The position numbers and the translations under genes were made by a program. From Acetomicrobium hydrogeniformans (GTDB lineage: Bacteria; Synergistota; Synergistia; Synergistales; JAFGMB01), in the NCBI GenBank assembly GCA_016841745.1, contig JAENYO010000001.1, forward strand, positions 56,799-120,798: a stretch of 64,000 nt of DNA. The letters are read 5' to 3'. The notes beneath the pieces were generated by a model. It worked only from the letters and a program-made list of their open reading frames with translations. It made no database searches and had not been told where the DNA came from. Every line of letters begins with the position of its first letter. Within the stretch, counting starts at the first letter, position 1. Positions 1-64,000 of the stretch are shown here, piece after piece.

Positions 1-704
1 TTTGCCGGTCCAGAAACACAACTGGTCGGGCTATTATCTGTTATGTCCTTCCATTTTCCAAGGGGCAAAGACTGAAATATCTCATCAGACGAAATAAAAG
101 AGTCTTTATCCCAGACATCGTCAAGGGGCATGAACTCGATAAGTCGGAGCATTGCTCCATTTTCTGTAGCTAATTCAAGAAGGGGAATTATCTCATCATC
201 ATTGAAGTTTCTTATCAGAACCGTATTGATCTTTAAGGGTGTCTTCTTAAGTGAAGCCACGATTTTTATTCCTTCAAGAACATCTTCCAGCCTTCCAACT
301 CTCGTTATATGTTTAAATTTAGCAGGGTCAAGGGTATCAAGGCTGATATTAAGACCTGACAGTCTGATATCTGATAATTCCTCTGCAAAACTGGAAAGGA
401 AAGAACCATTAGTAGTAAGAGCAATTTCTATTTCAGGAAAAGAACTCTGAAAATCCTTTAGAAAAGAAATAAATCCTTTTCTGACGAAGGGTTCACCCCC
501 TGTAAAACGGATCTTGGTAACACCCATCTCCTGAAGAACAGATACAAGGAAAAAGATGTCTTCATAACGTAACATCTTTTCATGAGGAAACCATGTAATC
601 CCATTTTCAGGCATACAATACCTGCACCTATAATTACAGCGATCTGTTATGGAAATCCTCACATAGTTGAGGATTCTCCCGTATCGGTCGATCAGGCTGA
701 CCAA
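1..704 (-). CDS. moaA: GTP 3',8-cyclase MoaA (partial, C-terminus beyond window)
   Basis: Not in the ORF track because it runs off the left edge; I translated it by hand. Radical-SAM enzyme converting GTP to the cyclic precursor of molybdopterin. The N-terminus reads LVSLIDRYGRILNYVRISITDRCNYRCRYC, with the CX3CX2C [4Fe-4S]/SAM motif (CNYRCRYC) followed by the TGGEPFVRKG segment typical of MoaA. About 234 codons are present of a usual 320-330, so the second, C-terminal cluster is missing here. Start is a TTG preceded by a run of six Gs at a good ribosome-binding distance; it overlaps the end of the MoeA-fusion gene by 13 bases, so the two are translationally coupled. Product is cytoplasmic and serves Mo- or W-pterin enzymes such as the AOR in this window. 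Confidence 0.93.
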   Translation of the reverse strand, partial: MVSLIDRYGRILNYVRISITDRCNYRCRYCMPENGITWFPHEKMLRYEDIFFLVSVLQEMGVTKIRFTGGEPFVRKGFISFLKDFQSSFPEIEIALTTNGSFLSSFAEELSDIRLSGLNISLDTLDPAKFKHITRVGRLEDVLEGIKIVASLKKTPLKINTVLIRNFNDDEIIPLLELATENGAMLRLIEFMPLDDVWDKDSFISSDEIFQSLPLGKWKDITDNSPTSCVSGPA

Positions 705-2623
705 ATATATCCCCCCAAATCTTCTACATTCTTTTTCCATTCATTGTCCTGCAGTGCATCGAGAAAAGCTTTAATACCTGGATGTTCCATATACTTCAAA
801 GGAATAATGATTTCGAAGGGTTCCTCGGTTATTGGAATAAAATCCAGACCCATTGCATCAGATGCAGCTTTTATGCCAATAGCTGCATCTGCTACACCAG
901 CCACTATACGGTTCGCGGCATCATAATGTGAAACGGACTGCGTTTCATAGCCTGAAACGGAAGTAGATGGTATACCAGATTGTTGCAAGAGCATATCTAG
1001 AAGAACCCTTGTACCTGCACCGGGTTGCCTGTTGATTATCCGAACATCGGACCTCGCCAGATCAGAGACAGTATTTATTGATTTAGGATTGCCACTCCCA
1101 ACAATTATTCCCTGGACCCGTTTGTAAATAAGGAACCTTTCCCATATCTCATTACCGCAAAAGTCCTGAATAAACGATTCATTATATACGCCTGTCACTG
1201 GATCAAGTAAATGTGCTGCAGCGAGGTGACATTCATCCCTGCTCAAAGCAGCAAGCCCACCCATACTTCCAACAGAACGAAGGACAATGTCTCCGCTGTA
1301 TTTACGTACATAAGTTACTATTCGATCAAGGGCAGGATCATTTGAACCTTGATAAAGAACTCTTTTCTTCCATGGAATATCCTTTGTCACCCACACCGAC
1401 ACTTTCGTTCCCTTTGGACATTCCAGGGTTTTAGCTGGGAGTAAACATAATCCGTCAGTTTCAGACAGAGACCACAAGGTGCTTGAACCTGAGGTCAAGG
1501 GGATAATCCTCTTTTCCTCATTCAGTTCTACAGCTTTGAATCTAAGCCATTCGGAGATTCCTGGAGGAGAAGAGTGGGACGAAAGAAGGGTCATCTCGTA
1601 GGACTCTTTTGAAGAAACCGCTTTGGATAATACAGAATTATCATAATCGCCCTGAGTAATAAGCCGTAAAAGTGGATATACAATGGACCATAAAACTACT
1701 GCAGTGGACATAGGAAATCCTGGAAGATCGATAACCGGAGTATTCCCGACAATTCCTCCCATTGCTGGACGTCCAGGTTTCATTAGTAACCAATGAAACA
1801 GGAGACATCCTTCTTCAGAAATAATTGAGGCAATATGATCTTTTTTGCCTTTTGCCGATCCTGCACCAATAAGGACAAGATCATACTTTGTAACTGCCAT
1901 TTTTATAGCTTTCCGAATAATATCTGGATCGTCAGGAAGGATTTCGTGTACATGTAAAGGGATTCCCCACTCATGAAAATATCCCTTAAGCAAAGTTGAA
2001 TTACTTTCTGCAACTAGTCCTGATTCAGGGAAATCAGTAGAGATCCATTCCTGCGGAGATACGATCTCATCACCAGTTGGGATATAAATGGTTTCAGGAA
2101 GAGAAAAGATCTCCAGTTCATAAATACCAGAAGCTATGCACAAGGAAAGGAAAGATGAAGTAATGATGTCCCCTGCTCTACCAATAACCTGTCCCCTGGT
2201 TACATCTTCACCCACTGGTCTAACGTTTTCTCCTGCTGAAAGACTTTTAAAAATAATAAGATTCCCAGTATTGCCATCTATGGAAGAATCTTCCACCATC
2301 AGGACACTGTCAGATTGATGATCTACAGCAAGACCTGTATTAACCCACTGAAAATCCATTTTCTCAAGAATAACCGGAGTCGCGGAAGAAGCATAAACGG
2401 ACGATGAAGACCTGATGGCAAATCCATCCACTGCGGATGCGTTAAAATGAGGAACATTTCTTTTAGCAACAACATCTTGTGTTAGCCTTTTCCCCATGAG
2501 ACGGTTAACGGATTTCAGGGGGACTACCACACTCTCAGGACGATATAAAGGTAGAAAATGGTTGCGGAGTATATCCCATGCCTTTTCCAGAGATATATGT
2601 TCGTTTTCAGCGTGAACTACCAT
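692..2623 (-). CDS. MoeA-like molybdopterin protein fused to a PBP-like (LysR substrate-type) domain
   Basis: A 643-residue two-part protein. Residues about 1-400 are a MoeA fold (molybdenum insertase: N-terminal linker domain, MoCF-type GTGDE-like segment around PTGDEIV, and the LPGFPMS loop). Residues about 415-640 resemble the type-2 periplasmic binding fold seen in the annotated family 'MoeA/LysR substrate-binding domain'; the stretch INRQPGAGTRVLLD is characteristic. There is no signal peptide, so the PBP-like part is probably cytoplasmic and may sense or hold an oxyanion (molybdate or tungstate), which is inference. It overlaps the upstream moeA by seven bases (ATGGTAG) and the downstream moaA by 13, so it belongs to a moeA-moeA2-moaA operon. 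Start ATG has GAGG upstream. Carrying two MoeA paralogues is common in tungsten-using prokaryotes. Confidence 0.9.
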   Translation of the reverse strand: MVVHAENEHISLEKAWDILRNHFLPLYRPESVVVPLKSVNRLMGKRLTQDVVAKRNVPHFNASAVDGFAIRSSSSVYASSATPVILEKMDFQWVNTGLAVDHQSDSVLMVEDSSIDGNTGNLIIFKSLSAGENVRPVGEDVTRGQVIGRAGDIITSSFLSLCIASGIYELEIFSLPETIYIPTGDEIVSPQEWISTDFPESGLVAESNSTLLKGYFHEWGIPLHVHEILPDDPDIIRKAIKMAVTKYDLVLIGAGSAKGKKDHIASIISEEGCLLFHWLLMKPGRPAMGGIVGNTPVIDLPGFPMSTAVVLWSIVYPLLRLITQGDYDNSVLSKAVSSKESYEMTLLSSHSSPPGISEWLRFKAVELNEEKRIIPLTSGSSTLWSLSETDGLCLLPAKTLECPKGTKVSVWVTKDIPWKKRVLYQGSNDPALDRIVTYVRKYSGDIVLRSVGSMGGLAALSRDECHLAAAHLLDPVTGVYNESFIQDFCGNEIWERFLIYKRVQGIIVGSGNPKSINTVSDLARSDVRIINRQPGAGTRVLLDMLLQQSGIPSTSVSGYETQSVSHYDAANRIVAGVADAAIGIKAASDAMGLDFIPITEEPFEIIIPLKYMEHPGIKAFLDALQDNEWKKNVEDLGGYIWSA

Positions 2624-3870
2624 AATAAGACCTCAACTTCCTCTCCCTTTCTAACAGTTTCTACAGACTCAGAAAGTCGTATGAGCCCTGAAGATTCATA
2701 CATTGCGCTAATGTAACCTGATTTTGCCATCTTAGGTATGACTCGACCAGAATCATCCAATTGAAATGGTATAAATTCTTCAAGGCCAGTTTTTCCATGA
2801 ACATCCGAAATCAGGGGTAGGAAAAGGGATTTCCATGGAACCATGGTTCGAGAGGAGATCAATCTGAAAAGTAAAGGTAATATGATGGCATAGGCTACAA
2901 CTGAACATGATAAAGGATGACCAGGTAAACCTATTACAAGTTTTTTATCTTCAGAACTCCCTCCTATCAAGGTAGGTTTCCCTGGGCGTACCTGGATTCC
3001 CCTTACAAGGAGACCGGGGTCTGGTAGTTCTTCAATAAGTTCTGAACAGAAATCCCTCACACTTACAGACGAACCACCACTGATCAGGACAACGTCATTC
3101 TCTGAATAAGCCTGGCAAATACAGGAACGCAGTAGATTCTTCTGATCTGGTATTATCCCATACGTTTTCACATTGAATCCATGGTCTTTTAATAAAGAAC
3201 ACAGAGTCCAACTATTCACATCTCTTATACACCCAGGATGTAAGGGTGATTTATCTACTGGGACAACTTCATCACCAGTACTTATTATTCCCACCTTCAG
3301 ATCAATAACATTAATTCTGCTGAAACCAAAGGTCGCCAGAACGCCAATACTGCAAAAGTCGATCAGACTTCCTTGTTTGAGAAGGTGCTGGTTTTCCTTG
3401 ACTTCTTCTCCCGTCTTTAAAATATTATCTCCATTCTGGACTGAACTTCTTACCTCCAGCCACTTTTCGGAGAGTTCTGTATCTTCAACCATTACCACAG
3501 AGTCAGCCCCTTCAGGCAAGATTCCCCCGGTATATATTTCCATAGCACTTCCTGGAAGCAACTCTGATGAAGGGATTTCTCCCATAGAGATTTTCCCATC
3601 AAGATTTAAATAAACGGGAAAAGAAGAAGAGGCACCAGATACATCAGTGCTGTTCACAGCATAACCATCTCTCAGGCTTCTATCATACGGAGGATAGGGG
3701 GTATTTGCAGAAATATCTTCAGCAAGGAGCATGCGATTAGCATTTTCAAGAGCTACTTGATAGTTTCTGGTTTTCCAGGGAAAACAAAGAACATGAGAAA
3801 CAAAGTCCAGAGTATCACCTCTGGAAAGAAGTTCTTTAACAAGGCCTGACACACAGCTCACTCTCCCCAT
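2617..3870 (-). CDS. moeA: Molybdopterin molybdenumtransferase MoeA
   Basis: Inserts molybdate (or tungstate) into adenylylated molybdopterin. 417 residues, the usual length. Visible features: MoeA N-terminal region with DRSLRDGYAV near residue 65 and GADSVVMVEDTE, the central MoCF domain with IISTGDEVV and ISGGSSV, RPGKPT and the LPGHPLS loop, and a short MoeA C-terminal domain. It is not fused to any extra domain, unlike its downstream neighbour, so the two paralogues probably differ in metal or in step. Start choice is uncertain: the ATG at 3870 has little ribosome-binding sequence, whereas a GTG at 3852 sits about 10 bases after GGGGAG. First gene of the moeA-moeA2-moaA set; no terminator separates it from the SPOR gene upstream. 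Confidence 0.93.
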   Translation of the reverse strand: MGRVSCVSGLVKELLSRGDTLDFVSHVLCFPWKTRNYQVALENANRMLLAEDISANTPYPPYDRSLRDGYAVNSTDVSGASSSFPVYLNLDGKISMGEIPSSELLPGSAMEIYTGGILPEGADSVVMVEDTELSEKWLEVRSSVQNGDNILKTGEEVKENQHLLKQGSLIDFCSIGVLATFGFSRINVIDLKVGIISTGDEVVPVDKSPLHPGCIRDVNSWTLCSLLKDHGFNVKTYGIIPDQKNLLRSCICQAYSENDVVLISGGSSVSVRDFCSELIEELPDPGLLVRGIQVRPGKPTLIGGSSEDKKLVIGLPGHPLSCSVVAYAIILPLLFRLISSRTMVPWKSLFLPLISDVHGKTGLEEFIPFQLDDSGRVIPKMAKSGYISAMYESSGLIRLSESVETVRKGEEVEVLLW

Positions 3871-3935
3871 TGGATTGAATTGTCGTTAAAGTAAATTGAA
3901 TCAAGAGATATTGATTTTGACATGGATGTGTTCTT

Positions 3936-4637
3936 TCACTGATTAGCATATTGGGTAATAAAGGTAGGAAAACCTTTCTTTTTAAGTTTTTTCTCAAGTA
4001 TCACCGCATCCGATCTTTCTTTTCCTGCTGAAACAAAAACTCTATGATAAGACTTGCCATTCACTGATGCGGTAATAATGTTTGCTTTAAAACCAGCATT
4101 TTCTGCTCTTTGAGCCTCAGTTTGTGCAGACTTGCTTTCTACAAATGATCCAATCTGTACATTCCAGGTTATCTTTGAAACATCACTAACGGAAGAACTT
4201 CCTTTTACTGGATTATTACTTGCCTTCATTACTTTGTTATCTGTTTCCGTACTAATAGTTGGTTCCGCTTTGTTGGTATTTGGGTTCTGTTTAGGCAATA
4301 CCGACACAATAGAAGGTTGGTGAGTCTGTCCCGCGGAAGAAACAGGGACAGCTATAAGCTCTGTCTTTTTTTCATTTTTCGGTGATACTAGTTTTTCTTC
4401 TGAACCTGTTGATACAACAACAGTTTGAGTTGGCTGTTGTTTCTTTTCCTGCTTTTCTATGACCTGAGGAACAGGGACTGGAGTGTACTCATTTTCAGAA
4501 TTAGCGGGAAGGAAGAACATCTTTATACCTACGACCAGTAATCCCAAGGCAACTATTCCAATAACAGGAAGCATTATGTCTCCAAAAGGAAACATGGGAC
4601 TCGGATCTCTATGTCTTCTATTCTTTCTTGCGATCAT
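3936..4637 (-). CDS. SPOR-domain membrane protein
   Basis: 233 residues. A short basic cytoplasmic N-terminus (MIARKNRRHRD) is followed by one membrane helix at about residues 18-38 (IMLPVIGIVALGLLVVGIKMFF), a long low-complexity periplasmic linker rich in Pro, Glu, Thr, Lys and Ser, and a C-terminal SPOR domain at about residues 155-230 (WNVQIGSFVESKSAQ...GKSYHRVFVSAG). SPOR domains bind denuded glycan strands at the septum, so a role in cell division is likely (FtsN/DedD-like topology), matching its place just after ftsZ. The ATG has GGAGG seven bases upstream. It is separated from ftsZ by a terminator-like hairpin, so it is probably its own transcription unit or read-through. Confidence 0.85.
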   Translation of the reverse strand: MIARKNRRHRDPSPMFPFGDIMLPVIGIVALGLLVVGIKMFFLPANSENEYTPVPVPQVIEKQEKKQQPTQTVVVSTGSEEKLVSPKNEKKTELIAVPVSSAGQTHQPSIVSVLPKQNPNTNKAEPTISTETDNKVMKASNNPVKGSSSVSDVSKITWNVQIGSFVESKSAQTEAQRAENAGFKANIITASVNGKSYHRVFVSAGKERSDAVILEKKLKKKGFPTFITQYANQ

Positions 4638-4690
4638 TGTAATTCCTCCGTTCCAGCAGAAGAGAATATAGAAAAGACTCTCCCCTATTC

Positions 4691-4731
4691 AAAAAAGGCA
4701 GAGATCAGAAACTGTTGATCGCTGCCCTTTT
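4691..4731 (-). terminator. Intrinsic terminator after ftsZ
   Basis: On the minus strand AAAAGGGCAGCGATC and GATCTCTGCCTTTTTT form an imperfect stem (one bulged G, one mismatch) around an AACAGTTTCT loop and end in a T run. It lies about 105 bases past the ftsZ stop and closes the dcw cluster. Confidence 0.65.
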
Positions 4732-4836
4732 GTTAACTCTAAACAACTGAAAGTGTCCACTTATCTCAAGTAACGTCTGTCGTAAGTATATCGAATATGC
4801 CACTGGTTGAACAAAGAACTCAAGGGCTAATGCAAC

Positions 4837-5991
4837 CTATTTTTTGCCACCTTTTCTGATATAGGTAGGAATATCATATTTATTCGTAGGTACACCATTA
4901 AGCTTGAAAAGATCTTCTTCCTCCGTATTGTATACTACTTCAGATTCCTCCAACTCAACTCTACCTTTGAGTTTAGCCTGAGCTGTCATGCTGCCAGGAA
5001 GTTTTGATCTCGATACACTTTTCATCTGAGAAGAAAAACCAGTAGCGATAACGGTTATCTTGATTCGATCAGCCATATCTGAATCTATGGTGTGACCCCA
5101 TATGATTGTGGCATCCTCATCGGCAGCCTCATTAATGACTCTTGCAGCTTCTTGAATCTCATAAATACCGACGTCACTGCCACCTGTAACATTAAATAGG
5201 ACTCCCTTTGCTCCATCCATAGGAGTAGACATAAGCGGACTGTTAATCGCTGCCTGTGCTGCCAGAGCTGCTCTATTTTCTCCTTGAGCTTCTCCTATTC
5301 CCATTATGGCTGCACCAGCATTTCTCATTACCGTTCGAACATCAGCAAAATCGACATTTACGAGGCCAGGACAAAGTATTAGATCAGTAACTCCCTGTAC
5401 TGCCTGGCGAAGAACCTCATCAGCAAGTTGAAAAGCATCAGTAAGACCCGTATTGCGATCTGAGATCTCCAGTAGTTTATCGTTTTCAATTACGATAAGG
5501 GCATCTACTTTATCCTTCAGGCTTGCCGTTCCTTCAATAGCCTGTTTGTACCTTTTTCGTCCCTCAAAGGCAAAAGGATGGGTTACAACTGCGACAACTA
5601 AAGCTCCTGTTTCTTTTGCTATTTCTGCAATTACGGGAGTTGCTCCAGTACCAGTTCCTCCTCCCATACCAGCTGTCATGAAAACCATATCGCATCCAGA
5701 AGCTATCTCGCGGATATCATCAAAAGATTCTTTTGCCGAGTTATATCCTATTTCGGGATCAGCTCCAGCTCCTAAGCCTTTGGTCAGTTCTCTTCCAAGA
5801 ATGAGCTTCGTTGCCGCCTCCGAAAGTCCAAGAGAAGCCATATCTGTATTAGCAGCGATAAAATCAACACCAGTAACGCCGCTTCGGATTATATGATTGA
5901 GGGCGTTACCACCACCGCCACCTACGCCGATCACTTTGATATTTTCATGATGGGCTCTGGAGTGCTCGACAACTTTGAACATCTTCTCCAT
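4837..5991 (-). CDS. ftsZ: Cell division protein FtsZ
   Basis: Tubulin-like GTPase that forms the Z ring. 384 residues. The N-terminal GTPase domain shows IKVIGVGGGGGNALNHII, the tubulin signature GGGTGTGATPVIAEIAK, and the T7-loop region NVDFADVRTVM; the C-terminal domain is followed by a short linker and the conserved tail DIPTYIRKGGKK, the docking peptide for FtsA. ATG start with GGGGAGGAATAGGG upstream. Last gene of the dcw cluster, 36 bases after ftsA, and followed by a terminator. Confidence 0.98.
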   Translation of the reverse strand: MEKMFKVVEHSRAHHENIKVIGVGGGGGNALNHIIRSGVTGVDFIAANTDMASLGLSEAATKLILGRELTKGLGAGADPEIGYNSAKESFDDIREIASGCDMVFMTAGMGGGTGTGATPVIAEIAKETGALVVAVVTHPFAFEGRKRYKQAIEGTASLKDKVDALIVIENDKLLEISDRNTGLTDAFQLADEVLRQAVQGVTDLILCPGLVNVDFADVRTVMRNAGAAIMGIGEAQGENRAALAAQAAINSPLMSTPMDGAKGVLFNVTGGSDVGIYEIQEAARVINEAADEDATIIWGHTIDSDMADRIKITVIATGFSSQMKSVSRSKLPGSMTAQAKLKGRVELEESEVVYNTEEEDLFKLNGVPTNKYDIPTYIRKGGKK

Positions 5992-6027
5992 CCCTATTCC
6001 TCCCCGATATCCTGAAAAATGGTTAAA

Positions 6028-7344
6028 CTAAAAAAGTTCCTTGATTGATCTTTTTATCGCAGAAACAAAGCTTCTGATAGATTCATTTCGACTTGTACGA
6101 GATTCCTTTTTTCTGACTTTATTTACATTCCCTTTGATCTGCGAAGGACCCATTCGCAGTTTACTTATCGGAGTCTCAATATACCGATATGGATTTCTTT
6201 CTCTGTTTGTCATATATCTTATTATCCCCGCCACTGATGCGTACTGGCAATCATTTCTTCCAGGCGGCATCTGATACGTATCAAGAGGATCAGCGATCCT
6301 TATCGGGAAACCAAGCAGTTCGGATACAAACGGATCTATAGATCTCATCTTGGCAACTCCACCCGAAAGAACAAGACCTGCAGGAAACATATGAACACTG
6401 AAATCTGACAACTGATGCGAAATATGCTCTGTAAACAACTCTTCAATTCTATACCTTACAACATCGATAGCTTCATAGATATTGACCTCTCTCTGTTTCC
6501 CTCTTATATCAAGTTCCATAGTTTCAACCTCAATATCGTTAGGATCAAGGCTTAATTTCTGTTTCAGATCTTCGGCTTTACTTATGGGAATTTTCAGCAC
6601 ATACGCCAGGTCATTCGTGATATGATCTCCCCCTATGGGGATCACAGAAAGTCGGACGGGTCTGCCATCAACATACAGAGCAATCGATGTTGTACCTCCT
6701 CCTATTGACAAGGCTATAGCGCCAGCAATGGTTTCTTCATTAGTCAAAGACCCCATTGCACTGGCAAGAGATTTGATTACAAGTCCCTGAACGTTTATCC
6801 CAGCTCTCTCTACACAGTTGATGACGTTTTGTATAACTGAAGAGGGGACTATAACAGACTGGAGTTCGATTTCCAGTCTTATGCCAGTCATTCCCAAAGG
6901 GTCATCAATACCAGAATTGCCGTCGATAGAATATTTTACAGGAATGGTATGAAGGGTACATCTGTTTGAGGGAACTGCCAATTCACTCTGGGCAGCTTCA
7001 ATCACCCTTTCAACATCCTGTATTGTTACCTGGCGTGGGGTTCTGCCAAGGGATATCATCCCCTTTGAGGTAACACTGGTTGAATCGATACCCGAAAAAG
7101 CAACGGTAGCAGCAGAAACATCGAATCCGACCATATTTTCTGCATCAGATAGTGCAGCCTTTACGGATTGGACTGCCTGTTCAAGGTTAATAATCAGACC
7201 TTTCCTTATTCCCCGGGAAGGGGCTTGTCCAATTCCGATAATTTGAGGTTCCCTCATATTTTCATCTCGTTCGGCCACCACTACAGCAATTTTTGTCGTG
7301 CCCAGATCGAGCCCTACGAGAATTTCTGGTTCCCTGTAAACCAT
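6028..7344 (-). CDS. ftsA: Cell division protein FtsA
   Basis: Actin-like ATPase that tethers FtsZ to the membrane. The phosphate-1 motif LVGLDLGTTKIAVVVAE, the phosphate-2/adenosine motifs (AIALSIGGGTTSIALY and VLSGGVAKM), the SHS2/1C region between, and a C-terminal basic amphipathic stretch (SFVSAIKRSIKELF) that fits the membrane-targeting helix are all visible. The ORF track begins six codons earlier (ATG at 7362), but the second ATG at 7344 has GGGAG at ideal spacing, so I place the start there (438 residues). Lies between ftsQ and ftsZ with gaps of about 40 bases. Confidence 0.96.
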   Translation of the reverse strand: MVYREPEILVGLDLGTTKIAVVVAERDENMREPQIIGIGQAPSRGIRKGLIINLEQAVQSVKAALSDAENMVGFDVSAATVAFSGIDSTSVTSKGMISLGRTPRQVTIQDVERVIEAAQSELAVPSNRCTLHTIPVKYSIDGNSGIDDPLGMTGIRLEIELQSVIVPSSVIQNVINCVERAGINVQGLVIKSLASAMGSLTNEETIAGAIALSIGGGTTSIALYVDGRPVRLSVIPIGGDHITNDLAYVLKIPISKAEDLKQKLSLDPNDIEVETMELDIRGKQREVNIYEAIDVVRYRIEELFTEHISHQLSDFSVHMFPAGLVLSGGVAKMRSIDPFVSELLGFPIRIADPLDTYQMPPGRNDCQYASVAGIIRYMTNRERNPYRYIETPISKLRMGPSQIKGNVNKVRKKESRTSRNESIRSFVSAIKRSIKELF

Positions 7345-7386
7345 AACTCTCGCTCCCTTCATGTCAAAATCTTCTTGACTATGTAT

Positions 7387-8202
7387 CTAGTTGACCCAAG
7401 AATCCACATCCTTAACGACTATCTTATCCTTATAGGTAGCATCTATGTAAATATTACAATATTGCTGAGGAAACCCGGGCATAATTTTACCCAGAGCTTC
7501 TGTAATTTCTGGCCATTTTTCAGATTCCGCTCTTAACAATAAATCAATCCGGCCTTTCTGGGGCTTTAGTTGCAGAACCAGATAATATTCACCCGCTCTT
7601 TTCTCCATTACAAGCCTTTCCAGAATGGAGAACCATGGCAACCCTATAACTTCTTCACTCCATCTCCTGATAAGATCCATGGGTAGATGATTCTGATAAA
7701 TCAGATCTTCTCTGCTTTCAAGAACACCAGGAGGTAAAGGAACGGGAAATCCCTCACCTACTTCAAATACTGGCCCATCAGGTTTTGATATGCCATCAAT
7801 CAAGTTATTCACTTCTCTGGATACTTTCCAAGTCTTACCCATTTTGTCAACATACCATAGAGTTTGTTTCCATTCTATGACATATAAAGGTTTTAAAGGG
7901 TGCACCCCTAAACTGAATTTACCAAAACCGGAAAGGCTAAGATCCACTTCAACTGGAATTATCTTCTCGATCTCTTGTGTTATTTTATCTTTTTGAAAAA
8001 ACAACAATGGCCAGTAACGAATCTTTTCAGAACCCAGACTACGCCAGAATATTTCCTCTGTAAAGTGTTCTTTAGACTGCATTGATATCTCCCTTGTCCG
8101 TAGAAAATGGAAATTCTTCTCCAGAAAAAGCAGCCCTCCTAGAACAAAGGATATTAGAATAACTAAAGTTTGCCATCTTCTATATCTGAAGTTGAGCATC
8201 AC
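7387..8202 (-). CDS. ftsQ: Cell division protein FtsQ/DivIB-type (POTRA)
   Basis: 271 residues: a short cytoplasmic N-terminus, one membrane helix at about residues 11-28 (LVILISFVLGGLLFLEKNF), then a periplasmic POTRA-like and beta domain. The sequence is poorly conserved, as is normal for FtsQ; the assignment leans on topology and on position between murB and ftsA. Its start overlaps murB by 23 bases (GTG at 8202 or ATG at 8199). FtsQ bridges FtsL/FtsB to the divisome in the envelope. Confidence 0.8.
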   Translation of the reverse strand: MMLNFRYRRWQTLVILISFVLGGLLFLEKNFHFLRTREISMQSKEHFTEEIFWRSLGSEKIRYWPLLFFQKDKITQEIEKIIPVEVDLSLSGFGKFSLGVHPLKPLYVIEWKQTLWYVDKMGKTWKVSREVNNLIDGISKPDGPVFEVGEGFPVPLPPGVLESREDLIYQNHLPMDLIRRWSEEVIGLPWFSILERLVMEKRAGEYYLVLQLKPQKGRIDLLLRAESEKWPEITEALGKIMPGFPQQYCNIYIDATYKDKIVVKDVDSWVN

Positions 8203-9100
8203 TTAGAATATCTACCTCGAGACTTAGATCGATGTCAAAGGAATCTTTCACTCTCCGTTGACATTCTTGAATGAGCCATAATATGTCCGAGAAAGATGCA
8301 TTCCCAAGATTTACAATAAAGTTAGCATGAAAGTGAGATACCTGTGCATCTCCTTTTCTGAGACCTTTACATCCAGCCACCTCCAGAAGGCGACCTGCAC
8401 TATCCCCGTCTGGATTTTTAAACACACATCCCGCACTTTTGAAACCGTATGGCTGATGAACTCTTTTTTCCCAGAACGACCTGGAAAGAGCCCAGACATC
8501 CTGCCTTGAAGAAGTGGCAAGATTAAGACAACATCTCGATATACAACATCTCTCTTTTGATAATGCAGAATATCGATAACCCCAATCAATCTGGTCACGG
8601 TTCAGTTTCGTAACTTCACCTTCGTCATTTATCGTTTCAACCCATGATACGAGGTCAGACATGGCATTATCTCTTACCCCTGCATTGCCAAAAACGGCAC
8701 CTCCAAGTGTACCTGGGATACCCACCGCAAACTCTATTCCCGTAAAACCTTCTTCCAGAGAAAGACCAACAAGTCGCTTTAATTGAACACCTGTCTCAGC
8801 TATGATCTGTATTAGGATACCCTTTCTCCTTATCTCAATTCCCTTAAGTGATACTGTGGATATCACTATCCCCTTCAGACCCTGATCATCAATAATCAGG
8901 TTACTTCCTCCCCCAATTATATGAAGAGGCAAACCGAACTTGTACCCCAGTTGTTTCACAAGAACAAGGTCTTCGATTCGGTAAGGTTCGAAATAGAACT
9001 CAGCGTTACCACCAATACCTAGAGTAGTTAAGGGACCAAGGGACACTTCCTCTTTTATCTCTGAACCGAAGAATCTTTCCAGAGACTCAGTCGAGGTCAT
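8180..9100 (-). CDS. murB: UDP-N-acetylenolpyruvoylglucosamine reductase MurB
   Basis: FAD- and NADPH-dependent reduction of the enolpyruvyl group to give UDP-MurNAc. 306 residues, the type-II MurB length. FAD-binding motifs TLGIGGNAEFYFEP, HIIGGGSNLII and GIPGTLGGAVFGNAGV are present, and the C-terminal domain has AGCVFKNP, SHFHANFIVN and the terminal Glu in SLEVDIL. The residue aligned with the catalytic proton-donating Ser (AGSVFKNP in many MurBs) is Cys here, a substitution known in some MurB proteins. ATG start with AAGGGATTAGCAGGA upstream, five bases after murC. Confidence 0.96.
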   Translation of the reverse strand: MTSTESLERFFGSEIKEEVSLGPLTTLGIGGNAEFYFEPYRIEDLVLVKQLGYKFGLPLHIIGGGSNLIIDDQGLKGIVISTVSLKGIEIRRKGILIQIIAETGVQLKRLVGLSLEEGFTGIEFAVGIPGTLGGAVFGNAGVRDNAMSDLVSWVETINDEGEVTKLNRDQIDWGYRYSALSKERCCISRCCLNLATSSRQDVWALSRSFWEKRVHQPYGFKSAGCVFKNPDGDSAGRLLEVAGCKGLRKGDAQVSHFHANFIVNLGNASFSDILWLIQECQRRVKDSFDIDLSLEVDILSDAQLQI

Positions 9101-9105
9101 TCCTG

Positions 9106-10518
9106 CTAATCCCTTTCACCAAGCCTGTCAAGAAGCTGTATACCAACCTCACTTACATTGCCTGCTCCAATCGTAAGCAGAATATCATTTTCGCGAAGTT
9201 CCTCTCCTATAAGATCTACAGCCTCTCCAAGGTCAGAACATAACTTGCATTTGTTGTATCCATTTTCTAAAAGATGGTTTGATATCATCCCAGAAGAAAC
9301 TCCATCAATAGGAGCTTCGTCTGCTGGATAAATAGGCGTCAGAACCAATCTGTCAGCCATACTCAGCACATCAGAGAACTCCTTGTACATAGCCATGGTT
9401 CGAGTATATCTATGAGGCTGAAAGACTACTACATGTCTCCTGTCCGGGAACATCTGATCAAGAGTATTGAGAGTAGCAGCTACTTCACGGGGGTGATGAC
9501 CGTAATCATCATAGATATCTGCATCCATAACATGTCCCATATATTGAAGACGCCTTTTTGCTCCTCTGAAATCCTTAAGTGTTTCCTTAACGGAGCTTAT
9601 GGGAATAGACAACTCAGAGGCGACAACAGTCGCCGCAAGTGCATTAAGGATATTGTGATCACCCGATACGCTAAGATGAAATTCAGAAACGAATTCCCCC
9701 TCTTTACATACAGAGAAAGTAACTCCTCCACCCTGATTATGTTTTATATCAAAGGTTCCCCAATCCCATGTCTTGCCAAAACCATATGTAATTATCTTCC
9801 GGTCAAGAGAGTTACGAGCTATAATCCTGGATAATCCCGTATCTTCTCCACATAGTATTACACTTCCGTCCGGTTTAGTGTTATTAATAAATGACCTGAA
9901 CGCTGTAATAACGCTTTCCAGATCCGGATAGTGATCTACATGATCCCAATCTGCATTAGTAACTACAGATATATTTGGCTTGAATTCTTCAAAAGAACCA
10001 TCGCTCTCATCAAGTTCGGCCACTATGTAGGGGCCATCACCAAGTTTAGCATTCACTCCTATATCACAGAGTTCACCACCAATAGCTACAGAGGGTCTAA
10101 GACCGGCCTGTTCAAGGACCATTGCTATCATTGAAGATGTAGTAGTTTTACCATGGGTACCCGCAACTCCTATGCCAAAACGGGAATTGAACAACCAACT
10201 CAGAACCTCAGCACGCTTAGCTACGGAGATACCATTGGCAATAGCTCCCTTAAGTTCTTCATTCTCAGAAGGAATCGCACTACTATATACAATCAAGTCC
10301 GGTTGATATTTGTCGATATGTTCTTTTTGATGTCCGAGGGTGAACTTAATTCCTTTCTGTAAAACCTTTTCAACATATGAGGTTTCGTTGACATCGCAAC
10401 CGCTGACGTCATATCCCAGTTCCTTAAGTAAAAGGGCAAGTCCACTCATACCGGCTCCGCCGATGCCCATAAGATGAATTCGATTCACGTCACTAAGCAT
10501 GCTATCTGACAAAACCAA
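9106..10518 (-). CDS. murC: UDP-N-acetylmuramate--L-alanine ligase MurC
   Basis: First amino-acid-adding ligase of peptidoglycan precursor synthesis. 470 residues with the three Mur-ligase domains: Rossmann-like start IHLMGIGGAGMSGLA, the P-loop GVAGTHGKTTTSSM near residue 118, and the central and C-terminal signatures (DADIYDDYGHHPREVAATL, VFQPHRYTRT) that are specific to MurC. Starts at a TTG that directly abuts the murG stop codon; GGAGATTCTATAA within the murG end supplies the ribosome-binding site. Confidence 0.97.
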   Translation of the reverse strand: MVLSDSMLSDVNRIHLMGIGGAGMSGLALLLKELGYDVSGCDVNETSYVEKVLQKGIKFTLGHQKEHIDKYQPDLIVYSSAIPSENEELKGAIANGISVAKRAEVLSWLFNSRFGIGVAGTHGKTTTSSMIAMVLEQAGLRPSVAIGGELCDIGVNAKLGDGPYIVAELDESDGSFEEFKPNISVVTNADWDHVDHYPDLESVITAFRSFINNTKPDGSVILCGEDTGLSRIIARNSLDRKIITYGFGKTWDWGTFDIKHNQGGGVTFSVCKEGEFVSEFHLSVSGDHNILNALAATVVASELSIPISSVKETLKDFRGAKRRLQYMGHVMDADIYDDYGHHPREVAATLNTLDQMFPDRRHVVVFQPHRYTRTMAMYKEFSDVLSMADRLVLTPIYPADEAPIDGVSSGMISNHLLENGYNKCKLCSDLGEAVDLIGEELRENDILLTIGAGNVSEVGIQLLDRLGERD

Positions 10519-11604
10519 TTATAGAATCTCCCTTCCAGTCGTCAAAAACGTTTCTTCCCAGATCTTCTCACTTACCCTTACTCTTCCCGCCTCTATCTGA
10601 TCATCAGAGAAAGTTTTTTTTATATCAATGACATCACTGATCTTTGTTGTCAACGATAATATGGAGTCATTCTCATTCCAGACTAAACCCCCATATTGTT
10701 TAACAAAAAAGCCCGCATTCATAGCCTGATGATCTTCAGCAGCAGACTCCCACGGTATAACAACACTAGGAATACCATAAAGAGCCATTTCAAATAAAGT
10801 TGAAGCTCCTGCTCTTACAACTGCTGCATCGGCAAGAGAAAAAGGAGCACTTAAATCCCAACTTCTGGGAACGAGAACCACATTCCCAGGAATATCACCA
10901 GAACAAACTCCCTTTCCCCCTAATAACAGAAAAGTTATCTTCTTCATCTCATCCCTGGATGCTATAGTGCATATATGCTCAAAAACACTTTTACTACCTA
11001 AAGAGCCACCCATAACCACAATAATAGGACCATCTGGAAGTTTAGACCCTACATGTAGTATATTCCAAGCTTCCAAGTCTTGCAATCTATTAAATCTTCT
11101 TACGGGAATTCCTACAGTTTTAAATCTATTCAAGGGTAGAGGTTCACATACATCCCAACCAGACAAGACTTTCTTTCTCAGCCTGCTGGCTATTCTTGTT
11201 ATTTTTCCAGCTCTTGCATTCTGTTCATGGATAATCGAAGAGATTCCCATCAAGGAGGATGTTATAAGCACTGGAAAAGATATGTATCCACCAAATAGAA
11301 GACATACCAAAGGCTTTTCTTTCTGTAGAACTCGCCATGTCTTGAACAGACTCCTGAAAATACTAATTGACCTTTTATAAAAACTCAGGACATTACACGT
11401 TCCAATAGGTGATCCTTCAATCGGAAGAACAACTGGATCTATACCATATCTGCTGTATATTTCAACCTCAATAGGCCTCGCTCCACATACATACATGAGA
11501 GAACATTCCGGATGATTATCCTTGATCCAGTTTCCGAATGAAATCGCAGGAATAATATGCCCTCCCGTTCCTCCTGCAACAATAAGGATTTTATTTCTCA
11601 TCAC
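10519..11604 (-). CDS. murG: UDP-GlcNAc:lipid-I N-acetylglucosaminyltransferase MurG
   Basis: Makes lipid II on the cytoplasmic face of the membrane. 361 residues with the N-terminal GGTGGHIIPAISFG loop, the second-domain GGSLGSKSVFEHI loop and the ADAAVVRAGASTLFEMALYGIPSVVIPW nucleotide-sugar site. Start is GTG at 11604 or the adjoining ATG at 11601, overlapping the ftsW stop (TGATG). GGAG lies upstream in the end of ftsW. Confidence 0.96.
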   Translation of the reverse strand: MMRNKILIVAGGTGGHIIPAISFGNWIKDNHPECSLMYVCGARPIEVEIYSRYGIDPVVLPIEGSPIGTCNVLSFYKRSISIFRSLFKTWRVLQKEKPLVCLLFGGYISFPVLITSSLMGISSIIHEQNARAGKITRIASRLRKKVLSGWDVCEPLPLNRFKTVGIPVRRFNRLQDLEAWNILHVGSKLPDGPIIVVMGGSLGSKSVFEHICTIASRDEMKKITFLLLGGKGVCSGDIPGNVVLVPRSWDLSAPFSLADAAVVRAGASTLFEMALYGIPSVVIPWESAAEDHQAMNAGFFVKQYGGLVWNENDSILSLTTKISDVIDIKKTFSDDQIEAGRVRVSEKIWEETFLTTGREIL

Positions 11605-12728
11605 ATATCATCTCCGGCTTCAACATCCTTGGAACATCGAAGTATTAGTCCTATTGCCATCCAGGACGATACGAGAGAACTCCCTCCATAACTTACAAAA
11701 GGAAGAGGCATTCCAGTCAAAGGCAATAACCTGGTAACTCCAGCGACATTAATAAAAAAAGGAAGAAGTATTGAAACACATAGTCCCCATAAAAGTATCT
11801 TTATATAGGAGGAATCTGATTTCCGGTAAACACGGAATATCCGATAAGACCAGATGGCAAATAACATCACTATGGATCCTGTTCCCGCTAGTCCATATTC
11901 TTCTCCCAATGCAGCAAAAATAAAATCAGTATGAGCAGCAGGAAGGTAATTCAGTTTTTGAAGCCCCTTCCCGATCCCCACACCAAGTATTCCCCCATTG
12001 GCAAAAGCAATCAGGCCCTGAATGATCTGGAAACCTTTATCAAGGGGATCTTTCCATGGATCTATAAAAGCAAGATATCTTCTAACTCGATAGCTTTCCT
12101 TAAAAATCAGAAAAAACAGTCCAGGAAGCATAACGAATCCGGTTAATAATGGAATTAACCATCCATAGGCTTCCACAAACATTGCCATACCCAATAAAAA
12201 GAGCAGGATTGTCCCACCAAGGTCAGGTTGAAGGATCACAGGAACTATGCTTATAATCCCGATAACTGATAGTTTTAAAAAAACTTTTATCCTCTTATTG
12301 TCAGGAACAGAAAGAATCTTTGAGAGATGAAGAACATATACAAGAGATAAGATCTCCAATGGTTGAAGTCTGATACCACCAATATTTATCCATCGTTTTG
12401 CACCACCAGCTTCAAGCCCGATTCCATGCAGAAGGGTGATAGAGGTGATCCCAACGGCAATAACCCATAGAAACCCGCTGATCCTTTGCCATAAGACAAC
12501 AGGGATAAGATACATTACAAGCATTGCAGCAAGACCAATAACAAGCCATTGTAACTGTCTTATACCTAAAGAAGAATGCAGCCCTCCATTTGATATGGAT
12601 TCTGGTGATGTTAAGGAAAATATCATAACCACACCTATCAGGCTCAGAATTAGGGGGATAAGCCATAAAAGTGGATCTACCCTGTATAATCTTTCTTCAA
12701 TTACTGGAGCTTCATAGGTCTCTTCCAT
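11601..12728 (-). CDS. ftsW: Lipid-II polymerase FtsW (SEDS family)
   Basis: 375 residues with about ten hydrophobic segments. SEDS glycosyltransferase motifs are visible: PDLGGTILLFLLGMAMF, AHTDFIFAALGEEYGL and the C-terminal LPLTGMPLPFVSYGGSSLVSSW. Works with the class-B PBP encoded in the same operon (FtsI) to polymerise septal glycan. Overlaps murD by 17 bases and murG by a few. Confidence 0.95.
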   Translation of the reverse strand: MEETYEAPVIEERLYRVDPLLWLIPLILSLIGVVMIFSLTSPESISNGGLHSSLGIRQLQWLVIGLAAMLVMYLIPVVLWQRISGFLWVIAVGITSITLLHGIGLEAGGAKRWINIGGIRLQPLEILSLVYVLHLSKILSVPDNKRIKVFLKLSVIGIISIVPVILQPDLGGTILLFLLGMAMFVEAYGWLIPLLTGFVMLPGLFFLIFKESYRVRRYLAFIDPWKDPLDKGFQIIQGLIAFANGGILGVGIGKGLQKLNYLPAAHTDFIFAALGEEYGLAGTGSIVMLFAIWSYRIFRVYRKSDSSYIKILLWGLCVSILLPFFINVAGVTRLLPLTGMPLPFVSYGGSSLVSSWMAIGLILRCSKDVEAGDDM

Positions 12729-14094
12729 AACTCTTGCCTTTCATAATTTTATTAACCAGAGAATGAAAATGTTCCCCTCTTTTTTTGTAACTTTCATACA
12801 TATCCCAACTGGTACAGGCGGGAGAAAGAAGAACGGTGATACCTGGAATGGCCAATTTGTACGCAAGGAAAACAGCTTCTTCCATGTTTTGGACATCATA
12901 AATATTCTCATACCCCACTTTTTGAAGTTCGGCTATTATTCGAGGTTTCTCATCACCAAGGACTATGGCAGCGATAACACTTTCCTTAACACTCTCTGCA
13001 AGGGGATGATAATCTTCTCCTTTACCCTGACCTCCCAGGATGACAATTTTATTTCCTGCTATAGAATTTAGTGCTGTTACACTTGCTGCAACGTTAGTTC
13101 CTTTTGAATCATCAATGTATCTGACACCATTGATTTCAGCCACAAACTCGCATCTATGAGGTGGCGGATTAAACCCTCTGAAGAGTTCTTGAGATGCTGG
13201 GTGAACAACTCCCATCAGATTAAGAGCAGAAAGAGCCATGGCTACGTTTTCAACATTATGTATTCCTACAAGAGGAATATCCTGAAAATGGGCCAGAGGG
13301 ATTATGCCATTAGGCGTGTTTAATAAGATTTTCTGTCCTTGGATTAAAATGGAGGTGCCAGATAAACAAGGCTCACCCCAGGTAAGTGGAACCGCGTTCT
13401 TATCTTCTACAATATTGAGTTCCTTCATATCTCTTTTCTGTATTATGGCTTGAGCTTCCGGTTTTCTGAGTAATAGCAGGTTAGCTTTTGAGTGAACATA
13501 ATTCGCATAGGATCCATGCCAGTCAATGTGGTCGGGAGCAAGATTGGTTATTACAGCAAGATCAACCTGAAGGCACTTTGACCAGTAGAGTTGAAAACTA
13601 CTTAGTTCCAGAACAATAAAGTCATTATCTGTATTAGCATAAAGGGCTGCAGGATTACCGATATTCCCTGCGACCGCAGTTTTACAGCCAGAAGTTTTAA
13701 GAAAGTGCCCTATTAAAGAAGTAGTTGTCGTTTTACCATTACTACCTGTTACTCCAATGATTCGACCCTTAAGAAAGGGATAAACAAAGTCTATTTCTCC
13801 TATTATGGGAACATTCCTTTTCATTCCCTCTCTAACTGCCTCTGAACCTGGCGAAACACCTGAACTCAAAACCAACAGATCCGTGTCCCAGAATCTTTCT
13901 GAATGTCCTCCTGTTTCAAAAGAAACGCCATTTTTATGAAAAAGATCGGTAGTGTCTTCTGGGAGGCTGCTCTTAGTATCAGATACAAAGACTTCTGCTC
14001 CAAGGGAAGATGCCAGAACTGCCAGGGCCATGCCGCTAACACCTGCTCCAATAATTGATATTCTTTTTCCTGATATTTCGGGTTTAAATGACAT
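12712..14094 (-). CDS. murD: UDP-N-acetylmuramoyl-L-alanine--D-glutamate ligase MurD
   Basis: 460 residues. N-terminal Rossmann-like domain (RISIIGAGVSGMALAVLA), P-loop GVTGSNGKTTTTSLI near residue 115, ITNLAPDHIDWHGS, the MurD-typical PPHRCEFVAEINGVRYIDDSKGTN, and the C-terminal LLSPACTSWDMYESYKKRGEHF motif. Adds D-glutamate. Starts at an ATG 15 bases after mraY. Confidence 0.97.
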   Translation of the reverse strand: MSFKPEISGKRISIIGAGVSGMALAVLASSLGAEVFVSDTKSSLPEDTTDLFHKNGVSFETGGHSERFWDTDLLVLSSGVSPGSEAVREGMKRNVPIIGEIDFVYPFLKGRIIGVTGSNGKTTTTSLIGHFLKTSGCKTAVAGNIGNPAALYANTDNDFIVLELSSFQLYWSKCLQVDLAVITNLAPDHIDWHGSYANYVHSKANLLLLRKPEAQAIIQKRDMKELNIVEDKNAVPLTWGEPCLSGTSILIQGQKILLNTPNGIIPLAHFQDIPLVGIHNVENVAMALSALNLMGVVHPASQELFRGFNPPPHRCEFVAEINGVRYIDDSKGTNVAASVTALNSIAGNKIVILGGQGKGEDYHPLAESVKESVIAAIVLGDEKPRIIAELQKVGYENIYDVQNMEEAVFLAYKLAIPGITVLLSPACTSWDMYESYKKRGEHFHSLVNKIMKGKSYGRDL

Positions 14095-14109
14095 TGCAGC
14101 AACCTTCCT

Positions 14110-15084
14110 TCAACCTGTCAATGAAGACACTATCTTGAAAAGGATGAATGACGAAAATAATATTCCTATACCATGGATAAGCCAGAAACGCATCACGATC
14201 TGGTTTTCACTCCATCCCGATAATTCAAAGTGGTGATGTATCGGACTCATAAGAAAGACCTTACTTCTAAAAAAATAGATAGCTATAAGCTGGATACATA
14301 CTGAGAGCATTTCAAATCCGAAAATAAAAGCAACTGGTACAAGAAAAAGAACAAAGTTACCATAAGAACATAAGACCACAAGAATAGCTCCCAGAAAATG
14401 TGATCCCACATCACCCATAAAGACCTTTGCCGGATGAGCATTATGCCATAAGAAGGAAGTTGTAATAGCAAGACCTGTCAGGCAGGGGACTGTTATAACA
14501 GGGTCCATGTCCCTTGCTATGAAAATGGCGAAAAGAGATATTACGGTTGAACCTGATGCAAGTCCATCAAGTCCATCAGTTATATTCATTGAATTCAACA
14601 TACCTACTGTCAGAAAGGTCAATAGAGTTACCGACATTAATCTTGAAGGCATTTCAAAACCTGGCCATATCTGTACTCCATGTGTGTAAGTGAAAAAGAT
14701 TGACCAGGTAAGGGAAACAATGATCTGGAAATAGAGCTTTTTCCGGCTACTGATACCTTCACTAGACTTTGAGGAAAACTTCATCCAATCATCATAAAGA
14801 CCTATTAGTGATGATACTACGGGGAGCATCCAGATCCATAAGACATCTGAAATAGAACCTAGCTGAAGGATTGTCATAAGAGCAATACTTACCAGCACAA
14901 CAAAAAGAAAGACAACCCCGCCCATAACTGGAGTTTTGCTTTTCTTTTCAAGATGGGTTCGGGGACCGTATTCCTTCTGGACTAGATGGACCTCCATCTT
15001 ATTGAGTCTTTTTATCCACAAGGATTGACAGATGATCGAAAAAAGAAAAACAAAGATTGTGAAGAGGCATAAATTAAGATTCAT
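14110..15084 (-). CDS. mraY: Phospho-MurNAc-pentapeptide transferase MraY
   Basis: Integral membrane enzyme making lipid I from UDP-MurNAc-pentapeptide and undecaprenyl phosphate. 324 residues with about ten hydrophobic segments; catalytic regions KTPVMGGVVF (after a basic loop), SMNITDGLDGLASG with its Asp pair, and HNAHPAKVFMGDVGSHFLGA, plus SPIHHHFELSGWSENQIVMRFW near the C-terminus. Overlaps murF by four bases (ATGA). Confidence 0.97.
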   Translation of the reverse strand: MNLNLCLFTIFVFLFSIICQSLWIKRLNKMEVHLVQKEYGPRTHLEKKSKTPVMGGVVFLFVVLVSIALMTILQLGSISDVLWIWMLPVVSSLIGLYDDWMKFSSKSSEGISSRKKLYFQIIVSLTWSIFFTYTHGVQIWPGFEMPSRLMSVTLLTFLTVGMLNSMNITDGLDGLASGSTVISLFAIFIARDMDPVITVPCLTGLAITTSFLWHNAHPAKVFMGDVGSHFLGAILVVLCSYGNFVLFLVPVAFIFGFEMLSVCIQLIAIYFFRSKVFLMSPIHHHFELSGWSENQIVMRFWLIHGIGILFSSFILFKIVSSLTG

Positions 15085-16475
15085 CTTGTCTTCACCAGCT
15101 CTTTGACGACAAGATCAAGGTTATTACTGTGAGATCCTTTGACCAGGATCATATCTCCGTCTTCAAGATTATTACAGAGGTAAGACAATGCTTCTTTTGA
15201 ATCTTTCATTAACAGGAAAGATTTTCTATTGCCGTTTTCTTCTTTTTCTGAAAGAAATTCCCATTCAGATCCTACGAGGATAACCTCATCGAAAAAATCC
15301 AGGTTTGCAGCAATCTTCACATGCTGCATTACGACAGCATCCCCAAGCTCCTTCATACTTCCCAATACAGCAATTTTTCTACCATCCCAGGTAAGTCCAG
15401 ATACGGTAGAAATAGCAGCTGACATCGAAGCAGGGTTAGCATTATATGAATCATCAATTATTACGATATTTCCTGATAGTAAAACAACCTCTCCTCGTCC
15501 TTTCTGCGAAACGAAAGAAGATGCTTTTGAGACAATCATGTGTGTCGGCACTCCCATTTCAAGTGCAACTGCTGAAGCAACAGCTAAACATCTGGCCTGA
15601 TGAGTTCCGAATAATCCAGAAACAATCTGTAAAGATAAATTATATCCCTCCAGAAAAAAAGAAAGCCTTGGTTTACCTGTATCTAAAGAGAACTTAGGCT
15701 GCTCTATACGGATATCACCAGTTCGGAAACCTATAGAAGTAGTTTTACATGAAAGGGAAAGATTCTGTACCCCTTTCCTGAGTTCTTTATTATCGGCATT
15801 GTAAAACAAATGGGTAAGCCTGGGGGATGAAGTTATCTCCAGTTTAGCTTTCAGGACTCCTTCCAGGTTGATAAGTCCTAACAGGTGAGCTTCCGTTACT
15901 TCGGTAATTACAGTTACAGTAGGTCTGAAGAGTGATGTCATTTCTTCTATCTCTCCAGGAGAATTCGTACCCATTTCCAGAATTAACATTTGGGAGTTAC
16001 AAGGCATCGCCAGGACAGTGAGAGAGCAGCCGAGTCTTGTGTTGAAACTGGATATTGGGCCATGTACTCTGTACTTCAATTTCAACAGTTCCCGTATGAG
16101 CTCTCTAGTTGTTGTCTTTCCTACACTTCCTGTTATGGCAATTATTTCTTCAGGCGCTGCATATTCAAGATAATGTAATGCCAATTGAGTAATAAAAGTA
16201 GATGTATCATCGACAATAATACAGGAAAGAGAAGAAGGAATCAGGGATAAATCAAAACAGCCATCCTGCGCAATAATTCCAATGGCACCTTTATCTACTG
16301 CCTCCTTGATATATAGATGACCATCAGTATTGTCACCTTTTAAAGCCAAAAAGATCTGTCCTTCATTCAATGTCCTGCTATCAATGGATATTTCAATAGG
16401 AAGTTGTATATCCGGTCCTCGATATTTTATTTTACCGGACCTTGTGAATTCTGATAAATACATAGTCAGTTCCAA
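15081..16475 (-). CDS. murF: UDP-MurNAc-tripeptide--D-Ala-D-Ala ligase MurF
   Basis: 464 residues. Mur-ligase signatures IDSRTLNEGQIFLALKGDNTDGH, P-loop AITGSVGKTTTRELI, LILEMGTNSPGEI, IIDDSYNANPASM and KGSHSNNLD mark it as MurF. No ddl gene is present in this cluster, so the D-Ala-D-Ala it adds must come from a ligase encoded elsewhere. The listed start is TTG at 16475 (10-base overlap with murE); the ATG at 16463 is an equally reasonable start. Confidence 0.96.
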   Translation of the reverse strand: MELTMYLSEFTRSGKIKYRGPDIQLPIEISIDSRTLNEGQIFLALKGDNTDGHLYIKEAVDKGAIGIIAQDGCFDLSLIPSSLSCIIVDDTSTFITQLALHYLEYAAPEEIIAITGSVGKTTTRELIRELLKLKYRVHGPISSFNTRLGCSLTVLAMPCNSQMLILEMGTNSPGEIEEMTSLFRPTVTVITEVTEAHLLGLINLEGVLKAKLEITSSPRLTHLFYNADNKELRKGVQNLSLSCKTTSIGFRTGDIRIEQPKFSLDTGKPRLSFFLEGYNLSLQIVSGLFGTHQARCLAVASAVALEMGVPTHMIVSKASSFVSQKGRGEVVLLSGNIVIIDDSYNANPASMSAAISTVSGLTWDGRKIAVLGSMKELGDAVVMQHVKIAANLDFFDEVILVGSEWEFLSEKEENGNRKSFLLMKDSKEALSYLCNNLEDGDMILVKGSHSNNLDLVVKELVKTR

Positions 16476-17983
16476 CCGAGAGACCTGGAATCAGCCCAGT
16501 TTTTAACGGTCTCTGTATCATTGTAGGGAATCCTGTCGTTTCCCCAGATTATAAATCTCTCAGGTCCCTTTCCCGCGACAAGAACAATATCTGAACTGCT
16601 GGCTGAATCCAGGGCAAAATGAACAGCTTTTTTGCGATCAATTATGACCTCATAAGGTGTCACTTTAACATCCGTGGACACAATTCCATCGATGATCTGA
16701 TCTGCTATTTCTCCGGGATCCTCATCCCTTGGATTATCCATTGTTATAATAATCTTGTCTGCAAACTGTGCTGCAGTTTTACCCATTATAGGACGGTTTT
16801 CTCTGTATCGATTGCCTCCAAGGCCGAAAACAACTGTTAATTGCCCGGATGCCACCTCTCTCAATGCCTTGAGAACATTCTGGAGGGCATCAGGAGTGTG
16901 TGCGTAATCAATCACACAACAGATTCCATTGTGAAAAAGAAACTTTTCGAGTCTTCCCGGAACCTGGGGCATATTTTTAAGAGCCCCCCGTATTAGTTCA
17001 TCTGCTATATGCATTGGAAAGACTGCAGCAATACTGGCAAGGACATTGTAAACATTGTATCTCCCAGTTAATGGAACTTTGATATTATTGATATGCCCAC
17101 CGAAGGGTAACTTAAGGTTAAACTCAAGACCCTCAAGAGACATATCCAGAGTTTCTGCTGTTATCGTTTTTTCATTAGTGTCGGAAAGGGCATATGGGAT
17201 AAACCTTTCAGGAAACTCATTGAAGAGAATCCTGCCAAATGTATCATCTACATTAACTGAACCCTTCCACTCATCCTTCATATAACAGGTGAAAAGGGAT
17301 TTCTTGGCCTTGAAATAGTTTTTAATGGTCTTATGATAGTCAAGGTGCTCTGGGGTTATATTGGTAAATACGCCAATATCGAAAAGACATCCATTAAGTC
17401 TCCCCTGAACCAGTCCATGGGACGATGCCTCCATTACACATGCCTTGCATCCATTTATGACCATATTATGGAGATACCTTTGAACATCACAACTCTCAGG
17501 AGTTGTCCTGCTGGAGAGAACTTCATTTTGCCCATCATTGTAAAGGATTGTACCCAGAATTCCTGTCTTGATACCACATTCATCCAGAATGCTTTTTATC
17601 ATATATGTTGTGGTACTCTTCCCGTTTGTTCCAGTTACTGCAAACATCAACATTCTCGATGAAGGATTCCCATAGATGAAGGAAGCGACAAAACCCATAG
17701 TTTCTCTTACAGATGCGACAATGATCTGAGTTACATTTACATCAAGTTCTTTTTCACATAATATGACCACACATCCATTTTCACAGGCATCAGATACAAA
17801 ATCATGACCATCCACCTGGTTTCCCTTTACACAGCAGAACATGCTTCCAGGAGTCACAGACCTGCTATCAGAAAATACATCTTTTAGATCCAGGTCAATA
17901 CACTTTGGGTTAGTTTCAGTATGAACGTTATATTGAAGATTCCTTGAATCCATAAACAATAAGGTTTCTTGTAAGGTCACCAT
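16466..17983 (-). CDS. murE: UDP-MurNAc-L-Ala-D-Glu--meso-DAP ligase MurE
   Basis: Adds the third stem-peptide residue. 505 residues from the ATG at 17983, chosen over the track start at 18007 because GGAAAGGGAA lies just before it and inside the longer reading. P-loop AVTGTNGKSTTTYMI, TPESCDVQRYLHNM, and MDNPRDEDPGEI, in which DNPR is the meso-diaminopimelate recognition motif, so the wall should be DAP-type. Four bases after ftsI. Confidence 0.96.
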   Translation of the reverse strand: MVTLQETLLFMDSRNLQYNVHTETNPKCIDLDLKDVFSDSRSVTPGSMFCCVKGNQVDGHDFVSDACENGCVVILCEKELDVNVTQIIVASVRETMGFVASFIYGNPSSRMLMFAVTGTNGKSTTTYMIKSILDECGIKTGILGTILYNDGQNEVLSSRTTPESCDVQRYLHNMVINGCKACVMEASSHGLVQGRLNGCLFDIGVFTNITPEHLDYHKTIKNYFKAKKSLFTCYMKDEWKGSVNVDDTFGRILFNEFPERFIPYALSDTNEKTITAETLDMSLEGLEFNLKLPFGGHINNIKVPLTGRYNVYNVLASIAAVFPMHIADELIRGALKNMPQVPGRLEKFLFHNGICCVIDYAHTPDALQNVLKALREVASGQLTVVFGLGGNRYRENRPIMGKTAAQFADKIIITMDNPRDEDPGEIADQIIDGIVSTDVKVTPYEVIIDRKKAVHFALDSASSSDIVLVAGKGPERFIIWGNDRIPYNDTETVKNWADSRSLGWN

Positions 17984-17987
17984 TGTT

Positions 17988-19709
17988 TTATTCCCTTTCC
18001 AGAACAAGGCCTGTTTTTTCTATTCTGTACATATCCTCAACTATATTCCGGAAAACAGGACCAGCTACTGTACTTCCATAATATTTCCCCTTGGAAGGCT
18101 CACCAATCACTATAAGCATTGAAAACTGAGGAGTCTCATGGGGCCAGAATCCTACAAAAGACGAAACCCATTTCCCCTTTTCATAGATTCCCTTCCTCGC
18201 CACCTGAGCAGTTCCAGTCTTTCCAGCAATTGGTACTAGTTCAGTATTAACAAGCGTTCCTGTTCCCTTAAGCACAACTTCCCTTAAAACAGATCTCAAC
18301 CAATTCGCAGTCTCTGTAGAAATGACAGTCGCTACTTCTGTTCTCGAACCCTTATAAACCAGAGTCCCTGAAGAATCTCTGACCGAGTTGACAATGAAAG
18401 GTTTCAGCAGATGTCCTCCATTTGCAATGGCTGAAATTGCCGTTATTAGTTGTAAAGGTGTAACTGCTATTCCCTGCCCTATGGCTATGTTAGCAGGAAC
18501 CACACCTCTCCACTGATCTGGTGGCGGTAATAGTCCCTTCTCTGCTCCTGGCAGCTCTATCCCTGGTTTATTGCCAAAACCCCATGATATCAAAGAATTA
18601 TATGTATCAAAAGGATTAAATCTTATCCCTATCTGAGACATTCCCACATTGGAAGATTTGATTATAAGCTGATCCAGGGTCAGCTTGCCATAAGCCTTGG
18701 GATCTGATACCACTTTATCCGCCACCCTGATACGCTGAGCACACATAAAATATTCGTTTCTGTTGACCAGCCTTTTTTCAAGAGATAAACCCATAATTAT
18801 CGGCTTGAAGGTAGATCCCGGTTCATAAACACGTCCGATAGCATTATTCAAAAGGTGGTCTTCTCTATTAAAAGTATTCCTTCTGTTAGGATCATAAAAA
18901 GGCCAGCTAGCCATTGAAAGGATTGCTCCTGTTTCTGGGTCCATGCATATAGCTGCTGCCCACTTTGCTCGATTAAGGAGAGCACCTTCTTCTAGTCGGT
19001 TCTCAATTATATACTGGAGTGTACTATCAACAGTAAGATTTACATCAGCATTTTTATCCTGCCTTTTATTAGTTGCTATATCTGCTAAATTAACTCTTTG
19101 GCCAGAAGGATCTTTGACCAGAATTTTAGTTTCTGGGGGGGAATAAAGAACTGAATCCCATAGCAATTCGAGTCCAGACTGGCCATGGTCATCAATATTA
19201 CAAAACCCGAGGATGTGTGCTAGAAGGGTTTTGTTCGGATAAAGTCTTTGTTTTTCACTCACGGAATATAGACCTGGCAAATTAAGGTCCATTATCATGT
19301 CAGCCCTTTCAATTCCAACCTTTCTAAGAACAGGGAAAAACCTGCCCGGGAGATTTCGGGAGAGATCTTTTACAACCTTGTCCGGTACAAATTTTTCAAG
19401 TTTCCCCGAATTAGAAGTATTCCAGAACTTGGGATCAACGAAAAAGCTGTACGAAGGAACCGAATGTGCCAATATGTCTCCTTTAGAATCAAGGATAACA
19501 CCTCTGCTTGTACTAACACTGATATTTGCCCAATACTGTTTTATCGACTGACTCCTTATCCTTGGATCGGGCCAGCAATGAACGAACAGGAGGCGGATAA
19601 ACACTACCAGGAACAGGAAGAGCAGCCAGAGCCAGGGGCTTGAGAATATTCTCTTTAGCAACGATCCATTGATGCCCCTTTCAATTGGAAGAAATTTAAA
19701 TAGATTCAA
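17988..19709 (-). CDS. ftsI: Septal class-B penicillin-binding protein (FtsI/PBP3-type transpeptidase)
   Basis: 573 residues. A membrane helix at about residues 28-48 (WLWLLFLFLVVFIRLLFVH), a PBP-dimer domain, then the transpeptidase with all three active-site motifs: EPGSTFKP (STFK), SSN in IKSSNVGMSQ, and GKTGTAQVARK (KTGT). Cross-links septal peptidoglycan in the periplasm with FtsW. No PASTA domains, unlike many Gram-positive homologues. The TTG start at 19709 has a weak ribosome-binding site; a later start is possible but would trim only the cytoplasmic tail. Confidence 0.95.
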   Translation of the reverse strand: MNLFKFLPIERGINGSLLKRIFSSPWLWLLFLFLVVFIRLLFVHCWPDPRIRSQSIKQYWANISVSTSRGVILDSKGDILAHSVPSYSFFVDPKFWNTSNSGKLEKFVPDKVVKDLSRNLPGRFFPVLRKVGIERADMIMDLNLPGLYSVSEKQRLYPNKTLLAHILGFCNIDDHGQSGLELLWDSVLYSPPETKILVKDPSGQRVNLADIATNKRQDKNADVNLTVDSTLQYIIENRLEEGALLNRAKWAAAICMDPETGAILSMASWPFYDPNRRNTFNREDHLLNNAIGRVYEPGSTFKPIIMGLSLEKRLVNRNEYFMCAQRIRVADKVVSDPKAYGKLTLDQLIIKSSNVGMSQIGIRFNPFDTYNSLISWGFGNKPGIELPGAEKGLLPPPDQWRGVVPANIAIGQGIAVTPLQLITAISAIANGGHLLKPFIVNSVRDSSGTLVYKGSRTEVATVISTETANWLRSVLREVVLKGTGTLVNTELVPIAGKTGTAQVARKGIYEKGKWVSSFVGFWPHETPQFSMLIVIGEPSKGKYYGSTVAGPVFRNIVEDMYRIEKTGLVLERE

Positions 19710-19712
19710 TCA

Positions 19713-20135
19713 TCAGTCTTTTGCATTGGCTCGTCTGGAGAAGAGATTCATAAGTTTGAAAAGGGCATTGTTTTGTTCGATAAATGCAAAGTCAAATTGG
19801 TTATTCTTATTGGCATTGGGACTTGATGCAACAGTAACTGTAGCAATATTGGATGTTCCCTGCATGCCCAGGTTGACAGACGCAAAAGTGTGAATACGCG
19901 AAGGCGATTTCAAGGTTGCCATATGTTGCTCATACCGTGAAATATTCTTTTCGTAATACGTAATTTTATCATTGATCTGTGCAAGTTGACATTCCAGTCG
20001 AAAACTGTAAAAACGCAATGCTCCCAACCCCAGAATCAACATCCCGGCTATAATACCAAAAAATAAAAGGGTTGAGCAAATCGAAGTGCCACGTTTTACA
20101 TTATTACAGGTAACTGTAGTATTCTGGGCATACAT
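19713..20135 (-). CDS. ftsL: FtsL-like division protein (small bitopic membrane protein)
   Basis: 140 residues. Short cytoplasmic N-terminus, membrane helix at about residues 22-44 (STLLFFGIIAGMLILGLGALRFYSF), then a heptad-like periplasmic stretch (LECQLAQINDKITYYEKNISRYEQHM) that could form a coiled coil, and a C-terminal tail with LGMQG. FtsL proteins have little sequence conservation; the call rests on topology and on the rsmH-ftsL-ftsI order. I moved the start to the ATG at 20135, preceded by AGGAGG; the track start is a GTG inside that site. Confidence 0.75.
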   Translation of the reverse strand: MYAQNTTVTCNNVKRGTSICSTLLFFGIIAGMLILGLGALRFYSFRLECQLAQINDKITYYEKNISRYEQHMATLKSPSRIHTFASVNLGMQGTSNIATVTVASSPNANKNNQFDFAFIEQNNALFKLMNLFSRRANAKD

Positions 20136-20150
20136 TACATCCACCTCCTG

Positions 20151-21089
20151 TCAATCATAAAATATCCAAGAGTTCTCCTGTTGACTAATATCCTTTTTTT
20201 GGAAAACCCTCAGTTTTGCACTTCGAGCCTTGTAATTGGAAGATATTTCATCATCATCAGGAAGTACTGGTTTTTTTGTAAGGATACTTCCCCATCCATC
20301 GCTCTTCCATTCTTTGAATTTATGCTTGACTATCCTGTCTTCAAGAGAGTGATAACTGATCGCAATGATCATTCCTCCTGGTCCGCAACAGTTCAAAGAT
20401 CCATCCAGTCCTTGATCTATCGCGGATATTTCCTGATTAATATATATTCTTAATGCCTGAAAGACTTTCCTCGCTGGATGGCCTCCCATCTTTCTCTGAA
20501 GGGGGGCAGGAAGAATCGACCTTATTACTGCAACAAGTTCCGTTGTAGTGTCTATCCTCCCCTTAGTCTGTCGATATTTAACGATCCCTGACGCTATTCT
20601 TGATGCATTTCTATCTTCACCATATTCTCTGAAAATCTTTGTCAATTCTCTCGAATCGTATGTATTGATAACATCCCACGCAGTTAGTCCTTCATTCGAA
20701 GAACTATTATCCATCCTCATATCAAGAGGTCCTTCATTCTGAAAAGAGAAACCACGTTCAGCTACTGTCAACTGAAGGTTAGAAACTCCCAAATCAAATA
20801 CAACAGCACTTATCCTATCTTTAACAGTTTGTGTCAGAGTGGGAAGATCCCTGAAATTCCCATGAACAGGAATAAATCTTTCTTTAAAAGCTGATAACCT
20901 TTCTTTTGCTTTATCGATGGCATGAAGATCCTGATCTATTCCCATTACTCTGGAAGTCTCAAAATGATTGAGGATCTTTTCTGAATATCCTCCTAAACCC
21001 AGAGTTGAATCCACCACCGTATCTACACTGGATAGAAGTTCAAGATAATAAATTACCTTCTCTATCAATACTGGCAAATGTTCTATCAA
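20151..21089 (-). CDS. rsmH: 16S rRNA (cytosine-1402-N4)-methyltransferase RsmH
   Basis: 312 residues, family-typical. N-terminal EHLPVL, SAM-binding VDSTLGLGGYSEKIL and MGIDQDLHAIDKAKERL, then AVVFDLGVSNLQLTVAERGFSF, HPARKVFQALRIYINQE and IAISYHSLEDRIVKHKFKEW, all diagnostic for MraW/RsmH. TTG start overlapping the mraZ stop (TTTTGA), GGAAGG upstream. Confidence 0.97.
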   Translation of the reverse strand: MIEHLPVLIEKVIYYLELLSSVDTVVDSTLGLGGYSEKILNHFETSRVMGIDQDLHAIDKAKERLSAFKERFIPVHGNFRDLPTLTQTVKDRISAVVFDLGVSNLQLTVAERGFSFQNEGPLDMRMDNSSSNEGLTAWDVINTYDSRELTKIFREYGEDRNASRIASGIVKYRQTKGRIDTTTELVAVIRSILPAPLQRKMGGHPARKVFQALRIYINQEISAIDQGLDGSLNCCGPGGMIIAISYHSLEDRIVKHKFKEWKSDGWGSILTKKPVLPDDDEISSNYKARSAKLRVFQKKDISQQENSWIFYD

Positions 21090-21511
21090 AATCCTTCCAC
21101 TTCCTCTGCTATCTCTGGAAGGACATCCATGACCCTGTTCCTGTATTCAAGCCACAGATTTCTGTCCCATAACTCCAGATGATCACTTACGCCTAATAAT
21201 GAAATATCAGCCTCTAGATGTGCATGTTCCCTTAGAATCGCAGGTACAAGAATTCTTCCAGCTGAATCCACCTGAAGTTCACTGGCATTGGAAAGAATAA
21301 GCCTCATAAGATCTCTGGACTTTCCCTTCGAAAATGGCAACTGCTGGAGTTTTTCAAGCATCTTTTCCCATTTTTCGGTTGCATACAAAGAAATACATCT
21401 ATCTATACCGATGGTACAGACCACTACTGCTCCCAACTCCTGTCTGAAGCGGACAGGAAGTACAAGTCTCCCTTTGGAATCCAGTCTATGGTCGTAAGTA
21501 CCAACCAGCAT
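21086..21511 (-). CDS. mraZ: Transcriptional regulator MraZ
   Basis: 141 residues with two tandem MraZ/AbrB-like domains, each with its DXXXR motif (DSKGRLVLPVRFR near residue 11 and DSAGRILVPAILRE near residue 82). MraZ binds TGGGA-type direct repeats upstream of its own gene and controls the dcw cluster; such repeats are visible here at 21519-21553. First gene of the 15-gene cluster. Confidence 0.96.
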   Translation of the reverse strand: MLVGTYDHRLDSKGRLVLPVRFRQELGAVVVCTIGIDRCISLYATEKWEKMLEKLQQLPFSKGKSRDLMRLILSNASELQVDSAGRILVPAILREHAHLEADISLLGVSDHLELWDRNLWLEYRNRVMDVLPEIAEEVEGF

Positions 21512-21518
21512 AATTCTC

Positions 21519-21553
21519 CCCCACTATATTACATTTTTTCCCACTTTCTCCCA
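21519..21553 (-). promoter_or_regulatory. Candidate MraZ box (TGGGA repeats) upstream of mraZ
   Basis: Read on the minus strand: TGGGAGAAAG, TGGGAAAAAA, TGTAATATAG, TGGGG. The TGGG cores occur at 10-base phase (one phase degenerate), matching the TGGGN5-6 direct repeats bound by MraZ in other bacteria. The copy nearest the gene merges with the GGGGGAG ribosome-binding site, so binding could also affect translation. Confidence 0.6.
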
Positions 21554-21576
21554 CCCTAGCACCCTTATAGAAAAAT

Positions 21577-21631
21577 GAATGAGCCTTTAGGACTATCTTT
21601 TAGAAAAAAAGATAGTCCTAAAGGCTCATTT
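21577..21631 (-). terminator. Perfect 24-bp hairpin terminator after rnpB
   Basis: AATGAGCCTTTAGGACTATCTTT and its exact reverse complement are separated by a short A/T loop. It lies 85 bases past the RNase P RNA 3' end and before mraZ; T-rich sequence flanks both sides, so it could terminate in either direction and insulates mraZ from rnpB. Confidence 0.75.
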
Positions 21632-21715
21632 TTGATTTATTATTTTAATACGCCATAAAATTAAAGACTATATATAAGACTTTGATAAATATGCATACCT
21701 AATGTAAATAAAATA

Positions 21716-22060
21716 AAGGAGCATTTAATAAGCCGGGTTCTGTACTTTGTGACCATTTATCTAGGGATATCCTCGCGAATATCCTCGAGCGGCCGTACCC
21801 GGGAGTCAGCGGGCCACCTCTCCCTCCCCTATTCGGCCTTGCTCCGGACGGGGTTTACCTGGCACACCAGTCACCTGGTGTCCGGTGGGCTCTTACCCCA
21901 CCTTTTCACCCTTACCCCTCCTTCTACAAGGAGAGGCGGTATATTTCTGTGGCACTTTCCTTTGGTTCACACCAACTGGGTGTTACCCAGCGTCCTGCCC
22001 TGTGGAGCCCGGACTTTCCTCCCCCTTTTGAACAGGCGGCGGTCACTTTAAATGCTCCTT
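21716..22060 (-). ncRNA. rnpB: RNase P RNA (bacterial type A)
   Basis: Catalytic RNA that trims tRNA 5' leaders. On the minus strand it opens with AAGGAGCATTTAAAGTGACC and closes with AAATGCTCCTT, giving the P1 helix. The universally conserved segments are present: GAGGAAAGTCCGGGCTCC (CRI), then the GGTAA/AAAGTGCCACAGAAA region (CRII-III), the GGTAAACCCC segment and the 3' ACAAAGTACAGAACCCGGCTTA (CRV). Length about 345 nt. ORFs called across it are artefacts. Confidence 0.96.
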
Positions 22061-22106
22061 CAATAATTGTACCATTTTGTCTGTTTTGATATTATTGTAA
22101 AAAGTG

Positions 22107-22143
22107 AAACCGACCAGAGAGGAAATCCTCCTCTGGTCGGTTA
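22107..22143 (-). terminator. Terminator of the V/A-ATPase operon
   Basis: AACCGACCAGAG pairs with CTCTGGTCGGTT, with further internal AGG/CCT pairing; minus-strand sequence continues TTTCACTTTTTA. It sits about 20 bases past the subunit D stop and before the rnpB 5' end. Confidence 0.75.
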
Positions 22144-22164
22144 AAACAACATGATGAAAAAGAA

Positions 22165-22788
22165 TTAATGTGATCTTACGATTTCTTTGATTTTCATTAA
22201 TCTGCTAAGGGTTGACCTTTCCTGTTCATCAAGCTTCATAGTAATGTATTTGATGGTTTCGATAAAATTGGGTATCATTACATGTTCCAGAGCATTAACC
22301 CTTCTACGGGTCTTTTCTATCTCTGTAGCCATGAGCTTAATAGCCTTTTCCTTTGCAGCTAATGTGATTAACTTCGGCATAAGCTTGGTAAAGCTTTCAA
22401 GGGCAACGTCCAGACTGCCCAAAGAACTCGCAAGACCATAATTTAGGGCACTACCCTCTTGTTCAAACTGATACTCCGGAACAATTACACTCATAACATT
22501 TTTGCTGCTTACGTGAAGATTGCATGTTGTTCCAGGTATCATCAGAGCCTGTTCAAGCATGGCAGGAAGTGTCTGAGCTCTTGCAAGAAGAAAACTTTTG
22601 TAACAATTCATAAGCTCCTTTTCAAGGTCTTCCCTAAGAGTCCTAGCCTCACGGGCACGCTCAAGAAAAGCCTTTATCAATGCATCCTGTTTATCCTTGA
22701 GCAGTTTATGTCCCCTTTTGGCTGTTACAAGACGTTTTTTTAGCCTTGATAGCTCCATTCTGTTGGGGTTGACATTTAGTTTTGCCAT
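22165..22788 (-). CDS. atpD: V/A-type ATP synthase subunit D (central stalk)
   Basis: 207 residues, mostly long helices. N-terminal NPNRMELSRLKKRLVTAKRGHKLLKDKQDALI is the family hallmark, and NALEHVMIPNFIETIKYI near the C-terminus forms the second arm of the coiled-coil rotor shaft. Turns inside the A3B3 head and couples to the membrane ring. Last gene of the operon, 12 bases after subunit B and followed by a terminator. Confidence 0.96.
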   Translation of the reverse strand: MAKLNVNPNRMELSRLKKRLVTAKRGHKLLKDKQDALIKAFLERAREARTLREDLEKELMNCYKSFLLARAQTLPAMLEQALMIPGTTCNLHVSSKNVMSVIVPEYQFEQEGSALNYGLASSLGSLDVALESFTKLMPKLITLAAKEKAIKLMATEIEKTRRRVNALEHVMIPNFIETIKYITMKLDEQERSTLSRLMKIKEIVRSH

Positions 22789-22799
22789 CTCATTCGCCC

Positions 22800-24218
22800 C
22801 TATTCAGAAACCGCTGCTTCTTCGGTTGTCTCCTCTTTTGTCAGCCTAGGCATAAGATACTTCTCGAGATAAGCATCCCTTATTCTCTTGAGTTCCTTAA
22901 CAGGTATCGTGGTGAGAAGATTCCATCCGAGTTCGAGGGTCTCTTGAATCGTGCGGTTTTCATATTCACCCTGACGTACATAGGAGTCCTCAAATTCATC
23001 TGTAAATTTAGCAAAAGCCTTATCCTCTTCTGTTAGAGCACCTTCACCCAGTATAACAGCAAGTTCCTTGGCTTCTTTGCCTCGTGCATAAGCGGCAAAA
23101 AGCTGGTTCATAAGGTCTGCATGGTCTTCCCTGGTCTTCTCCTTGCCTATACCCTTATCCTTTAACCTGGAAAGGGATGGCATTACATCGACAGGCGGAT
23201 AGATACCTTTTCTGTGCAGTGCCCTGTTAAGAATTATCTGCCCTTCGGTGATGTATCCGGTAAGGTCGGGGATAGGATGTGTCTTGTCATCTTCAGGCAT
23301 TGTAAGGATTGGTATCTGGGTAATAGAACCCTTCCTGCCTTTGAGCCTCCCGGCTCTTTCGTACATCGTAGCAAGGTCAGTGTAGAGATACCCAGGATAA
23401 CCACGACGGCCGGGAACTTCTTTACGTGCAGCTGATATTTCTCTAAGGGCTTCACAGTAATTTGTGAGGTCTGTCAGTATTACAACGACATGCATATCCT
23501 GCTCAAATGCCAGATATTCAGCAGCAGTCAGGGCTAATCGGGGAGTTGTAATACGTTCAATTGCGGGATCATCTGCAAGATTGACGAACATTACCGTACG
23601 CTGAATAGCACCGGTTTTCCTGAAATCTTCCATGAAGAAAAATGCTTCTTCAAAGGTGATACCCATAGCTGCGAAAACTACTGCAAAGTCTTCGTGCCCG
23701 CTGATAACAGAAGCCTGTCTTGCAATCTGGGCAGCCATTCTGTTATGAGGAAGTCCGCTACCTGAAAAGATGGGGAGCTTCTGACCACGAACCATCGGAT
23801 TCATTCCATCAATAGTTGATATTCCAGTCTGGACAAATTCAGAAGGAAAGTCTCTGGAATAAGGATTCATCGGAATACCGTTGATGTCGACTTTTTTTTC
23901 GGAGATCACAGGAGAACCGCCGTCCATAGGTGCACCTCTGCCATTGAAGACTCTTCCGAGCATGTCTCTGCTGACAGGCAGTTCCAGTACTTTTCCAAGG
24001 AACCTAATCTTGGTATTCTGTATGTCGATGCTGTCGGTTCCCTCAAACACCTGAACAAGAGCCTGGTCTGAAGATATTTCAAGGACCCTGCCTCTTCGAT
24101 TTTCTCCATTGGCAAGTTCTATTTCAACCAGCTCATCATAACGGACTGCCTTGGTCTTTTGAACTACCAGGAGCGGGCCCGAAAGATCAGATATTGTTCG
24201 ATACTCTTTAGGCAACAT
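22800..24218 (-). CDS. atpB: V/A-type ATP synthase subunit B (non-catalytic)
   Basis: 472 residues. Beta-barrel start ([17 protein letters not shown]), nucleotide-binding-fold region with [20 protein letters not shown] in place of a Walker A motif, as expected for the non-catalytic subunit, and the [35 protein letters not shown] signature. Alternates with subunit A in the hexameric head. Start overlaps the subunit A stop by 11 bases. Confidence 0.97.
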
Positions 24219-26001
24219 CTATATCGCCCCCTACTGGCATTGTACTGCCGATTTCAGATTTGATCTCGTCCTCAATAAGATCAATCTGGTCTATATCTTT
24301 CTCATCAGAATAACGCATCCTTGCGATCTTTTCCCTGACAGTAAGATTAAACACTTCGTTCATGGATGCTCCTCTATTAAGAGCGTCCATACCTAGCTCA
24401 TGGAACCTGATGATAATTCGAAGCATCTTGAACTGTTTTTCCATTGAGGCATATGTATCTATCTCATGAAAAGCATTCTGATGAAGGAAATCTTCTCTCA
24501 GAGACTTGGCTGTTTCCATTACCATTCGTTCATCCTTGGAAAGTGCGTCTATTCCGACAAGGCGAACTATCTCCTTGAGCTTATCTTCTTCCTCCAGAAG
24601 GGTCATAGCAGTTATTCTGAGATTACTCCATTCGTCATCGAATTTTTCATCCCAATATTCATCAAGTTTTTCTGTGTAAAGTGAATAACTGTTAAGCCAG
24701 TTTATGGCTGGGAAATGTCTCTGATAGGCAAGGTTGGCATCAAGTCCCCAGAAGACTTTGGTTACTCGGAGGGTGTTCTGGGTTACCGGCTCTGAAAGGT
24801 CTCCACCAGGAGGAGAAACAGCTCCGATGGCCGACACAGATCCCTCTCGCTGCTCAGACCCAAGACAGATAGAACGACCAGCCCTTTCGTAGAAAGAAGC
24901 AAGGCGGGTGCCAAGATATGCCGGATAGCCTTCTTCTCCAGGCATTTCTTCAAGACGTCCTGACATTTCGCGAAGGGCTTCAGCCCAACGGCTTGTCGAG
25001 TCTGCCATCAATGCAACAGAATATCCCATATCACGGTAATATTCAGCCATAGTTATGGCTGTATATATACTTGCTTCACGGGCAGCAACCGGCATATTCG
25101 AAGTGTTCGCTATAAGAACTGTTCTTTTCATAAGTGGCTGTCCCGATCTTGGATCCTCGAGTTCAGGGAATTCAATGAGAACGTCGGTCATTTCATTACC
25201 CCGTTCACCACAACCCACATAGACAACTATCTCAGCCTGAGCCCATTTTGCAAGCTGGTGCTGAATAACCGTCTTACCGGACCCAAAAGGGCCAGGAACA
25301 CAGGCAGTACCACCCATAGCTATTGGGAAAAAGGCATCAACAACTCGCTGTCCGGTTGTAAGAGGAGTTACAGGTGGCAACCGTCTGGCCACCGGTCGGG
25401 CTTTTCTGACTGGCCATTTCTGAAGCATCCTGATATCGTGTTTATTTTTTCCGTCATCGACGATGGCGATCGTTTCTTCAACAGTAAAGTCCCCAGATTT
25501 GATCTCCTTGACTGTTCCTTGTACTCCAAAGGGTACCATGATTAGATGTTGAACCAGAACCGTTTCCTGTACGGTACCAATGACATCACCCGGTACTACC
25601 TTGTCACCAGGTTTTACTTTGGATTCTAAGGTCCATTTCTTTTCTCTATCAATAGCAGGAACATTAATACCCCTTGAAATGAAAGGGCTCTTCGCTTCTT
25701 CTTCTATAAGGTTCAAGGGACGCTGAATACCATCATAGAAATGTTCTATCAAACCCGGACCAAGTTCTACACTCAGGGGAGCACCAGTACTTATGACTAC
25801 TTCTCCTGGCATAAGACCAGAAGTTTCTTCATAGGCCTGGATCGATGCTGCATCCTCTTTCAGTTCGATGATTTCACCGACCAGACCCAGTTCGCCTATG
25901 CGAACAACATCATACATACTGGCACCCAGCATTCCCTTTGCGACAACCAGCGGTCCGGATATTCTTTCAATATATCCTTTTATAACTTTTTCCGTGGCCA
26001 C
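24208..26001 (-). CDS. atpA: V/A-type ATP synthase subunit A (catalytic)
   Basis: 597 residues. Contains the Walker A loop [17 protein letters not shown] near residue 233, the bulge/non-homologous region typical of A-type subunits, and [35 protein letters not shown]. Hydrolyses or makes ATP in the cytoplasmic head. GTG start preceded by TGGAGGCGATAGATT. 26 bases after subunit F. Confidence 0.97.
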
Positions 26002-26027
26002 AATCTATCGCCTCCAGCCTCAAATTT

Positions 26028-26369
26028 CTAGTTTACCGAAAAGATATCCATACCGACAGCACGTTCTACGCTGGTCTTGATGGATTCCAACCCCGTACCC
26101 ATAGAACCTTTGAGTCCAGGGATGGGGATAACGCTTACGGAATACTTCTCATTGATCTCATTAACATGAGTGGAAAATTCAATAAAAAGTTTTTCCTGAA
26201 TAAATATAACTGCGTAATTTTGTTTTGTAAGTTTAAGAAGAAGCTCTGGAAAACCTGATAAGCTTTCCTCATCCACAATGAAAGGTCTTACGCCTACTGC
26301 CTGAAATGGCAAAACAGTTTCATATTCTCCTATTGCTGCCATTGGCTGGTACGCTTCACTTTTAGCCAC
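26028..26369 (-). CDS. atpF: V/A-type ATP synthase subunit F
   Basis: 113 residues with the subunit F pattern: EYETVLPFQAVGVRPFIVDE, then YAVIFIQEKLFIEF and ISVIPIPGLKGSMGTGLESIKTSVERAVGMDIF. Attaches to subunit D in the rotor and is thought to regulate activity. Begins at a GTG that overlaps the subunit C stop by eight bases. Confidence 0.94.
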   Translation of the reverse strand: MAKSEAYQPMAAIGEYETVLPFQAVGVRPFIVDEESLSGFPELLLKLTKQNYAVIFIQEKLFIEFSTHVNEINEKYSVSVIPIPGLKGSMGTGLESIKTSVERAVGMDIFSVN

Positions 26370-27372
26370 GGCGCATCAACCCCCTTACCATGTCTCTGTC
26401 CGTATCATTGGCTATAGCCACAAGGATCATCCTCAGATTTTTAGATTCCATTTCCTTTGACCATATATAATAAAGGATATTTTCCGGAGAAAATGCACCA
26501 TATTTAGCCCTGCGAAGAATTCCGGTAGTGTATTCATCAAGGACTTTTTCCATTTCTACGATCAGAGAACTGAGATCTATACTTTCCTGCGCATGCAGAA
26601 GAACCCCTCCGATATCAGCAAAGGAAAGCACCCTTCCCCAGCCTTCAATTGGTTCTCCAAGCAAAGACACAAGCCTTTCAATAGAGACCCAACCACCATC
26701 ATGAAGAAATGATGCTACTACGGCAGGGTCTAGTTCCATCCTCTTGAGACGCAGGATGTTTCTCAGGTTTTCGGCATCAATCCTGCCTTTCAGCCACTTA
26801 TCGACCGCATCTACATTGATTTCTCGAGCGAGCTTTCTCATTTCCCCGAAAAGAAGTCTATCAAGAGATTTTTCAACCTCAAGGATGTCGTGGGACTGCT
26901 CCCACATGGTCAGGCTTCTTGGAAAAGCCGAGTGTAATCCAAAGGGCAACAAACGATAGTCTTCGCTTTCGATGGCCAGGATAAGATCATCAGTTGGGAT
27001 CTTGCCTAATGTAGTAAGGAGATCAAAACGCCTGTCTCCTCCATCTCGCTGAAGGATATGGCTTTTAAGCAAAACTTTAACGTTGTGGAAATCATAAGGA
27101 ATTCTGCAGATGTCAACCAGCCTGGTATCAGGAACAAACTTTGTTATCTCTGAATAAACAAACCCCAGTTCCAGTTCAATGGTCTTGTCAAATTCCGAGT
27201 TGGACTTAAGTTCAACAAGCCAGGAAGAATAGGGAGTTTCTCCAAGGATCTTCATAGCATTTTCAAGATCGTCACTTTCAACCAACCTCTGCAGCACGCT
27301 ATCATCTAGGATCCTGTTCTCCATCGCCCGCAGGCGTGCTACTGTATATCCATAACGCTCTGCCGGGACCAT
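26362..27372 (-). CDS. atpC: V/A-type ATP synthase subunit C
   Basis: 336 residues; the start at 27372 (ATG after GGGAGGTGGCAGC) is preferred to the track start, which lies inside the ribosome-binding site. All-helical protein linking the proteolipid ring to the DF shaft; YGYTVARLRAMENRIL at the N-terminus and NILRLKRM are family-typical. Adjoins subunit E. Confidence 0.94.
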   Translation of the reverse strand: MVPAERYGYTVARLRAMENRILDDSVLQRLVESDDLENAMKILGETPYSSWLVELKSNSEFDKTIELELGFVYSEITKFVPDTRLVDICRIPYDFHNVKVLLKSHILQRDGGDRRFDLLTTLGKIPTDDLILAIESEDYRLLPFGLHSAFPRSLTMWEQSHDILEVEKSLDRLLFGEMRKLAREINVDAVDKWLKGRIDAENLRNILRLKRMELDPAVVASFLHDGGWVSIERLVSLLGEPIEGWGRVLSFADIGGVLLHAQESIDLSSLIVEMEKVLDEYTTGILRRAKYGAFSPENILYYIWSKEMESKNLRMILVAIANDTDRDMVRGLMRRG

Positions 27373-27387
27373 GCTGCCACCTCCCAA

Positions 27388-27969
27388 CTACGCAGAGAAC
27401 AGCCGTTTAACAACGTCTGCCTCGAGATCTTCACGATTCCAGCTGACCAGCATATCGAAAGAACAATTCGTATCGATATCCTCGTTCTGAAGAATAAATC
27501 CCCCAGAGATTGAGACTTTTTCCTTTGAAATGGTCAAGCTGGTTTTATGTTCTTCGTTATATACATCCAACCAGGCTTTAGTAAAGTTTTTCTCTTTTCC
27601 TGAAAGAAACACGATTTCCTTACCAGTTTCAACAGATTCCTCCAGAAGAACCTTAATGAAACCAAGGTATTTATCCTTTGGAAGATTTGAAAGAACCTTG
27701 ACTGCCTCGTTAAAACCCATGGTTATAAGTTGCTGCTTGGCATCAAGCTCTAACTTTTTCACATCCAGTTTAGCGACGATCTGCCTCCTGTTAAGGATTT
27801 CGGGTTCTTCTTTTTTGAATCTGCCATGATAGGATTCTTCAAGCAATAAGATTTCTGCATCACTTTTGGTTCGTATTTCATCTATCTGCTCCTGAGCTTT
27901 CTGAATTATAAATTCAGATTCTTGTTTTGCGTCAGTTGCAATCTTGTTTTTGATATCCGCTAAAGACAT
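27388..27969 (-). CDS. atpE: V/A-type ATP synthase subunit E (peripheral stalk)
   Basis: 193 residues from the ATG at 27969 (AAGGGGTGAATCTA upstream). Long charged N-terminal helix (KNKIATDAKQESEFIIQKAQEQIDEIRTKSDAEILLLEE) that pairs with subunit G/H to make the peripheral stalk, and a compact C-terminal domain that binds the head. Sequence is divergent, but position between K and C is the standard one. Confidence 0.9.
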   Translation of the reverse strand: MSLADIKNKIATDAKQESEFIIQKAQEQIDEIRTKSDAEILLLEESYHGRFKKEEPEILNRRQIVAKLDVKKLELDAKQQLITMGFNEAVKVLSNLPKDKYLGFIKVLLEESVETGKEIVFLSGKEKNFTKAWLDVYNEEHKTSLTISKEKVSISGGFILQNEDIDTNCSFDMLVSWNREDLEADVVKRLFSA

Positions 27970-27988
27970 TAGATTCACCCCTTACAGG

Positions 27989-28519
<531 letters not shown>

Positions 28520-30529
28520 TTAAGAGTCTTTTGATGTTTCTGAAATATTGATGAAACTCGGGCTGTAATTCAGGGGCGCAAATAACTTTCCTCCACCCGT
28601 GTAAAACTTGCTGAAGAATTCGACATATTGAAGTCTTAAAGAGTGCACAAACGCACCTAATACATTTACAGCAACGCTGAACAGGTGTCCTCCTAAACAT
28701 AGGACGATCCCTATAACCCATCCGACATATGGGATTCCTCCTGCAAGGGTTGAAAGCATATTGATGATCATTGCAATAGCTGATGTGGCAAGACCTAGAG
28801 CAAGGAGCCTGCTGTAACTCAGCACATCTCCAAGATAGGCAGTAATGTTGTAGAGACTTAACACACCGGAAATTGCCTTCTGGACAATCCCTTCTTTTTC
28901 TCTGCCCTGTGTAGCAACCAGAATGATAGCACCCGCAGCAGAAAGAGCTTTACCCAAAAGGGAAAGACTGGAAGGAAGTTTTCCACTTACAGTACCTCCA
29001 ATAAGGAGAAGGCCAACCAGCAGGATAATCCATCCACCCTGATCTCCTATTGCTCCAATATAGTCCTTCCTTCTAAGGCAATCATAAAAAGCTACAAGCA
29101 GTCCAAATAAGATCTGAACAACTCCAAAAGCCAGAGAAATAGCAAGGAATGTCATGGGATCATTCATTGGATTCAGAACAATTGGTACATCCTTAATGAC
29201 TTTCAGGAAATTCAGGAAGGGAAAAGCATCGACCATGTCACCAAACCAGCTTCCAGTCAACGCCCCTACAATGATAGCAGCAACACTTGAAAGGACGAAC
29301 AAGGTAAAGAACTGCCTGGTTCCAGATGGCATCTTCTTGAATTTCTTAAGAAAGAACGCAAAGAAACCCAACATTATCAAACCATATCCTCCATCTCCAA
29401 GACACATACCGAAGAAGATGAAGAAGAATGGAGCCAGTAAAGGCGTAGGATCAATAGCACCATATTTAGGGGATCCATACAGTTTGGTCAGGGTTTCATA
29501 AGGCATAGCCCATTTAGGATTCTCCAGAATACAAGGAGGCTCATCCATTTCTGTTGGTTCAGAAAGAAGTATCTCAACAAGTTCTTCATATTGTGAAAGC
29601 TCATTTTTGATTACCTGAACTGAATCGGAAGGCACCCAGGCTCTAAGCATAACGATCTGATCTGTATATTCCCCGGAATCGAGAACTTCAATTCTTGATC
29701 TGAGAATGCTCCAGTAGTCACTTAAGGAACGAGTTAGAGATACATATTTCTGGGCAGCAGATCGTGCCCGGGAATGAAGAACCTTTTCTTCGTTTAAAAG
29801 CTTTACAGTCCGACTGTCGAGTTTTGATGTTTCTCTCTGAACCGTATCTAATAGATCCAGGGATACATCAACTTTGGAAAGATTATGTTTGGAACTTATG
29901 TCAAAAGCCAGATACTCAAGTTCCCTAAGATAGAACAGAGATACCCAGGCTTCTTTATCTTTTTCTCCATAACCACCAACATAGATCTCAGCGTTTTCTC
30001 CAAGTTCTGTTTCAATAGCAATTTTCCAGTTTTCAACTTGATCCAGTGGGATAGTGCCTAGAAATCCCTTGGTTGTATCAGTACCTCTAGAAAGAAGTTC
30101 CAGAGGATAGGGAAAACCACTAATGTTGGATAGCATGGTCTGAAGAGATTCAATCTGGGATAATTCAGATCGGATCTCCACCAGTCTGCGCTCAAGCTTC
30201 CGCATCTTTTCAGCCAGAGAACTGATATCTGTCCGTTCAGCAAGGGATGCAAGTTCCCTTAAAGTTGCTTCAGGTTTGTCTCCTAAAGCCCTTGCTATTG
30301 AACTTACATCATCAACATAATAAGGTTCAAGGAATCGAAGGAGAAATCTGGCTTCACTTAAATAACCATCAAGCTCCTGCATTTTCTCCATGGAGGGATT
30401 AACAGAACCCTCATCCTCTTCTCTGCCGATTATTTCACATGATCCCGTTCGCTGAAGAGAAGCAAGTACACCATCCACTATTGATTTGTGTACATACAGT
30501 TCCAGTTTATTAATCCTAGCCACGGCCAT
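28520..30529 (-). CDS. atpI: V/A-type ATP synthase subunit I (a-subunit)
   Basis: 669 residues. The first ~370 are a soluble helical domain that touches the peripheral stalks; the last ~300 hold about eight membrane helices (for example LLAPFFFIFFGMCLGDGGYGLIMLGFFAFFL) with YLGDVLSYSRLLALGLATSAIAM, whose Arg faces the proteolipid ring. Forms the ion half-channels. Overlaps the G/H subunit gene by 14 bases. Confidence 0.96.
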   Translation of the reverse strand: MAVARINKLELYVHKSIVDGVLASLQRTGSCEIIGREEDEGSVNPSMEKMQELDGYLSEARFLLRFLEPYYVDDVSSIARALGDKPEATLRELASLAERTDISSLAEKMRKLERRLVEIRSELSQIESLQTMLSNISGFPYPLELLSRGTDTTKGFLGTIPLDQVENWKIAIETELGENAEIYVGGYGEKDKEAWVSLFYLRELEYLAFDISSKHNLSKVDVSLDLLDTVQRETSKLDSRTVKLLNEEKVLHSRARSAAQKYVSLTRSLSDYWSILRSRIEVLDSGEYTDQIVMLRAWVPSDSVQVIKNELSQYEELVEILLSEPTEMDEPPCILENPKWAMPYETLTKLYGSPKYGAIDPTPLLAPFFFIFFGMCLGDGGYGLIMLGFFAFFLKKFKKMPSGTRQFFTLFVLSSVAAIIVGALTGSWFGDMVDAFPFLNFLKVIKDVPIVLNPMNDPMTFLAISLAFGVVQILFGLLVAFYDCLRRKDYIGAIGDQGGWIILLVGLLLIGGTVSGKLPSSLSLLGKALSAAGAIILVATQGREKEGIVQKAISGVLSLYNITAYLGDVLSYSRLLALGLATSAIAMIINMLSTLAGGIPYVGWVIGIVLCLGGHLFSVAVNVLGAFVHSLRLQYVEFFSKFYTGGGKLFAPLNYSPSFINISETSKDS

Positions 30530-30842
30530 ACTTAGCCATCACCTCTCCCGCAATCCAGGTAGCTGTTCCTTTAATTTGCCCCTGATGGCTATTCTTAAAG
30601 GACTTTGCTTTTGCCATGCCCTCTTTCACGATCTTTTCGGCTTCTTCTCCAGCCTGCTTTTCAACGCCAGAAAGCTGTTCTTTGTAAAGTCGGTAAGCCT
30701 TTTGTTTGGATTCCTTTCCATGCTTTTCCGCCTCATTACGTGCTTCTGCGATCATGCGGGCTGCTTCGCTCTTGGCATCCTTTAAAACCTTCTTTGCTTC
30801 TGTTTCAACCGCTTTAATCTCTTCCGCAATTCCGTTTGCCAT
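30516..30842 (-). CDS. V/A-type ATP synthase subunit G/H (peripheral stalk)
   Basis: 108 residues from ATG at 30842, which has GGGGGTGGAG in front; the longer track ORF starts close to the promoter. Nearly all helix and Ala/Glu/Lys rich (AEEIKAVETEAKKVLKDAKSEAARMIAEARNEAEK), a right-handed coiled-coil stalk partner of subunit E. First gene of the nine-gene operon. Confidence 0.88.
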   Translation of the reverse strand: MANGIAEEIKAVETEAKKVLKDAKSEAARMIAEARNEAEKHGKESKQKAYRLYKEQLSGVEKQAGEEAEKIVKEGMAKAKSFKNSHQGQIKGTATWIAGEVMAKYGRG

Positions 30843-30910
30843 TAGCTCCACCCCCTTCCACAGTGACAAGATAGTTTGGTTATACATGATTACTGAAAAA
30901 AGCCTGGCCT

Positions 30911-30939
30911 ATTCTAATACCCACAAAAATTTGTGTCAA
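30911..30939 (-). promoter_or_regulatory. Promoter of the V/A-ATPase operon
   Basis: Minus strand: TTGACA, 17-base spacer CAAATTTTTGTGGGTAT, TAGAAT. A perfect -35 and five-of-six -10. Predicted transcript start near 30904, about 60 bases before the G/H start codon. Confidence 0.8.
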
Positions 30940-31073
30940 ACTTAACAAACTGTTTAACATTCAAAAATACAATATAGAAAACATAACATTTTAGACATTT
31001 GGTATACATGGACTGTCAAATTCTCTGGATGATTAGTGATAACTTTCTCTCGGAATATTAAAAGGACATATAG

Positions 31074-31098
31074 AACTGAGGCCGGATAGGCCTCAGTT
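31074..31098 (-). terminator. Hairpin after tRNA-Gly
   Basis: ACTGAGGCC-TATCC-GGCCTCAGT (minus strand) followed by TCTATATG. Compact GC stem nine bases past the CCA end; the T tract is weak. Confidence 0.6.
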
Positions 31099-31106
31099 GT
31101 AAACAT

Positions 31107-31182
31107 TGGAGCGGACAACGGGATTCGAACCCGCGACCCTTAGCTTGGGAAGCTAATGCTCTACCAGCTGAGCTATGTCCGC
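31107..31182 (-). tRNA. tRNA-Gly (anticodon CCC)
   Basis: Folds cleanly: acceptor GCGGACA/TGTCCGC, D stem GCTC/GAGC, anticodon stem TTAGC/GCTAA around TTCCCAA, T arm GCGGG-TTCGAAT-CCCGT, U73 discriminator (normal for bacterial tRNA-Gly) and encoded CCA. Single tRNA with its own promoter. Confidence 0.96.
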
Positions 31183-31193
31183 ACTGCCTGGTC

Positions 31194-31223
31194 ATTATAT
31201 TATACGATTCAACATATTTGCAA
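31194..31223 (-). promoter_or_regulatory. Promoter of tRNA-Gly
   Basis: Minus strand TTGCAA, 18-base spacer, TATAAT, ending about 11 bases before the mature tRNA 5' end. A second overlapping TATAAT lies five bases upstream. Confidence 0.55.
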
Positions 31224-31225
31224 TA

Positions 31226-32653
31226 TCATTCAGCAATATTTGTTGATTTTGGAGAATATCTGCATATGGTTGTGACAGTTTCCACATGGCTTGTATGGGG
31301 AAACATATCAAAGGGTTTTACCTTTTGGAGAATATAATTACCTGAGGAAAAAAGCCTGGATATATCTCTGGCAAGGGTTGCCGGATTACAGGAGATATAT
31401 ATGATCCGTGAAGGGTTAAGTTCTTTAATAAGGTCAATAACCTGTTCAGCACATCCTGATCTTGGAGGATCAAGGACAACAATATCATGATTCTGATCTT
31501 TCAGTTTACCTGTTACATCCTCTACTTTCCCTTGAACTACACTCACATTTGAGAGCGAATTCCTTATAAGATTCTGTTTCATACTTTGAACCGAAGAAGG
31601 CCAGTCCTCTACTGCAGTAACATGGCGTGCTCTTGAAGCCAACATCGAAGTTAGCACTCCAACCCCGCTATACAGTTCCAGCACGGAATCAGTATCATTG
31701 ACCAAAGCTTCATCACATGAGTAGGAGAATAGATTCTCAGCCTGAAAAGTATTTATCTGAAAAAATGCAGTAGAAGTATATCGGAAAGAAAGACCTGCAA
31801 GACCTTCTGACAGGCTCTCCCTCCCAGCAATAAGCAATGTTTCCTCGCCCAGAATCACATTGTCTCTACGGGAATTAATATTACAGGTTATTCCCACAAG
31901 ACAAGGAGTTATTGCTTTTAGCTCATTTGCCAGATCTCTTATATTTTTCAGTTGAGCTCTGTTTGGTCTTTTTTTTAACACAAATGAAAGCAGCAATTCA
32001 GAAGAAGCAATACCCTTTCTTATAATAATATGGCGCACCATGCCTCCATGAGATGTTTCTGTGTATCCATGAAGACCCATGGATGGAAGAGCTTCAGATA
32101 CTGCTGAATACAGCACATCAATGTCCCTGTCGTTTACAAGGCAGGTATCAACAGGTACAACTTCATGAGTACCTTTGATAAAGAAACCTGTCTCTGTTCC
32201 TGTTGTTGTCTTTCGTACTGGAAATGAGGCCTTGTTTCTGTAGTTCCATACCAGAGGACTGGGGGCACACTCAGAAATAGGAGTTTCAGGTATTACATGG
32301 GCAATTTTTGCGATGGCCTCTCTAACAAGATTTGTTTTAATTTTCAACTGATATTGGTAGGAAGAATGCTGGAGCTGACAACCACCGCATTTCCCAAACC
32401 ATTTACAAGGGGGGGACACCCTCTCATGACTCTTTTCCAGGATAGATATCAACTGAGTCAGACCATAGTTCTTCTTTAATCTGATTATCTTAACCTCTAC
32501 CGTTTCCCCTGGTAGAGCAAAAGGGACAAAAAAAACAAATCCTTCATTGTTTCTCCCAACACCGCTACCATCGCTGCTGATTTTATCGATCTTCAATGTT
32601 ATAGTATCACCAATTTTTATATCCAAATTAACTACTCCTGACAAATTGGCCAT
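31226..32653 (-). CDS. 23S rRNA (uracil-5)-methyltransferase, RlmD/RumA family
   Basis: SAM-dependent m5U methyltransferase acting on 23S rRNA. N-terminal TRAM domain (IKIGDTITLKIDKISSDGSGVGR...VKIIRLKKNYG), iron-sulfur cysteines CKWFGKCGGCQLQH, SAM-binding VLELYSGVGVLTSMLA, and the catalytic motifs VLDPPRSGC and IYISCNPATLARDI. I place the start at the ATG at 32653 (MANLSGV, 475 residues): the track start at 32713 would lie within the terminator hairpin of the upstream kor genes. Paralogues of this family include RlmCD, RlmC and TrmA, so the exact uridine is not fixed by sequence. Confidence 0.9.
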   Translation of the reverse strand: MANLSGVVNLDIKIGDTITLKIDKISSDGSGVGRNNEGFVFFVPFALPGETVEVKIIRLKKNYGLTQLISILEKSHERVSPPCKWFGKCGGCQLQHSSYQYQLKIKTNLVREAIAKIAHVIPETPISECAPSPLVWNYRNKASFPVRKTTTGTETGFFIKGTHEVVPVDTCLVNDRDIDVLYSAVSEALPSMGLHGYTETSHGGMVRHIIIRKGIASSELLLSFVLKKRPNRAQLKNIRDLANELKAITPCLVGITCNINSRRDNVILGEETLLIAGRESLSEGLAGLSFRYTSTAFFQINTFQAENLFSYSCDEALVNDTDSVLELYSGVGVLTSMLASRARHVTAVEDWPSSVQSMKQNLIRNSLSNVSVVQGKVEDVTGKLKDQNHDIVVLDPPRSGCAEQVIDLIKELNPSRIIYISCNPATLARDISRLFSSGNYILQKVKPFDMFPHTSHVETVTTICRYSPKSTNIAE

Positions 32654-32678
32654 TTCAGAACCCCAGGCCCAGCTAAAG

Positions 32679-32716
32679 ATAAGGGGGAGAAAGCTGAAAG
32701 CCTCTCCCCCCATCTA
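32679..32716 (-). terminator. Terminator of the kor operon
   Basis: AGATGGGGGAGA and TCTCCCCCTTATC pair around GGCTTTCAGCTT (minus strand), 20 bases after the korC stop, then TTATCTTTAG. Overlaps the ORF-track N-terminus of the methyltransferase gene. Confidence 0.65.
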
Positions 32717-32735
32717 TAATACCATCCCTGATGAT

Positions 32736-33296
32736 TTAAAGATGTTGACTGTTTTTAAACATTCCGTATCCTTCTTCGTAGGCTCGAATATTCAGATCTT
32801 CAGTACCTTTAGGGACCGCTTGAAGAAGAGCTTTTTTTATTGAGTCAGGATTAAGGACACCATCAAGTTCCAGAACTCGTGCAACACATCCAAGAGCAAC
32901 CATGTTTGTTACTATCTCTCTTCCGAGCTTTTCTCTGGCTGTTCTGACAATTGGTAAATAGTACAGATTGGCATCTACCCTTGGGAGGGTGTTAACATAA
33001 TAGTCATCGCAGATAACACGGCCGTCCATTATTGTATCGCCAAGATATTCACAGGCCTGCTGGGTAAGGATTATCTGAAGATTAGGTGATATAACCTCTG
33101 GATAGTCGATAGGTTCAGTTGATATAATCACCTGTGCCTGGGATTTTCCACCTCTCGCTTCAGCCCCATATGACTGGGTCTGGGCAACATAAAGATCCTT
33201 TTCAAACAAAGCAGCTGCCTTTGCAGTTATTACTGCTGCAAGTATATTGCCCTGACCACCCGAACCTGCAAATCGAATTTCATAACGTTTATTCAT
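32736..33296 (-). CDS. korC: 2-oxoacid:ferredoxin oxidoreductase, gamma subunit (KorC)
   Basis: 186 residues with the gamma-subunit signature RFAGSGGQGNILAAVITAKAA and QTQSYGAEARGGKSQAQVII. Part of a four-subunit complex that oxidatively decarboxylates a 2-oxoacid with CoA, reducing ferredoxin. Four-base overlap with korB. Confidence 0.92.
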   Translation of the reverse strand: MNKRYEIRFAGSGGQGNILAAVITAKAAALFEKDLYVAQTQSYGAEARGGKSQAQVIISTEPIDYPEVISPNLQIILTQQACEYLGDTIMDGRVICDDYYVNTLPRVDANLYYLPIVRTAREKLGREIVTNMVALGCVARVLELDGVLNPDSIKKALLQAVPKGTEDLNIRAYEEGYGMFKNSQHL

Positions 33297-34117
33297 CTGG
33301 ATCCCCCCTTCAACCTATCTACCAATCTTGAATACTGCTCAGTATATTCAGGGGACTGAATATTCACAAACTCACCTGTAACATATTTTCCTGCAAGTTC
33401 TTCCTTCGACATTCCCTGAGCTTTGGCAAAAGGAACGGAAGCATCCTTGATTCTGTTAAGGTTATCAATGGGGGTCCTGAACTTATTTCTTCTACCAAAC
33501 TGAGTGTGACAGCTGGATATTATTTCTATAACAGAAAAACCTTTATGCTTTATACCATCGACAATCAACTTTTCACACTGTTTAGGATTAGCTATGGTAC
33601 TCCTTGCGATAAAGGTTGCCCCAGCACCTTCAGCCAGTCTGCATAAATCAAAAGAGGAATCGATAACTCCATATGGTGCAGTTGTGGCTATTGCTCCATG
33701 GGGAGTAGTAGGCGACGCCTGTCCTCCAGTCATACCATAAATATTGTTATTCATTACAATAGCTGTAATGTCAATATTTCTTCGACATGCATGAATAAAA
33801 TGATTACCTCCAATAGCAGAACAGTCACCATCACCCATTACGTCTACAACAGTCAGTTCAGGTCTGGCCATCTTGATACCTGTAGCATATGCGAGGGAAC
33901 GTCCATGGGTGGAATGGACAGTACATGCATTTATATATCCTGGCATTCTGCTTGAACAGCCTATGCCAGAAGCAATGACAGTTTCCTCGGGTTTCATATC
34001 AAGGTCAACGAAAGCTCTGAGCATCGCATGAAGAATAACCCCATGACCACATCCCGGACACCACATATGTGGGAAAAACTGGGTTCTTAGCCATTTCAGT
34101 ACTTCGGGATTAGGCAT
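33293..34117 (-). CDS. korB: 2-oxoacid:ferredoxin oxidoreductase, beta subunit (KorB)
   Basis: 274 residues, TPP-binding subunit: WCPGCGHGVILHAM, GIGCSSRMPGY, HGRSLAYATGIKMARPELTVVDVMGDGDCSAIGGNHF and MNNNIYGMTGGQ. The length and the H(S)THGR segment fit the 2-oxoglutarate (Kor) group better than pyruvate Por. Three bases after korA. Confidence 0.92.
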   Translation of the reverse strand: MPNPEVLKWLRTQFFPHMWCPGCGHGVILHAMLRAFVDLDMKPEETVIASGIGCSSRMPGYINACTVHSTHGRSLAYATGIKMARPELTVVDVMGDGDCSAIGGNHFIHACRRNIDITAIVMNNNIYGMTGGQASPTTPHGAIATTAPYGVIDSSFDLCRLAEGAGATFIARSTIANPKQCEKLIVDGIKHKGFSVIEIISSCHTQFGRRNKFRTPIDNLNRIKDASVPFAKAQGMSKEELAGKYVTGEFVNIQSPEYTEQYSRLVDRLKGGSR

Positions 34118-34119
34118 TG

Positions 34120-35253
34120 TTAAGCCACCTCCTGAATAGATTTAAATATTTCATCTGGAGTAAAGAGCTCGCCATTAACGAGACTTTTTCCAATAACTTT
34201 TGTTTTTCCATGCACTGCCCTTTCAACTTCAAGAACCATTTGTCCACAGTTAAGTTCTGGAACAATTATAATCTTTGATTTCTTGGCTATCTGGTATATC
34301 TCTTTATCTGGGAAGGGCCAAAGGGTAACAGGCCTGAAATGACCCACTTTAATACCTCTTCTCCTTGCCTCATTAACTGCCCTGATACTTGACCGGGCGA
34401 CAGTACCAAAGGAAAGGACAACGATCTCCGCATCATCTATTGCTAATGTTTCATATTCGACTATATCATCACGGAAACGGTTTATCTTGCGAACAAGCCT
34501 TTTAATATTTTTTTCCACTTCATCCTCCTTTGCGGAGGGAAAACCGAAATCATTATGGGTCAGACCGGTGACATGCCATCTGTAACCGTCTCCGAAAGAA
34601 GCCATAGCAGGAATATCGTCTTCCGGATCAGCAAGGTATGGAATGAATTTAGCTTTGTCAGTACATGGTCTTTTTCTTTCAACTATCTCATATGAACCTG
34701 CAGGGGGTATGACTACTTTTTCTCTCATATGCCCAAGAACCTCATCACTGAGAATCAAGACAGGTTGACGGTAACGCTCTGCCGCGTTGAAAGCCTTAAT
34801 GGCTATATCAAAGCATTCCTGAACAGAAGAAGGGGAGTAGGCAATAGTTCCATGATCTCCATGAGTTCCCCACCTCGCCTGCATAACATCCATCTGGCTT
34901 ATTTTTGTGGGAACACCAGTAGATGGACCTCCTCTCATAACATTAACAAGCACAAGAGGGATCTCTGCCATATAGGCAAGTCCAAGATTTTCCTGTTTAA
35001 GAGATATACCTGGACCCGATGAGGCAGTCATCGATTTTCTGCCTGCAATTGATCCACCGATGGTCGCTGCCATACTGGCTATTTCATCTTCCATCTGGAT
35101 AAACTTACCACCACGAAGAGGAAGTTCCTTTGCCATTTCTTCCATAACATCTGTAGAGGGAGTTATGGGATATCCAGCAAAAAAACTGCATCCGGCAGCA
35201 AGGGCACCTTGAGCCAGAGCCTGGTTCCCTTGCCAGAAAGCAACATCAGTCAT
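34120..35253 (-). CDS. korA: 2-oxoacid:ferredoxin oxidoreductase, alpha subunit (KorA)
   Basis: 377 residues: AGYPITPSTDVMEEMAKELP, MEDEIASMAATIGGSIAGRKSMTASSGPGISL, MRGGPSTGVPTKISQMDVMQARWGTHGDH, and C-terminal GHFRPVTLWPFPDKEI. The family alignment favours 2-oxoglutarate as substrate, giving succinyl-CoA and reduced ferredoxin; branched 2-oxoacids cannot be excluded. Eight-base overlap with korD. Confidence 0.92.
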   Translation of the reverse strand: MTDVAFWQGNQALAQGALAAGCSFFAGYPITPSTDVMEEMAKELPLRGGKFIQMEDEIASMAATIGGSIAGRKSMTASSGPGISLKQENLGLAYMAEIPLVLVNVMRGGPSTGVPTKISQMDVMQARWGTHGDHGTIAYSPSSVQECFDIAIKAFNAAERYRQPVLILSDEVLGHMREKVVIPPAGSYEIVERKRPCTDKAKFIPYLADPEDDIPAMASFGDGYRWHVTGLTHNDFGFPSAKEDEVEKNIKRLVRKINRFRDDIVEYETLAIDDAEIVVLSFGTVARSSIRAVNEARRRGIKVGHFRPVTLWPFPDKEIYQIAKKSKIIIVPELNCGQMVLEVERAVHGKTKVIGKSLVNGELFTPDEIFKSIQEVA

Positions 35254-35455
35254 TATTTAGGTCCTCCTTCACAGTAATTGCCAGGTCCGGGCAAATATTT
35301 TCACACTGCCTGCAACCGATACAATCATCTTGACGAGCAGCATATGACGTGAGTCTATCGTTCAATTCAAGGACTTTTTTGGGACAGATCTGGACACATA
35401 GGTTACACCCCTTGCACCAGCTGCCATTTACTATTACTTGAAATTTTTTGGCCAA
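35246..35455 (-). CDS. korD: 2-oxoacid:ferredoxin oxidoreductase, delta subunit (4Fe-4S ferredoxin, KorD)
   Basis: About 69 residues with two [4Fe-4S] motifs, CKGCNLCVQICP and CIGCRQCENICP. Accepts electrons in the Kor complex. The track start (TTG at 35476) includes the GGGGGTGGAG ribosome-binding sequence, so a TTG at 35455 is more likely; both are non-ATG. First gene of korDABC. Confidence 0.9.
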   Translation of the reverse strand: MAKKFQVIVNGSWCKGCNLCVQICPKKVLELNDRLTSYAARQDDCIGCRQCENICPDLAITVKEDLNND

Positions 35456-35476
35456 AACTCCACCCCCTGATAGCAA

Positions 35477-35734
35477 AATTCATTTATCCATTCTGTTTTT
35501 CGGACAAACGATGGTATTTTAAAATTTCTTAATAAGGATAAACGTATAATGCTTTTCTTACAAGCGTTATTTCTTAGAATACGATAATCAGTTAGTTGCA
35601 TTTTTAGTTTATCTGCTTTATTCAACTTGTATACTCTATTATGAACTGACTGAACAATATTCAATACTATGAGAAAGGTTTTCGTACTGATATTGAATCA
35701 TTAGCGGAGAACATCTGTTTAGATTAACTTCAAA
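35477..35734. other. Intergenic region upstream of korDABC
   Basis: AT-rich, no convincing gene. The track ORF at 35434-35664 overlaps korD and has no ribosome-binding site. A weak minus-strand promoter candidate is TTGTTC-N18-TATACA at 35628-35657. I see no recognisable riboswitch. Confidence 0.4.
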
Positions 35735-35774
35735 AAGAGCAGGTATGCTGTATATATACAGCATACCTGCTCTT
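35735..35774 (-). terminator. Perfect 40-base palindromic terminator after tsaB
   Basis: AAGAGCAGGTATGCTGTATA and its exact complement meet with no spare loop bases; minus strand continues TTTTTGAAG. Lies 54 bases past tsaB and separates it from the kor promoter region. Confidence 0.8.
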
Positions 35775-35828
35775 AAAATATCTCATAAGAGTTAAAGAGG
35801 AATGGGCATGTTGAAAACAGAACAGTCT

Positions 35829-36509
35829 CTACAAAAGAGATGCTTTTGGTTTCCCTATGTCAGGTTCTCTGCAATATCGGGCCTTTATTTCAGTAGGTTC
35901 TACCGACAGGTTTATTTTCTGAAAAGCCATTGATGCTACAGAACCGCCTGAGATCGAACAATGTCGGACCGTAAAAGCTTTATTCTTAAAAAGCTCTCTG
36001 CATCTTTCACTGTCTGGACTGACAAGGATTGGTGTTTTTTTGAGGTCATTGAGGAACTCTTCCAATATCGGGACTGAATATGCGTCAACGGGCAGCAATG
36101 ACACCGTCCTGTCATTCTCTATAGTATAGGCACCTGCATAAATTGTTTTTCTGCTTCCCCATATCAGGGGAACATTTACCATGTGACTACCAAGGCAGGA
36201 TCCATAAACGACTGCCTCGAGGGAACATATGGGTATCACTGGTACTCCTAGACCTTCTCCAAGAGCAGTAGCATAGGAAATACCCACCCTGATCCCGGTA
36301 AAGTATCCAGGCCCGACAGTAACAGCTATGCGGTCTATCATATTCAGATTAATATCAAAGAAATTCAGCAATTGTTCTGTGACAAGGGGTAGAGATGCTG
36401 ACTGCCCTCTTCCAAGATCAAGATTTATCTCACCTATGGGTTTCCCTTCTATAGCAATTCCCACATTTGTTTTCCTGGTACTGCAATCTATTCCAAGTAT
36501 GTATTTCAC
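35829..36509 (-). CDS. tsaB: tRNA threonylcarbamoyladenosine biosynthesis protein TsaB
   Basis: 226 residues, ASKHA-fold partner of TsaD in t6A37 synthesis on ANN-decoding tRNAs. N-terminal YILGIDCSTRKTNVGIA, RIAVTVGPGYFTGIRVGISYATALGEGLGVPVIPICSLEA is the TsaB signature. Starts inside tsaE (four-base overlap). No tsaD in the window. Confidence 0.92.
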   Translation of the reverse strand: MKYILGIDCSTRKTNVGIAIEGKPIGEINLDLGRGQSASLPLVTEQLLNFFDINLNMIDRIAVTVGPGYFTGIRVGISYATALGEGLGVPVIPICSLEAVVYGSCLGSHMVNVPLIWGSRKTIYAGAYTIENDRTVSLLPVDAYSVPILEEFLNDLKKTPILVSPDSERCRELFKNKAFTVRHCSISGGSVASMAFQKINLSVEPTEIKARYCREPDIGKPKASLL

Positions 36510-37027
36510 AGAAAGCCGATCTCCTTTTTTAATGTATCTATATAATCACTAAGTATCTTCGCTGCTTTTTCTCCTATGGCAGAAAAAGAAAAATACCGTG
36601 TCTCTTCTGTTCTTCCTAATGGAACATGATCATTACTATTTTTACAGGAGATATTTATTATCCAGAGATCTCTAGACGGAGTTTCTTCTAGTTTTTCTGC
36701 CCATTCGATTATCAGAAGGAAACCATAATCCAGGTAGGAATCCAGATCCAGCCCATTTTCATCTCCTCTTTCAAGTCTGTAAAGATCCACATGGGCAATA
36801 GGAATCCTGCCCTGATATTCATTTACAAGGGTAAATGAAGGGCTTCGAACTCCTTTCACCCCCATAACATTAGAAAGTCCACGAACAAAAACTGTTTTTC
36901 CAGCCCCAAGGTCTCCAGAGAGATGTATTGTAAGACCAGGATAAACAAACTCTGCAATCTTGCCAGCAAGGTCTATTGTTTCTTCTTCAGAAAAAGTAAT
37001 CAGAGAGTTATGAGAAGCAAAGATCAA
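36506..37027 (-). CDS. tsaE: tRNA threonylcarbamoyladenosine biosynthesis ATPase TsaE
   Basis: 173 residues with Walker A LSGDLGAGKTVFVRGL, SPSFTLVNEY and IAHVDLYRLE followed by the Walker-B-like IIEWAEKLE. ATPase that resets the TsaBD complex. Six bases after the nnr gene; the acpS-nnr-tsaE-tsaB order is common in bacteria. Confidence 0.94.
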   Translation of the reverse strand: MIFASHNSLITFSEEETIDLAGKIAEFVYPGLTIHLSGDLGAGKTVFVRGLSNVMGVKGVRSPSFTLVNEYQGRIPIAHVDLYRLERGDENGLDLDSYLDYGFLLIIEWAEKLEETPSRDLWIINISCKNSNDHVPLGRTEETRYFSFSAIGEKAAKILSDYIDTLKKEIGFL

Positions 37028-37033
37028 TAATTA

Positions 37034-38596
37034 TCAACCTTTCAGGGTACTCATAATGTCATTTGCTGAAAGTAATCTTAATCGATTCACTATTGCAGGA
37101 ATCCTGTCGGCCAGTTCTCTGGAAATTATTCCGTCCAGTCCTACAATCCCGGCAAGTTCGTCTCCTGCCCTGGCATGTAGCCACGCACCTGTGTATGCTG
37201 CCTCAAAGGGTTCAACACCTCCGGCCAGAAGGGATGAAATAATCCCGGATAACACATCTCCGGACCCAGGTATGGCTAGAGACTGATTGCCTCCCAATAT
37301 AACTGCAGTTCTAATCCCATCGTCAATAAGGGTATGGTAACCTTTGAGTAAAACCACACCCCATCTGGTTGCTAATTCTCTTACACATCCAAGTCTGTCT
37401 TTTGTTACAGTCCCTATATCAGTTCCAAGTAATCTGGACGCTTCGCCTTCGTGGGGAGTTAAAACCACATTTTCCCTCCGGAGCATTTCTCCCTCTATTT
37501 CAGACAGCGAGAATAAAGCATCCGCATCGAGAACTATCGGAGTGTTAACCTCATTCCATAACCTGGTTACAAGCCTCGTTGTTGACGGGTTTCGTCCAAG
37601 TCCAGGTCCTATCACCATTGAGTCAGACCTCTCTTCCAGAAGTTTTATACGGGGAAAAAGGGATTCCGTCAATATATCTGCTTCGTCAAATGAGAAACCC
37701 CACGTTATAACTTCTGGCAGAAAAGAAGATATAGTATTCTGCGCATCTATGGAAGAAAGTGTAAAAACCAGGCCAGCTCCGGTTCTGAGACAACCAAGAG
37801 CAGTCAGTGCAAGAGAACCCCTGTATTCAGGAGCACCACCAATAGCGGTAACATTTCCTCTCTGCCCTTTATGCATGTCCAGTGGCCTCTCCGGAAGATT
37901 TCTTCTTACATCACTTTCTGTAACACCTATTATCCTTGGCGGAACAACAAGGACTGTATCCTTAGGAACTCCTATATCTGCAACTTTAAGATTGCCTGAA
38001 TACCGTGCTGCTGGCATAAGCCCCAATCCTGTTTTAGGCGCAAGCATTGTAATGGTAAGTACCGATTTGATACAGGGAGAGTAGACTTGTCCGTTCAGTG
38101 GATCAATGCCACTTGGAATATCGACTGATACGACAGGCGTTTTAGGAGGAATCAGGGATATTATTCGGGCACATTCTCCACGGGGACAACCCTTGCTTCC
38201 AGTACCAAGCAATGCATCCACACATATATCACTTGAACATATCATTCCATGAATATCCTCATCCAGGATCTCAGAAGATGAATATATTTGAATACCCAGC
38301 GATTTCGCAACCTTGAAATTAATAGCAGAATCACCACTGAAAGAGGTCGTTGTTATAGCTGAAATTACTACAACATCTACCTTATTCCGCATAAGGTGTC
38401 TTGCCATAACAAGACCATCTCCCCCATTGTTGCCGGGGCCTACAAATATGCAGACAGATGATAAGTTGTATTCTTCCATCAATATATCTACAGCATTACG
38501 CCCTGCGTTCTCCATAAGAACCATACCTGGAATTCCAATGTCATCCATTGCTCTCCTATCAGCTTTTTTGATTGTTTGAGGATCGTAAAAATCCAT
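37034..38596 (-). CDS. nnr: Bifunctional NAD(P)H-hydrate epimerase / ADP-dependent dehydratase
   Basis: 520 residues from the ATG at 38596 (GGAGGTGTTCCAGA in front); the 37 extra residues of the track ORF are read from inside acpS. Residues about 1-215 are the YjeF-N/NnrE epimerase (GMVLMENAGRNAVDIL, VGPGNNGGDGLVMARHL); about 225-515 the NnrD dehydratase (HKGQRGNVTAIGG, MVIGPGLGRNPST, LTPHEGEASRLLG, LAIPGSGDVLSGIISSLLAGG). Repairs hydrated NAD(P)H. Overlaps acpS by 38 bases. Confidence 0.94.
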   Translation of the reverse strand: MDFYDPQTIKKADRRAMDDIGIPGMVLMENAGRNAVDILMEEYNLSSVCIFVGPGNNGGDGLVMARHLMRNKVDVVVISAITTTSFSGDSAINFKVAKSLGIQIYSSSEILDEDIHGMICSSDICVDALLGTGSKGCPRGECARIISLIPPKTPVVSVDIPSGIDPLNGQVYSPCIKSVLTITMLAPKTGLGLMPAARYSGNLKVADIGVPKDTVLVVPPRIIGVTESDVRRNLPERPLDMHKGQRGNVTAIGGAPEYRGSLALTALGCLRTGAGLVFTLSSIDAQNTISSFLPEVITWGFSFDEADILTESLFPRIKLLEERSDSMVIGPGLGRNPSTTRLVTRLWNEVNTPIVLDADALFSLSEIEGEMLRRENVVLTPHEGEASRLLGTDIGTVTKDRLGCVRELATRWGVVLLKGYHTLIDDGIRTAVILGGNQSLAIPGSGDVLSGIISSLLAGGVEPFEAAYTGAWLHARAGDELAGIVGLDGIISRELADRIPAIVNRLRLLSANDIMSTLKG

Positions 38597-38966
38597 TCTG
38601 GAACACCTCCAATACGACAAAAGCAGCTGAAAGACCACCCTCATGGCTGATACTGACATGTACTCTAAGTGGATCATTGGCTGATAGTAGGTCCTTAACC
38701 TTATCACTCAATTGCATTAAAGGACCTTGAGGCGTCCTTTCGACCCACACTCCTTGAAAGATTATTCTTGAGAGTCCTAATCCACTTGCTTTAGCAAATG
38801 CTTCCCTGGCCGCAAAGGAAGCAGCGTAATGCTGCGCCGGAAATAGCTTGGAGGATGCATAATCAATCTCTACGGGGTGAAAAACCCTTTGCACAAAATG
38901 AGAATTTTGTATAACCTTCTCCATTCTGGATATTTTACAAAGATCTATCCCGATGCCCATCAACAT
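38559..38966 (-). CDS. acpS: Holo-[acyl-carrier-protein] synthase AcpS
   Basis: 135 residues. Transfers phosphopantetheine from CoA to acyl carrier protein. Motifs MGIGIDLCKISRMEKV and FAAREAFAKASGLGL hold the Mg-binding Asp and Glu; VHVSISHEGGLSAAFVVLE follows. The track ORF begins 100 codons earlier, inside tRNA-Val; the real start is the ATG at 38966, eight bases after GAAGG. Confidence 0.93.
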   Translation of the reverse strand: MLMGIGIDLCKISRMEKVIQNSHFVQRVFHPVEIDYASSKLFPAQHYAASFAAREAFAKASGLGLSRIIFQGVWVERTPQGPLMQLSDKVKDLLSANDPLRVHVSISHEGGLSAAFVVLEVFQNGFLRSSNNQKS

Positions 38967-39051
38967 TGCTATCACCTTCTCTGAATAAATAATACTACTG
39001 TTCTCATCAACAGTATATTGGATATCAAACGATGTTTGAATAACATACAAA

Positions 39052-39083
39052 AAAGGGGATGTCATGTAAACGACATCCCCTTT
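39052..39083 (-). terminator. Terminator of tRNA-Val
   Basis: AAAGGGGATGTC-loop-GACATCCCCTTT then TTTTTTG on the minus strand, 15 bases past the CCA end. It separates tRNA-Val from acpS. Confidence 0.85.
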
Positions 39084-39097
39084 CAGATAGCTATTAA

Positions 39098-39172
39098 TGG
39101 TGGGTGGTACAGGAATCGAACCTGTGACCTCTTCCGCGTCAAGGAAGCGTTCTTCCTCTGAACTAACCACCC
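39098..39172 (-). tRNA. tRNA-Val (anticodon GAC)
   Basis: Acceptor GGGTGGT/ACCACCC, D stem GTTC/GAAC, anticodon stem CTTCC/GGAAG around TTGACGC, T arm ACAGG-TTCGATT-CCTGT, A73 and encoded CCA. Reads GUC (and GUU) valine codons. Confidence 0.95.
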
Positions 39173-39183
39173 AGTGCTGAGCA

Positions 39184-39212
39184 ATTGTACAATCAGGTTT
39201 TAGGCTTGTCAA
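39184..39212 (-). promoter_or_regulatory. Promoter of tRNA-Val
   Basis: Minus strand TTGACA, 17-base spacer AGCCTAAAACCTGATTG, TACAAT, ending about 12 bases before the mature 5' end of the tRNA. Confidence 0.8.
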
Positions 39213-39349
39213 CTTCTTTTGTCCTATAAAAAGAACAAAATTAGATTTACACTTCCATTCAAGCAATTATCCCAGTAATGTCTGAATTCACAAAACATTC
39301 GGGATACCTTTCAAAACCTGAACCCATATTACTTCAATCCAATTCCAAG

Positions 39350-40711
39350 TTAAATCTTCTTGAGTGCTTCTCTGGTAATGTCCATACCCCTGGCAAGATC
39401 TTCAAGGGGTACATTCAGGGCAGGTCTGTAACGTATTGATAGAGTCCCACAGGGTAAAATAAGCATTTTCTGAGCATGAAGAAGCTTCAGAAGTTTATTG
39501 CGGGTTTCAGTATCAGGAAGATCGTAGGCGCACATGAGTCCCTTTCCCCTTACATTCTGCAGGATCGGAAATTCTTTCTGCAGTTCAAGAAGTCCATTGT
39601 AAAGGGCAGGTCCAGCAGTATTTGCTACATAATCAAGAATATTTTCATCCCTGTATATCTCGAGGAATCTTTGGGATCTTACCATATCTACAACACTTCC
39701 GCCCCATGTAGAATTGATCCGACTGGAAGTAACCCAGCAGTTTCCCTCGACTTCATCTATCCTTGGCCCTGCAACTATGCCACATATCTGTGCTTTCTTA
39801 CCAAAAGCAAAGATATCGGGTTTAACTCCATAATGCTCCCAGGCCCACATCTTACCAGTAATACCCATCCCACACTGAACCTCATCAAATATCAGAAGTA
39901 TTTCATTTTCGTCACAGATCTTACGCAGACTCTGGAAGAATTCTTTCCTGAATTGATTATCTCCGCCTTCTCCCTGAATCGTTTCAATGATCAGGGCACA
40001 TATATCATCAGGATTATTCTCTATAGCCTGTTGGATCTGTTTAAGCGATTGGAGCTCAGCCCACTTTACCATATTGAGATTATCTTCTAAAGGCCAGTAT
40101 ATTCTGGGATTCAAAACCTTGATCCAGTCATTGAACTTGGCAAAATACTGATGCTTGTTTGGATCATGGGTATTAGTCAAGCTAAGAGTATATCCGCTTC
40201 TTCCATGAAAAGCTTCATTGAAGTAAATCACCTTTGTTCCCTTTTTCCCCCGAATTGCATCTCCTTTATTGACCTTACCGGCTGCTAGAAGTCTTCTTAC
40301 TTTCCAATCCATGGCTACTTTAAGAGCATTTTCTACTGCTAATGTTCCATAATCGATCAGGAAAAGATGCTTAAACCCTTCTGGCATGGCAACTTTACCA
40401 AAAGTGTGAACAAATTCTGCCATTTCCTGAGTATATATATCCGAATTAGCTACTTTGTTTATGGCAGAACGATATATTTTTTCTTTGAATTCTGCATTGT
40501 CGACCTTGGGATGATTCATACCAAAGGGTGCTGAAGCAAAAAAAGTATAGAAGTCAAGCCATGCATCGCCTGTAGAAGCATCGACGATATGGCTTCCTCT
40601 GGATTTTTCCATATCGATAACTATGTCAAAACCATCTCTTAGCATCCATTCAGCTATTGTTGAAAAAACTTCTTTGGGTGGAATTGAAAAGGAAGAACAA
40701 TGTTCAGTCAT
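39350..40711 (-). CDS. lat: L-lysine 6-aminotransferase
   Basis: 453-residue class-III aminotransferase. Moves the epsilon amino group of lysine to 2-oxoglutarate, giving glutamate and 2-aminoadipate 6-semialdehyde. The sequence FNEAFHGRSGYTLSLTNTHDPNKHQYF is the LAT hallmark; LLIFDEVQCGMG (D276) and FAFGKKAQICG (PLP-lysine K305) form the cofactor site. ATG start with AAGGAGGCAGATAGAAA. In actinomycetes LAT is tied to beta-lactam precursors or stress; here, in a fermenter, lysine breakdown is the likelier role (inference). No semialdehyde dehydrogenase is adjacent; the AOR at 53844 could in principle oxidise an aldehyde product. Confidence 0.92.
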   Translation of the reverse strand: MTEHCSSFSIPPKEVFSTIAEWMLRDGFDIVIDMEKSRGSHIVDASTGDAWLDFYTFFASAPFGMNHPKVDNAEFKEKIYRSAINKVANSDIYTQEMAEFVHTFGKVAMPEGFKHLFLIDYGTLAVENALKVAMDWKVRRLLAAGKVNKGDAIRGKKGTKVIYFNEAFHGRSGYTLSLTNTHDPNKHQYFAKFNDWIKVLNPRIYWPLEDNLNMVKWAELQSLKQIQQAIENNPDDICALIIETIQGEGGDNQFRKEFFQSLRKICDENEILLIFDEVQCGMGITGKMWAWEHYGVKPDIFAFGKKAQICGIVAGPRIDEVEGNCWVTSSRINSTWGGSVVDMVRSQRFLEIYRDENILDYVANTAGPALYNGLLELQKEFPILQNVRGKGLMCAYDLPDTETRNKLLKLLHAQKMLILPCGTLSIRYRPALNVPLEDLARGMDITREALKKI

Positions 40712-40872
40712 TTTCTATCTGCCTCCTTGTTGGTCTGCTAGCTACTTTCCCCTCACTACTTAACAGCACTATTTCTATATCAACCTACGGCCCCCTTTTT
40801 TTAGTAAAGTTAGGGATCTTGGGCAGCAGTTACTGAAAAAGTTGCCCTAAAATGATGGGATGAAACAGCATC

Positions 40873-41304
40873 TTATTTCTGCAAAACTTCAACTTGGATG
40901 TCAGGACGATTTTCAAATATGATATTTCTTAAGTGATTCTCCGCATCTCGTGAGAATAAAACGCGCCAGCCCTTCAGCCCTTTTTCAAATAAAGCCATGA
41001 GCTTATTCCCCCGAAATGCAAAACTTACAGACTTAACTTCTCTCCACGGTAAAACTTCCCTGTAGGCTCTTCCCAATATCCTCTGCTCCCTTATTACACC
41101 CTCAGAGGAAACAGAGAATATCTTATTGTAAGAACAGCAGGCAATGCAGATGGAACCTACTACAATGTAAGTAAACGCTCCGTTACTTCCATGTAAAAAC
41201 TGGTATAGACCACTCGAAGTTATTATCAGACCTATTACTAAAGAAAGGGATTTCATCCCTTTTGGGAGGGGGGATCCCAGAGTTGTTGTTAACTTATCAG
41301 TCAT
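40873..41304 (-). CDS. Small membrane protein of unknown function
   Basis: 143 residues from the ATG at 41304 (GAGGAG six bases upstream). The track start at 41328 lies in a hairpin. Two hydrophobic segments at about residues 18-54 (SLSLVIGLIITSSGLYQFL and FTYIVVGSICIACCS) are followed by a soluble beta-rich part (FSVSSEGVIREQRILGRAYREVLPWREVKSVSFAFRGNKLMALF) resembling bacterial PH-like/YcxB-type membrane proteins. I do not recognise a specific family. Lies between nhaC and lat, all co-directional. Confidence 0.65.
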   Translation of the reverse strand: MTDKLTTTLGSPLPKGMKSLSLVIGLIITSSGLYQFLHGSNGAFTYIVVGSICIACCSYNKIFSVSSEGVIREQRILGRAYREVLPWREVKSVSFAFRGNKLMALFEKGLKGWRVLFSRDAENHLRNIIFENRPDIQVEVLQK

Positions 41305-41316
41305 GTCAGTCTCCTC

Positions 41317-41360
41317 ACAAACAGTCAAGAACAGGGAACTGCCTGTTCTTGACTGTTTGT
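41317..41360 (-). terminator. Perfect 19-bp hairpin between nhaC and the small membrane protein gene
   Basis: ACAAACAGTCAAGAACAGG and its exact complement around a six-base loop. No strong T tract follows; instead the GAGGAG ribosome-binding site of the next gene begins directly at the stem base. Could be a terminator or a translation-modulating hairpin. Confidence 0.6.
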
Positions 41361-41369
41361 TGAAAGTTA

Positions 41370-42902
41370 TCAGGATTCTTCTTTATTATCCTCAATGTCT
41401 TCTTTCCAGAAAACACCTATTCCCAAATAAGTAATGGTAATTGCAACGATTGGATTCAGCCAGTTAAGAATGGCATAAGGAGCATAGGCGAAGGGATGAA
41501 CACCAAGGACACTGGACTGATAAGCTCCGCATGTATTCCAGGGAACCAGAGCCGATGTAAGGGTTCCAGCATCTTCAAGGCTTCGTGAAAGCATCCTCGG
41601 AGCAAGTCCTTTCTTACCCTTGTATTCAAAATTCTCAAAACCTGTCTTGAAAAGCCTTCCCGGCATAACAATTGCAAGATACTGATCGCCGAGAAACAGG
41701 TTAGAAAATATGCAGGAGGCTATAACAGCTGTTACTAGTCCACCTACTGTAGTAACCATTTTAAGGATTTTCTCAAGGAGAACTTCAAGGAATCCGCAGG
41801 TTTCCATGATACCGCCAAGAGCCAGAGCCAGAAGGATCAGGGAGATTGTCCACATCATTCCATCCAGCCCACCTCTAGTTAGAAGGTCTGCCAATAGGCT
41901 CCCGACTTCATGGACCATATCAAGACTGATGTTATCCCCTACGAGGGCCACGCCTTTCAGTGCTTCAGTTACTGCCTCCATACTTCCCGCTTCTGATACG
42001 GCATTTGCGATACTTGTCTCATAGCCATAATGTAGGGCACCCATGACATCGGCAAGGCCAACCCCCTGGAAAAGAGACATTACCGAACCGGCAAGCATTC
42101 CAATTATAAGCCCGGGTATGGCGGGGACCTTTGCAGTGGCCATTATGATAACAAGAACCGGGGGAATGAAACCAAGAAGGCTTACATGAAATTCAGCTTG
42201 CATTACCTGCTGGATAAGGGATATCTTTGAAGCATCAAGTGCGCCACCGGCATATTTCATGCCCATAAATCCTGCTATTACAGCAACGATGATATAAGTA
42301 GGACCTGTTGTCCAGAGCATGGCCCGTATATGGTCAAAGAGATCATTACCAGCAACTGCAGGAGCAAGATTTGTAGTGTCGGAAAGAGGAGACATCTTAT
42401 CTCCGAAATAGGCTCCCGAAATAATAAATCCGGCAGTTATATGAGCAGGTATTCCAAGTCCGGCTGCAATACCCATCATTGCAATACCGACTGTACCTGT
42501 TGTAGTCCAGGAACTTCCGGTCGCAAGAGAAACTATAGAACATACCAGAAGTGTTGCTAAAAGGAAAAATCCCGGAGAGAGCAGGTCCAGACCATAGTAG
42601 ATAAGTGAGGGGACTACCCCGCTCTGTACCCAGGCACCGATCATAGAACCTACTATGGTGAGGATCAGAATAGCCTGCATGGCAATCATAATTCCATTGA
42701 TCATTCCGTTTTCAATCTTTTTCCATGGATATTTCAAAACAAAGATACCCATGAAGGCAGTAAACACAGCACAAAGGAAAATCGGTACATGAGCATCAAG
42801 ACCTAATTTTAGAACACTCCCGCTTATAACAACAGCAATAACTACCAGAACCAACGATGCTTCGATAAAACTCGGTTTTCTACCCACTTTTTCTTCTGCC
42901 AT
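41370..42902 (-). CDS. nhaC: NhaC-family Na+/H+ antiporter
   Basis: 510 residues from the ATG at 42902 (GAGGAGGAAGGGAA upstream); the extra 30 residues in the track are unlikely. About 11-12 membrane helices. NhaC signatures: SLATGSSWTTTGTVGIAMMGIAAGLGIPAHITAGFIISGAYFGDKMSPLSDTTNLA and VPWNTCGAYQSSVLGV. The family includes Na+/H+ and malate-Na+/lactate antiporters (MleN), so an organic-acid role next to the citrate-lyase operon is possible. Its own transcript, flanked by two hairpins. Confidence 0.93.
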   Translation of the reverse strand: MAEEKVGRKPSFIEASLVLVVIAVVISGSVLKLGLDAHVPIFLCAVFTAFMGIFVLKYPWKKIENGMINGIMIAMQAILILTIVGSMIGAWVQSGVVPSLIYYGLDLLSPGFFLLATLLVCSIVSLATGSSWTTTGTVGIAMMGIAAGLGIPAHITAGFIISGAYFGDKMSPLSDTTNLAPAVAGNDLFDHIRAMLWTTGPTYIIVAVIAGFMGMKYAGGALDASKISLIQQVMQAEFHVSLLGFIPPVLVIIMATAKVPAIPGLIIGMLAGSVMSLFQGVGLADVMGALHYGYETSIANAVSEAGSMEAVTEALKGVALVGDNISLDMVHEVGSLLADLLTRGGLDGMMWTISLILLALALGGIMETCGFLEVLLEKILKMVTTVGGLVTAVIASCIFSNLFLGDQYLAIVMPGRLFKTGFENFEYKGKKGLAPRMLSRSLEDAGTLTSALVPWNTCGAYQSSVLGVHPFAYAPYAILNWLNPIVAITITYLGIGVFWKEDIEDNKEES

Positions 42903-43183
42903 TTCCCTTCCTCCTCTAGAATGATATTCTCTCCAACCTGGAACTACCCCCCAAACCACACAACTTCGCGATAAGGTTAATCTAACCCTCATCCAGTTTT
43001 GATTATATTCTATTTCTCGATTTCATGTCTACAATCTTTAGGTTATTCTGACTAGACAGAGAACACACTCTCTCACTCACTATCATTCAGAATATAGTAA
43101 TCGCCCAATGCTATCTCGCAAATATGTTTTCTCGTTATCTTGACCAATACCGGAAAAAGAATATGAAGAGAAAATATAATCTT
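42903..43183. other. Intergenic leader of nhaC
   Basis: 281 bases without a gene. A plausible minus-strand promoter is TTGCGA-N16-TACTAT at 43094-43121, which would leave a leader of about 185 bases. I see no recognisable riboswitch. Confidence 0.4.
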
Positions 43184-43231
43184 ATAAAAAACTCAGGGCA
43201 AGGGGTATACCCCTTGCCCTGAGTTTTTTAT
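43184..43231 (-). terminator. 48-base perfect palindromic terminator of the citrate-lyase/aconitase operon
   Basis: TAAAAAACTCAGGGCAAGGGG and its exact complement joined at TATA; starts two bases past the dehydrogenase stop. T runs on both sides make it bidirectional in principle. Confidence 0.85.
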
Positions 43232-43233
43232 TG

Positions 43234-44358
43234 TTAAAGTCTTTTAACGATTTCCCTTGCCATATCGAGGGTCGAAGATGCCTTTGTTTCCCAATCTGCA
43301 ACACCTTTATCTCTCAAAAGATCATAGGTAAGGACCTTCCCCTCCTTAAGAACATCAAACATAGCCTTTTCCATAGTTTCGGTATAGGTTTCAAGGCCCA
43401 GGTAATTCAAAAGCATTCCGGCAGCATTAAGCATTGCAACAGGATTAAGCTTGTACTGGCCTGCATACTTTGGTGCTGAACCATGACAGGGTTCCATAAG
43501 AGCATAGTTTTCACCAATATTCCCACTGGCAGTGACTCCCATACCCCCAACAAGCTGGGAAGCTTCATCAGAGACTATATCTCCAAACATATTTGTCGTA
43601 ACGACGACTTCATAATTCTGAGGATTCTTTATAAGCCACATACATGTAGCATCCACATTCTCCATATTCCATTCAACCTCAGGATAATCCCTGCAGACTT
43701 CCTTTGCCACATCGAGGAATAAACCACCTGTAGCTCGGATTACATTTGGTTTCTCCACAACTGTCACTTTATTTCTTCCTGTGTTTTTAGCATACTCAAA
43801 GGCCGCTCTTATAATTCTCTCACAACCTTCATATGAATAAATCCTTAGAGAGGCTGCAAGTTCTTTTTTCCCCCTGTATCTTTCAAGATTGGGATGTATG
43901 GATAGAAGTTCTTCGGGAAATGGCCGCCATTCAACAGCTGAATAAAGACCTTCTGTATTTTCCCTGAACATTACCATGTCAATATCATCACGGTAAGAAG
44001 GAACCCCGGGCATGGATTTTGCAGGTCTTAGATTAATATAAAGATCAAATATCTGTCTCATCTGAAGAATAGCGGATTTAAAACCCTTCACACCAGGTTT
44101 TGATGTTATGGCTGCCATCAATGCGGCATCTGTATTCTGCAAAACCTCTTTGGTCTCATCTGGAACGGTATTCCCGTATTTTTCCCACATGCACCAACCT
44201 GCATCTGCCCGAACCCAGTCGATAGGAGGATTCAATGCTTCCATAACCTCCATACACGCTTCCATTACATCAAAACCAGAATCATCCCCAGGAATATAAG
44301 CAACCTTATATCTTTCTTTTTTGCTCGAAACCTTAAGAACATCTCTATCTGTAGCCAT
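43234..44358 (-). CDS. Isocitrate/homoisocitrate dehydrogenase-family decarboxylating dehydrogenase
   Basis: 374 residues. Beta-decarboxylating dehydrogenase: N-terminal VAYIPGDDSGFDVMEA, substrate helix FRENTEGLYSAVEW, catalytic Lys/Asp segments (VEKPNVIRATGGLFLD; TTNMFGDIVSDEASQLVGGMG) and cofactor loop EPCHGSAPKYAGQYKLNPVAMLNAAGMLL. RENTEGLY and HGSAPKYAG fit NAD-isocitrate or homoisocitrate dehydrogenase better than isopropylmalate dehydrogenase (RELTGG). Encoded directly after an aconitase-type pair, so isocitrate to 2-oxoglutarate is the first guess; the direction in vivo cannot be read from sequence. ATG with GGAGGGGACGTTA. Last gene of the operon. Confidence 0.85.
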   Translation of the reverse strand: MATDRDVLKVSSKKERYKVAYIPGDDSGFDVMEACMEVMEALNPPIDWVRADAGWCMWEKYGNTVPDETKEVLQNTDAALMAAITSKPGVKGFKSAILQMRQIFDLYINLRPAKSMPGVPSYRDDIDMVMFRENTEGLYSAVEWRPFPEELLSIHPNLERYRGKKELAASLRIYSYEGCERIIRAAFEYAKNTGRNKVTVVEKPNVIRATGGLFLDVAKEVCRDYPEVEWNMENVDATCMWLIKNPQNYEVVVTTNMFGDIVSDEASQLVGGMGVTASGNIGENYALMEPCHGSAPKYAGQYKLNPVAMLNAAGMLLNYLGLETYTETMEKAMFDVLKEGKVLTYDLLRDKGVADWETKASSTLDMAREIVKRL

Positions 44359-44436
44359 TAACGTCCCCTCCTTAGTTCCCTTATTTTAAAAACTAGTAAC
44401 ATTTTTGTGAGTTACCTTCAACCTACCTGGATTTGC

Positions 44437-44934
44437 TCATTCCAATCCCAGACTTTTTCTTATATGTTCAACAAGTCCACCATCCTGAAGTATTCCCCTG
44501 ACATATTCTGGAATGGGTGCAAAAGCAAATTCCTTGCCCTGATCTGTCCTGATGAGTCCATTCTCAAAATCTATTTCGATTTGCTCACCAGCCTCAATGG
44601 AATCTACCGCTGCAGGCGACTGGATAACAGGTAATCCCTGATTAATGGCATTACGGTAGAATATCCGCGCAAAACTTTTGGCTACAACTGCCCCGACCTT
44701 AAGAGATGTAAGACATGTCGCTGCCTGTTCTCTGGATGAACCGCATCCCCAGTTCTTCCCTGCTACAATTACATCTCCAGGCTGGGCCTTTCGTGCAAAT
44801 TCTGGATCAAGGTCCTCCAGAGCATATTTGCCCATCTCTGCTGGATCTAGAACAGTATATGTGTATTTTCCCGGGAAAATAACGTCAGTATTCACATCAT
44901 CTCCATATTTCCATACCTTTCCCTTGACTTTCAT
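44437..44934 (-). CDS. Aconitase/isopropylmalate-isomerase family small subunit (pair 2)
   Basis: 165 residues: KVWKYGDDVNTDVIFPGKYTYT, VAGKNWGCGSSREQAATCLTSLKVGAVVAKSFARIFYRNAINQGLPVI is the swivelling-domain signature with the GCGSSREQA active-site loop. The residues after YTYT/N in this loop set substrate range (citrate, homocitrate, isopropylmalate, mesaconate) but I cannot assign it by eye. One-base overlap with its large subunit (ATG inside the stop). Confidence 0.88.
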   Translation of the reverse strand: MKVKGKVWKYGDDVNTDVIFPGKYTYTVLDPAEMGKYALEDLDPEFARKAQPGDVIVAGKNWGCGSSREQAATCLTSLKVGAVVAKSFARIFYRNAINQGLPVIQSPAAVDSIEAGEQIEIDFENGLIRTDQGKEFAFAPIPEYVRGILQDGGLVEHIRKSLGLE

Positions 44935-46193
44935 TACACAAGCACCTCCCTGGGATCAGCGATTTCACCCTTCAAGGCAGAAGCGGCAACTGTTGCTGGA
45001 CTGGCAAGGTAGATAAAGCTCTCCTTATTTCCCATTCTTCCTTTGAAATTCCTGTTCGCTGTGGAAATGCAGGTTTCGCCTGGAGCAAGGATCCCTTCAT
45101 GATTGCCCATGCATGGACCACAACCAGGGTTAGCCAGTACACATCCTGCATCAAGAAGAATATCAATTACTCCCTTTGACATTGCTTTTCTGTAAATTTC
45201 CCAGGAAGCAGGTATTACAATAGTTCTAACAGCCACTCTTTTTCCCGAAAGTACCTTTGCAGCTTCTTCCAGGTCCTGAAGTCGACCGTTGGTACATGTC
45301 CCTATAAAAGCCTGGTCGATGGATGTACCCTTAACTTCTGTAACAGGAGAATAGTTATCCACGGTATGAGGTTTTGCTACTCCTGGTTCTATATTTGCAA
45401 GATCATATTCAAGTGCTTTTTCATAGCAGGCATCTTCATCTGCCCATATTGACTCCCATTTGTCAGATTTTGCCTTGTCTTTGATAAAGTTCAGAACCTT
45501 ATCATCAGGCGGGCAAACCGCATTTTTCGCTCCCATTTCTATGCCAAGATTACAGAGGGTCATTCTGGATCCAAGGCTCATATCTGCTATAGCCTTACCA
45601 TGAAATTCAACAGACATATAGTCAGCTCCATCAGATTGGATATCACCCATGATCCTGAGGATCAGATCCTTTGCACTGACTCCCCTGCTAAAGGTTCCAT
45701 TCACACTGATCTTCATCGAATCCGGTACTTTAAACCAGATCTTCCCAGTAGCCCAGGTGGCGGCCATTTCGGTTCGGCCTATACCGGTTGAGAAGGCACC
45801 AAAAGCTCCGTAAGTACAGGTGTGACTATCACTTCCAACCATGACAAGTCCTGGCAGAGCATAGCCTTTTTCACACATAACCTGGTGACAGACTCCACCA
45901 TTACTCATGATATCGTAGAAATGTTCGATTCCCTGATCTTTAACAAATTCCCGAATAACCTTGTGATTCTGTGCATGTTTATCAGTCGGAGCCGGAATAG
46001 CGTGGTCAAGTATAAATACCAGTTTGCTACTGTCCCATACTTTGTTGACTCCAATATCCCTGAAGATCTTGGAAATGGGTGCAGCATTGTCATGACTCAT
46101 ACAGAAATGTGGTTCAACCGTTACTATCTGACCAGCAGAAACTTCATTCCCAGTTGCCTTACCAAGAACTTTTTCAGCAAAGGTCTTACCCAT
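44934..46193 (-). CDS. Aconitase/isopropylmalate-isomerase family large subunit (pair 2)
   Basis: 419 residues, [4Fe-4S] hydro-lyase. Canonical motifs: GSDSHTCTYGAFGAFSTGIGRTEMAATWATGKIWFKVP, AFIGTCTNGRLQDLEEAAK, and NPGCGPCMGNHEGILAPGETCISTANRNFKGRMG, with Cys ligands in GTCTNG and CGPC. The short two-subunit type includes LeuCD, archaeal homoaconitase and mesaconase-type enzymes. Together with the dehydrogenase that follows it most simply acts as an aconitase. Eleven bases after small subunit 1. Confidence 0.88.
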   Translation of the reverse strand: MGKTFAEKVLGKATGNEVSAGQIVTVEPHFCMSHDNAAPISKIFRDIGVNKVWDSSKLVFILDHAIPAPTDKHAQNHKVIREFVKDQGIEHFYDIMSNGGVCHQVMCEKGYALPGLVMVGSDSHTCTYGAFGAFSTGIGRTEMAATWATGKIWFKVPDSMKISVNGTFSRGVSAKDLILRIMGDIQSDGADYMSVEFHGKAIADMSLGSRMTLCNLGIEMGAKNAVCPPDDKVLNFIKDKAKSDKWESIWADEDACYEKALEYDLANIEPGVAKPHTVDNYSPVTEVKGTSIDQAFIGTCTNGRLQDLEEAAKVLSGKRVAVRTIVIPASWEIYRKAMSKGVIDILLDAGCVLANPGCGPCMGNHEGILAPGETCISTANRNFKGRMGNKESFIYLASPATVAASALKGEIADPREVLV

Positions 46194-46204
46194 AATCTAC
46201 CACC

Positions 46205-46738
46205 CTATTCCTTCCCGGCATGGGCCTTTATGTATTGAAGAAGGCCTCCATGGGCCATTATTTCTTTTTCCAGGTCTGTAACGGCATCGCCATGTATCTT
46301 CTCTCCTGATTTCAGATTTGTGATCTCGCCTGTATCAAGGTTTACTTCGATCTCATCTCCATCCTTGAATTTAGAAGAGATTCCTGGAGCTACAAGTACC
46401 GGATAGCCATTGTTTACAGCATTCCTGTAATAGATTCTGGAGAATGATTCAGCAAGAACCACAGGAATACCTCCCTCTTTAAGACAGTAAACAGCATGTT
46501 CTCTGCTTGAGCCACATCCGAAATTTGTTCCCGCAACTACAACATCACCATTCTGTACTTCTCTGGCAAAGTTTTCTTTTCCAGGGTAGTATTCAAAGGC
46601 ATACTGAGGCATTTCAGCAGGATCTGTAACTGCCAGATATTTATTATGATAGATCAGATCAGTATCAACATCATCGCCGAAAACCCAGGCTCTTCCTTTT
46701 ATGATAGAACTTCCCATTACTTCCCCTCCTTTAACCAA
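46205..46738 (-). CDS. Aconitase/isopropylmalate-isomerase family small subunit (pair 1)
   Basis: 177 residues (possibly 170 from the ATG at 46717, which follows GGAGGGGAAGTA). RAWVFGDDVDTDLIYHNKYLAVTDPAEM, VAGTNFGCGSSREHAVYCLKEGGIPVVLAESFSRIYYRNAVNNGYPVL. The loop after TDLI reads YHNKYLAV against FPGKYTYT in pair 2, so the two small subunits should differ in substrate. Overlaps its large subunit by eight bases. Confidence 0.88.
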   Translation of the reverse strand: MVKGGEVMGSSIIKGRAWVFGDDVDTDLIYHNKYLAVTDPAEMPQYAFEYYPGKENFAREVQNGDVVVAGTNFGCGSSREHAVYCLKEGGIPVVLAESFSRIYYRNAVNNGYPVLVAPGISSKFKDGDEIEVNLDTGEITNLKSGEKIHGDAVTDLEKEIMAHGGLLQYIKAHAGKE

Positions 46739-48011
46739 GAATATCTCTAGGATCTGTGATCATTCCTCTTACCGCTGATGCCATTGCTGTCATTGGACTG
46801 GCAAGAAAAGTGCTGCTTCCTTTTCCAACTTTTCCGAGGAAGTTCCTGTTGGTGGTCGACATACCCACATCATCAGAAGGAAGGGCTCCGTAGTGCTGGG
46901 CAGTGCACAGGCTACATGTCGGATTTGTGAACACGATCCCCGCATCAATGAATTTTTCTATATAACCGGCCTTGGCACACTGGGACATAACTTCTCTTGT
47001 AGCAGGGGTAATTATGCACCTGGTCATTGGGTTTATTTTGAAATCAGCAGCTTTTAACACATTAAACGCTGCAGTTATATCCTCAAACCTGCCATTGGTA
47101 CAGGATCCTATGTGTACCTGGTCAAGCTTTGTTCCTGCAACTTCACTAACCTTTTTGACATTATCCGGGGCATGGGGGGCTGAAACGAGAGGTTCAAGGT
47201 CAGATACATCAAAATGAAGGTCTTCGCAATATATTGCATCCTTATCAGCTTTCATAAATTCAACGCTTTCCCTGACATCTTCGCCACCTCTCTCAACAAG
47301 CCATTGGAGAACTTCGCCATTAGGCTGGATGAGACCGATTTTACCACTCATTTCAGTGATCATGGAACAAAGAGTTATCCTCTCTGCCAGTGAAGATCTT
47401 TCAATGACTGGTCCATAGAATTCTGCAGCTTTGTACAGAAGTCCATCGGCTTTAAGGTTTCCAACAAGAAATGTAAGGAAATCTCTCATACATACTCCGG
47501 TTTGAAATTCTCCGGTCACAGTAATTCTGTCCGTTTCAGGAACTCTAAACCATAACTTGCCCAGTATCCACGATGCAACAATATCCGTATTGCCTACACC
47601 GGTAGCGAAAATACCAGCCCCTCCAAGCAGATTCATATGGCTATCGGTACCTAGGACGACATGTCCAGGTTTTACCACTCCATTTTCAAGCATGACATGC
47701 TGGCCGATTCCCCAGTTGATATCAAAGACTTTCTCTATACCCTGCTGTTTTGCAAATTCACGAATTATCTTCTGATTGTTTGATACTTTTTCGGTGTGAG
47801 ATGGAGCCTGCAGATCGAATGTAAAAGCAATCTTATCAGGATCCCAGACTTTACCCCGACCCTCTGTAACTTCTTCAAACTGGAGACAACAGTTAGGACC
47901 GGCAAAGTCTCTTGCAGAAGATATATCTATATCGCACCATACCCTGTCTCCGGGTTTAACATCCTTTCCGGACGCTCTGCTTATTATTTTCTCTATCGTT
48001 GTTTTTCCCAT
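46731..48011 (-). CDS. Aconitase/isopropylmalate-isomerase family large subunit (pair 1, divergent)
   Basis: 426 residues. Same fold as pair 2, with HIGSCTNGRFEDITAAF and the TNRNFLGKVG segment, but key motifs differ: GTDSHMNLLGGAGIFATGVGNTD in place of DSHTCTYG, and NPTCSLCTAQHYGAL in place of NPGCGPCMGNHEG. The three cluster cysteines are kept. This divergence suggests a substrate other than citrate, for example citramalate/mesaconate or 2,3-dimethylmalate-type acids (inference). ATG with AGGAGGGTTTTAA. Confidence 0.85.
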   Translation of the reverse strand: MGKTTIEKIISRASGKDVKPGDRVWCDIDISSARDFAGPNCCLQFEEVTEGRGKVWDPDKIAFTFDLQAPSHTEKVSNNQKIIREFAKQQGIEKVFDINWGIGQHVMLENGVVKPGHVVLGTDSHMNLLGGAGIFATGVGNTDIVASWILGKLWFRVPETDRITVTGEFQTGVCMRDFLTFLVGNLKADGLLYKAAEFYGPVIERSSLAERITLCSMITEMSGKIGLIQPNGEVLQWLVERGGEDVRESVEFMKADKDAIYCEDLHFDVSDLEPLVSAPHAPDNVKKVSEVAGTKLDQVHIGSCTNGRFEDITAAFNVLKAADFKINPMTRCIITPATREVMSQCAKAGYIEKFIDAGIVFTNPTCSLCTAQHYGALPSDDVGMSTTNRNFLGKVGKGSSTFLASPMTAMASAVRGMITDPRDILG

Positions 48012-48068
48012 TTAAAACCCTCCTGAGTCTTTCCTGAAAATTTTTGGAAATAATTCATTCGCCAAGTG

Positions 48069-48623
48069 CTAAAGAAGTCCCAGGTGAGACTTGATACTCT
48101 CGAAATTTATAAAATCTACATGATGCACAACCACAGCCTCAGGACTGCGATGTCTGCCGTTACCTTCCCCGGCATGTGTAGCTATTATGTGACATATATC
48201 ACTGGAAAGGCCATTTCTGGCAGCAAGCACCGCACCTGAAAAGGGGTGTCGCAGATCCTTACCATATTGGGATTTGACATAGCCGCCGTCCTTGAACTCC
48301 ATTTCAACAAGCTTGCCCACATCATGAAGAATTGCTCCTGCTATCAGCACATCCCTGTCCAGGGTAAAATCTCCCTGGTTACGGTATATAGGGTTATATA
48401 CATCTCCTATATGCCTGCACATCTGGACTATAGACCTTGTATGGGCCAATAGCGAAGCGGGACAATCCGGTATAAGGAGAGTGAAGGGCATTTTATCCAT
48501 ATCTTCGACTTCCCAGCCCCCGGATCTAAGTCCATCTGCTATTGTCAAAACCACTTTCTCCTGCAGAGTCTTGTCAACAATCCAATCAATTTCAGGTATC
48601 GTTTCCCTAATCTTTTCGTTCAT
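48069..48623 (-). CDS. HD-domain phosphohydrolase
   Basis: 184 residues. Metal-binding HD motif: H61 (LLAHTRSIV), H100-D101 (AGAILHDVGKLVEM), then HPFSGAVLAA, IIATHAGEGNG and VVVHHVDFIN, giving a full H...HD...D set. Such proteins hydrolyse nucleotides or phosphoesters; no substrate can be assigned. It sits in the middle of the citrate-lyase operon between citG and the first aconitase pair, with GGAGG before its ATG, so it is cotranscribed. A link to the phosphoribosyl-dephospho-CoA prosthetic group chemistry is speculative. Confidence 0.8.
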   Translation of the reverse strand: MNEKIRETIPEIDWIVDKTLQEKVVLTIADGLRSGGWEVEDMDKMPFTLLIPDCPASLLAHTRSIVQMCRHIGDVYNPIYRNQGDFTLDRDVLIAGAILHDVGKLVEMEFKDGGYVKSQYGKDLRHPFSGAVLAARNGLSSDICHIIATHAGEGNGRHRSPEAVVVHHVDFINFESIKSHLGLL

Positions 48624-48689
48624 TCATAAGACCTCCATAAGAATAGATTATATTCACGCCTTCAGGCGCTCTGGTAAGAAAACTCCCAC

Positions 48690-49574
48690 CTATACAATTC
48701 CTGCCTTTTCAAGAAAATGAATGGTAGCGGTAGCAGCAAGAAGATCTGCGGAGCCTCCGGGATTGATGTTTTCTGATATGAACAGCTCATCCATTTGTAT
48801 TATGAATTCTCTTCCTTTCGCAGTTCCCATACCACCCAACTCCAGGGCCTCCGACGCCATAGGCTGAACCCTTTCCTTCAGCGTTGAATAATTGGAACGG
48901 GATATGACATTTGTATCCGCAGAAACAGACATGATCCGAAGCAGAGTATTAACCATTGAATCATTCAATGAAAGCCCCCTGGAAAGACCAGCTCTCATTT
49001 CCGGCAGGCCATGGTCTACAACAGCTGGCAGGCCATCCTCCACCTCACCTCTTATACCCCTGACCCCATATTTCAGATATAACTCTTCTCCTTTCGTTAA
49101 ATTTCTTTTCGGTATTTTTTTAGTTAAAACAAAGAGTTCCCTCTCGCAAATACCTGAAGCAATGGCTCTTATCTGTTCCGAAAGGACATTTGCACTCAAC
49201 GCTATTCCTTTCCTTATTATTTTCCCTGCAGCGGCACAGATAACACCCATTATGAAGATAAGACCTTTCTGGGTATTAACTCCATACGTAGCACGGAACA
49301 TCCTTTTTTCAGTAGCCATTCCTTCCTGGCGAAGGCTGTGAAGAAGTTGCTCATTTGGCGATTCAGACTTGAGACCCAGCATTGAAAAACGATAAAAATC
49401 CTGGCATATAGCAGCTGAGCTAATGCTGAAAAGGAAAAAATCCATATCGCGGTTAGCTCCATTATTTGTAAGGTCAACCAGTCCAGGTTTTGGCGTACAT
49501 GCCATTTCGAGTAACATACCACGAATAGCTTTTTCACTGATCTCCCAGGATATCTGAGAATAGGATCTATCCAA
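48690..49574 (-). CDS. citG: Triphosphoribosyl-dephospho-CoA synthase (CitG family)
   Basis: 294 residues. Makes the prosthetic-group precursor of citrate-lyase-type acyl carrier proteins. Family motifs: EMACTPKPGLVDLTNNGANRDMDFFLFSISSAA, GVNTQKGLIFIMGVICAAAG, and KYGVRGIRGEVEDGLPAVVDHGLP. Starts at a TTG following GGAGGGAAACCTTT. No citX (transfer of the group) or citC (acetyl ligase) is visible in the window. Confidence 0.88.
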   Translation of the reverse strand: MDRSYSQISWEISEKAIRGMLLEMACTPKPGLVDLTNNGANRDMDFFLFSISSAAICQDFYRFSMLGLKSESPNEQLLHSLRQEGMATEKRMFRATYGVNTQKGLIFIMGVICAAAGKIIRKGIALSANVLSEQIRAIASGICERELFVLTKKIPKRNLTKGEELYLKYGVRGIRGEVEDGLPAVVDHGLPEMRAGLSRGLSLNDSMVNTLLRIMSVSADTNVISRSNYSTLKERVQPMASEALELGGMGTAKGREFIIQMDELFISENINPGGSADLLAATATIHFLEKAGIV

Positions 49575-49619
49575 AAAGGTTTCCCTCCATAACTATGGCT
49601 GCCTTTATGAAAAATCTCA

Positions 49620-51161
49620 TTAACAGGTCTTGACTTCCCGTATCACATCAACAACCGTACCATCTCGATACTCAACAACCCCAATGACCTTATCTGTGAA
49701 CTCAGGATCTTCTGGCTTTCCAGATATTCTGTACGCTTCATTTTTCAGATCATGAATATTGATCACGGGTAATCCAGCTTTTTTTAGGGTTATCTCGAGC
49801 TCAGCACGTAGTGGATTAACTGCTATTCCTCTCTCGGTAACGACAACATCAATAGTTTCTCCGGGACTTGTGACTGTTAGAACATCGTCGACTACCATAG
49901 GAAGTCTGCCTCGAAGCAGTGGAGTTGTAATAATGGTCAGATTCGCACCGGCAGCAGTGTCCATGTGCCCACCAATACCATGAAGAAGGACTCCATCAGA
50001 TTCAGTATTGACGTTGACATTAAAATTGGTATCTACCTGGGTGGCTCCCAGGATAACTGCATCAAGTTGATTGACGGCACATCCCTTATTATGGGGGTTA
50101 GCATAAAATGAAGCGCTCATTTCGACATGATTAGGGTTTTCCCGCAATGAGCGAACAGCTTCCATATCAAAGGATTGGACATCCAACAATGTCTCAAAAA
50201 GTCCTTCCTGGAGCATCTGAACAAAAAAAGCGGTAATACCTCCCGAACCAAAGCTCCCCCTGATATTCCTTTCTTTCATTGTTTCTCTTATATAATCGGC
50301 TACAGCCAGAGAAATACCACCTGCTCCCGTCTGAAGGGAAAAACCGTCTTCTATGAATCCGGAAGCCTCTATTACCTTTGCGGCATTCTCTGCGATTAGA
50401 AGCCGAAGGGGATCTCGGGTTACCTTCAGGGTACCTGAAACAATACCCGAAGGATCACCTATCTGATCAATCTTTACAACATAGTCAACATAGTTTTGTG
50501 GAATGGATATGGGGAAAAGAGGATATTGAACCAGATGATCAGTTATTGCTACAACCTTATCTGCAAACATCGCATCTGCGACACAATATCCAAGAGATCC
50601 ACATGCCGACTGCCCATCAGATCCATTGAGGTTCCCGTAACGATCGGCTGAAGGAGCAGCAATGAAAGCGACATCAATAGAAAGGTCTCCTGCTTCAATT
50701 GCTCTAGCACGTCCTCCATGGGAACGTAAAAGGACAGGAACATCAAATCCGCCATGGGAAGCAAGTTTCCCTACAGGACCATTTACACTTCCCTGAATGG
50801 CTTTGACCACACCACTTTCTATATGTTTTATGATGGATTTATGAATAGGGAAAAGTGCAGTTGGAGCCAGCGTCATGTCCCTGTAACCCATTTCGGCTAT
50901 AAGATCCAGAACCATGGCAACAACAAAATCTCCATTTCTAAGATGGTGATGGAAGGATATGGTCATCCCATCCTTGAGGCCTGTGGCAAGGATGGCATCT
51001 CTCAGTGAAGGGAGAAGTTTTTCCGTATCCCTGGTGACATATGGAACCAGGGGAGATTTCATTTTGCCTTCAGGAAATCCTGCAAAGACCCCTTTAAAAG
51101 GTTTTAAGGGACCTATCCCCTCAATAAATTCAGGAATCACTCTTCCTGCTTCATTTAACAT
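49620..51161 (-). CDS. citF: Citrate lyase-type alpha subunit (acetyl-ACP:hydroxyacid ACP transferase)
   Basis: 513 residues, CoA-transferase-like. FEGIGPLKPFKGVFAG near the start, ISFHHHLRNGDFV, GGHMDTAAGANLTIITTPLLRGRLPMVVDDVLTVTSPGETIDVVVTERGIAVNP near the C-terminus are CitF hallmarks. Swaps the acetyl group on the carrier protein for the substrate hydroxyacid. Citramalate lyase uses homologous subunits, so the substrate may be citrate or citramalate. AAGGAGG before the ATG; 16 bases after citE. Confidence 0.92.
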   Translation of the reverse strand: MLNEAGRVIPEFIEGIGPLKPFKGVFAGFPEGKMKSPLVPYVTRDTEKLLPSLRDAILATGLKDGMTISFHHHLRNGDFVVAMVLDLIAEMGYRDMTLAPTALFPIHKSIIKHIESGVVKAIQGSVNGPVGKLASHGGFDVPVLLRSHGGRARAIEAGDLSIDVAFIAAPSADRYGNLNGSDGQSACGSLGYCVADAMFADKVVAITDHLVQYPLFPISIPQNYVDYVVKIDQIGDPSGIVSGTLKVTRDPLRLLIAENAAKVIEASGFIEDGFSLQTGAGGISLAVADYIRETMKERNIRGSFGSGGITAFFVQMLQEGLFETLLDVQSFDMEAVRSLRENPNHVEMSASFYANPHNKGCAVNQLDAVILGATQVDTNFNVNVNTESDGVLLHGIGGHMDTAAGANLTIITTPLLRGRLPMVVDDVLTVTSPGETIDVVVTERGIAVNPLRAELEITLKKAGLPVINIHDLKNEAYRISGKPEDPEFTDKVIGVVEYRDGTVVDVIREVKTC

Positions 51162-51177
51162 AATGACAGACCTCCTT

Positions 51178-52059
51178 TTAAGCTAGACCCATAGCTTCAG
51201 CAAAGGCCAGAACTCTTCTGGCCTTTGCAACAACAGGAGCATCAATCATTCTGCCATCAAGGGCAACAACTCCTGATTTCTTTTTTTCTGCTTCTTCCAG
51301 TGCCTGGACGATTCGTCTGGCCTTGACGATTTCTTTTTCTGAAGGAGTAAAAACCTTATGAACTGGCTTGATCTGTCGAGGATGGATGATAGACTTGCCA
51401 TCAAATCCCAATTGTTTGATAAGACTTGTTTCAGCTAAAAGGCCTTCTTCATCATTTACGTTTCCAAAGACTGTATCAAGTGCATCGATATGAGCTATCC
51501 TTGCAGCAAGTAGGATCTTCATTCTTATATCAAGAAGTTCCAGACCTTCTCTTGTCCTCTGTGCTGCTATATCTGCAGTATAATCTTCACCACCAAAATT
51601 TATCGCAGAAATCCTGCTGTCTGCACATGCTATTTCCACCGCATTATAAGAACCAAGTGCAGATTCAATAAGGGGCATTATCTTTATTTTCCCCCTGTCC
51701 AAACCCTTTTCAGTTTCCAGTTGATCAAGCACCTCACTCACAGTTATAACATCCTGAGCATGTTCGCATTTAGGCAGTCTTATGGCATCGAGCCGTGGAC
51801 AAACAACATCTTTCAAATCATCCATACCGTAGGGTGTAGAAAGAGAGTTTATTCTTACCACCACTTCGGCCCCAAGAAAATCTACATGATTAAGCGCATT
51901 CCTGACCAATATACGGGCTGAATCCTTTTCGCTTATGGATACAGCGTCTTCAAGATCCAGAACGACTGAATCGGCCCCAAATATTCCAGAATTCAACAAC
52001 ATTGAAGGATCGTTACCTGGAATATAGAGAGCTGTTCGCCGCAATTGTTTTAAAGACAT
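51178..52059 (-). CDS. citE: Citrate lyase-type beta subunit (citryl-ACP/citramalyl-ACP lyase)
   Basis: 293 residues, HpcH/CitE TIM barrel: LRRTALYIPGNDPSMLLNSGIFGADSVVLDLEDAVSISEKDSAR, VVRINSLSTPYGMDDL, IMPLIESALGSYNAVEIA, INFGGEDYTADIAAQRT, FDGKSIIHPRQIKPVHKVF. Carries out the carbon-carbon cleavage giving acetyl-ACP plus oxaloacetate (citrate) or pyruvate (citramalate). Overlaps citD by ten bases. Confidence 0.92.
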   Translation of the reverse strand: MSLKQLRRTALYIPGNDPSMLLNSGIFGADSVVLDLEDAVSISEKDSARILVRNALNHVDFLGAEVVVRINSLSTPYGMDDLKDVVCPRLDAIRLPKCEHAQDVITVSEVLDQLETEKGLDRGKIKIMPLIESALGSYNAVEIACADSRISAINFGGEDYTADIAAQRTREGLELLDIRMKILLAARIAHIDALDTVFGNVNDEEGLLAETSLIKQLGFDGKSIIHPRQIKPVHKVFTPSEKEIVKARRIVQALEEAEKKKSGVVALDGRMIDAPVVAKARRVLAFAEAMGLA

Positions 52060-52352
52060 CTTCCAACCTCCCCAATTGTAGAAGATAGAGCCCTTCTTGC
52101 AGCAGTTTCCACACGAGCACTTATAGCGCAGTCAAGAGCACCCCTATCCTGAGCCTTTACATAGGCATCATGGATACCGAGATTAACAAGGGTATCTTTG
52201 ATAGTAAGGATAATCTGCTTACCGAAGGGCACTATAGATGGGCTATCAAGGTCAATGCTTATCCCTTTTTCTTGAACGGAAAGGTCAATAAAGACCAGTA
52301 TATCCCCAGACTCCAGTGTACCTGCCTGACCTTTGCTCTGATCTGTTTTCAA
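52050..52352 (-). CDS. citD: Citrate lyase-type acyl carrier protein (gamma subunit)
   Basis: 100 residues. AGTLESGDILVFIDL contains Ser15, the site that carries phosphoribosyl-dephospho-CoA in CitD (Ser14 in Klebsiella). TTG start, AAAGGGG upstream. Follows the IclR gene by 40 bases. Confidence 0.9.
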   Translation of the reverse strand: MKTDQSKGQAGTLESGDILVFIDLSVQEKGISIDLDSPSIVPFGKQIILTIKDTLVNLGIHDAYVKAQDRGALDCAISARVETAARRALSSTIGEVGRCL

Positions 52353-52392
52353 CTATATCAATCCCCTTTGTTTGACAATTTATCTTGATAGT

Positions 52393-53184
52393 CTATTGAA
52401 TTTCCACTGTTTCCAGAGAATATCCAAGGGCCTTGGATATAGAATTGGCAGCGCCTATTACCAGTGGAATGAAACGTCTTATATTCACATCTGTAAACCT
52501 GGAAACAGGTCCAGTTACACTCAGAGCTGCTATAACACTTCCGGAAAAGTCCCTTACTGGTGCTGCTATGGAAACAGCCCCCAGGTAAGTTTCCTCAAAG
52601 CTTATTGAATAGCCCTGCTTCCTTACCTTGGATAGTTCTGCCAGAAGGTCCTCCCTGTCTGTAATAGTGTTGGGACCCATTGTTATGAGTTTCTTATCCT
52701 CAAGTAGACCTATGAGGGAATCATCCGGGAGATAAGCCATTAGGACCTTGCCAGGAGCACCAGAATGGATCGGGAGCGATTTCCCCAGCTCCACGGCCTG
52801 TCTGATCTCATGTGGACTTTCAATTTTTTTAACACTCATCCTTCTACCATTATAGAGAACATTAAGATTAATGGTTTCCTTTGTTTCAAGGGCAAGGTTC
52901 TGCATAAAGGGATGCGCATAATGTCTTATTTCAAGCTGTTCTTCTACAAGATAACCAAGCTGAAATAGTTTAAGTCCAAGACGGTATTTCATGGTATCAG
53001 GATTCTTTACCACAATACTCCGCTGTTCCAGAGTAAGAAGAATCCTGTGGACCCTGCTTTTGTTAAGACCAAGTTTTCTGCTTATCTCACTTATTCCGAG
53101 GTTCTGTTCTTCTCTGGAAAAACAGTCAAGGACATCAATGGAAGTGAGAAGAGATTGTATGAGATAATTTGAATTGTTGTTCAT
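52393..53184 (-). CDS. IclR-family transcriptional regulator
   Basis: 263 residues from the ATG at 53184 (AAGGAGCTTTCTA in front); the track adds nine unlikely residues. N-terminal winged helix-turn-helix (LGISEISRKLGLNKSRVHRILLTLEQRSIV) and C-terminal GAF-like effector domain (RQAVELGKSLPIHSGAPGKVLMAYL, GYSISFEETYLGAVSIAAPVRDFSGSVIAALSVTGPVSRF). First gene of the citrate-lyase operon, so it probably controls this operon, and possibly the divergent ferredoxin-AOR pair, in response to a small organic acid. Confidence 0.92.
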   Translation of the reverse strand: MNNNSNYLIQSLLTSIDVLDCFSREEQNLGISEISRKLGLNKSRVHRILLTLEQRSIVVKNPDTMKYRLGLKLFQLGYLVEEQLEIRHYAHPFMQNLALETKETINLNVLYNGRRMSVKKIESPHEIRQAVELGKSLPIHSGAPGKVLMAYLPDDSLIGLLEDKKLITMGPNTITDREDLLAELSKVRKQGYSISFEETYLGAVSIAAPVRDFSGSVIAALSVTGPVSRFTDVNIRRFIPLVIGAANSISKALGYSLETVEIQ

Positions 53185-53235
53185 TAGAAAGCTCCTTGTC
53201 TTGTTTGGCAATACACTGTATTATTATATGAGATT

Positions 53236-53264
53236 ATTTTACTCTTTATGTGATCACGAGGCAA
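53236..53264 (-). promoter_or_regulatory. Promoter of the iclR-cit operon
   Basis: Minus strand TTGCCT, 17-base spacer, TAAAAT. The spacer holds the palindrome GTGATCAC (53250-53257), a possible operator. Predicted start about 45 bases before the IclR ATG. Confidence 0.6.
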
Positions 53265-53426
53265 GGTTAAAATATTTCTTAGGGATCATAACATTCAGCA
53301 GTTGGGTCAACTATTTCGTTATCTTATGGAAATGGCAATTGCTTTCATGTATATTAACGGAGATGTTTAATATTTATTCCATTAGAATATCTTTCAATAA
53401 ACACAAAATGAACGGGGGGCTTTTAT

Positions 53427-53819
53427 TTGAAGTGGCTGAAGACATATCCGGAGAGATGTATTGGTTGTGAACAATGTATGGAAACATGCTCAGAGTTATG
53501 GTTTAGAGAAAAATCAAAACTTCTGTCAAGAATCAGAATATCAGCGAACGAAGTAGGTTTTTCACTTAATGCGTGCAACCAATGTGGCAAGTGCATCGAA
53601 ATATGTCCCGTAGGGGCCTTGGCAAGAGATGCAAATGGCATAGTTCAGCTTGATAAAGACAAATGTGTAGGCTGTATGATGTGTGTCGCTTTTTGCCCGA
53701 CATCAAGCATTTTCTTTAGCTCCACAAAGGGCGTTGAACCTTTCAAATGCATTGCCTGTGGAGCCTGCACAAAAGGATGTCCTACGGAAGCATTGGAGAT
53801 AGTGGAAGAATACAATTGA
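53427..53819 (+). CDS. Polyferredoxin, four [4Fe-4S] clusters, partner of the aldehyde oxidoreductase
   Basis: 130 residues with four full cysteine sets: CIGCEQCMETC, CNQCGKCIEICP, CVGCMMCVAFCP and CIACGACTKGCP, 16 cysteines in all. Electron-transfer subunit. TTG start preceded by GGGGGG. The AOR gene follows 24 bases later. A separate small FeS subunit with several clusters is known for WOR5-type tungsten oxidoreductases of Pyrococcus, which is the closest architectural match. Confidence 0.9.
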   Translation: MKWLKTYPERCIGCEQCMETCSELWFREKSKLLSRIRISANEVGFSLNACNQCGKCIEICPVGALARDANGIVQLDKDKCVGCMMCVAFCPTSSIFFSSTKGVEPFKCIACGACTKGCPTEALEIVEEYN

Positions 53820-53843
53820 CTTTTATTTATGGGGGGTATTTAA

Positions 53844-56018
53844 ATGGCAGGCATTGAAATGAAAGTTCTTGCAGAATGGAAATATGAGAAATCCATACCG
53901 TTCAGAGGATATACCGGTAAAACTCTTTATGTAAACGTAGAAAACCAGGAATGCATTGAAAAAGAAGTAACTGAAGAGATGAAGGAAAGATTTACGGGGG
54001 GAAGAGGTTTTGGACTAAAACTTCTATGGGATGCTGTAAAAGACAATACAAAGTGGGATGATCCAGAGAATGAGATCATCATTTCAGGAGGCCCCTTATG
54101 TGGGGTAACGCAATATCCGGGATTGGGTAAGTTCTATGCCGTTTTTATTTCGCCTCTTTCCGGCCAGACCTATGACAGTAACGCAGGAGGGCATTTCGGT
54201 CCTCTGCTAAAATTTGCAGGGTGGGATGCTCTGGAAATACAGGGAAAATCAAGTAGTGATGTTGTTATATTCATCGATGGTGATAACGGCAAAGTTCAGT
54301 TCTTAGAGTCAGACCTCAAAGATTTAAATAGCTACACAATAACAGAATCCCTTCATGACTATTTTTCAGAAACCGAAGACGATAAACGTTCAGTTTCAGT
54401 TGTTTCTACAGGACAGGCTGCTGAACATACTTACTGGGGTTGTCTTAACTCCAGTTTTTATGATCTAAAAAGAAAGACACCCCGCTTGAAACAGGCAGGA
54501 AGGGGTGGCGGTGGAACTATCCTCCGGAATAAAAAGATCGTTGCACTGGTAGTTAGAAATCGAGATTGGTCCAACATCAAACAAGGAATCAAAGATTTTG
54601 GCATATTGCAGGAAGTTGGACTAAAACTACATAAGGAGATTCATGATCTCGATGCCAAACAGGCGAGAATGCGTACTGTTGGAACAGCTCATCTTAATGA
54701 GATCATGAACGATTATCACCTTCTTCCTACCCATAATTTTAAATTCGGTCAACATAAAGACATTGCGAATATTCATTCGAATGTTTATGAGGGCCTGTTC
54801 ACCCAAGGAGTACCAGATGGATGCTGGTATGGGTGTTCAATGGCATGTAGCAAGGGAGTAGACAATTTCGAAATTAAGACTGGCCCCTGCAAAGGACAAA
54901 TTGTAACAGTGGATGGACCGGAGTATGAAACAAGCTCTAGCTTGGGACCAAATATCGGAATAATGAACCCTGCATGGACCATTGAAGCTAATTTTTATGC
55001 TGACCATTATGGTTTTGATACTATTGGTCTCGGTACAGGATTAGCTTTCGTCTGTGAATGCTTTGAAAAAGGTTTCATCAACCAGGAGATCACCAATGGA
55101 CTTGATCTCAACTTCGGAAATATGGATAACATAATGAAACTTATCCATCGAATGGCCGAGGGAAAAGACACTTTTGCGAATGAAGTCAGTAAAGGTATCA
55201 GGCAGATGAAAAAGGTTTTTGAAGAAAAATATGGTGCTCCTGCCGAAAACCTGCGTGATATAGGAATGGAAGGTCAGGGAATTGAAGTTTCCGAGTATGT
55301 CTGCAAAGAATCTATCGCACAGTGGGGCGGTTTCTTCCTGACCCTCAAGGGCCCACAACACGATGAAGCCTGGCTTATTTTTATGGACAGAGTGAACAAG
55401 CAATTACCAACCTTCGAAGATAAGGCTGAAGCTCTCCATTATTTCCCTCTTTTCAGAACCTGGTTCTCCCTGATTGGAGGCTGCAAGCTTCCGTGGAATG
55501 ACGTCGAACCTGCAGATAATATGACCAAGTACCCACCTCAGGAAGCTGCAAAGGTTCCTGAACATGTTCAGAATTACGTCGATATCTTCAATGCCGTTAC
55601 CGGGAGAAGTATAACTAAGGAAGATCTTCTACTCATGTCTGAAAAGGTATATAACTTCCAGCATCTTTTCCAGATCAGACTTGGAAAGGGCACAAGAGAT
55701 TTCCACAACATACCTTATAGAGCAATGGGCCCCGTATATGCAGATGAATGGGAAGCCCGATCCGAATATTACGATAACGAACTTCGAGAGGCTGGGATTG
55801 AACCAGAAAGACTTCCTGTTGAAGAGAAGATAAGTAAATTGAGGGTTATCAGGGAACAACAGTGGATAACACTTGTTGATGCAGTATATAACAAAAGAGG
55901 ATGGGATAGAAACGGTATACCGACTCTTGAAAAACTAAGAGAAATCGACATGGAACTGCCTGAACTGGTAAAGATCGTCAAAGAAAAAGCAAAGCCTGAA
56001 GACAGTTTCACTAATTAG
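53844..56018 (+). CDS. Aldehyde ferredoxin oxidoreductase family (tungsto/molybdo-pterin)
   Basis: 724 residues, longer than classical AOR (about 605). N-terminal AOR_N domain with GYTGKTLYVNVE, TGGRGFGLKLLWD, SGGPLCGVTQYPGLGKF and DSNAGGHFGPLLKFAGWDAL; RGGGGTILRNKKIVAL; cluster cysteines C327, C331 and C335 in GCWYGCSMACSKG and C547 in GGCKLPWND. Oxidises an aldehyde to an acid and reduces ferredoxin, using a bis-pterin W or Mo cofactor. ATG with GGGGGG upstream. Divergent from the IclR-cit operon. Substrate unknown; aldehydes from amino-acid degradation are the usual case. Confidence 0.94.
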   Translation: MAGIEMKVLAEWKYEKSIPFRGYTGKTLYVNVENQECIEKEVTEEMKERFTGGRGFGLKLLWDAVKDNTKWDDPENEIIISGGPLCGVTQYPGLGKFYAVFISPLSGQTYDSNAGGHFGPLLKFAGWDALEIQGKSSSDVVIFIDGDNGKVQFLESDLKDLNSYTITESLHDYFSETEDDKRSVSVVSTGQAAEHTYWGCLNSSFYDLKRKTPRLKQAGRGGGGTILRNKKIVALVVRNRDWSNIKQGIKDFGILQEVGLKLHKEIHDLDAKQARMRTVGTAHLNEIMNDYHLLPTHNFKFGQHKDIANIHSNVYEGLFTQGVPDGCWYGCSMACSKGVDNFEIKTGPCKGQIVTVDGPEYETSSSLGPNIGIMNPAWTIEANFYADHYGFDTIGLGTGLAFVCECFEKGFINQEITNGLDLNFGNMDNIMKLIHRMAEGKDTFANEVSKGIRQMKKVFEEKYGAPAENLRDIGMEGQGIEVSEYVCKESIAQWGGFFLTLKGPQHDEAWLIFMDRVNKQLPTFEDKAEALHYFPLFRTWFSLIGGCKLPWNDVEPADNMTKYPPQEAAKVPEHVQNYVDIFNAVTGRSITKEDLLLMSEKVYNFQHLFQIRLGKGTRDFHNIPYRAMGPVYADEWEARSEYYDNELREAGIEPERLPVEEKISKLRVIREQQWITLVDAVYNKRGWDRNGIPTLEKLREIDMELPELVKIVKEKAKPEDSFTN

Positions 56019-56030
56019 CACTCATTAAAC

Positions 56031-56076
56031 AGTAAAAACAGGCCTCCTCTGGTAGAAAAGGAGGCCTGTTTTTACT
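56031..56076 (+). terminator. Terminator of the ferredoxin-AOR operon
   Basis: AGTAAAAACAGGCCTCCT and its exact 18-base complement around a ten-base loop, ending in TTTTTACT, 13 bases after the AOR stop. Confidence 0.85.
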
Positions 56077-56247
56077 GTAACCTTTTAACATCTCGTCAAA
56101 CCATTTCAGAACTTCTTTGACGACTATCTCTCAATATAGCTTCTGTTATAAACCAACATTATCGATAGGGCTTGCTTTTAATACTCCTGTTACAGGACCA
56201 GAAAAACATTCTGCAAAATATTTACACGTAACTGAAGATTTCAGTTT

Positions 56248-57405
56248 TCAGGGTGTATATACATCGAAACCTCCCTGGTCATTTACTACATACATAAGAT
56301 ATGGTACTCCTTCTCTATCGCCATTCTCAGTAAAACCTATGGAACCGGTAACACCGGGAACACCATTGACTTCATTTCGAAGATACTCTGCTATTGCTGC
56401 AGAATCGTTAGTTCCAACCTTATCCACAGCATAAGCGATCATATTCAATGCGTCGGCAGCATAAACAGGCCAGGGACTTGATGGAACTTCTCCATATTTT
56501 GCTTTGTAAGCATCAAGGAACTGTCTGGATTTATCATAGGGAAGCTCCGCAGGCATCGGCTCCTGGGTCATAAAACACCCTTTTGCAATGTCCAGACCTG
56601 CAATTCTTACAAATTCATCATTAATTGCAGCATTTCCTCCCACAAAGGGACAGTCAATACCTAAGTCTCGTGCCTGTGCTGCAATAATGGCCGCTTCCGC
56701 ATAGTATCCAGTAAAATAAAGAACATCAGGTTCAGTTTCTTTAACTTTGGTTAAAGGCACCATAAAGTCTTCGTCGCCAGGAGTTATGGCATCATAGTAG
56801 ACTATTTCCACTTTCCCCGTATTGATCAAAGTCTGGAGTGCCTTTTTGGTCTCCTCTGCAACACCAAGTGCAAATACAGTATTGTCATGAATTATTGCAA
56901 TTCTTTTAGATCCAAAGACTCTTGGAACATATTGTGCGAAGAATATGCCCTGGGCACTATCGACTCCACATATTCTGAAAAAATAATTAAAACCTCTCTG
57001 TGTGAGACCAAGTGCCGTTACGCCATAACCAATGTTTACAATTCTTCTTTTTTCATAAATTTCAGAAGCAGACTCACACACAGAGGAACCATAAGTAGAG
57101 ACAACACCCACAATATTCTTGAGTGAGACAAGCCTGGTTGCGGCAAAAGATCCTTCCTCCGGCTGACCCATATCATCCGCAACATGGACCTCTATTACCC
57201 GCCCACCAAGGATACCGCCATTTTCGTTAATCAGTTGAGCAGCAATTTCGCAGGTTTTTTGGGCCGTTTGACCTTCATATTTCCAAGGGCCGGTAAGAGG
57301 CCCTTGAAGTCCTATTATCACAGGCATATCCACTGCAAAAATGCAACTTGACGCGAACAGCACGAAAATGAAAGAGACAAAGAAATTCCTGACAATATTT
57401 TGCAT
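56248..57405 (-). CDS. ABC transporter substrate-binding protein, branched-chain amino acid (LivJ) type
   Basis: 385 residues. Signal peptide MQNIVRNFFVSFIFVLFASSCIFA; cleavage could be after FA or, less likely, at the Cys as a lipoprotein (ASSC is a weak lipobox). Mature part is a type-1 periplasmic binding protein: VIIGLQGPLTGPWKYEGQTAQKTCEIAAQLINENGGILGGRVIEVHVADDMGQPEEGSFAATRLV, IAIIHDNTVFALGVAEETKKAL. Binds an amino acid or related compound in the periplasm. No permease or ATPase genes are near, so it is an orphan in this window and probably works with a transporter encoded elsewhere. Confidence 0.9.
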   Translation of the reverse strand: MQNIVRNFFVSFIFVLFASSCIFAVDMPVIIGLQGPLTGPWKYEGQTAQKTCEIAAQLINENGGILGGRVIEVHVADDMGQPEEGSFAATRLVSLKNIVGVVSTYGSSVCESASEIYEKRRIVNIGYGVTALGLTQRGFNYFFRICGVDSAQGIFFAQYVPRVFGSKRIAIIHDNTVFALGVAEETKKALQTLINTGKVEIVYYDAITPGDEDFMVPLTKVKETEPDVLYFTGYYAEAAIIAAQARDLGIDCPFVGGNAAINDEFVRIAGLDIAKGCFMTQEPMPAELPYDKSRQFLDAYKAKYGEVPSSPWPVYAADALNMIAYAVDKVGTNDSAAIAEYLRNEVNGVPGVTGSIGFTENGDREGVPYLMYVVNDQGGFDVYTP

Positions 57406-57664
57406 TACTCCTTATCCCTCCTCATATACACGCGATGTTAAGTCTTATCCTCTCTCGTCTTGATTTGTACAATGATATTATAAATCCTATAAAGTTAATC
57501 CGCCTGTTTAGTTTTCTGCAACAGAATTCATTAAGATAGGAAGAGAAATGCCTGGAAGAAAGATAATGCAACAAATCCTATAATCTTTTGAATAGACTAC
57601 TCTCTCAGATGGGAACATACCATGCAATAAAAACCAGATCAAGAATTGTCAAAAAGGAGCAACG
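57406..57664. other. Intergenic region upstream of the binding-protein gene
   Basis: AT-rich. Minus strand contains TATAAT-like elements and GGAGGGATAAGGAGTA just before the start codon. No gene or RNA recognised; the track ORF at 57588-57800 overlaps the next terminator and gene antisense. Confidence 0.4.
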
Positions 57665-57698
57665 AAAAGCCCCCGCATTCATTCGATGCGGGGGCTTT
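57665..57698 (-). terminator. Terminator of DAO operon 1
   Basis: AAAGCCCCCGCAT-loop-ATGCGGGGGCTTTT on the minus strand, 18 bases after the last stop codon of the five-gene cluster. Confidence 0.85.
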
Positions 57699-57715
57699 AT
57701 GACAGATTTAACCCG

Positions 57716-57997
57716 TTATTCTACCTCTTCAGACTTAATTAATCCAAGCTTCACCGGCTTGGTTGGCGGTCGGAAGGTACCGGGAGCAACTTCTTCGTAA
57801 GATTTACCCGTCATTTTGCAAATTTCCCGAATGACTATATCGCGGCAGCCTCGGCCCTGGCATGGGCCCATTCCCACGCGTATAACGCGCTTTAATTCTT
57901 CCAGGCTATCATATCCACGCGCAATCCATTCCCTGATTTCGCCCAGGGTTATCTCCTCGCACCGGCAAACAACGATGTCATTATCTTTATCGGGCAT
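57716..57997 (-). CDS. BFD-like [2Fe-2S] protein (split C-terminal domain of HcnB/SoxA-type subunit), copy 1
   Basis: 93 residues. CRCEEITLGEIREWI...VGMGPCQGRGCRDIV is the Fer2_BFD signature with four cysteines (CxC and CX4C). In HcnB, OoxA and similar proteins this domain is the C-terminus of the NAD(P)/FAD subunit; here it is a separate gene. Overlaps the ferredoxin gene upstream by 11 bases. About two thirds identical by eye to the copy at 63143-63478. Confidence 0.88.
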   Translation of the reverse strand: MPDKDNDIVVCRCEEITLGEIREWIARGYDSLEELKRVIRVGMGPCQGRGCRDIVIREICKMTGKSYEEVAPGTFRPPTKPVKLGLIKSEEVE

Positions 57998-58508
57998 TAT
58001 TTTTCACCACCTTTATATTCCGAATATCCATGACTCTATCCTTCGGAACAACAACATGAACAACCATGGTGCTGTCTTCCCATGGTTCGGTGATATTAAT
58101 GACCTTGCCCTGAGAAACCTCACTACCAATCCGGTCAAGGCAGACCACTTCATCACCAGGCTCAGGTTTAGGCAGCATCTCGTAGGGGAGCTTCATCAGA
58201 GCTTCATTCTCGGCACCCCAAGTCAGGTCTGCTACAAAACATGCAAGGCCAGGACACTTCGCTACACATCGGCCACAGCCAATGCATTTTGTGTAATCAA
58301 CAACAGGAGTATCATTGATATCTTCAAAAGGAAGTATCGCTCCGGTGGGACAGCTCTCATAGCATGGATTGCACGGGATACGCTGGGGACACTCTATTAT
58401 TACAAGACCGTTTTTCTTTGTCTTCCAAAGATCTCTAGGCGGTATTACTGTCTCTATACGTTCCGCTGTGAGCACGCCGCTGTTAAAGAGTTTATCCATA
58501 TCCGTCAT
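57987..58508 (-). CDS. Ferredoxin-like subunit with two [4Fe-4S] motifs, copy 1
   Basis: 173 residues. CPQRIPCNPCYESCPTGAI and CIGCGRCVAKCPG give two clusters; the C-terminal half (LPYEMLPKPEPGDEVVCLDRIGSEVSQGKVI) is outside the ferredoxin fold and is also kept in the second copy. Likely electron-transfer subunit of the DAO-type dehydrogenase complex. Lies six bases after the flavoprotein gene. Confidence 0.88.
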   Translation of the reverse strand: MTDMDKLFNSGVLTAERIETVIPPRDLWKTKKNGLVIIECPQRIPCNPCYESCPTGAILPFEDINDTPVVDYTKCIGCGRCVAKCPGLACFVADLTWGAENEALMKLPYEMLPKPEPGDEVVCLDRIGSEVSQGKVINITEPWEDSTMVVHVVVPKDRVMDIRNIKVVKNNAR

Positions 58509-58514
58509 TTTCTC

Positions 58515-59618
58515 CTACCCCCACTGTTTGCAGCAGACACAACTAAGCCCGCTCCTGATCTTTTCGCCTACTTCTCCTGCCCTGAGATTCTCTAGGCGCT
58601 GGTGATACTCCGCAGATCGATCATAGAAGGTTTCCTGAGATACATGATTCAGCGAAGCTACTGCACTCAGACCTGCTATGCGACCCTCGACCATGGCAGC
58701 AGAGGCTTCTTCAATCCCGGCTGCGTCTCCAGCTACCCAGATGTCTGGATGGGAAGTACGCATCATGGGATCCCTTCGTGCAACGTATCCACAAAGTTGA
58801 GGTACAAACTTCATTTCACATCCTGCCGACCAGAGCAGTTCACATGTGGGGGTAAGTCCCACGGCAAGACAGATGGTGTCACATTCGACTTCCATGGGAT
58901 CACCCACAGGCTGGAAACAGTTATTAACCTCCTGTATTACAGCCCCCTCAACAACATTATTTCCAAGGGCCTCCTTGATTGTGTGCTGCAGATAGATGGG
59001 TACCCCCAGACGGCGGATCTTGGCTGCATGAACCCAGTAACCTCCTATTTTGGGCATAGCTTCAACAATCCCGGCGATCTTGATACCGGCCTGCATAAGT
59101 TGATAGCTCACTATAAGACCGATATTTCCTGCTCCGATCATGAGCACTTTCTCTCCTGGGACTATGCCGTAAACGTTCATAAGTGTCTGAATCGCTCCTG
59201 CTCCATATACACCTGGCATATCATTATTCACAAAAGGGATAAGGCGTTCCTGGGCTCCAGTAGCGAAAACAAGTTTCTGAGGCTTAATCCGGCCGTACTT
59301 CTCCTCACCCACCATGTAGCTAACGACGCCGTCCTCTTTGTAATACCCCGTAGCTGTAGTATTAGTGAAGACCTTCAGTTTACCCAGGGTCTTATACTTT
59401 TCAATTTCATCAAACAGGAAATTAGCGATCTCAAATCCGCGAGTACCAGCATATTCTGCTTTGGAACCGAAGAACTTATGGGTCTGCTTTATAAGTTGGC
59501 CGCCAAGCTTCAGGTCGCTGTCCAGAACGGTAACATCTGCACCAAGCGAAGCTGCTTCAAGAGCCGCAGAAAGTCCAGCAGGTCCACCTCCGATAACAAG
59601 TATCTCTGTAGTCTGCAT
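58515..59618 (-). CDS. NAD(P)/FAD-dependent oxidoreductase (HcnB / proline dehydrogenase alpha-type), lacking the BFD domain
   Basis: 367 residues. FAD-binding GGGPAGLSAALEAASLGADVTVLDSD at the N-terminus, ATGAQERLIPF, second dinucleotide fold VLMIGAGNIGLIVSYQLMQAGIKIAGIVEA and the AGDAAGIEEASAAMVEGRIAGLSAV end. Homologues of 450-500 residues carry a C-terminal BFD domain; this one stops at CVCCKQWG and the domain is supplied by the separate gene at 57716. Probably passes electrons from the DAO subunit to NAD(P) or ferredoxin. GGAGAGGAGCG upstream. Confidence 0.88.
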   Translation of the reverse strand: MQTTEILVIGGGPAGLSAALEAASLGADVTVLDSDLKLGGQLIKQTHKFFGSKAEYAGTRGFEIANFLFDEIEKYKTLGKLKVFTNTTATGYYKEDGVVSYMVGEEKYGRIKPQKLVFATGAQERLIPFVNNDMPGVYGAGAIQTLMNVYGIVPGEKVLMIGAGNIGLIVSYQLMQAGIKIAGIVEAMPKIGGYWVHAAKIRRLGVPIYLQHTIKEALGNNVVEGAVIQEVNNCFQPVGDPMEVECDTICLAVGLTPTCELLWSAGCEMKFVPQLCGYVARRDPMMRTSHPDIWVAGDAAGIEEASAAMVEGRIAGLSAVASLNHVSQETFYDRSAEYHQRLENLRAGEVGEKIRSGLSCVCCKQWG

Positions 59619-59620
59619 GG

Positions 59621-59962
59621 TTAACGCTCCTCTCCTTCCTCTGACTTCAGGACTCCTCTGCCCTTCTGGGTTTCAACCTTCATTCCGGCCTTGAGGGGCG
59701 TTACACATGTACGCACGTTAGGAACGCCATCAACGATCATGAAACAGGATGAACACTTCCCTATGGCGCAGAAGAAGCCCCGAGGACGTTCTGTTTTAGG
59801 TGTGATTCGATAGACCTGGATGCCATTAGCGTGAAGGGCTGCAGCGATAGGATCGTCTTCAAATCCTTTCATCTCCTTGTTATCAAAGGTGAAAGTTACC
59901 ATTTTTTTCTCTTCATGACCAAAATCCAGGATAGGATGATCTTTGATGAGTTTAATAGACAT
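59621..59962 (-). CDS. [2Fe-2S] ferredoxin subunit (HcnA / sarcosine oxidase alpha N-terminal type)
   Basis: 113 residues of the Fer2_4 type: FTFDNKEMKGFEDDPIAAALHANGIQVYR, then CAIGKCSSCFMIVDGVPNVRTC with the four cluster cysteines. In HcnABC and D-hydroxyproline dehydrogenases this is the small subunit bridging the two flavoproteins. GGAGGCGTACATA before the ATG. No counterpart of this gene is visible in the second copy inside the window. Confidence 0.88.
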   Translation of the reverse strand: MSIKLIKDHPILDFGHEEKKMVTFTFDNKEMKGFEDDPIAAALHANGIQVYRITPKTERPRGFFCAIGKCSSCFMIVDGVPNVRTCVTPLKAGMKVETQKGRGVLKSEEGEER

Positions 59963-59974
59963 TATGTACGCCTC

Positions 59975-61120
59975 CTATATGCAAGCGGGTTCGAAGAAAA
60001 GGTCCCCTTCTTCGAAGCGACTGTACCTGAACATGGAAACGTCGATAAAAGGTTTTTCACCATTCACGATCTCTGCCATGATCCGTCCGACCGAGGGAGC
60101 AAACTGAAGGCCATGACCGCTCCACCCACAATCAATATAGAAACCTTCTACAGGAGTTGCTCCGACAATAGCCTGGAAATCTGGTGTATTTCCATAAGGA
60201 CCTGTCCACTGCCGGACAACCCGGATGTGTTCCAATATAGGCATCTTCGGAAGGATACGTTCTGTAGCAGCTTCCAGATAATCCCAGCTTGCATAGAAAG
60301 AGGTATCTTTTACCTCTTCTTTACCCACACCGAGCATGAAAGTTCCGTTAGGGCACTGCTTCCAGTAACTACCATCATCCAGACAGAGCGTCATGGGGTG
60401 TTTCATCCGTTCCACCGGTTCGGTAATAAGGATCTGATGCCGTTCAGGAATGACCGGAATATCCAGGTCAACCCACCTTCCGATATTCTGAGTCCAGGCT
60501 CCAGCGCAGCATACAACAGCATCCGCCTCCCAGTCGCCCTTGTTCGTATGAATTCCAGCTACTTGGCCACCCTTGCTAATAAGTCCCGTGACCGTAATCT
60601 TTTTGTTAATCTCAACCCCAAGGGCTTTTGCAGCATCAGCATATGCAAAACAGAGGGTATGGGGGTTAATATGCCCATCCTCCTGGTTAAAACTTGCGCC
60701 AAGCATCCCTTCTGTATTTAGAAAGGGAGCGACCTCTTGAATTCCTTTTACAGTAAGAACCTTTGAACCAGTTGTGCCAAGTTCATTCTGTAACTTCACG
60801 TTTTTCTCAAGTTGAGCTAGCTGAGATTCAGAATAGGCAATCCAGAGATATCCAGCTGGGTCATATTCCAGGTCTCCAGGATAATGGAGATCCTCTCCCA
60901 ACGATTTAAGGCATTTCATATTGTACTGAGCAAGTCGAATATTCACCTCAGTACCGAACTGATATCTTAAACCGGCTGCGCTTCTACCGCTTGATCCAGA
61001 AGAAATATAATCTCGCTCGAACAAAGCCGTCTTGAACCCTTTTTTCGCCAGATGATAGGCAGTAGAACATCCATGGACGCCACCACCTATGACAGCTACG
61101 TCCACACGTTTGCTCACCAT
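59975..61120 (-). CDS. FAD-dependent amino-acid dehydrogenase, DAO family (HcnC / sarcosine-proline dehydrogenase beta type), copy 1
   Basis: 381 residues. VDVAVIGGGVHGCSTAYHLAKKGFKTALFERD FAD motif, SGSSGRSAAGLRYQ, and C-terminal VVRQWTGPYGNTPDFQAIVGATPVEGFYIDCGWSGHGLQFAPSVGRIMAEIV. Oxidises a secondary or D-amino acid (proline, sarcosine, glycine, hydroxyproline are all known in the family); substrate not assignable. AAAGGAGGCGTATGC before the ATG. First gene of the five-gene operon. Confidence 0.9.
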   Translation of the reverse strand: MVSKRVDVAVIGGGVHGCSTAYHLAKKGFKTALFERDYISSGSSGRSAAGLRYQFGTEVNIRLAQYNMKCLKSLGEDLHYPGDLEYDPAGYLWIAYSESQLAQLEKNVKLQNELGTTGSKVLTVKGIQEVAPFLNTEGMLGASFNQEDGHINPHTLCFAYADAAKALGVEINKKITVTGLISKGGQVAGIHTNKGDWEADAVVCCAGAWTQNIGRWVDLDIPVIPERHQILITEPVERMKHPMTLCLDDGSYWKQCPNGTFMLGVGKEEVKDTSFYASWDYLEAATERILPKMPILEHIRVVRQWTGPYGNTPDFQAIVGATPVEGFYIDCGWSGHGLQFAPSVGRIMAEIVNGEKPFIDVSMFRYSRFEEGDLFFEPACI

Positions 61121-61205
61121 GCATACGCCTCCTTTCAGAGGTTATGTTAAATATTTGTGAAAGATAGATGAATTACGCGATTTCCAAAAGGTTAAATAAT
61201 AGAAG

Positions 61206-61313
61206 CTGGCGGACGCTTACGACATCCCTTCGGGAGAGGGCATGTCCAAAGCCATATGGGAATGTAAGATTCAGAAAATGCACCAGAACACAACAGGGGC
61301 AACCATCCGCTAG
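61206..61313. other. Structured or relic segment in the leader of DAO operon 1
   Basis: The ends CTGGCGGACG (61206-61215) and CATCCGCTAG (61304-61313) pair in nine of ten positions on either strand, enclosing GACATCCC...GGGCATGTC (61221-61246) and a CUUCGG-type tetraloop on the plus strand. Read on the plus strand the same bases encode KLADAYDIPSGEGMSKAIWECKIQ... ending in TAG after TTGATIR, which looks protein-like but has stop codons just upstream. It could be an RNA element or the end of a decayed gene; I cannot decide. Confidence 0.3.
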
Positions 61314-61402
61314 GAATAAGCTGAAAGGGCTGAATTATATCAATAGACAATGTCATATGCCTCCCCCCCCTGTGGCAATGATTCTGTCGATTTTCGTCGT
61401 CT

Positions 61403-61431
61403 ATAATGTCCTAAATATTAGTAGTTGTCAA
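61403..61431 (-). promoter_or_regulatory. Candidate promoter of DAO operon 1
   Basis: Minus strand TTGACA, 17-base spacer, CATTAT. A perfect -35 with a four-of-six -10. It would leave a leader of about 275 bases before the ATG at 61120, including the structured segment. Confidence 0.45.
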
Positions 61432-61773
61432 ACGATGACCACAATTTCTATTAATGAGATTTTTTAGGCAGAATAGCACTGTGAACTTGAGACTATTTGT
61501 CTATAAAAAGTCACAACCTTTGTTGATATGTGATTTTAACAATGAAAAAACAAGGATCAGAAATATCAGAATACGCGAAACAGGTTACTTCGTATGGTGG
61601 AACAATCTATTTATTAATCTTAGAGACTTACAGCCAGAAAATATTTGCTGAAGCTTATGGTAGAGTTAATAAACTGAAGGCAACCCTTAGTAATAATTCA
61701 TACGTTACCCTTTTATAAACTGTTTTTCATAACCCTGTTCTCCCTCATGGGAAGATACAATGATTTAAAACCG

Positions 61774-61818
61774 CATAAAAGAAGATCTCTCACTACCAGG
61801 GAAAGATCTTCTTTTATG
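61774..61818 (-). terminator. Terminator-like hairpin after DAO module 2
   Basis: CATAAAAGAAGATCT and its exact 15-base complement around a 15-base loop. On the minus strand the descending arm ends TTCTTTTATG. About 175 bases after the stop of the DAO gene. Confidence 0.6.
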
Positions 61819-61994
61819 AAGACTCACTCTATATCAGATAACGTCAGAAAATACAGGAAATTATCTTATCCTGAAACATTTTGCATAAATCTGTAAGTCA
61901 TTCCCTGTAAACAGTTTGCTCTTAAACAGTGGAACAATTGTTAATCCTTACGAATTCCTGTAAAGCTTGAAAATCAGATCAGTTCAAGATTTAC

Positions 61995-63143
61995 TTATAC
62001 CACCGCAGGTTCTATAATGAGTTTTCCCTCGGCAAAACGACGGTAATGAAGCATATCTATTGGCATGTCGGTGTTGCCTCTCACTATGAGTTGAGCTATC
62101 AGTTCGCCCGTAACAGGAGCAAACATGAAACCATGGCCAGAGAAAGCTCCGGTCATGTAGAAGCCCTTAACATGCTCAGCTTCACCCATTATTGGCTGGC
62201 AGTCAAGACTCATGTTATACAGGCCGGCCCATTGCCTTACCACTCTGATGTCCCTGGTTCTTGGAAGAAGCTTGGTAAACACACTGGCCATATGTTCAAG
62301 GAAAGAAAAATTGCTCCTCAGATCATATTCGATAGGATGTCCTACTGGACTGCAACCCCCGACAATGGTTCCATCGGGTCTCTGCTGCAAGTAATAGTTA
62401 CCACTGAAGCTCATCAGCATTGGAGGACAAACACCAAGTTCTACTGGTTCGGTTACAAGAATATCGTGGTTCTCGGAATGGACAGGTAATTCAAGGTCTA
62501 TCATTTCAGCTATGTCATGAAAAAAACCGCCTGCAGCATTAAGCACCACTGGTGTGTCTATTTCTCCTTTGTCTGTCACTACAGTTTTAACCGCACCATT
62601 TTCGACCTTGATATCTATAACTTCTGTAAATTTGAGAAACTCGACTCCGAGCCTTTTAGCACTTTCCATAAAGGCAAAAGTTGTGAAAAAAGGATCAGCA
62701 TGACCATCTCTTTGGTAGAATGTAAAACCCAAAGCATCATCGGCGGATAGGCCCGGACATATCTCGTAGGCTTCATCCTTCGAAACAACGCGAGAATCAA
62801 TGCCAAGGCTGTTCTGAAGCTTGATGTTTTCCTTGAGTTGGTCAAATTCGCTATCCTTGTATGCCACCATTAGATATCCACTCTGATCGAGACCTACGTT
62901 CATTTCCAATTCTTCTTCAAGGTTTTCGAAGCGTTCAAGACAGGCTTTTCCAAAACGGCAGTTCATCTCGGTGCCCCACTGGGCCCTTATCCCTGCTCCA
63001 CACCTTCCGCTGGAACCTGAACATATGGTACCCTTTTCTACCACTATTATGTTTTTTACACCCATTTTGGCAAGATGGTACGCCGAAGAACAGCCCTGTA
63101 CTCCTCCACCAATTACAACAATATCTGCAGTTTTCCAGGCCAT
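61995..63143 (-). CDS. FAD-dependent amino-acid dehydrogenase, DAO family, copy 2
   Basis: 382 residues. ADIVVIGGGVQGCSSAYHLAKMGVKNIIVVEKG, SGSSGRCGAGIRAQWGTEMN, VVRQWAGLYNMSLDCQPIMGEAEHVKGFYMTGAFSGHGFMFAPVTGELIAQLI. Same architecture as copy 1 but clearly diverged (for example AGIRAQWGTEMN against AGLRYQFGTEVN), so a different amino-acid substrate is likely. Begins at TAATG, overlapping the BFD stop by one base. Last gene of its operon, whereas the copy 1 DAO gene is first. Confidence 0.9.
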   Translation of the reverse strand: MAWKTADIVVIGGGVQGCSSAYHLAKMGVKNIIVVEKGTICSGSSGRCGAGIRAQWGTEMNCRFGKACLERFENLEEELEMNVGLDQSGYLMVAYKDSEFDQLKENIKLQNSLGIDSRVVSKDEAYEICPGLSADDALGFTFYQRDGHADPFFTTFAFMESAKRLGVEFLKFTEVIDIKVENGAVKTVVTDKGEIDTPVVLNAAGGFFHDIAEMIDLELPVHSENHDILVTEPVELGVCPPMLMSFSGNYYLQQRPDGTIVGGCSPVGHPIEYDLRSNFSFLEHMASVFTKLLPRTRDIRVVRQWAGLYNMSLDCQPIMGEAEHVKGFYMTGAFSGHGFMFAPVTGELIAQLIVRGNTDMPIDMLHYRRFAEGKLIIEPAVV

Positions 63144-63478
63144 TAGTGACTCACCACCTTTCCTTTCCAGGGATCTTCTTTATTCGCTTCCGTAAGCATC
63201 CCAAGTTTAACTGGTTTCACAGGTGGTCTGTAAGTACCAGTTCCGATCTCTTCCAGGGTCTTACCAGTCATCCTGGCAATCTCTTTCATAACGATATCTC
63301 TGCAACCTCTACCCTGGCAAGGGCCCATGCCTACTCCGGTAAGCCGTTTTAACTCATCAAAAGTATCATATCCTCGTGAAATCCATTTCCTGATCTCCTT
63401 CAGGGTAACTTCTTTACAGCGGCAGACAACGATGTCTCCTTCTTCATATTGTCTCTTCTCCGAGCATATTCCAGCCAT
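63143..63478 (-). CDS. BFD-like [2Fe-2S] protein, copy 2
   Basis: 111 residues; CRCKEVTLKEIRKWI...VGMGPCQGRGCRDIV. Longer at both ends than copy 1, otherwise very similar, including the shared RPPVKPVKLG tail. Separate gene, as in copy 1. Two bases after the ferredoxin gene. Confidence 0.88.
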   Translation of the reverse strand: MAGICSEKRQYEEGDIVVCRCKEVTLKEIRKWISRGYDTFDELKRLTGVGMGPCQGRGCRDIVMKEIARMTGKTLEEIGTGTYRPPVKPVKLGMLTEANKEDPWKGKVVSH

Positions 63479-63480
63479 AA

Positions 63481-63990
63481 TTATTTCACCACCCTGACAG
63501 CTCTGATTTCATTAACCAGATCATTAGGCACTACTACGTGAACAACCAGGGTACAATCCTTTCTTGGTTCATTGATGTCTACTACTTTCCCTTGTGCCAC
63601 GACCTCTCCGATCCGGTTCAAGCAATTAACCTGTTCCCCTATTTCCGGTCTTGGCAGCATCTCGTAGGGCAACTTCATCAACGCTTCTTCTTCAGAACCG
63701 TAGGTAAGATCCACAACGAAACATGCAAGCCCGGGGCAAGTCGCAACACACAGCGAACAGCCTATACATTTTGTGTAGTCGATACGTGGAACATCAATGA
63801 TCTTATTGAAGGGAAGAACTGCTCCTGTAGGACAACTTGAGTAACAGGGATTGCACGGTATTTGCTGGGGACACTCTATAATAACCAGTCCATTTTTCTT
63901 CTTGTTCCAGAGTTCTGTGGGAGGTAACTCTGCTCCTGGCCGACTTTGGGTCAGAACTCCACTGTTGAATAGTTTTTCATCTTTAGTCAT
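63481..63990 (-). CDS. Ferredoxin-like subunit with two [4Fe-4S] motifs, copy 2
   Basis: 169 residues, complete; the ATG at 63990 is ten bases from the window edge. CPQQIPCNPCYSSCPTGAV and CIGCSLCVATCPG clusters. Closely similar along its whole length to the copy at 57987-58508. The NAD(P)/FAD flavoprotein and [2Fe-2S] subunit of this module, if present, lie beyond 64000. Confidence 0.88.
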   Translation of the reverse strand: MTKDEKLFNSGVLTQSRPGAELPPTELWNKKKNGLVIIECPQQIPCNPCYSSCPTGAVLPFNKIIDVPRIDYTKCIGCSLCVATCPGLACFVVDLTYGSEEEALMKLPYEMLPRPEIGEQVNCLNRIGEVVAQGKVVDINEPRKDCTLVVHVVVPNDLVNEIRAVRVVK

Positions 63991-64000
63991 GTTAATCCAC

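Follow-up and report, generated by a model that had tools for sequence, protein, structure and literature searches.

A putative reversal of the α-aminoadipate pathway

The window, i.e., the 64,000-nucleotide stretch of Acetomicrobium hydrogeniformans DNA analyzed here, contains an operon of 11 genes in the order iclR-citD-citE-citF-citG-HD-largeB-smallB-largeA-smallA-dehydrogenase, and the evidence leans towards this operon running the upper part of the α-aminoadipate lysine pathway backwards, from lysine to acetate and 2-oxoglutarate. The upper half of α-aminoadipate lysine biosynthesis in fungi and Thermus consists of homocitrate synthase, homoaconitase together with aconitase, and homoisocitrate dehydrogenase. 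The operon resembles it in its predicted intermediates, in having two enzymes of the aconitase family, and in its isocitrate-family dehydrogenase, which has S-P-I-V relatives, whereas the operon route would be reversed, an ACP-dependent lyase would take the place of the synthase, and both hydro-lyases are dedicated two-subunit enzymes.

According to the proposed scheme, lysine would be converted to 2-aminoadipate 6-semialdehyde by L-lysine 6-transaminase (LAT), the semialdehyde to 2-aminoadipate by an aldehyde:ferredoxin oxidoreductase or another aldehyde dehydrogenase, and 2-aminoadipate to 2-oxoadipate by some transaminase. The operon dehydrogenase (DH) would then form homoisocitrate from 2-oxoadipate, CO2, and NAD(P)H; one aconitase-type pair would convert homoisocitrate to cis-homoaconitate, and the second would convert the latter to homocitrate. 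CitDEF, with its carrier matured by CitG, would act as a homocitrate lyase releasing acetate and 2-oxoglutarate, which would be oxidized to succinyl-CoA and end as propionate, or be transaminated. In fungi, the conversion of homocitrate to homoisocitrate takes two aconitase-family enzymes, and studies of Thermus agree (PMC3556520).

No description of a reverse-aminoadipate lysine fermentation, or of a homocitrate lyase, was found in the open-access literature. The wider proposal is held more tentatively, at a little under an even chance, namely, that this is an undescribed lysine fermentation with the first homocitrate lyase, that lgB–smB represents a new aconitase-like family for one half of the isomerization, and that the hydro-lyase/DH module recurs in further phyla of Bacteria and Archaea, combined with interchangeable lyases. 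These would be CitDEF, a citryl-CoA-lyase-like protein accompanied by succinyl-CoA-ligase-like genes, or a CoA-transferase with an HMG-CoA-lyase-like protein.

Organization and conservation of the operon

The original prediction placed all 11 genes on one strand, which was borne out at the following coordinates:

43234..44358, minus strand: DH, isocitrate/homoisocitrate-family dehydrogenase (best NCBIfam model AksF2, below cut-off)
44437..44934, minus strand: smA, aconitase-fold small subunit A (TIGR02087, 200.8 bits, cut-off 108.95)
44934..46193, minus strand: lgA, homoaconitase-like large subunit A (PGCGPCMG and NRNFKGRMG motifs; tree)
46205..46738, minus strand: smB, aconitase-fold small subunit B (TIGR02087, 181 bits, above cut-off)
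46731..48011, minus strand: lgB, divergent aconitase-fold large subunit B (own clade; altered active-site motifs)
48069..48623, minus strand: HD-domain (HDIG) protein (TIGR00277, 30.9 bits, cut-off 27.6)
48690..49574, minus strand: CitG-like triphosphoribosyl-dephospho-CoA synthase, for the lyase ACP prosthetic group (TIGR03125, 263 bits, cut-off 272)
49620..51161, minus strand: CitF, lyase alpha subunit, acyl-ACP transferase (TIGR01584, 670 bits, cut-off 501)
51178..52059, minus strand: CitE, lyase beta subunit, C-C cleavage (TIGR01588, 374 bits, cut-off 443)
52050..52352, minus strand: CitD, lyase acyl carrier protein (TIGR01608, 82.7 bits, cut-off 63.5)
52393..53211, minus strand: IclR-family regulator (BhcR/PcaR-type models, below cut-offs)

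Adjacent genes overlap by at most 10 bp or are spaced 11–78 bp apart. The iclR ORF opens at TTG 53211, and position 53184, earlier taken as its start, is the next ATG. Of the single terminator said to close the operon, a terminator-like palindrome with a T-run is present 3′ of the dehydrogenase gene (approximately 43195–43220), but it is weak; a good promoter-like site (11/12) at 43031–43002 lies ahead of the following gene.

The HD–lgB–smB–lgA–smA–DH set, mostly accompanied by citDEF, is kept in dozens of Synergistota genomes. Since this order was found again in nearly all Synergistota loci inspected, with citDEF mostly next to it, it is not a chance arrangement. The HDIG protein gene adjoins lgA/lgB in other phyla as well. 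An operon of apparently fermentative character that unites two unlike hydro-lyases with a decarboxylating dehydrogenase and a lyase of the ACP type, as originally proposed, is supported. The accompanying idea of a mixed operon, in which one pair and DH would serve one substrate while the other pair and CitDEF would serve another, has a small probability: lgA and lgB do belong to separate, deeply divided clades, and some genomes of family f11 have DH with no adjoining aconitase pair, yet the order of the set is fixed across Synergistota families and lgB is again located near DH in other phyla. The observations are better accounted for by one linear C7 (homocitrate) route starting from lysine than by two routes side by side.

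Lysine 6-aminotransferase and flanking genes

The genes considered on either side of the operon are as follows:

34120..35253, minus strand: 2-oxoacid:ferredoxin oxidoreductase alpha subunit (Pfam POR_N, PFOR_II)
39350..40711, minus strand: L-lysine 6-transaminase, LAT (NCBIfam TIGR03251, 570.6 bits, cut-off 520.8)
41370..42992, minus strand: NhaC-family antiporter, putatively an amino-acid/ion exchanger (TIGR00931, 439 bits, cut-off 370)
53427..53819, plus strand: polyferredoxin-like protein, divergent from iclR (ferredoxin models)
53844..56018, plus strand: aldehyde:ferredoxin oxidoreductase family (PRK09849, 99 bits, below cut-off)

The LAT gene is located 2.5 kb, or three ORFs, downstream of the operon, and a second copy (79% identity) is present on contig C8. 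LAT was found in 60 of the 64 Synergistota genomes with a DH ortholog versus 21 of the 124 without one (Fisher p = 5 × 10−26). At the genus level, 29 genera had both genes, 2 had DH only, 6 had LAT only, and 26 had neither (p = 8 × 10−10), relatedness being otherwise uncorrected; the four DH genomes without LAT were 63–89% complete. In other phyla, LAT scored above the cut-off in 4 of 12 genomes carrying the DH family and in 0 of 14 control genomes. Counted against the homocitrate route are the 21 Synergistota genomes with LAT and without DH, as well as the position of LAT, which did not adjoin the operon in the other loci inspected; no lysine genes were recognized in the LAT neighborhoods of other genomes.

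Neither LAT nor the aldehyde:ferredoxin oxidoreductase gene divergent from iclR had been mentioned in the original prediction. In a second genus (genome G122), the latter gene occupies the same position (72% identity), an NhaC-family gene likewise follows DH, and an IclR-family gene again heads the operon. The aldehyde:ferredoxin oxidoreductase is predicted to oxidize the semialdehyde to 2-aminoadipate. Family f11 and Krumholzibacteria also have a KorA homologue close to DH, and the conversion of 2-oxoglutarate to succinyl-CoA by the 2-oxoacid:ferredoxin oxidoreductase is a possible next step.

Lysine fermentation in Synergistota

Members of Synergistota are widespread amino-acid fermenters of digesters, oil wells, and guts. 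In known anaerobic lysine fermentation, acetate and butyrate are formed by way of lysine 2,3- and 5,6-aminomutases; the route proposed here has the same substrate, whereas its predicted products are acetate and propionate, and a search of the A. hydrogeniformans genome for lysine 5,6-aminomutase (PF09043) gave no match. The aminomutase route was dropped on this ground and because the nine PF09043 matches in Synergistota covered only part of the model.

In T. acidaminovorans, lysine is fermented to acetate and propionate; citrate lyase was detected in this organism, and IDH (isocitrate dehydrogenase) and β-methylaspartase were not (PMC3035242). These products agree with those predicted by the homocitrate route, and the genome taken as that of T. 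acidaminovorans (G173) contains both the operon and LAT. If correct, the homocitrate route would explain why propionate, and not butyrate, is formed from lysine in at least one member of the phylum. Two phenotypes count against it: lysine does not support growth of Aminomonas paucivorans (PMC3035310), and the genome taken as belonging to this species (G123) carries the operon and LAT; growth on lysine is also absent in Cloacibacillus porcorum (PMC3709534).

Dehydrogenase

DH is predicted from its sequence to be a homoisocitrate dehydrogenase acting as a reductive carboxylase. It reached neither homoisocitrate dehydrogenase model (AksF2, 338 bits, cut-off 540; AksF, 273 bits, cut-off 500), which counts against the homocitrate route, nor the LeuB model (193 bits, cut-off 353). 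The α-4 substrate motifs within the genome are GFRSINV in IDH, ERGILLTLR in LeuB, and GFKSAILQMR in DH, so that the Asn of the isocitrate-binding S-x-N motif is replaced by Ile in DH. The IDH Asn is missing from the SAIL motif, as it is from the known homoisocitrate dehydrogenases of Thermus (GAIR) and S. pombe (SPIV). SPIV is also the motif of most DH relatives outside Synergistota, in agreement with the S. pombe enzyme 3ty3 (YSSPIVALR).

In an alternative C6 route, which includes the 2-oxoglutarate/isocitrate/citrate branch of the original prediction, DH would be an IDH, the pairs aconitases, and CitDEF a citrate lyase, interconverting glutamate/2-oxoglutarate and acetate plus oxaloacetate. 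The solved sequences and folds nearest to DH are NAD-IDHs, followed by the Thermus homoisocitrate dehydrogenase, although Foldseek matches of the predicted DH structure (mean pLDDT 77) to IDHs and to the Thermus enzyme were approximately equal. CitF scored above its citrate lyase model cut-off, and the module of one Zixibacteria locus has a match to a citryl-CoA-lyase model and succinyl-CoA-ligase-like genes in its vicinity. Among the 12 non-Synergistota genomes carrying the DH family, another IDH was present in six and was not found in the other six, and the DH family in the latter may therefore be an ordinary IDH; no LysW signature was found near DH relatives outside Synergistota. The C6 route is unlikely, because A. 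hydrogeniformans has a separate canonical aconitase–IDH pair outside the operon whose IDH retains the S-x-N missing in DH, and because three relatives hold, in addition to the lgB/lgA/DH operon, a separate aconitase–IDH–citDEF operon, again with S-x-N. The second hydro-lyase would also be superfluous, and the LAT association would be left unexplained.

The homocitrate route would also give a testable function to numerous genes that are matched most closely by IDH or isopropylmalate dehydratase models; naming them accordingly may lead to errors in the reconstructed metabolism of uncultured anaerobes.

Aconitase-type pairs

Both large subunits scored above the aconitase/isopropylmalate isomerase large-subunit subfamily models and both small subunits above LeuD/DmdB, with no NCBIfam equivalog reached; the curated homoaconitase large-subunit model (cut-off 550 bits) gave 498 bits for lgA and 354 bits for lgB. 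The M. jannaschii homoaconitase motifs PGCGPC[LM]G and NRNFKGRMG are present in lgA and not in lgB. Neither smA (YTYT) nor smB (YLAV) has the Arg found in the YLRT loop of that homoaconitase, which is a further point against the homocitrate route; these loops match no known class, and the IYHN motif of smB is conserved in other phyla. The operon resembles the methanogen AksDEF system of 2-oxoacid elongation for coenzyme B in its lgA motifs and in the best model of DH, whereas it differs in having a lyase where methanogens have a condensing synthase and in its small subunits without the YLRT Arg.

In the phylogenetic tree, the genome's own LeuC joined OWN_C3a (support 100/99), apart from the clades of lgB (100/100) and lgA (99/96). 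The leuB gene is located on contig C14 together with leuA and leuC, away from the operon. Biosynthetic LeuBCD identity, which would have contradicted the original prediction, was ruled out by these separate loci and the large-subunit tree. The hydro-lyases and the dehydrogenase are related to LeuBCD, but for the same reasons, and with the LAT association left unexplained, a reversal of leucine synthesis ending in a 2-isopropylmalate lyase is barely credible. Under the homocitrate route, lgB, a divergent aconitase-like family present in at least five phyla, gains a testable function.

Citrate-lyase-type genes

CitF and CitD scored above the citrate lyase cut-offs, and CitE and CitG matched their own models best yet remained below them. 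The operon shares CitD, CitE, CitF, and CitG homologues with citrate lyase systems but adds two hydro-lyases and a dehydrogenase and is without citC or citX; the lyase substrate is probably larger than citrate. If it is homocitrate, this compound would become a catabolic intermediate and a new lyase activity would be defined.

The substrates were not separated in the CitF tree. The operon shares with the methylaspartate fermentation of glutamate a CitDEF-type lyase placed after an aconitase-type hydratase. In a C5 route, CitDEF would be a citramalate lyase fed from mesaconate, or from 2-oxobutyrate via 3-methylmalate and citraconate; the I-L of the DH motif is hydrophobic, similar to the L-L of LeuB. 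However, one LeuCD-type pair performs both isomerization steps of citramalate, whereas the operon has an extra hydro-lyase and an extra dehydrogenase, and a link to lysine would not be expected. Methylaspartate ammonia-lyase was sought in the A. hydrogeniformans genome without a match and was present in only 12 of the 64 DH genomes. The methylaspartate/mesaconate branch of the original prediction is unsupported because this enzyme is absent, and the methylaspartate route was ruled out for this genome; the C5 route as a whole is quite unlikely. Identical citDEF copies do occur in two contexts: in G127 and G137, near-identical or identical citDEF lies in a cluster with a methylaspartate-ammonia-lyase gene, as does a copy of 61% identity in G037. 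Since the 2,569-bp citD-citE-citF region of G137 is repeated without a mismatch in such a cluster, the CitDEF lyase may also cleave citramalate, which counts against the homocitrate route.

Organization of the Operon

All genes of the citrate-lyase operon described in the original prediction were found, on the minus strand throughout, and their names were borne out at the family level by family models. Adjacent genes overlap by at most 10 bp or are spaced by 11–78 bp.

Genes of the operon and its flanks
52393–53211, minus, iclR
52050–52352, minus, citD
51178–52059, minus, citE
49620–51161, minus, citF
48690–49574, minus, citG
48069–48623, minus, HD-domain protein
46731–48011, minus, lgB, large aconitase-type subunit
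46205–46738, minus, smB, small aconitase-type subunit
44934–46193, minus, lgA, large aconitase-type subunit
44437–44934, minus, smA, small aconitase-type subunit
43234–44358, minus, DH, isocitrate/homoisocitrate-family dehydrogenase
39350–40711, L-lysine 6-transaminase (LAT), above the curated cut-off
divergent from iclR, aldehyde:ferredoxin oxidoreductase and ferredoxin

The last two entries had been missing from the initial gene list. The two parallel C5/C6 routes first proposed, through citramalate and citrate, gave way to a single C7 route through homocitrate, which we favour with some reserve: lysine would be converted via 2-oxoadipate (plus CO2), homoisocitrate, homoaconitate, and homocitrate to acetate and 2-oxoglutarate. 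The components belong to known families, and the route is a prediction; in the literature searched, mostly outside subscription journals, neither this route nor a homocitrate lyase was found.

Behind DH, at ~43200, lies a weak terminator-like palindrome. The antiporter gene nhaC, the next gene after the operon, has a promoter-like site upstream of it that agrees at 11 of 12 positions; thus, nhaC and LAT probably form a separate unit. A second lysine 6-aminotransferase is present on contig C8 of the same genome (101514–102851, 79% identity to the window copy). Genes of a three-component sarcosine-oxidase-like FAD dehydrogenase (NAD(P)/FAD, ferredoxin-like, and SoxB-like subunits) occupy 57987–61120, another such set begins at the window end (61995–63990), and similar genes are located 3–10 kb from DH in loci of Krumholzibacteria and Acetothermia (L182, L194, and L214); the enzyme may be a dehydrogenase of amino acids that supplies the route.

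Identity of the Dehydrogenase

Substrate choice in this superfamily is set by the start of helix alpha-4, where isocitrate dehydrogenases (IDHs) carry S-x-N. The genome's own IDH has GFRSINV, the IDHs of separate aconitase–IDH–citDEF operons (genomes G123, G182, and G020) have RSLNV, and the own LeuB has ERGILLTLR. The DH motif is GFKSAILQMR, with G89 to Q99 invariant in twelve diverse orthologs. Most DH relatives from other phyla carry YSSPIVRLR or close variants, compared with YSSPIVALR in the solved homoisocitrate dehydrogenase of S. pombe; the Thermus homoisocitrate dehydrogenase has GAIRYLR at alpha-4. The DH motif argues against a standard isocitrate pocket and is compatible with homoisocitrate, without proving it; methylmalate would suit its hydrophobic residues too. 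DH scores below the curated homoisocitrate dehydrogenase cut-off. Among the 12 non-Synergistota genomes tested, six had another IDH (S-x-N type or monomeric); DH may serve as the IDH in the remaining six, which may be incomplete, because no other IDH was found there.

Aconitase-Type Subunits

In the tree of 42 large subunits, lgB shared a clade (support 100/100) with sequences from four or more other phyla, lgA fell into a different clade (99/96), and the own LeuC apart from both. With leuA-leuB-leuC lying side by side on contig C14, this rules out the operon pairs and DH as LeuBCD; the grouping of both pairs with LeuCD and of DH with LeuB, which would have refuted the original prediction, was not found. 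A 650-aa aconitase adjoins an IDH on contig C8, and these two enzymes speak against the operon being an ordinary aconitase/IDH set.

PGCGPCMG and NRNFKGRMG are shared by lgA and the M. jannaschii homoaconitase. In lgB, the three Fe-S cysteines are retained, ARDF stands in place of SHDN or similar in other large subunits, and GIGQH or GIGSH replaces GICHQ, DSHMN or DSHLN replaces DSHT, and NRNF..K replaces NRNF..R. By these residues, lgB/smB (46205–48011) is a divergent aconitase-like family, found in Synergistota, Acetothermia/Bipolaricaulota, Zixibacteria, Eisenbacteria, and WOR-3 (L192, L194, L170, L178, and L215), usually near the DH family, and with an IYHN motif in the small subunit.

Fungal homoaconitase converts only homoaconitate to homoisocitrate, the step from homocitrate to homoaconitate being carried out by a separate aconitase, as likewise by the Thermus aconitase (PMC3556520). 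One dedicated pair per half of the homocitrate/homoisocitrate isomerisation would account for the two sets, the allotment of lgA-smA and lgB-smB to the halves being a guess; one pair would suffice for a citrate or citramalate route. Two more aconitase-type pairs lie beside a 391-aa enolase-superfamily-like protein on contig C3 (L064, 501–6035), and the genome has six aconitase-family enzymes in all.

The Lyase and Alternative Substrates

CitF clearly belongs to the alpha subunits of citrate lyase, although its sequence does not reveal which substrate is cleaved. In G137, a 2569-bp citD-citE-citF stretch is identical in the DH operon and in a methylaspartate-ammonia-lyase cluster, which suggests that the lyase accepts tertiary alcohols differing in their third substituent. 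Such clusters (L115, L116, and L117) contain methylaspartate ammonia-lyase, FMN-reductase-like, and molybdenum-hydroxylase-like genes with citDEF. A citramalate route in the operon, with which these copies and the DH motif would agree, is nevertheless unlikely: methylaspartate ammonia-lyase, expected elsewhere in the genome on that reading, is absent from it and exceeds the cut-off in 12 of the 64 Synergistota genomes with DH.

A citrate route, for which the same lyase family would serve, is also unlikely, given the DH motif; a C6 version, a separate operon of single-chain aconitase, S-x-N IDH, and citDEF (L143, L144, and L153), coexists with the window-type operon in the same genomes. In phyla other than Synergistota, the module occurs with succinyl-CoA-ligase-like genes and a citryl-CoA-lyase-model protein (L192), or with a CoA-transferase nearest the succinate–glutarate type and an HMG-CoA-lyase-model protein (L233, with genes similar by sequence in L188 and L229). 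A further citDEF locus (L135 and L137) includes an aconitase-type pair, a PEP-mutase/isocitrate-lyase-like protein, and transporter-like genes, followed in L137 by two aldehyde oxidoreductases.

Association with Lysine 6-Transaminase

LAT was found in 60 of 64 Synergistota genomes with DH (the other four being 63–89% complete) versus 21 of 124 without it. Among genomes from other phyla, 4 of the 12 that carry DH had LAT, whereas no match above the cut-off came from the 14 controls. By genera, 29 had both, 2 DH only, 6 LAT only, and 26 neither (p = 8e-10), an association to which the two large families that lack DH contribute part. The own genome has no lysine 5,6-aminomutase. LAT and the full operon are present in G173, the putative genome of T. 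acidaminovorans. This organism is reported to form acetate and propionate from lysine, as it does from glutamate; citrate lyase was detected in it, and IDH and beta-methylaspartase were not (PMC3035242). Acetate and propionate are the products that the homocitrate route predicts from lysine. Growth on a single substrate requires uptake and favourable energetics, so that non-growth on lysine lowers confidence without refuting the enzymes. Such non-growth is reported for A. paucivorans (PMC3035310; putative genome G123) and C. porcorum (PMC3709534).

Conservation

The DH query split the 188 phylum genomes sharply into 64 at ≥59% identity and the others at ≤43%. The order HD-lgB-smB-lgA-smA-DH was constant in nearly all loci read, with citD-citE-citF after DH in most and a GntR-type regulator often in front. 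G122 (genus g2, the window's own family) has the window's arrangement, with iclR-citDEFG ahead, a divergent aldehyde oxidoreductase (72% identity to the window copy), and NhaC behind DH. Several loci of family f8 have no citDEF behind DH, yet CitF occurs elsewhere in their genomes; in family f11, DH lies without aconitase pairs ~5–7 kb from a 2-oxoacid:ferredoxin oxidoreductase gene. Nearly the same, Synergistota-like operon occurs on contigs titled Treponema and Bacillota MAGs (L157 and L161, L157 at the identity of L156), which may be misbinned. An HD-domain protein of ~180 aa directly precedes the aconitase genes in several phyla (window 48069–48623; L176, L192, L227, and L232).

Follow-up and report, generated by a model that had tools for sequence, protein, structure and literature searches.

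Two five-gene modules lie side by side on the minus strand toward the end of the window, by which we mean the whole stretch of 64,000 nucleotides that was analyzed (C7:56799-120798 of genome G000, the Synergistota genome Acetomicrobium hydrogeniformans GCA_016841745.1). Each module consists of a DAO-family substrate subunit and four electron-transfer genes, here called the cassette, namely, a [2Fe-2S] protein, a flavoprotein, a 2x[4Fe-4S] ferredoxin subunit (Fd), and a BFD subunit. For the features beyond the window end in Table 1, the window coordinate is the L001 coordinate + 55201.

Table 1. Features of the two modules and their surroundings, in window coordinates
Feature	Position	Strand	Remarks
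YjeF-TsaE-TsaB-KorD-KorA-KorB-KorC-RumA cluster	31226-38707	-	Names TsaE and KorD assigned by position and sequence
Periplasmic amino-acid-binding protein	56248..57405	-	After module 1
BFD 1	57716..57997	-	[2Fe-2S] subunit
Fd 1	57987..58508	-	2x[4Fe-4S] subunit
Flavoprotein 1	58515..59618	-	Pyr_redox_2
[2Fe-2S] protein 1	59621..59962	-	Fer2_4; C-X4-C-X2-C-X12-C
DAO 1	59975..61120	-	Type-1 substrate subunit, 381 aa; Pfam DAO
Stem-loop	61774..61818	-	3' of DAO 2; 15-bp perfect arms; -28.3 kcal/mol, z -5.0
DAO 2	61995..63143	-	Type-2 substrate subunit, 382 aa; Pfam DAO; FAD motif GGGVQG at 12; Arg-X-Trp at 303
BFD 2	63143..63478	-	[2Fe-2S] subunit, C-X-C-X32-C-X4-C; Pfam SO_alpha_A3/Fer2_BFD
Fd 2	63481..63990	-	2x[4Fe-4S] subunit, 169 aa, C-terminal beta-rich domain; Pfam Fer4
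Flavoprotein 2	65104-63992	-	Last 9 bases in window (63992..64000)
[2Fe-2S] protein 2	65451-65101	-	Outside window
Proline-racemase family gene	66602-65592	-	Outside window, upstream of module 2
Sodium symporter	68708-67233	-	Outside window

In the direction of transcription, module 1 reads DAO-[2Fe-2S]-flavoprotein-Fd-BFD and module 2 reads [2Fe-2S]-flavoprotein-Fd-BFD-DAO, with a one-base overlap between the BFD 2 and DAO 2 genes. The first-pass annotation described 61995-63990 as a second, rearranged module beside the first. It was right about the Fd-BFD-DAO order (the minus-strand genes are present and their Pfam domains match), about the DAO that leads in copy 1, and about the second module itself, but the rearranged copy is module 1, as the order of module 2 is the common one among relatives. 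A leading DAO characterizes the type-1 modules of the window's family and of G017, G021, G022, and G123, and in the remaining type-1 modules the DAO comes last; one divergent DAO (G166:C53) also stands first. The sequence past 64000, proposed earlier as a check, contains a second flavoprotein gene and a second [2Fe-2S] gene, and every gene is intact, which rules out a decayed or incomplete module 2. Since a strong stem-loop, a probable terminator, stands between them, the two modules are probably transcribed separately. Matches resembling sigma-70 promoters were no more frequent in the module region than expected by chance, and searches for riboswitches and other Rfam RNAs found none. A transposase-like gene, broken into two open frames (L001:14573-15390), lies beyond the window on the upstream side of the symporter and module 2 and might have a bearing on the arrival of module 2. 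The AlphaFold model of Fd 2 has a pLDDT of 87, and despite this good model, the fold of the Fd subunit gave no significant match in the PDB.

Global alignments between the modules agree with the earlier observation that the small subunits are more alike than the DAOs (62-69% versus 40%): DAO 1 and DAO 2 are 40.4% identical, and the other pairs are 63.1% ([2Fe-2S] protein), 65.2% (flavoprotein), 68.6% (Fd), and 62.4% (BFD) identical. Third codon positions are 29-41% identical, indicating that all five subunit pairs are old. Between G000 and G122, a member of the same family, orthologous modules have DAOs 83% and 89% identical and cassettes 83% and 76% identical; the DAO thus evolves no faster than the cassette, and the gap of 40% versus 65% is not a rate effect. 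The cassettes of modules 1 and 2 share a younger ancestor than the DAOs, whose split is the older. The suggestion of shared electron-transfer parts with diversified substrate subunits captured the contrast between conserved and diversified parts, but each module owns a complete set, and a sister relationship between the two cassettes is rejected (AU test, p = 3e-18): each groups with its counterpart in G122.

The Fd subunit is present in 85 of the 188 Synergistota genomes surveyed, with at least two copies in 29 of the 85 and a maximum of five; plasmid sequences searched for it gave no close match. The DAO tree has a single switch of type label, against 10 on the tree of concatenated cassettes, and a type-1 cassette clade is rejected by the AU test (p = 7e-5). 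Cassettes within one genome are 97-99% identical in protein in seven genomes (G017, G021, G022, G123, G137, G166, and G170), where the DAOs beside them are only 37-40.5% alike. Within-genome cassette identity is 87-93% in G136, G169, and G130 and 65-68% in G000, G122, G155, and G157, and across all genomes compared, the DAOs within a genome are 35-40.5% identical. These DAO comparisons use protein identities, the corresponding DNA values being an alignment artifact of free end gaps.

At the DNA level, the two cassettes of a genome are 99.6% identical in G021 and in G123, 99.2% in G022 (the sister species of G021), and 97.0% in G017, and the homology forms a single stretch of ∼2.2 kb that starts at the [2Fe-2S] gene, finishes where BFD does, and thus has its edges at the cassette. 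In G137, both DAOs follow the cassette and the homologous block extends about 200 bases into the DAO. For the cassette alone, identities within a genome are 97.2% (G137), 97.7% (G166), 97.8% (G170), and 85.2% (G136), and those between genera are 81-89%. Five of the genomes (G021, G022, G123, G136, and G137) are single-contig assemblies, so the near-identical cassettes are not an assembly artifact. Within-genome pairs are supported on the tree for G017, G123, G166, and G170, and for G021 and G022 as four copies together. G136 is a weak case, its type-1 cassette being nearer to that of G137 (88.6%) than to its own type-2 cassette. The neighboring genes at both loci are the same between genera in G136, G137, and G166, as are those at the type-1 locus only in G170; synteny of the type-2 locus was also seen for other genomes. 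Because both loci are older than the genera and the cassettes nevertheless pair by genome, conversion rather than recent module duplication is indicated. Judged from sequence comparison, and with synteny of the two loci wherever it was tested, the pattern is one of recurrent concerted evolution that leaves the substrate subunit untouched, presumably through gene conversion.

Two accounts by duplication have to be weighed against conversion between old loci. Near-identical copies could also arise if the cassette had recently and independently been duplicated to new sites, and G009 and G006 do have a cassette without a recognized DAO adjoining. We consider this improbable, given the neighbors shared between genera at both loci of G136, G137, and G166 (and at the type-1 locus of G170) and the retention of YjeF-TsaB-module-Kor at type-2 loci across families. 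Still less credible is a plain tandem duplication followed by faster DAO divergence, which would require no exchange or conversion for the window. The two modules are indeed adjacent and on the same strand, and substrate subunits often diverge faster, but the orthologues show a DAO no faster than the cassette, and the split between type-1 and type-2 DAOs predates the families while the cassettes do not follow it. Nor are the modules generally neighbors: in L-13, a long distance separates the type-1 from the type-2 modules, and module 1 of G122 is not adjacent to its module 2 on a 13-kb contig.

Judged by trees, synteny, and DNA identity, the four electron-transfer genes behave as a single exchangeable unit. 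Most relatives that have both types appear to have homogenized this cassette repeatedly between the type-1 and type-2 loci by conversion, with the DAO genes kept apart; in the window's family, homogenization appears to have ceased long ago, so that each module owns a diverged cassette. A tentative explanation, to which we give somewhat less than even odds, is that the core is an interchangeable chassis whose products must fit several substrate subunits in one cell, that selection for cross-assembly has kept the copies identical via conversion throughout the radiation of a phylum, and that lineages like that of the window evolved two dedicated cores.

The repertoire of modules extends beyond the two types. 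G166 has five modules (L100-L104), each with a different DAO, two of which are very divergent. In G170, a cassette (C36b; L108:1-12601) is followed by a 445-aa DAO-like protein that is 25% identical to either DAO and appears to be a further type of substrate subunit. Cassettes without a recognizable adjacent DAO occur in G009 (C6), G006, and G176 (L063, L081, and L091); their partner may be provided in trans.

Module 2 of the window lies away from the site that type-2 modules occupy in relatives of five families, between TsaB and KorD. In the window's genome, the TsaB-KorD gap (35477..35828, minus strand) contains neither a module nor a remnant. The neighbor genes of the Kor cluster fall among families whose site carries the module (support, 87/88), and the absence of the module here is therefore probably a loss. 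The position of DAO 2, moderately supported (88/79), is outside the Kor-linked clade, but its vertical descent with family f4 is not rejected (AU p = 0.105). Module 2 would have either moved about 26 kb or been replaced by another copy (loss and regain).

The closest solved relative of both DAOs is 1y56_B (PH1364), the FAD subunit of an L-proline dehydrogenase from Pyrococcus (E values of 3e-59 for DAO 1 and 5.6e-81 for DAO 2), and the flavoprotein and the [2Fe-2S] protein, encoded by separate genes, both match its partner chain, 1y56_A (PH1363). Both DAOs have the FAD motif (GGGVHG/GGGVQG) at 12 and RQW at 303, and the Arg-X-Trp motif is described as an FMN site (PMC4575208). In the family-model search, no model names either DAO above its cut-off; further matches of the DAO profiles are to sarcosine oxidase beta and to glycine oxidase. 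Heterotetrameric sarcosine oxidase is not supported, as the scores are far below the curated cut-offs of soxB (TIGR01373; 174 and 189 of 529 bits) and soxA (TIGR01372; 177 of 1164). The three-subunit alpha-beta-gamma D-hydroxyproline/opine dehydrogenase does not fit either, since there are five genes here, including the 2x[4Fe-4S] subunit, and they are conserved across the phylum. The DAO search also suggested a third module at C14:375306-376894, which was discarded because it has no Fd subunit of the module kind; its layout, a DAO with a fused BFD and then a second flavoprotein, is GlpA/GlpB-like and resembles that of glycerol-3-phosphate dehydrogenase.

The best reading is that the modules encode two dye-linked proline-type dehydrogenases, with a gene order closest to the archaeal pdhA-F-X-B and with alpha split in two. 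Each would form a dye-linked dehydrogenase of five subunits that acts on a cyclic imino acid, with the DAO oxidizing the substrate on FAD. The subunit families suggest that electrons would then pass via FMN at the DAO/flavoprotein interface to the [2Fe-2S] protein, BFD, and Fd, with a low-potential carrier as the final acceptor.

Drawing only on neighboring genes, we consider it most likely that type 2 (DAO 2) acts on L-proline and type 1 (DAO 1) on D-proline. Proline racemases have two catalytic cysteines plus Phe (PMC4364671), and this signature, Cys-Cys (MCGHG and DRSPCGTG) with Phe at site 5, is present in 7/7 linked racemase genes. The NCBIfam proline racemase model is the best one for the linked racemase, yet the score is below the cut-off (379 of 556 bits). 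Proline-type racemases are linked to the type-1 modules of G021, G022, G149, G154, and G155, and Asp/Glu-racemase-like genes stand beside type-1 modules in several other genomes. Racemase genes are also found by type-2 modules, in G011 and in the window itself, and because the window's racemase is upstream of module 2, the assignment of L- and D-proline is not certain. The type-2 neighborhood in its fullest form is YjeF-TsaB-module-KorABC; KorABC, a 2-oxoacid:ferredoxin oxidoreductase, is present at 18 loci (families f2, f4, f5, f8, and f10). These neighbors suggest that the racemase may link the L- and D-proline pools and that the type-2 route could lead from proline through glutamate and 2-oxoglutarate to KorABC.

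Near module 1 are a small ferredoxin gene and an aldehyde:ferredoxin-oxidoreductase-like gene (window 53427-56018, plus strand), and the same pair, 58-62% identical, adjoins type-2 modules in G104 and G029 (L095 and L097). No dedicated dehydrogenase for P5C was found above the cut-off, and for this reason we speculate that the aldehyde:ferredoxin-oxidoreductase-like gene encodes a partner enzyme, perhaps oxidizing glutamate semialdehyde. D-Proline reductase was rejected as the fate of D-proline, as no PrdB was found above the cut-off, just GrdB relatives. These three genes of the G000 genome (C7:363790-364827, C3:124593-125630, and C8:443615-444652; glycine/sarcosine/betaine reductase family) each have an in-frame TGA, probably encoding selenocysteine, inside the PrdB-model match.

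Sarcosine, other N-methyl amino acids, or hydroxyproline could be the substrates instead of proline, and the matches of the DAO profiles to sarcosine oxidase beta and glycine oxidase, together with the three GrdB-type genes, are consistent with this. We regard it as rather unlikely, since the soxB and soxA scores are so low, the neighboring racemases have the proline-racemase signature, and the best solved match is an L-proline dehydrogenase. For the account as a whole, i.e., cyclic-imino-acid dehydrogenases divided by proline enantiomer, a cassette homogenized between loci, and a module 2 off its usual site, we estimate a probability of about 0.7.

These modules offer a series of natural experiments on how multisubunit redox enzymes gain substrates, a single kind of core being paired with as many as five DAOs in one genome (G166). 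Because some genomes have identical cores and others diverged ones, whether the electron-transfer core must be shared can be tested directly by coexpression. Recurrent bacterial concerted evolution would be extended to part of an operon, and likely functions are provided for genes widespread in the Synergistota, whose only other matches are to generic flavoprotein and ferredoxin families. The enzyme class is already known. The open-access literature searched contained no report of conversion confined to the electron-transfer genes of an operon of this kind, and against that literature the five-gene form and the evolutionary pattern appear new.

Several known systems share aspects of this arrangement. 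In Thermococcales, the genes of the alpha-beta-gamma-delta dye-linked L-proline dehydrogenase (pdhA-pdhF-pdhX-pdhB) are ordered alpha-gamma-delta-beta, and in Thermococcus litoralis they adjoin a ProR-like gene (PMC4364671). Matched by position, this is the order of module 2 ([2Fe-2S] protein plus flavoprotein, Fd, BFD, and DAO), which likewise has a proline-racemase-like gene close by; in contrast, alpha is here two genes, there are two modules with different DAOs, and the host is a member of the Synergistota. PH1363/PH1364 (alpha4-beta4; 1y56) is alike in that the DAOs match PH1364 and the flavoprotein and [2Fe-2S] protein match PH1363, but that enzyme has just two subunits and lacks a ferredoxin and a BFD as separate ones. 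In the flavin-containing opine dehydrogenase OdhABC, the unrelated catalytic subunits OdhB1 and OdhB2 are combined with common electron-transfer subunits, a case of "subunit exchange" (Watanabe 2015, PMC4575208). Variation of catalytic subunits over an electron-transfer core and the Arg-X-Trp FMN motif are common to both systems; OdhABC, however, is one operon with one set, whereas here there is a four-gene cassette per DAO, homogenized between loci in relatives. For prokaryotes, concerted evolution that is recurrent and long-lasting has been described in 26 genes, including tuf, amoCAB, and electron transfer flavoprotein, on the basis of monophyly of a genome's paralogues, synteny of both loci across species, and occurrence in at least five species (Wang & Chen 2018, PMC6053082). 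Such monophyly is not seen for the cassettes of the window's own genome. In several relatives, as in those cases, the paralogues of a genome cluster together though both loci, where tested, are syntenic across species, but the module genes are not among the 26, and here only part of an operon is homogenized and the substrate subunit is spared.
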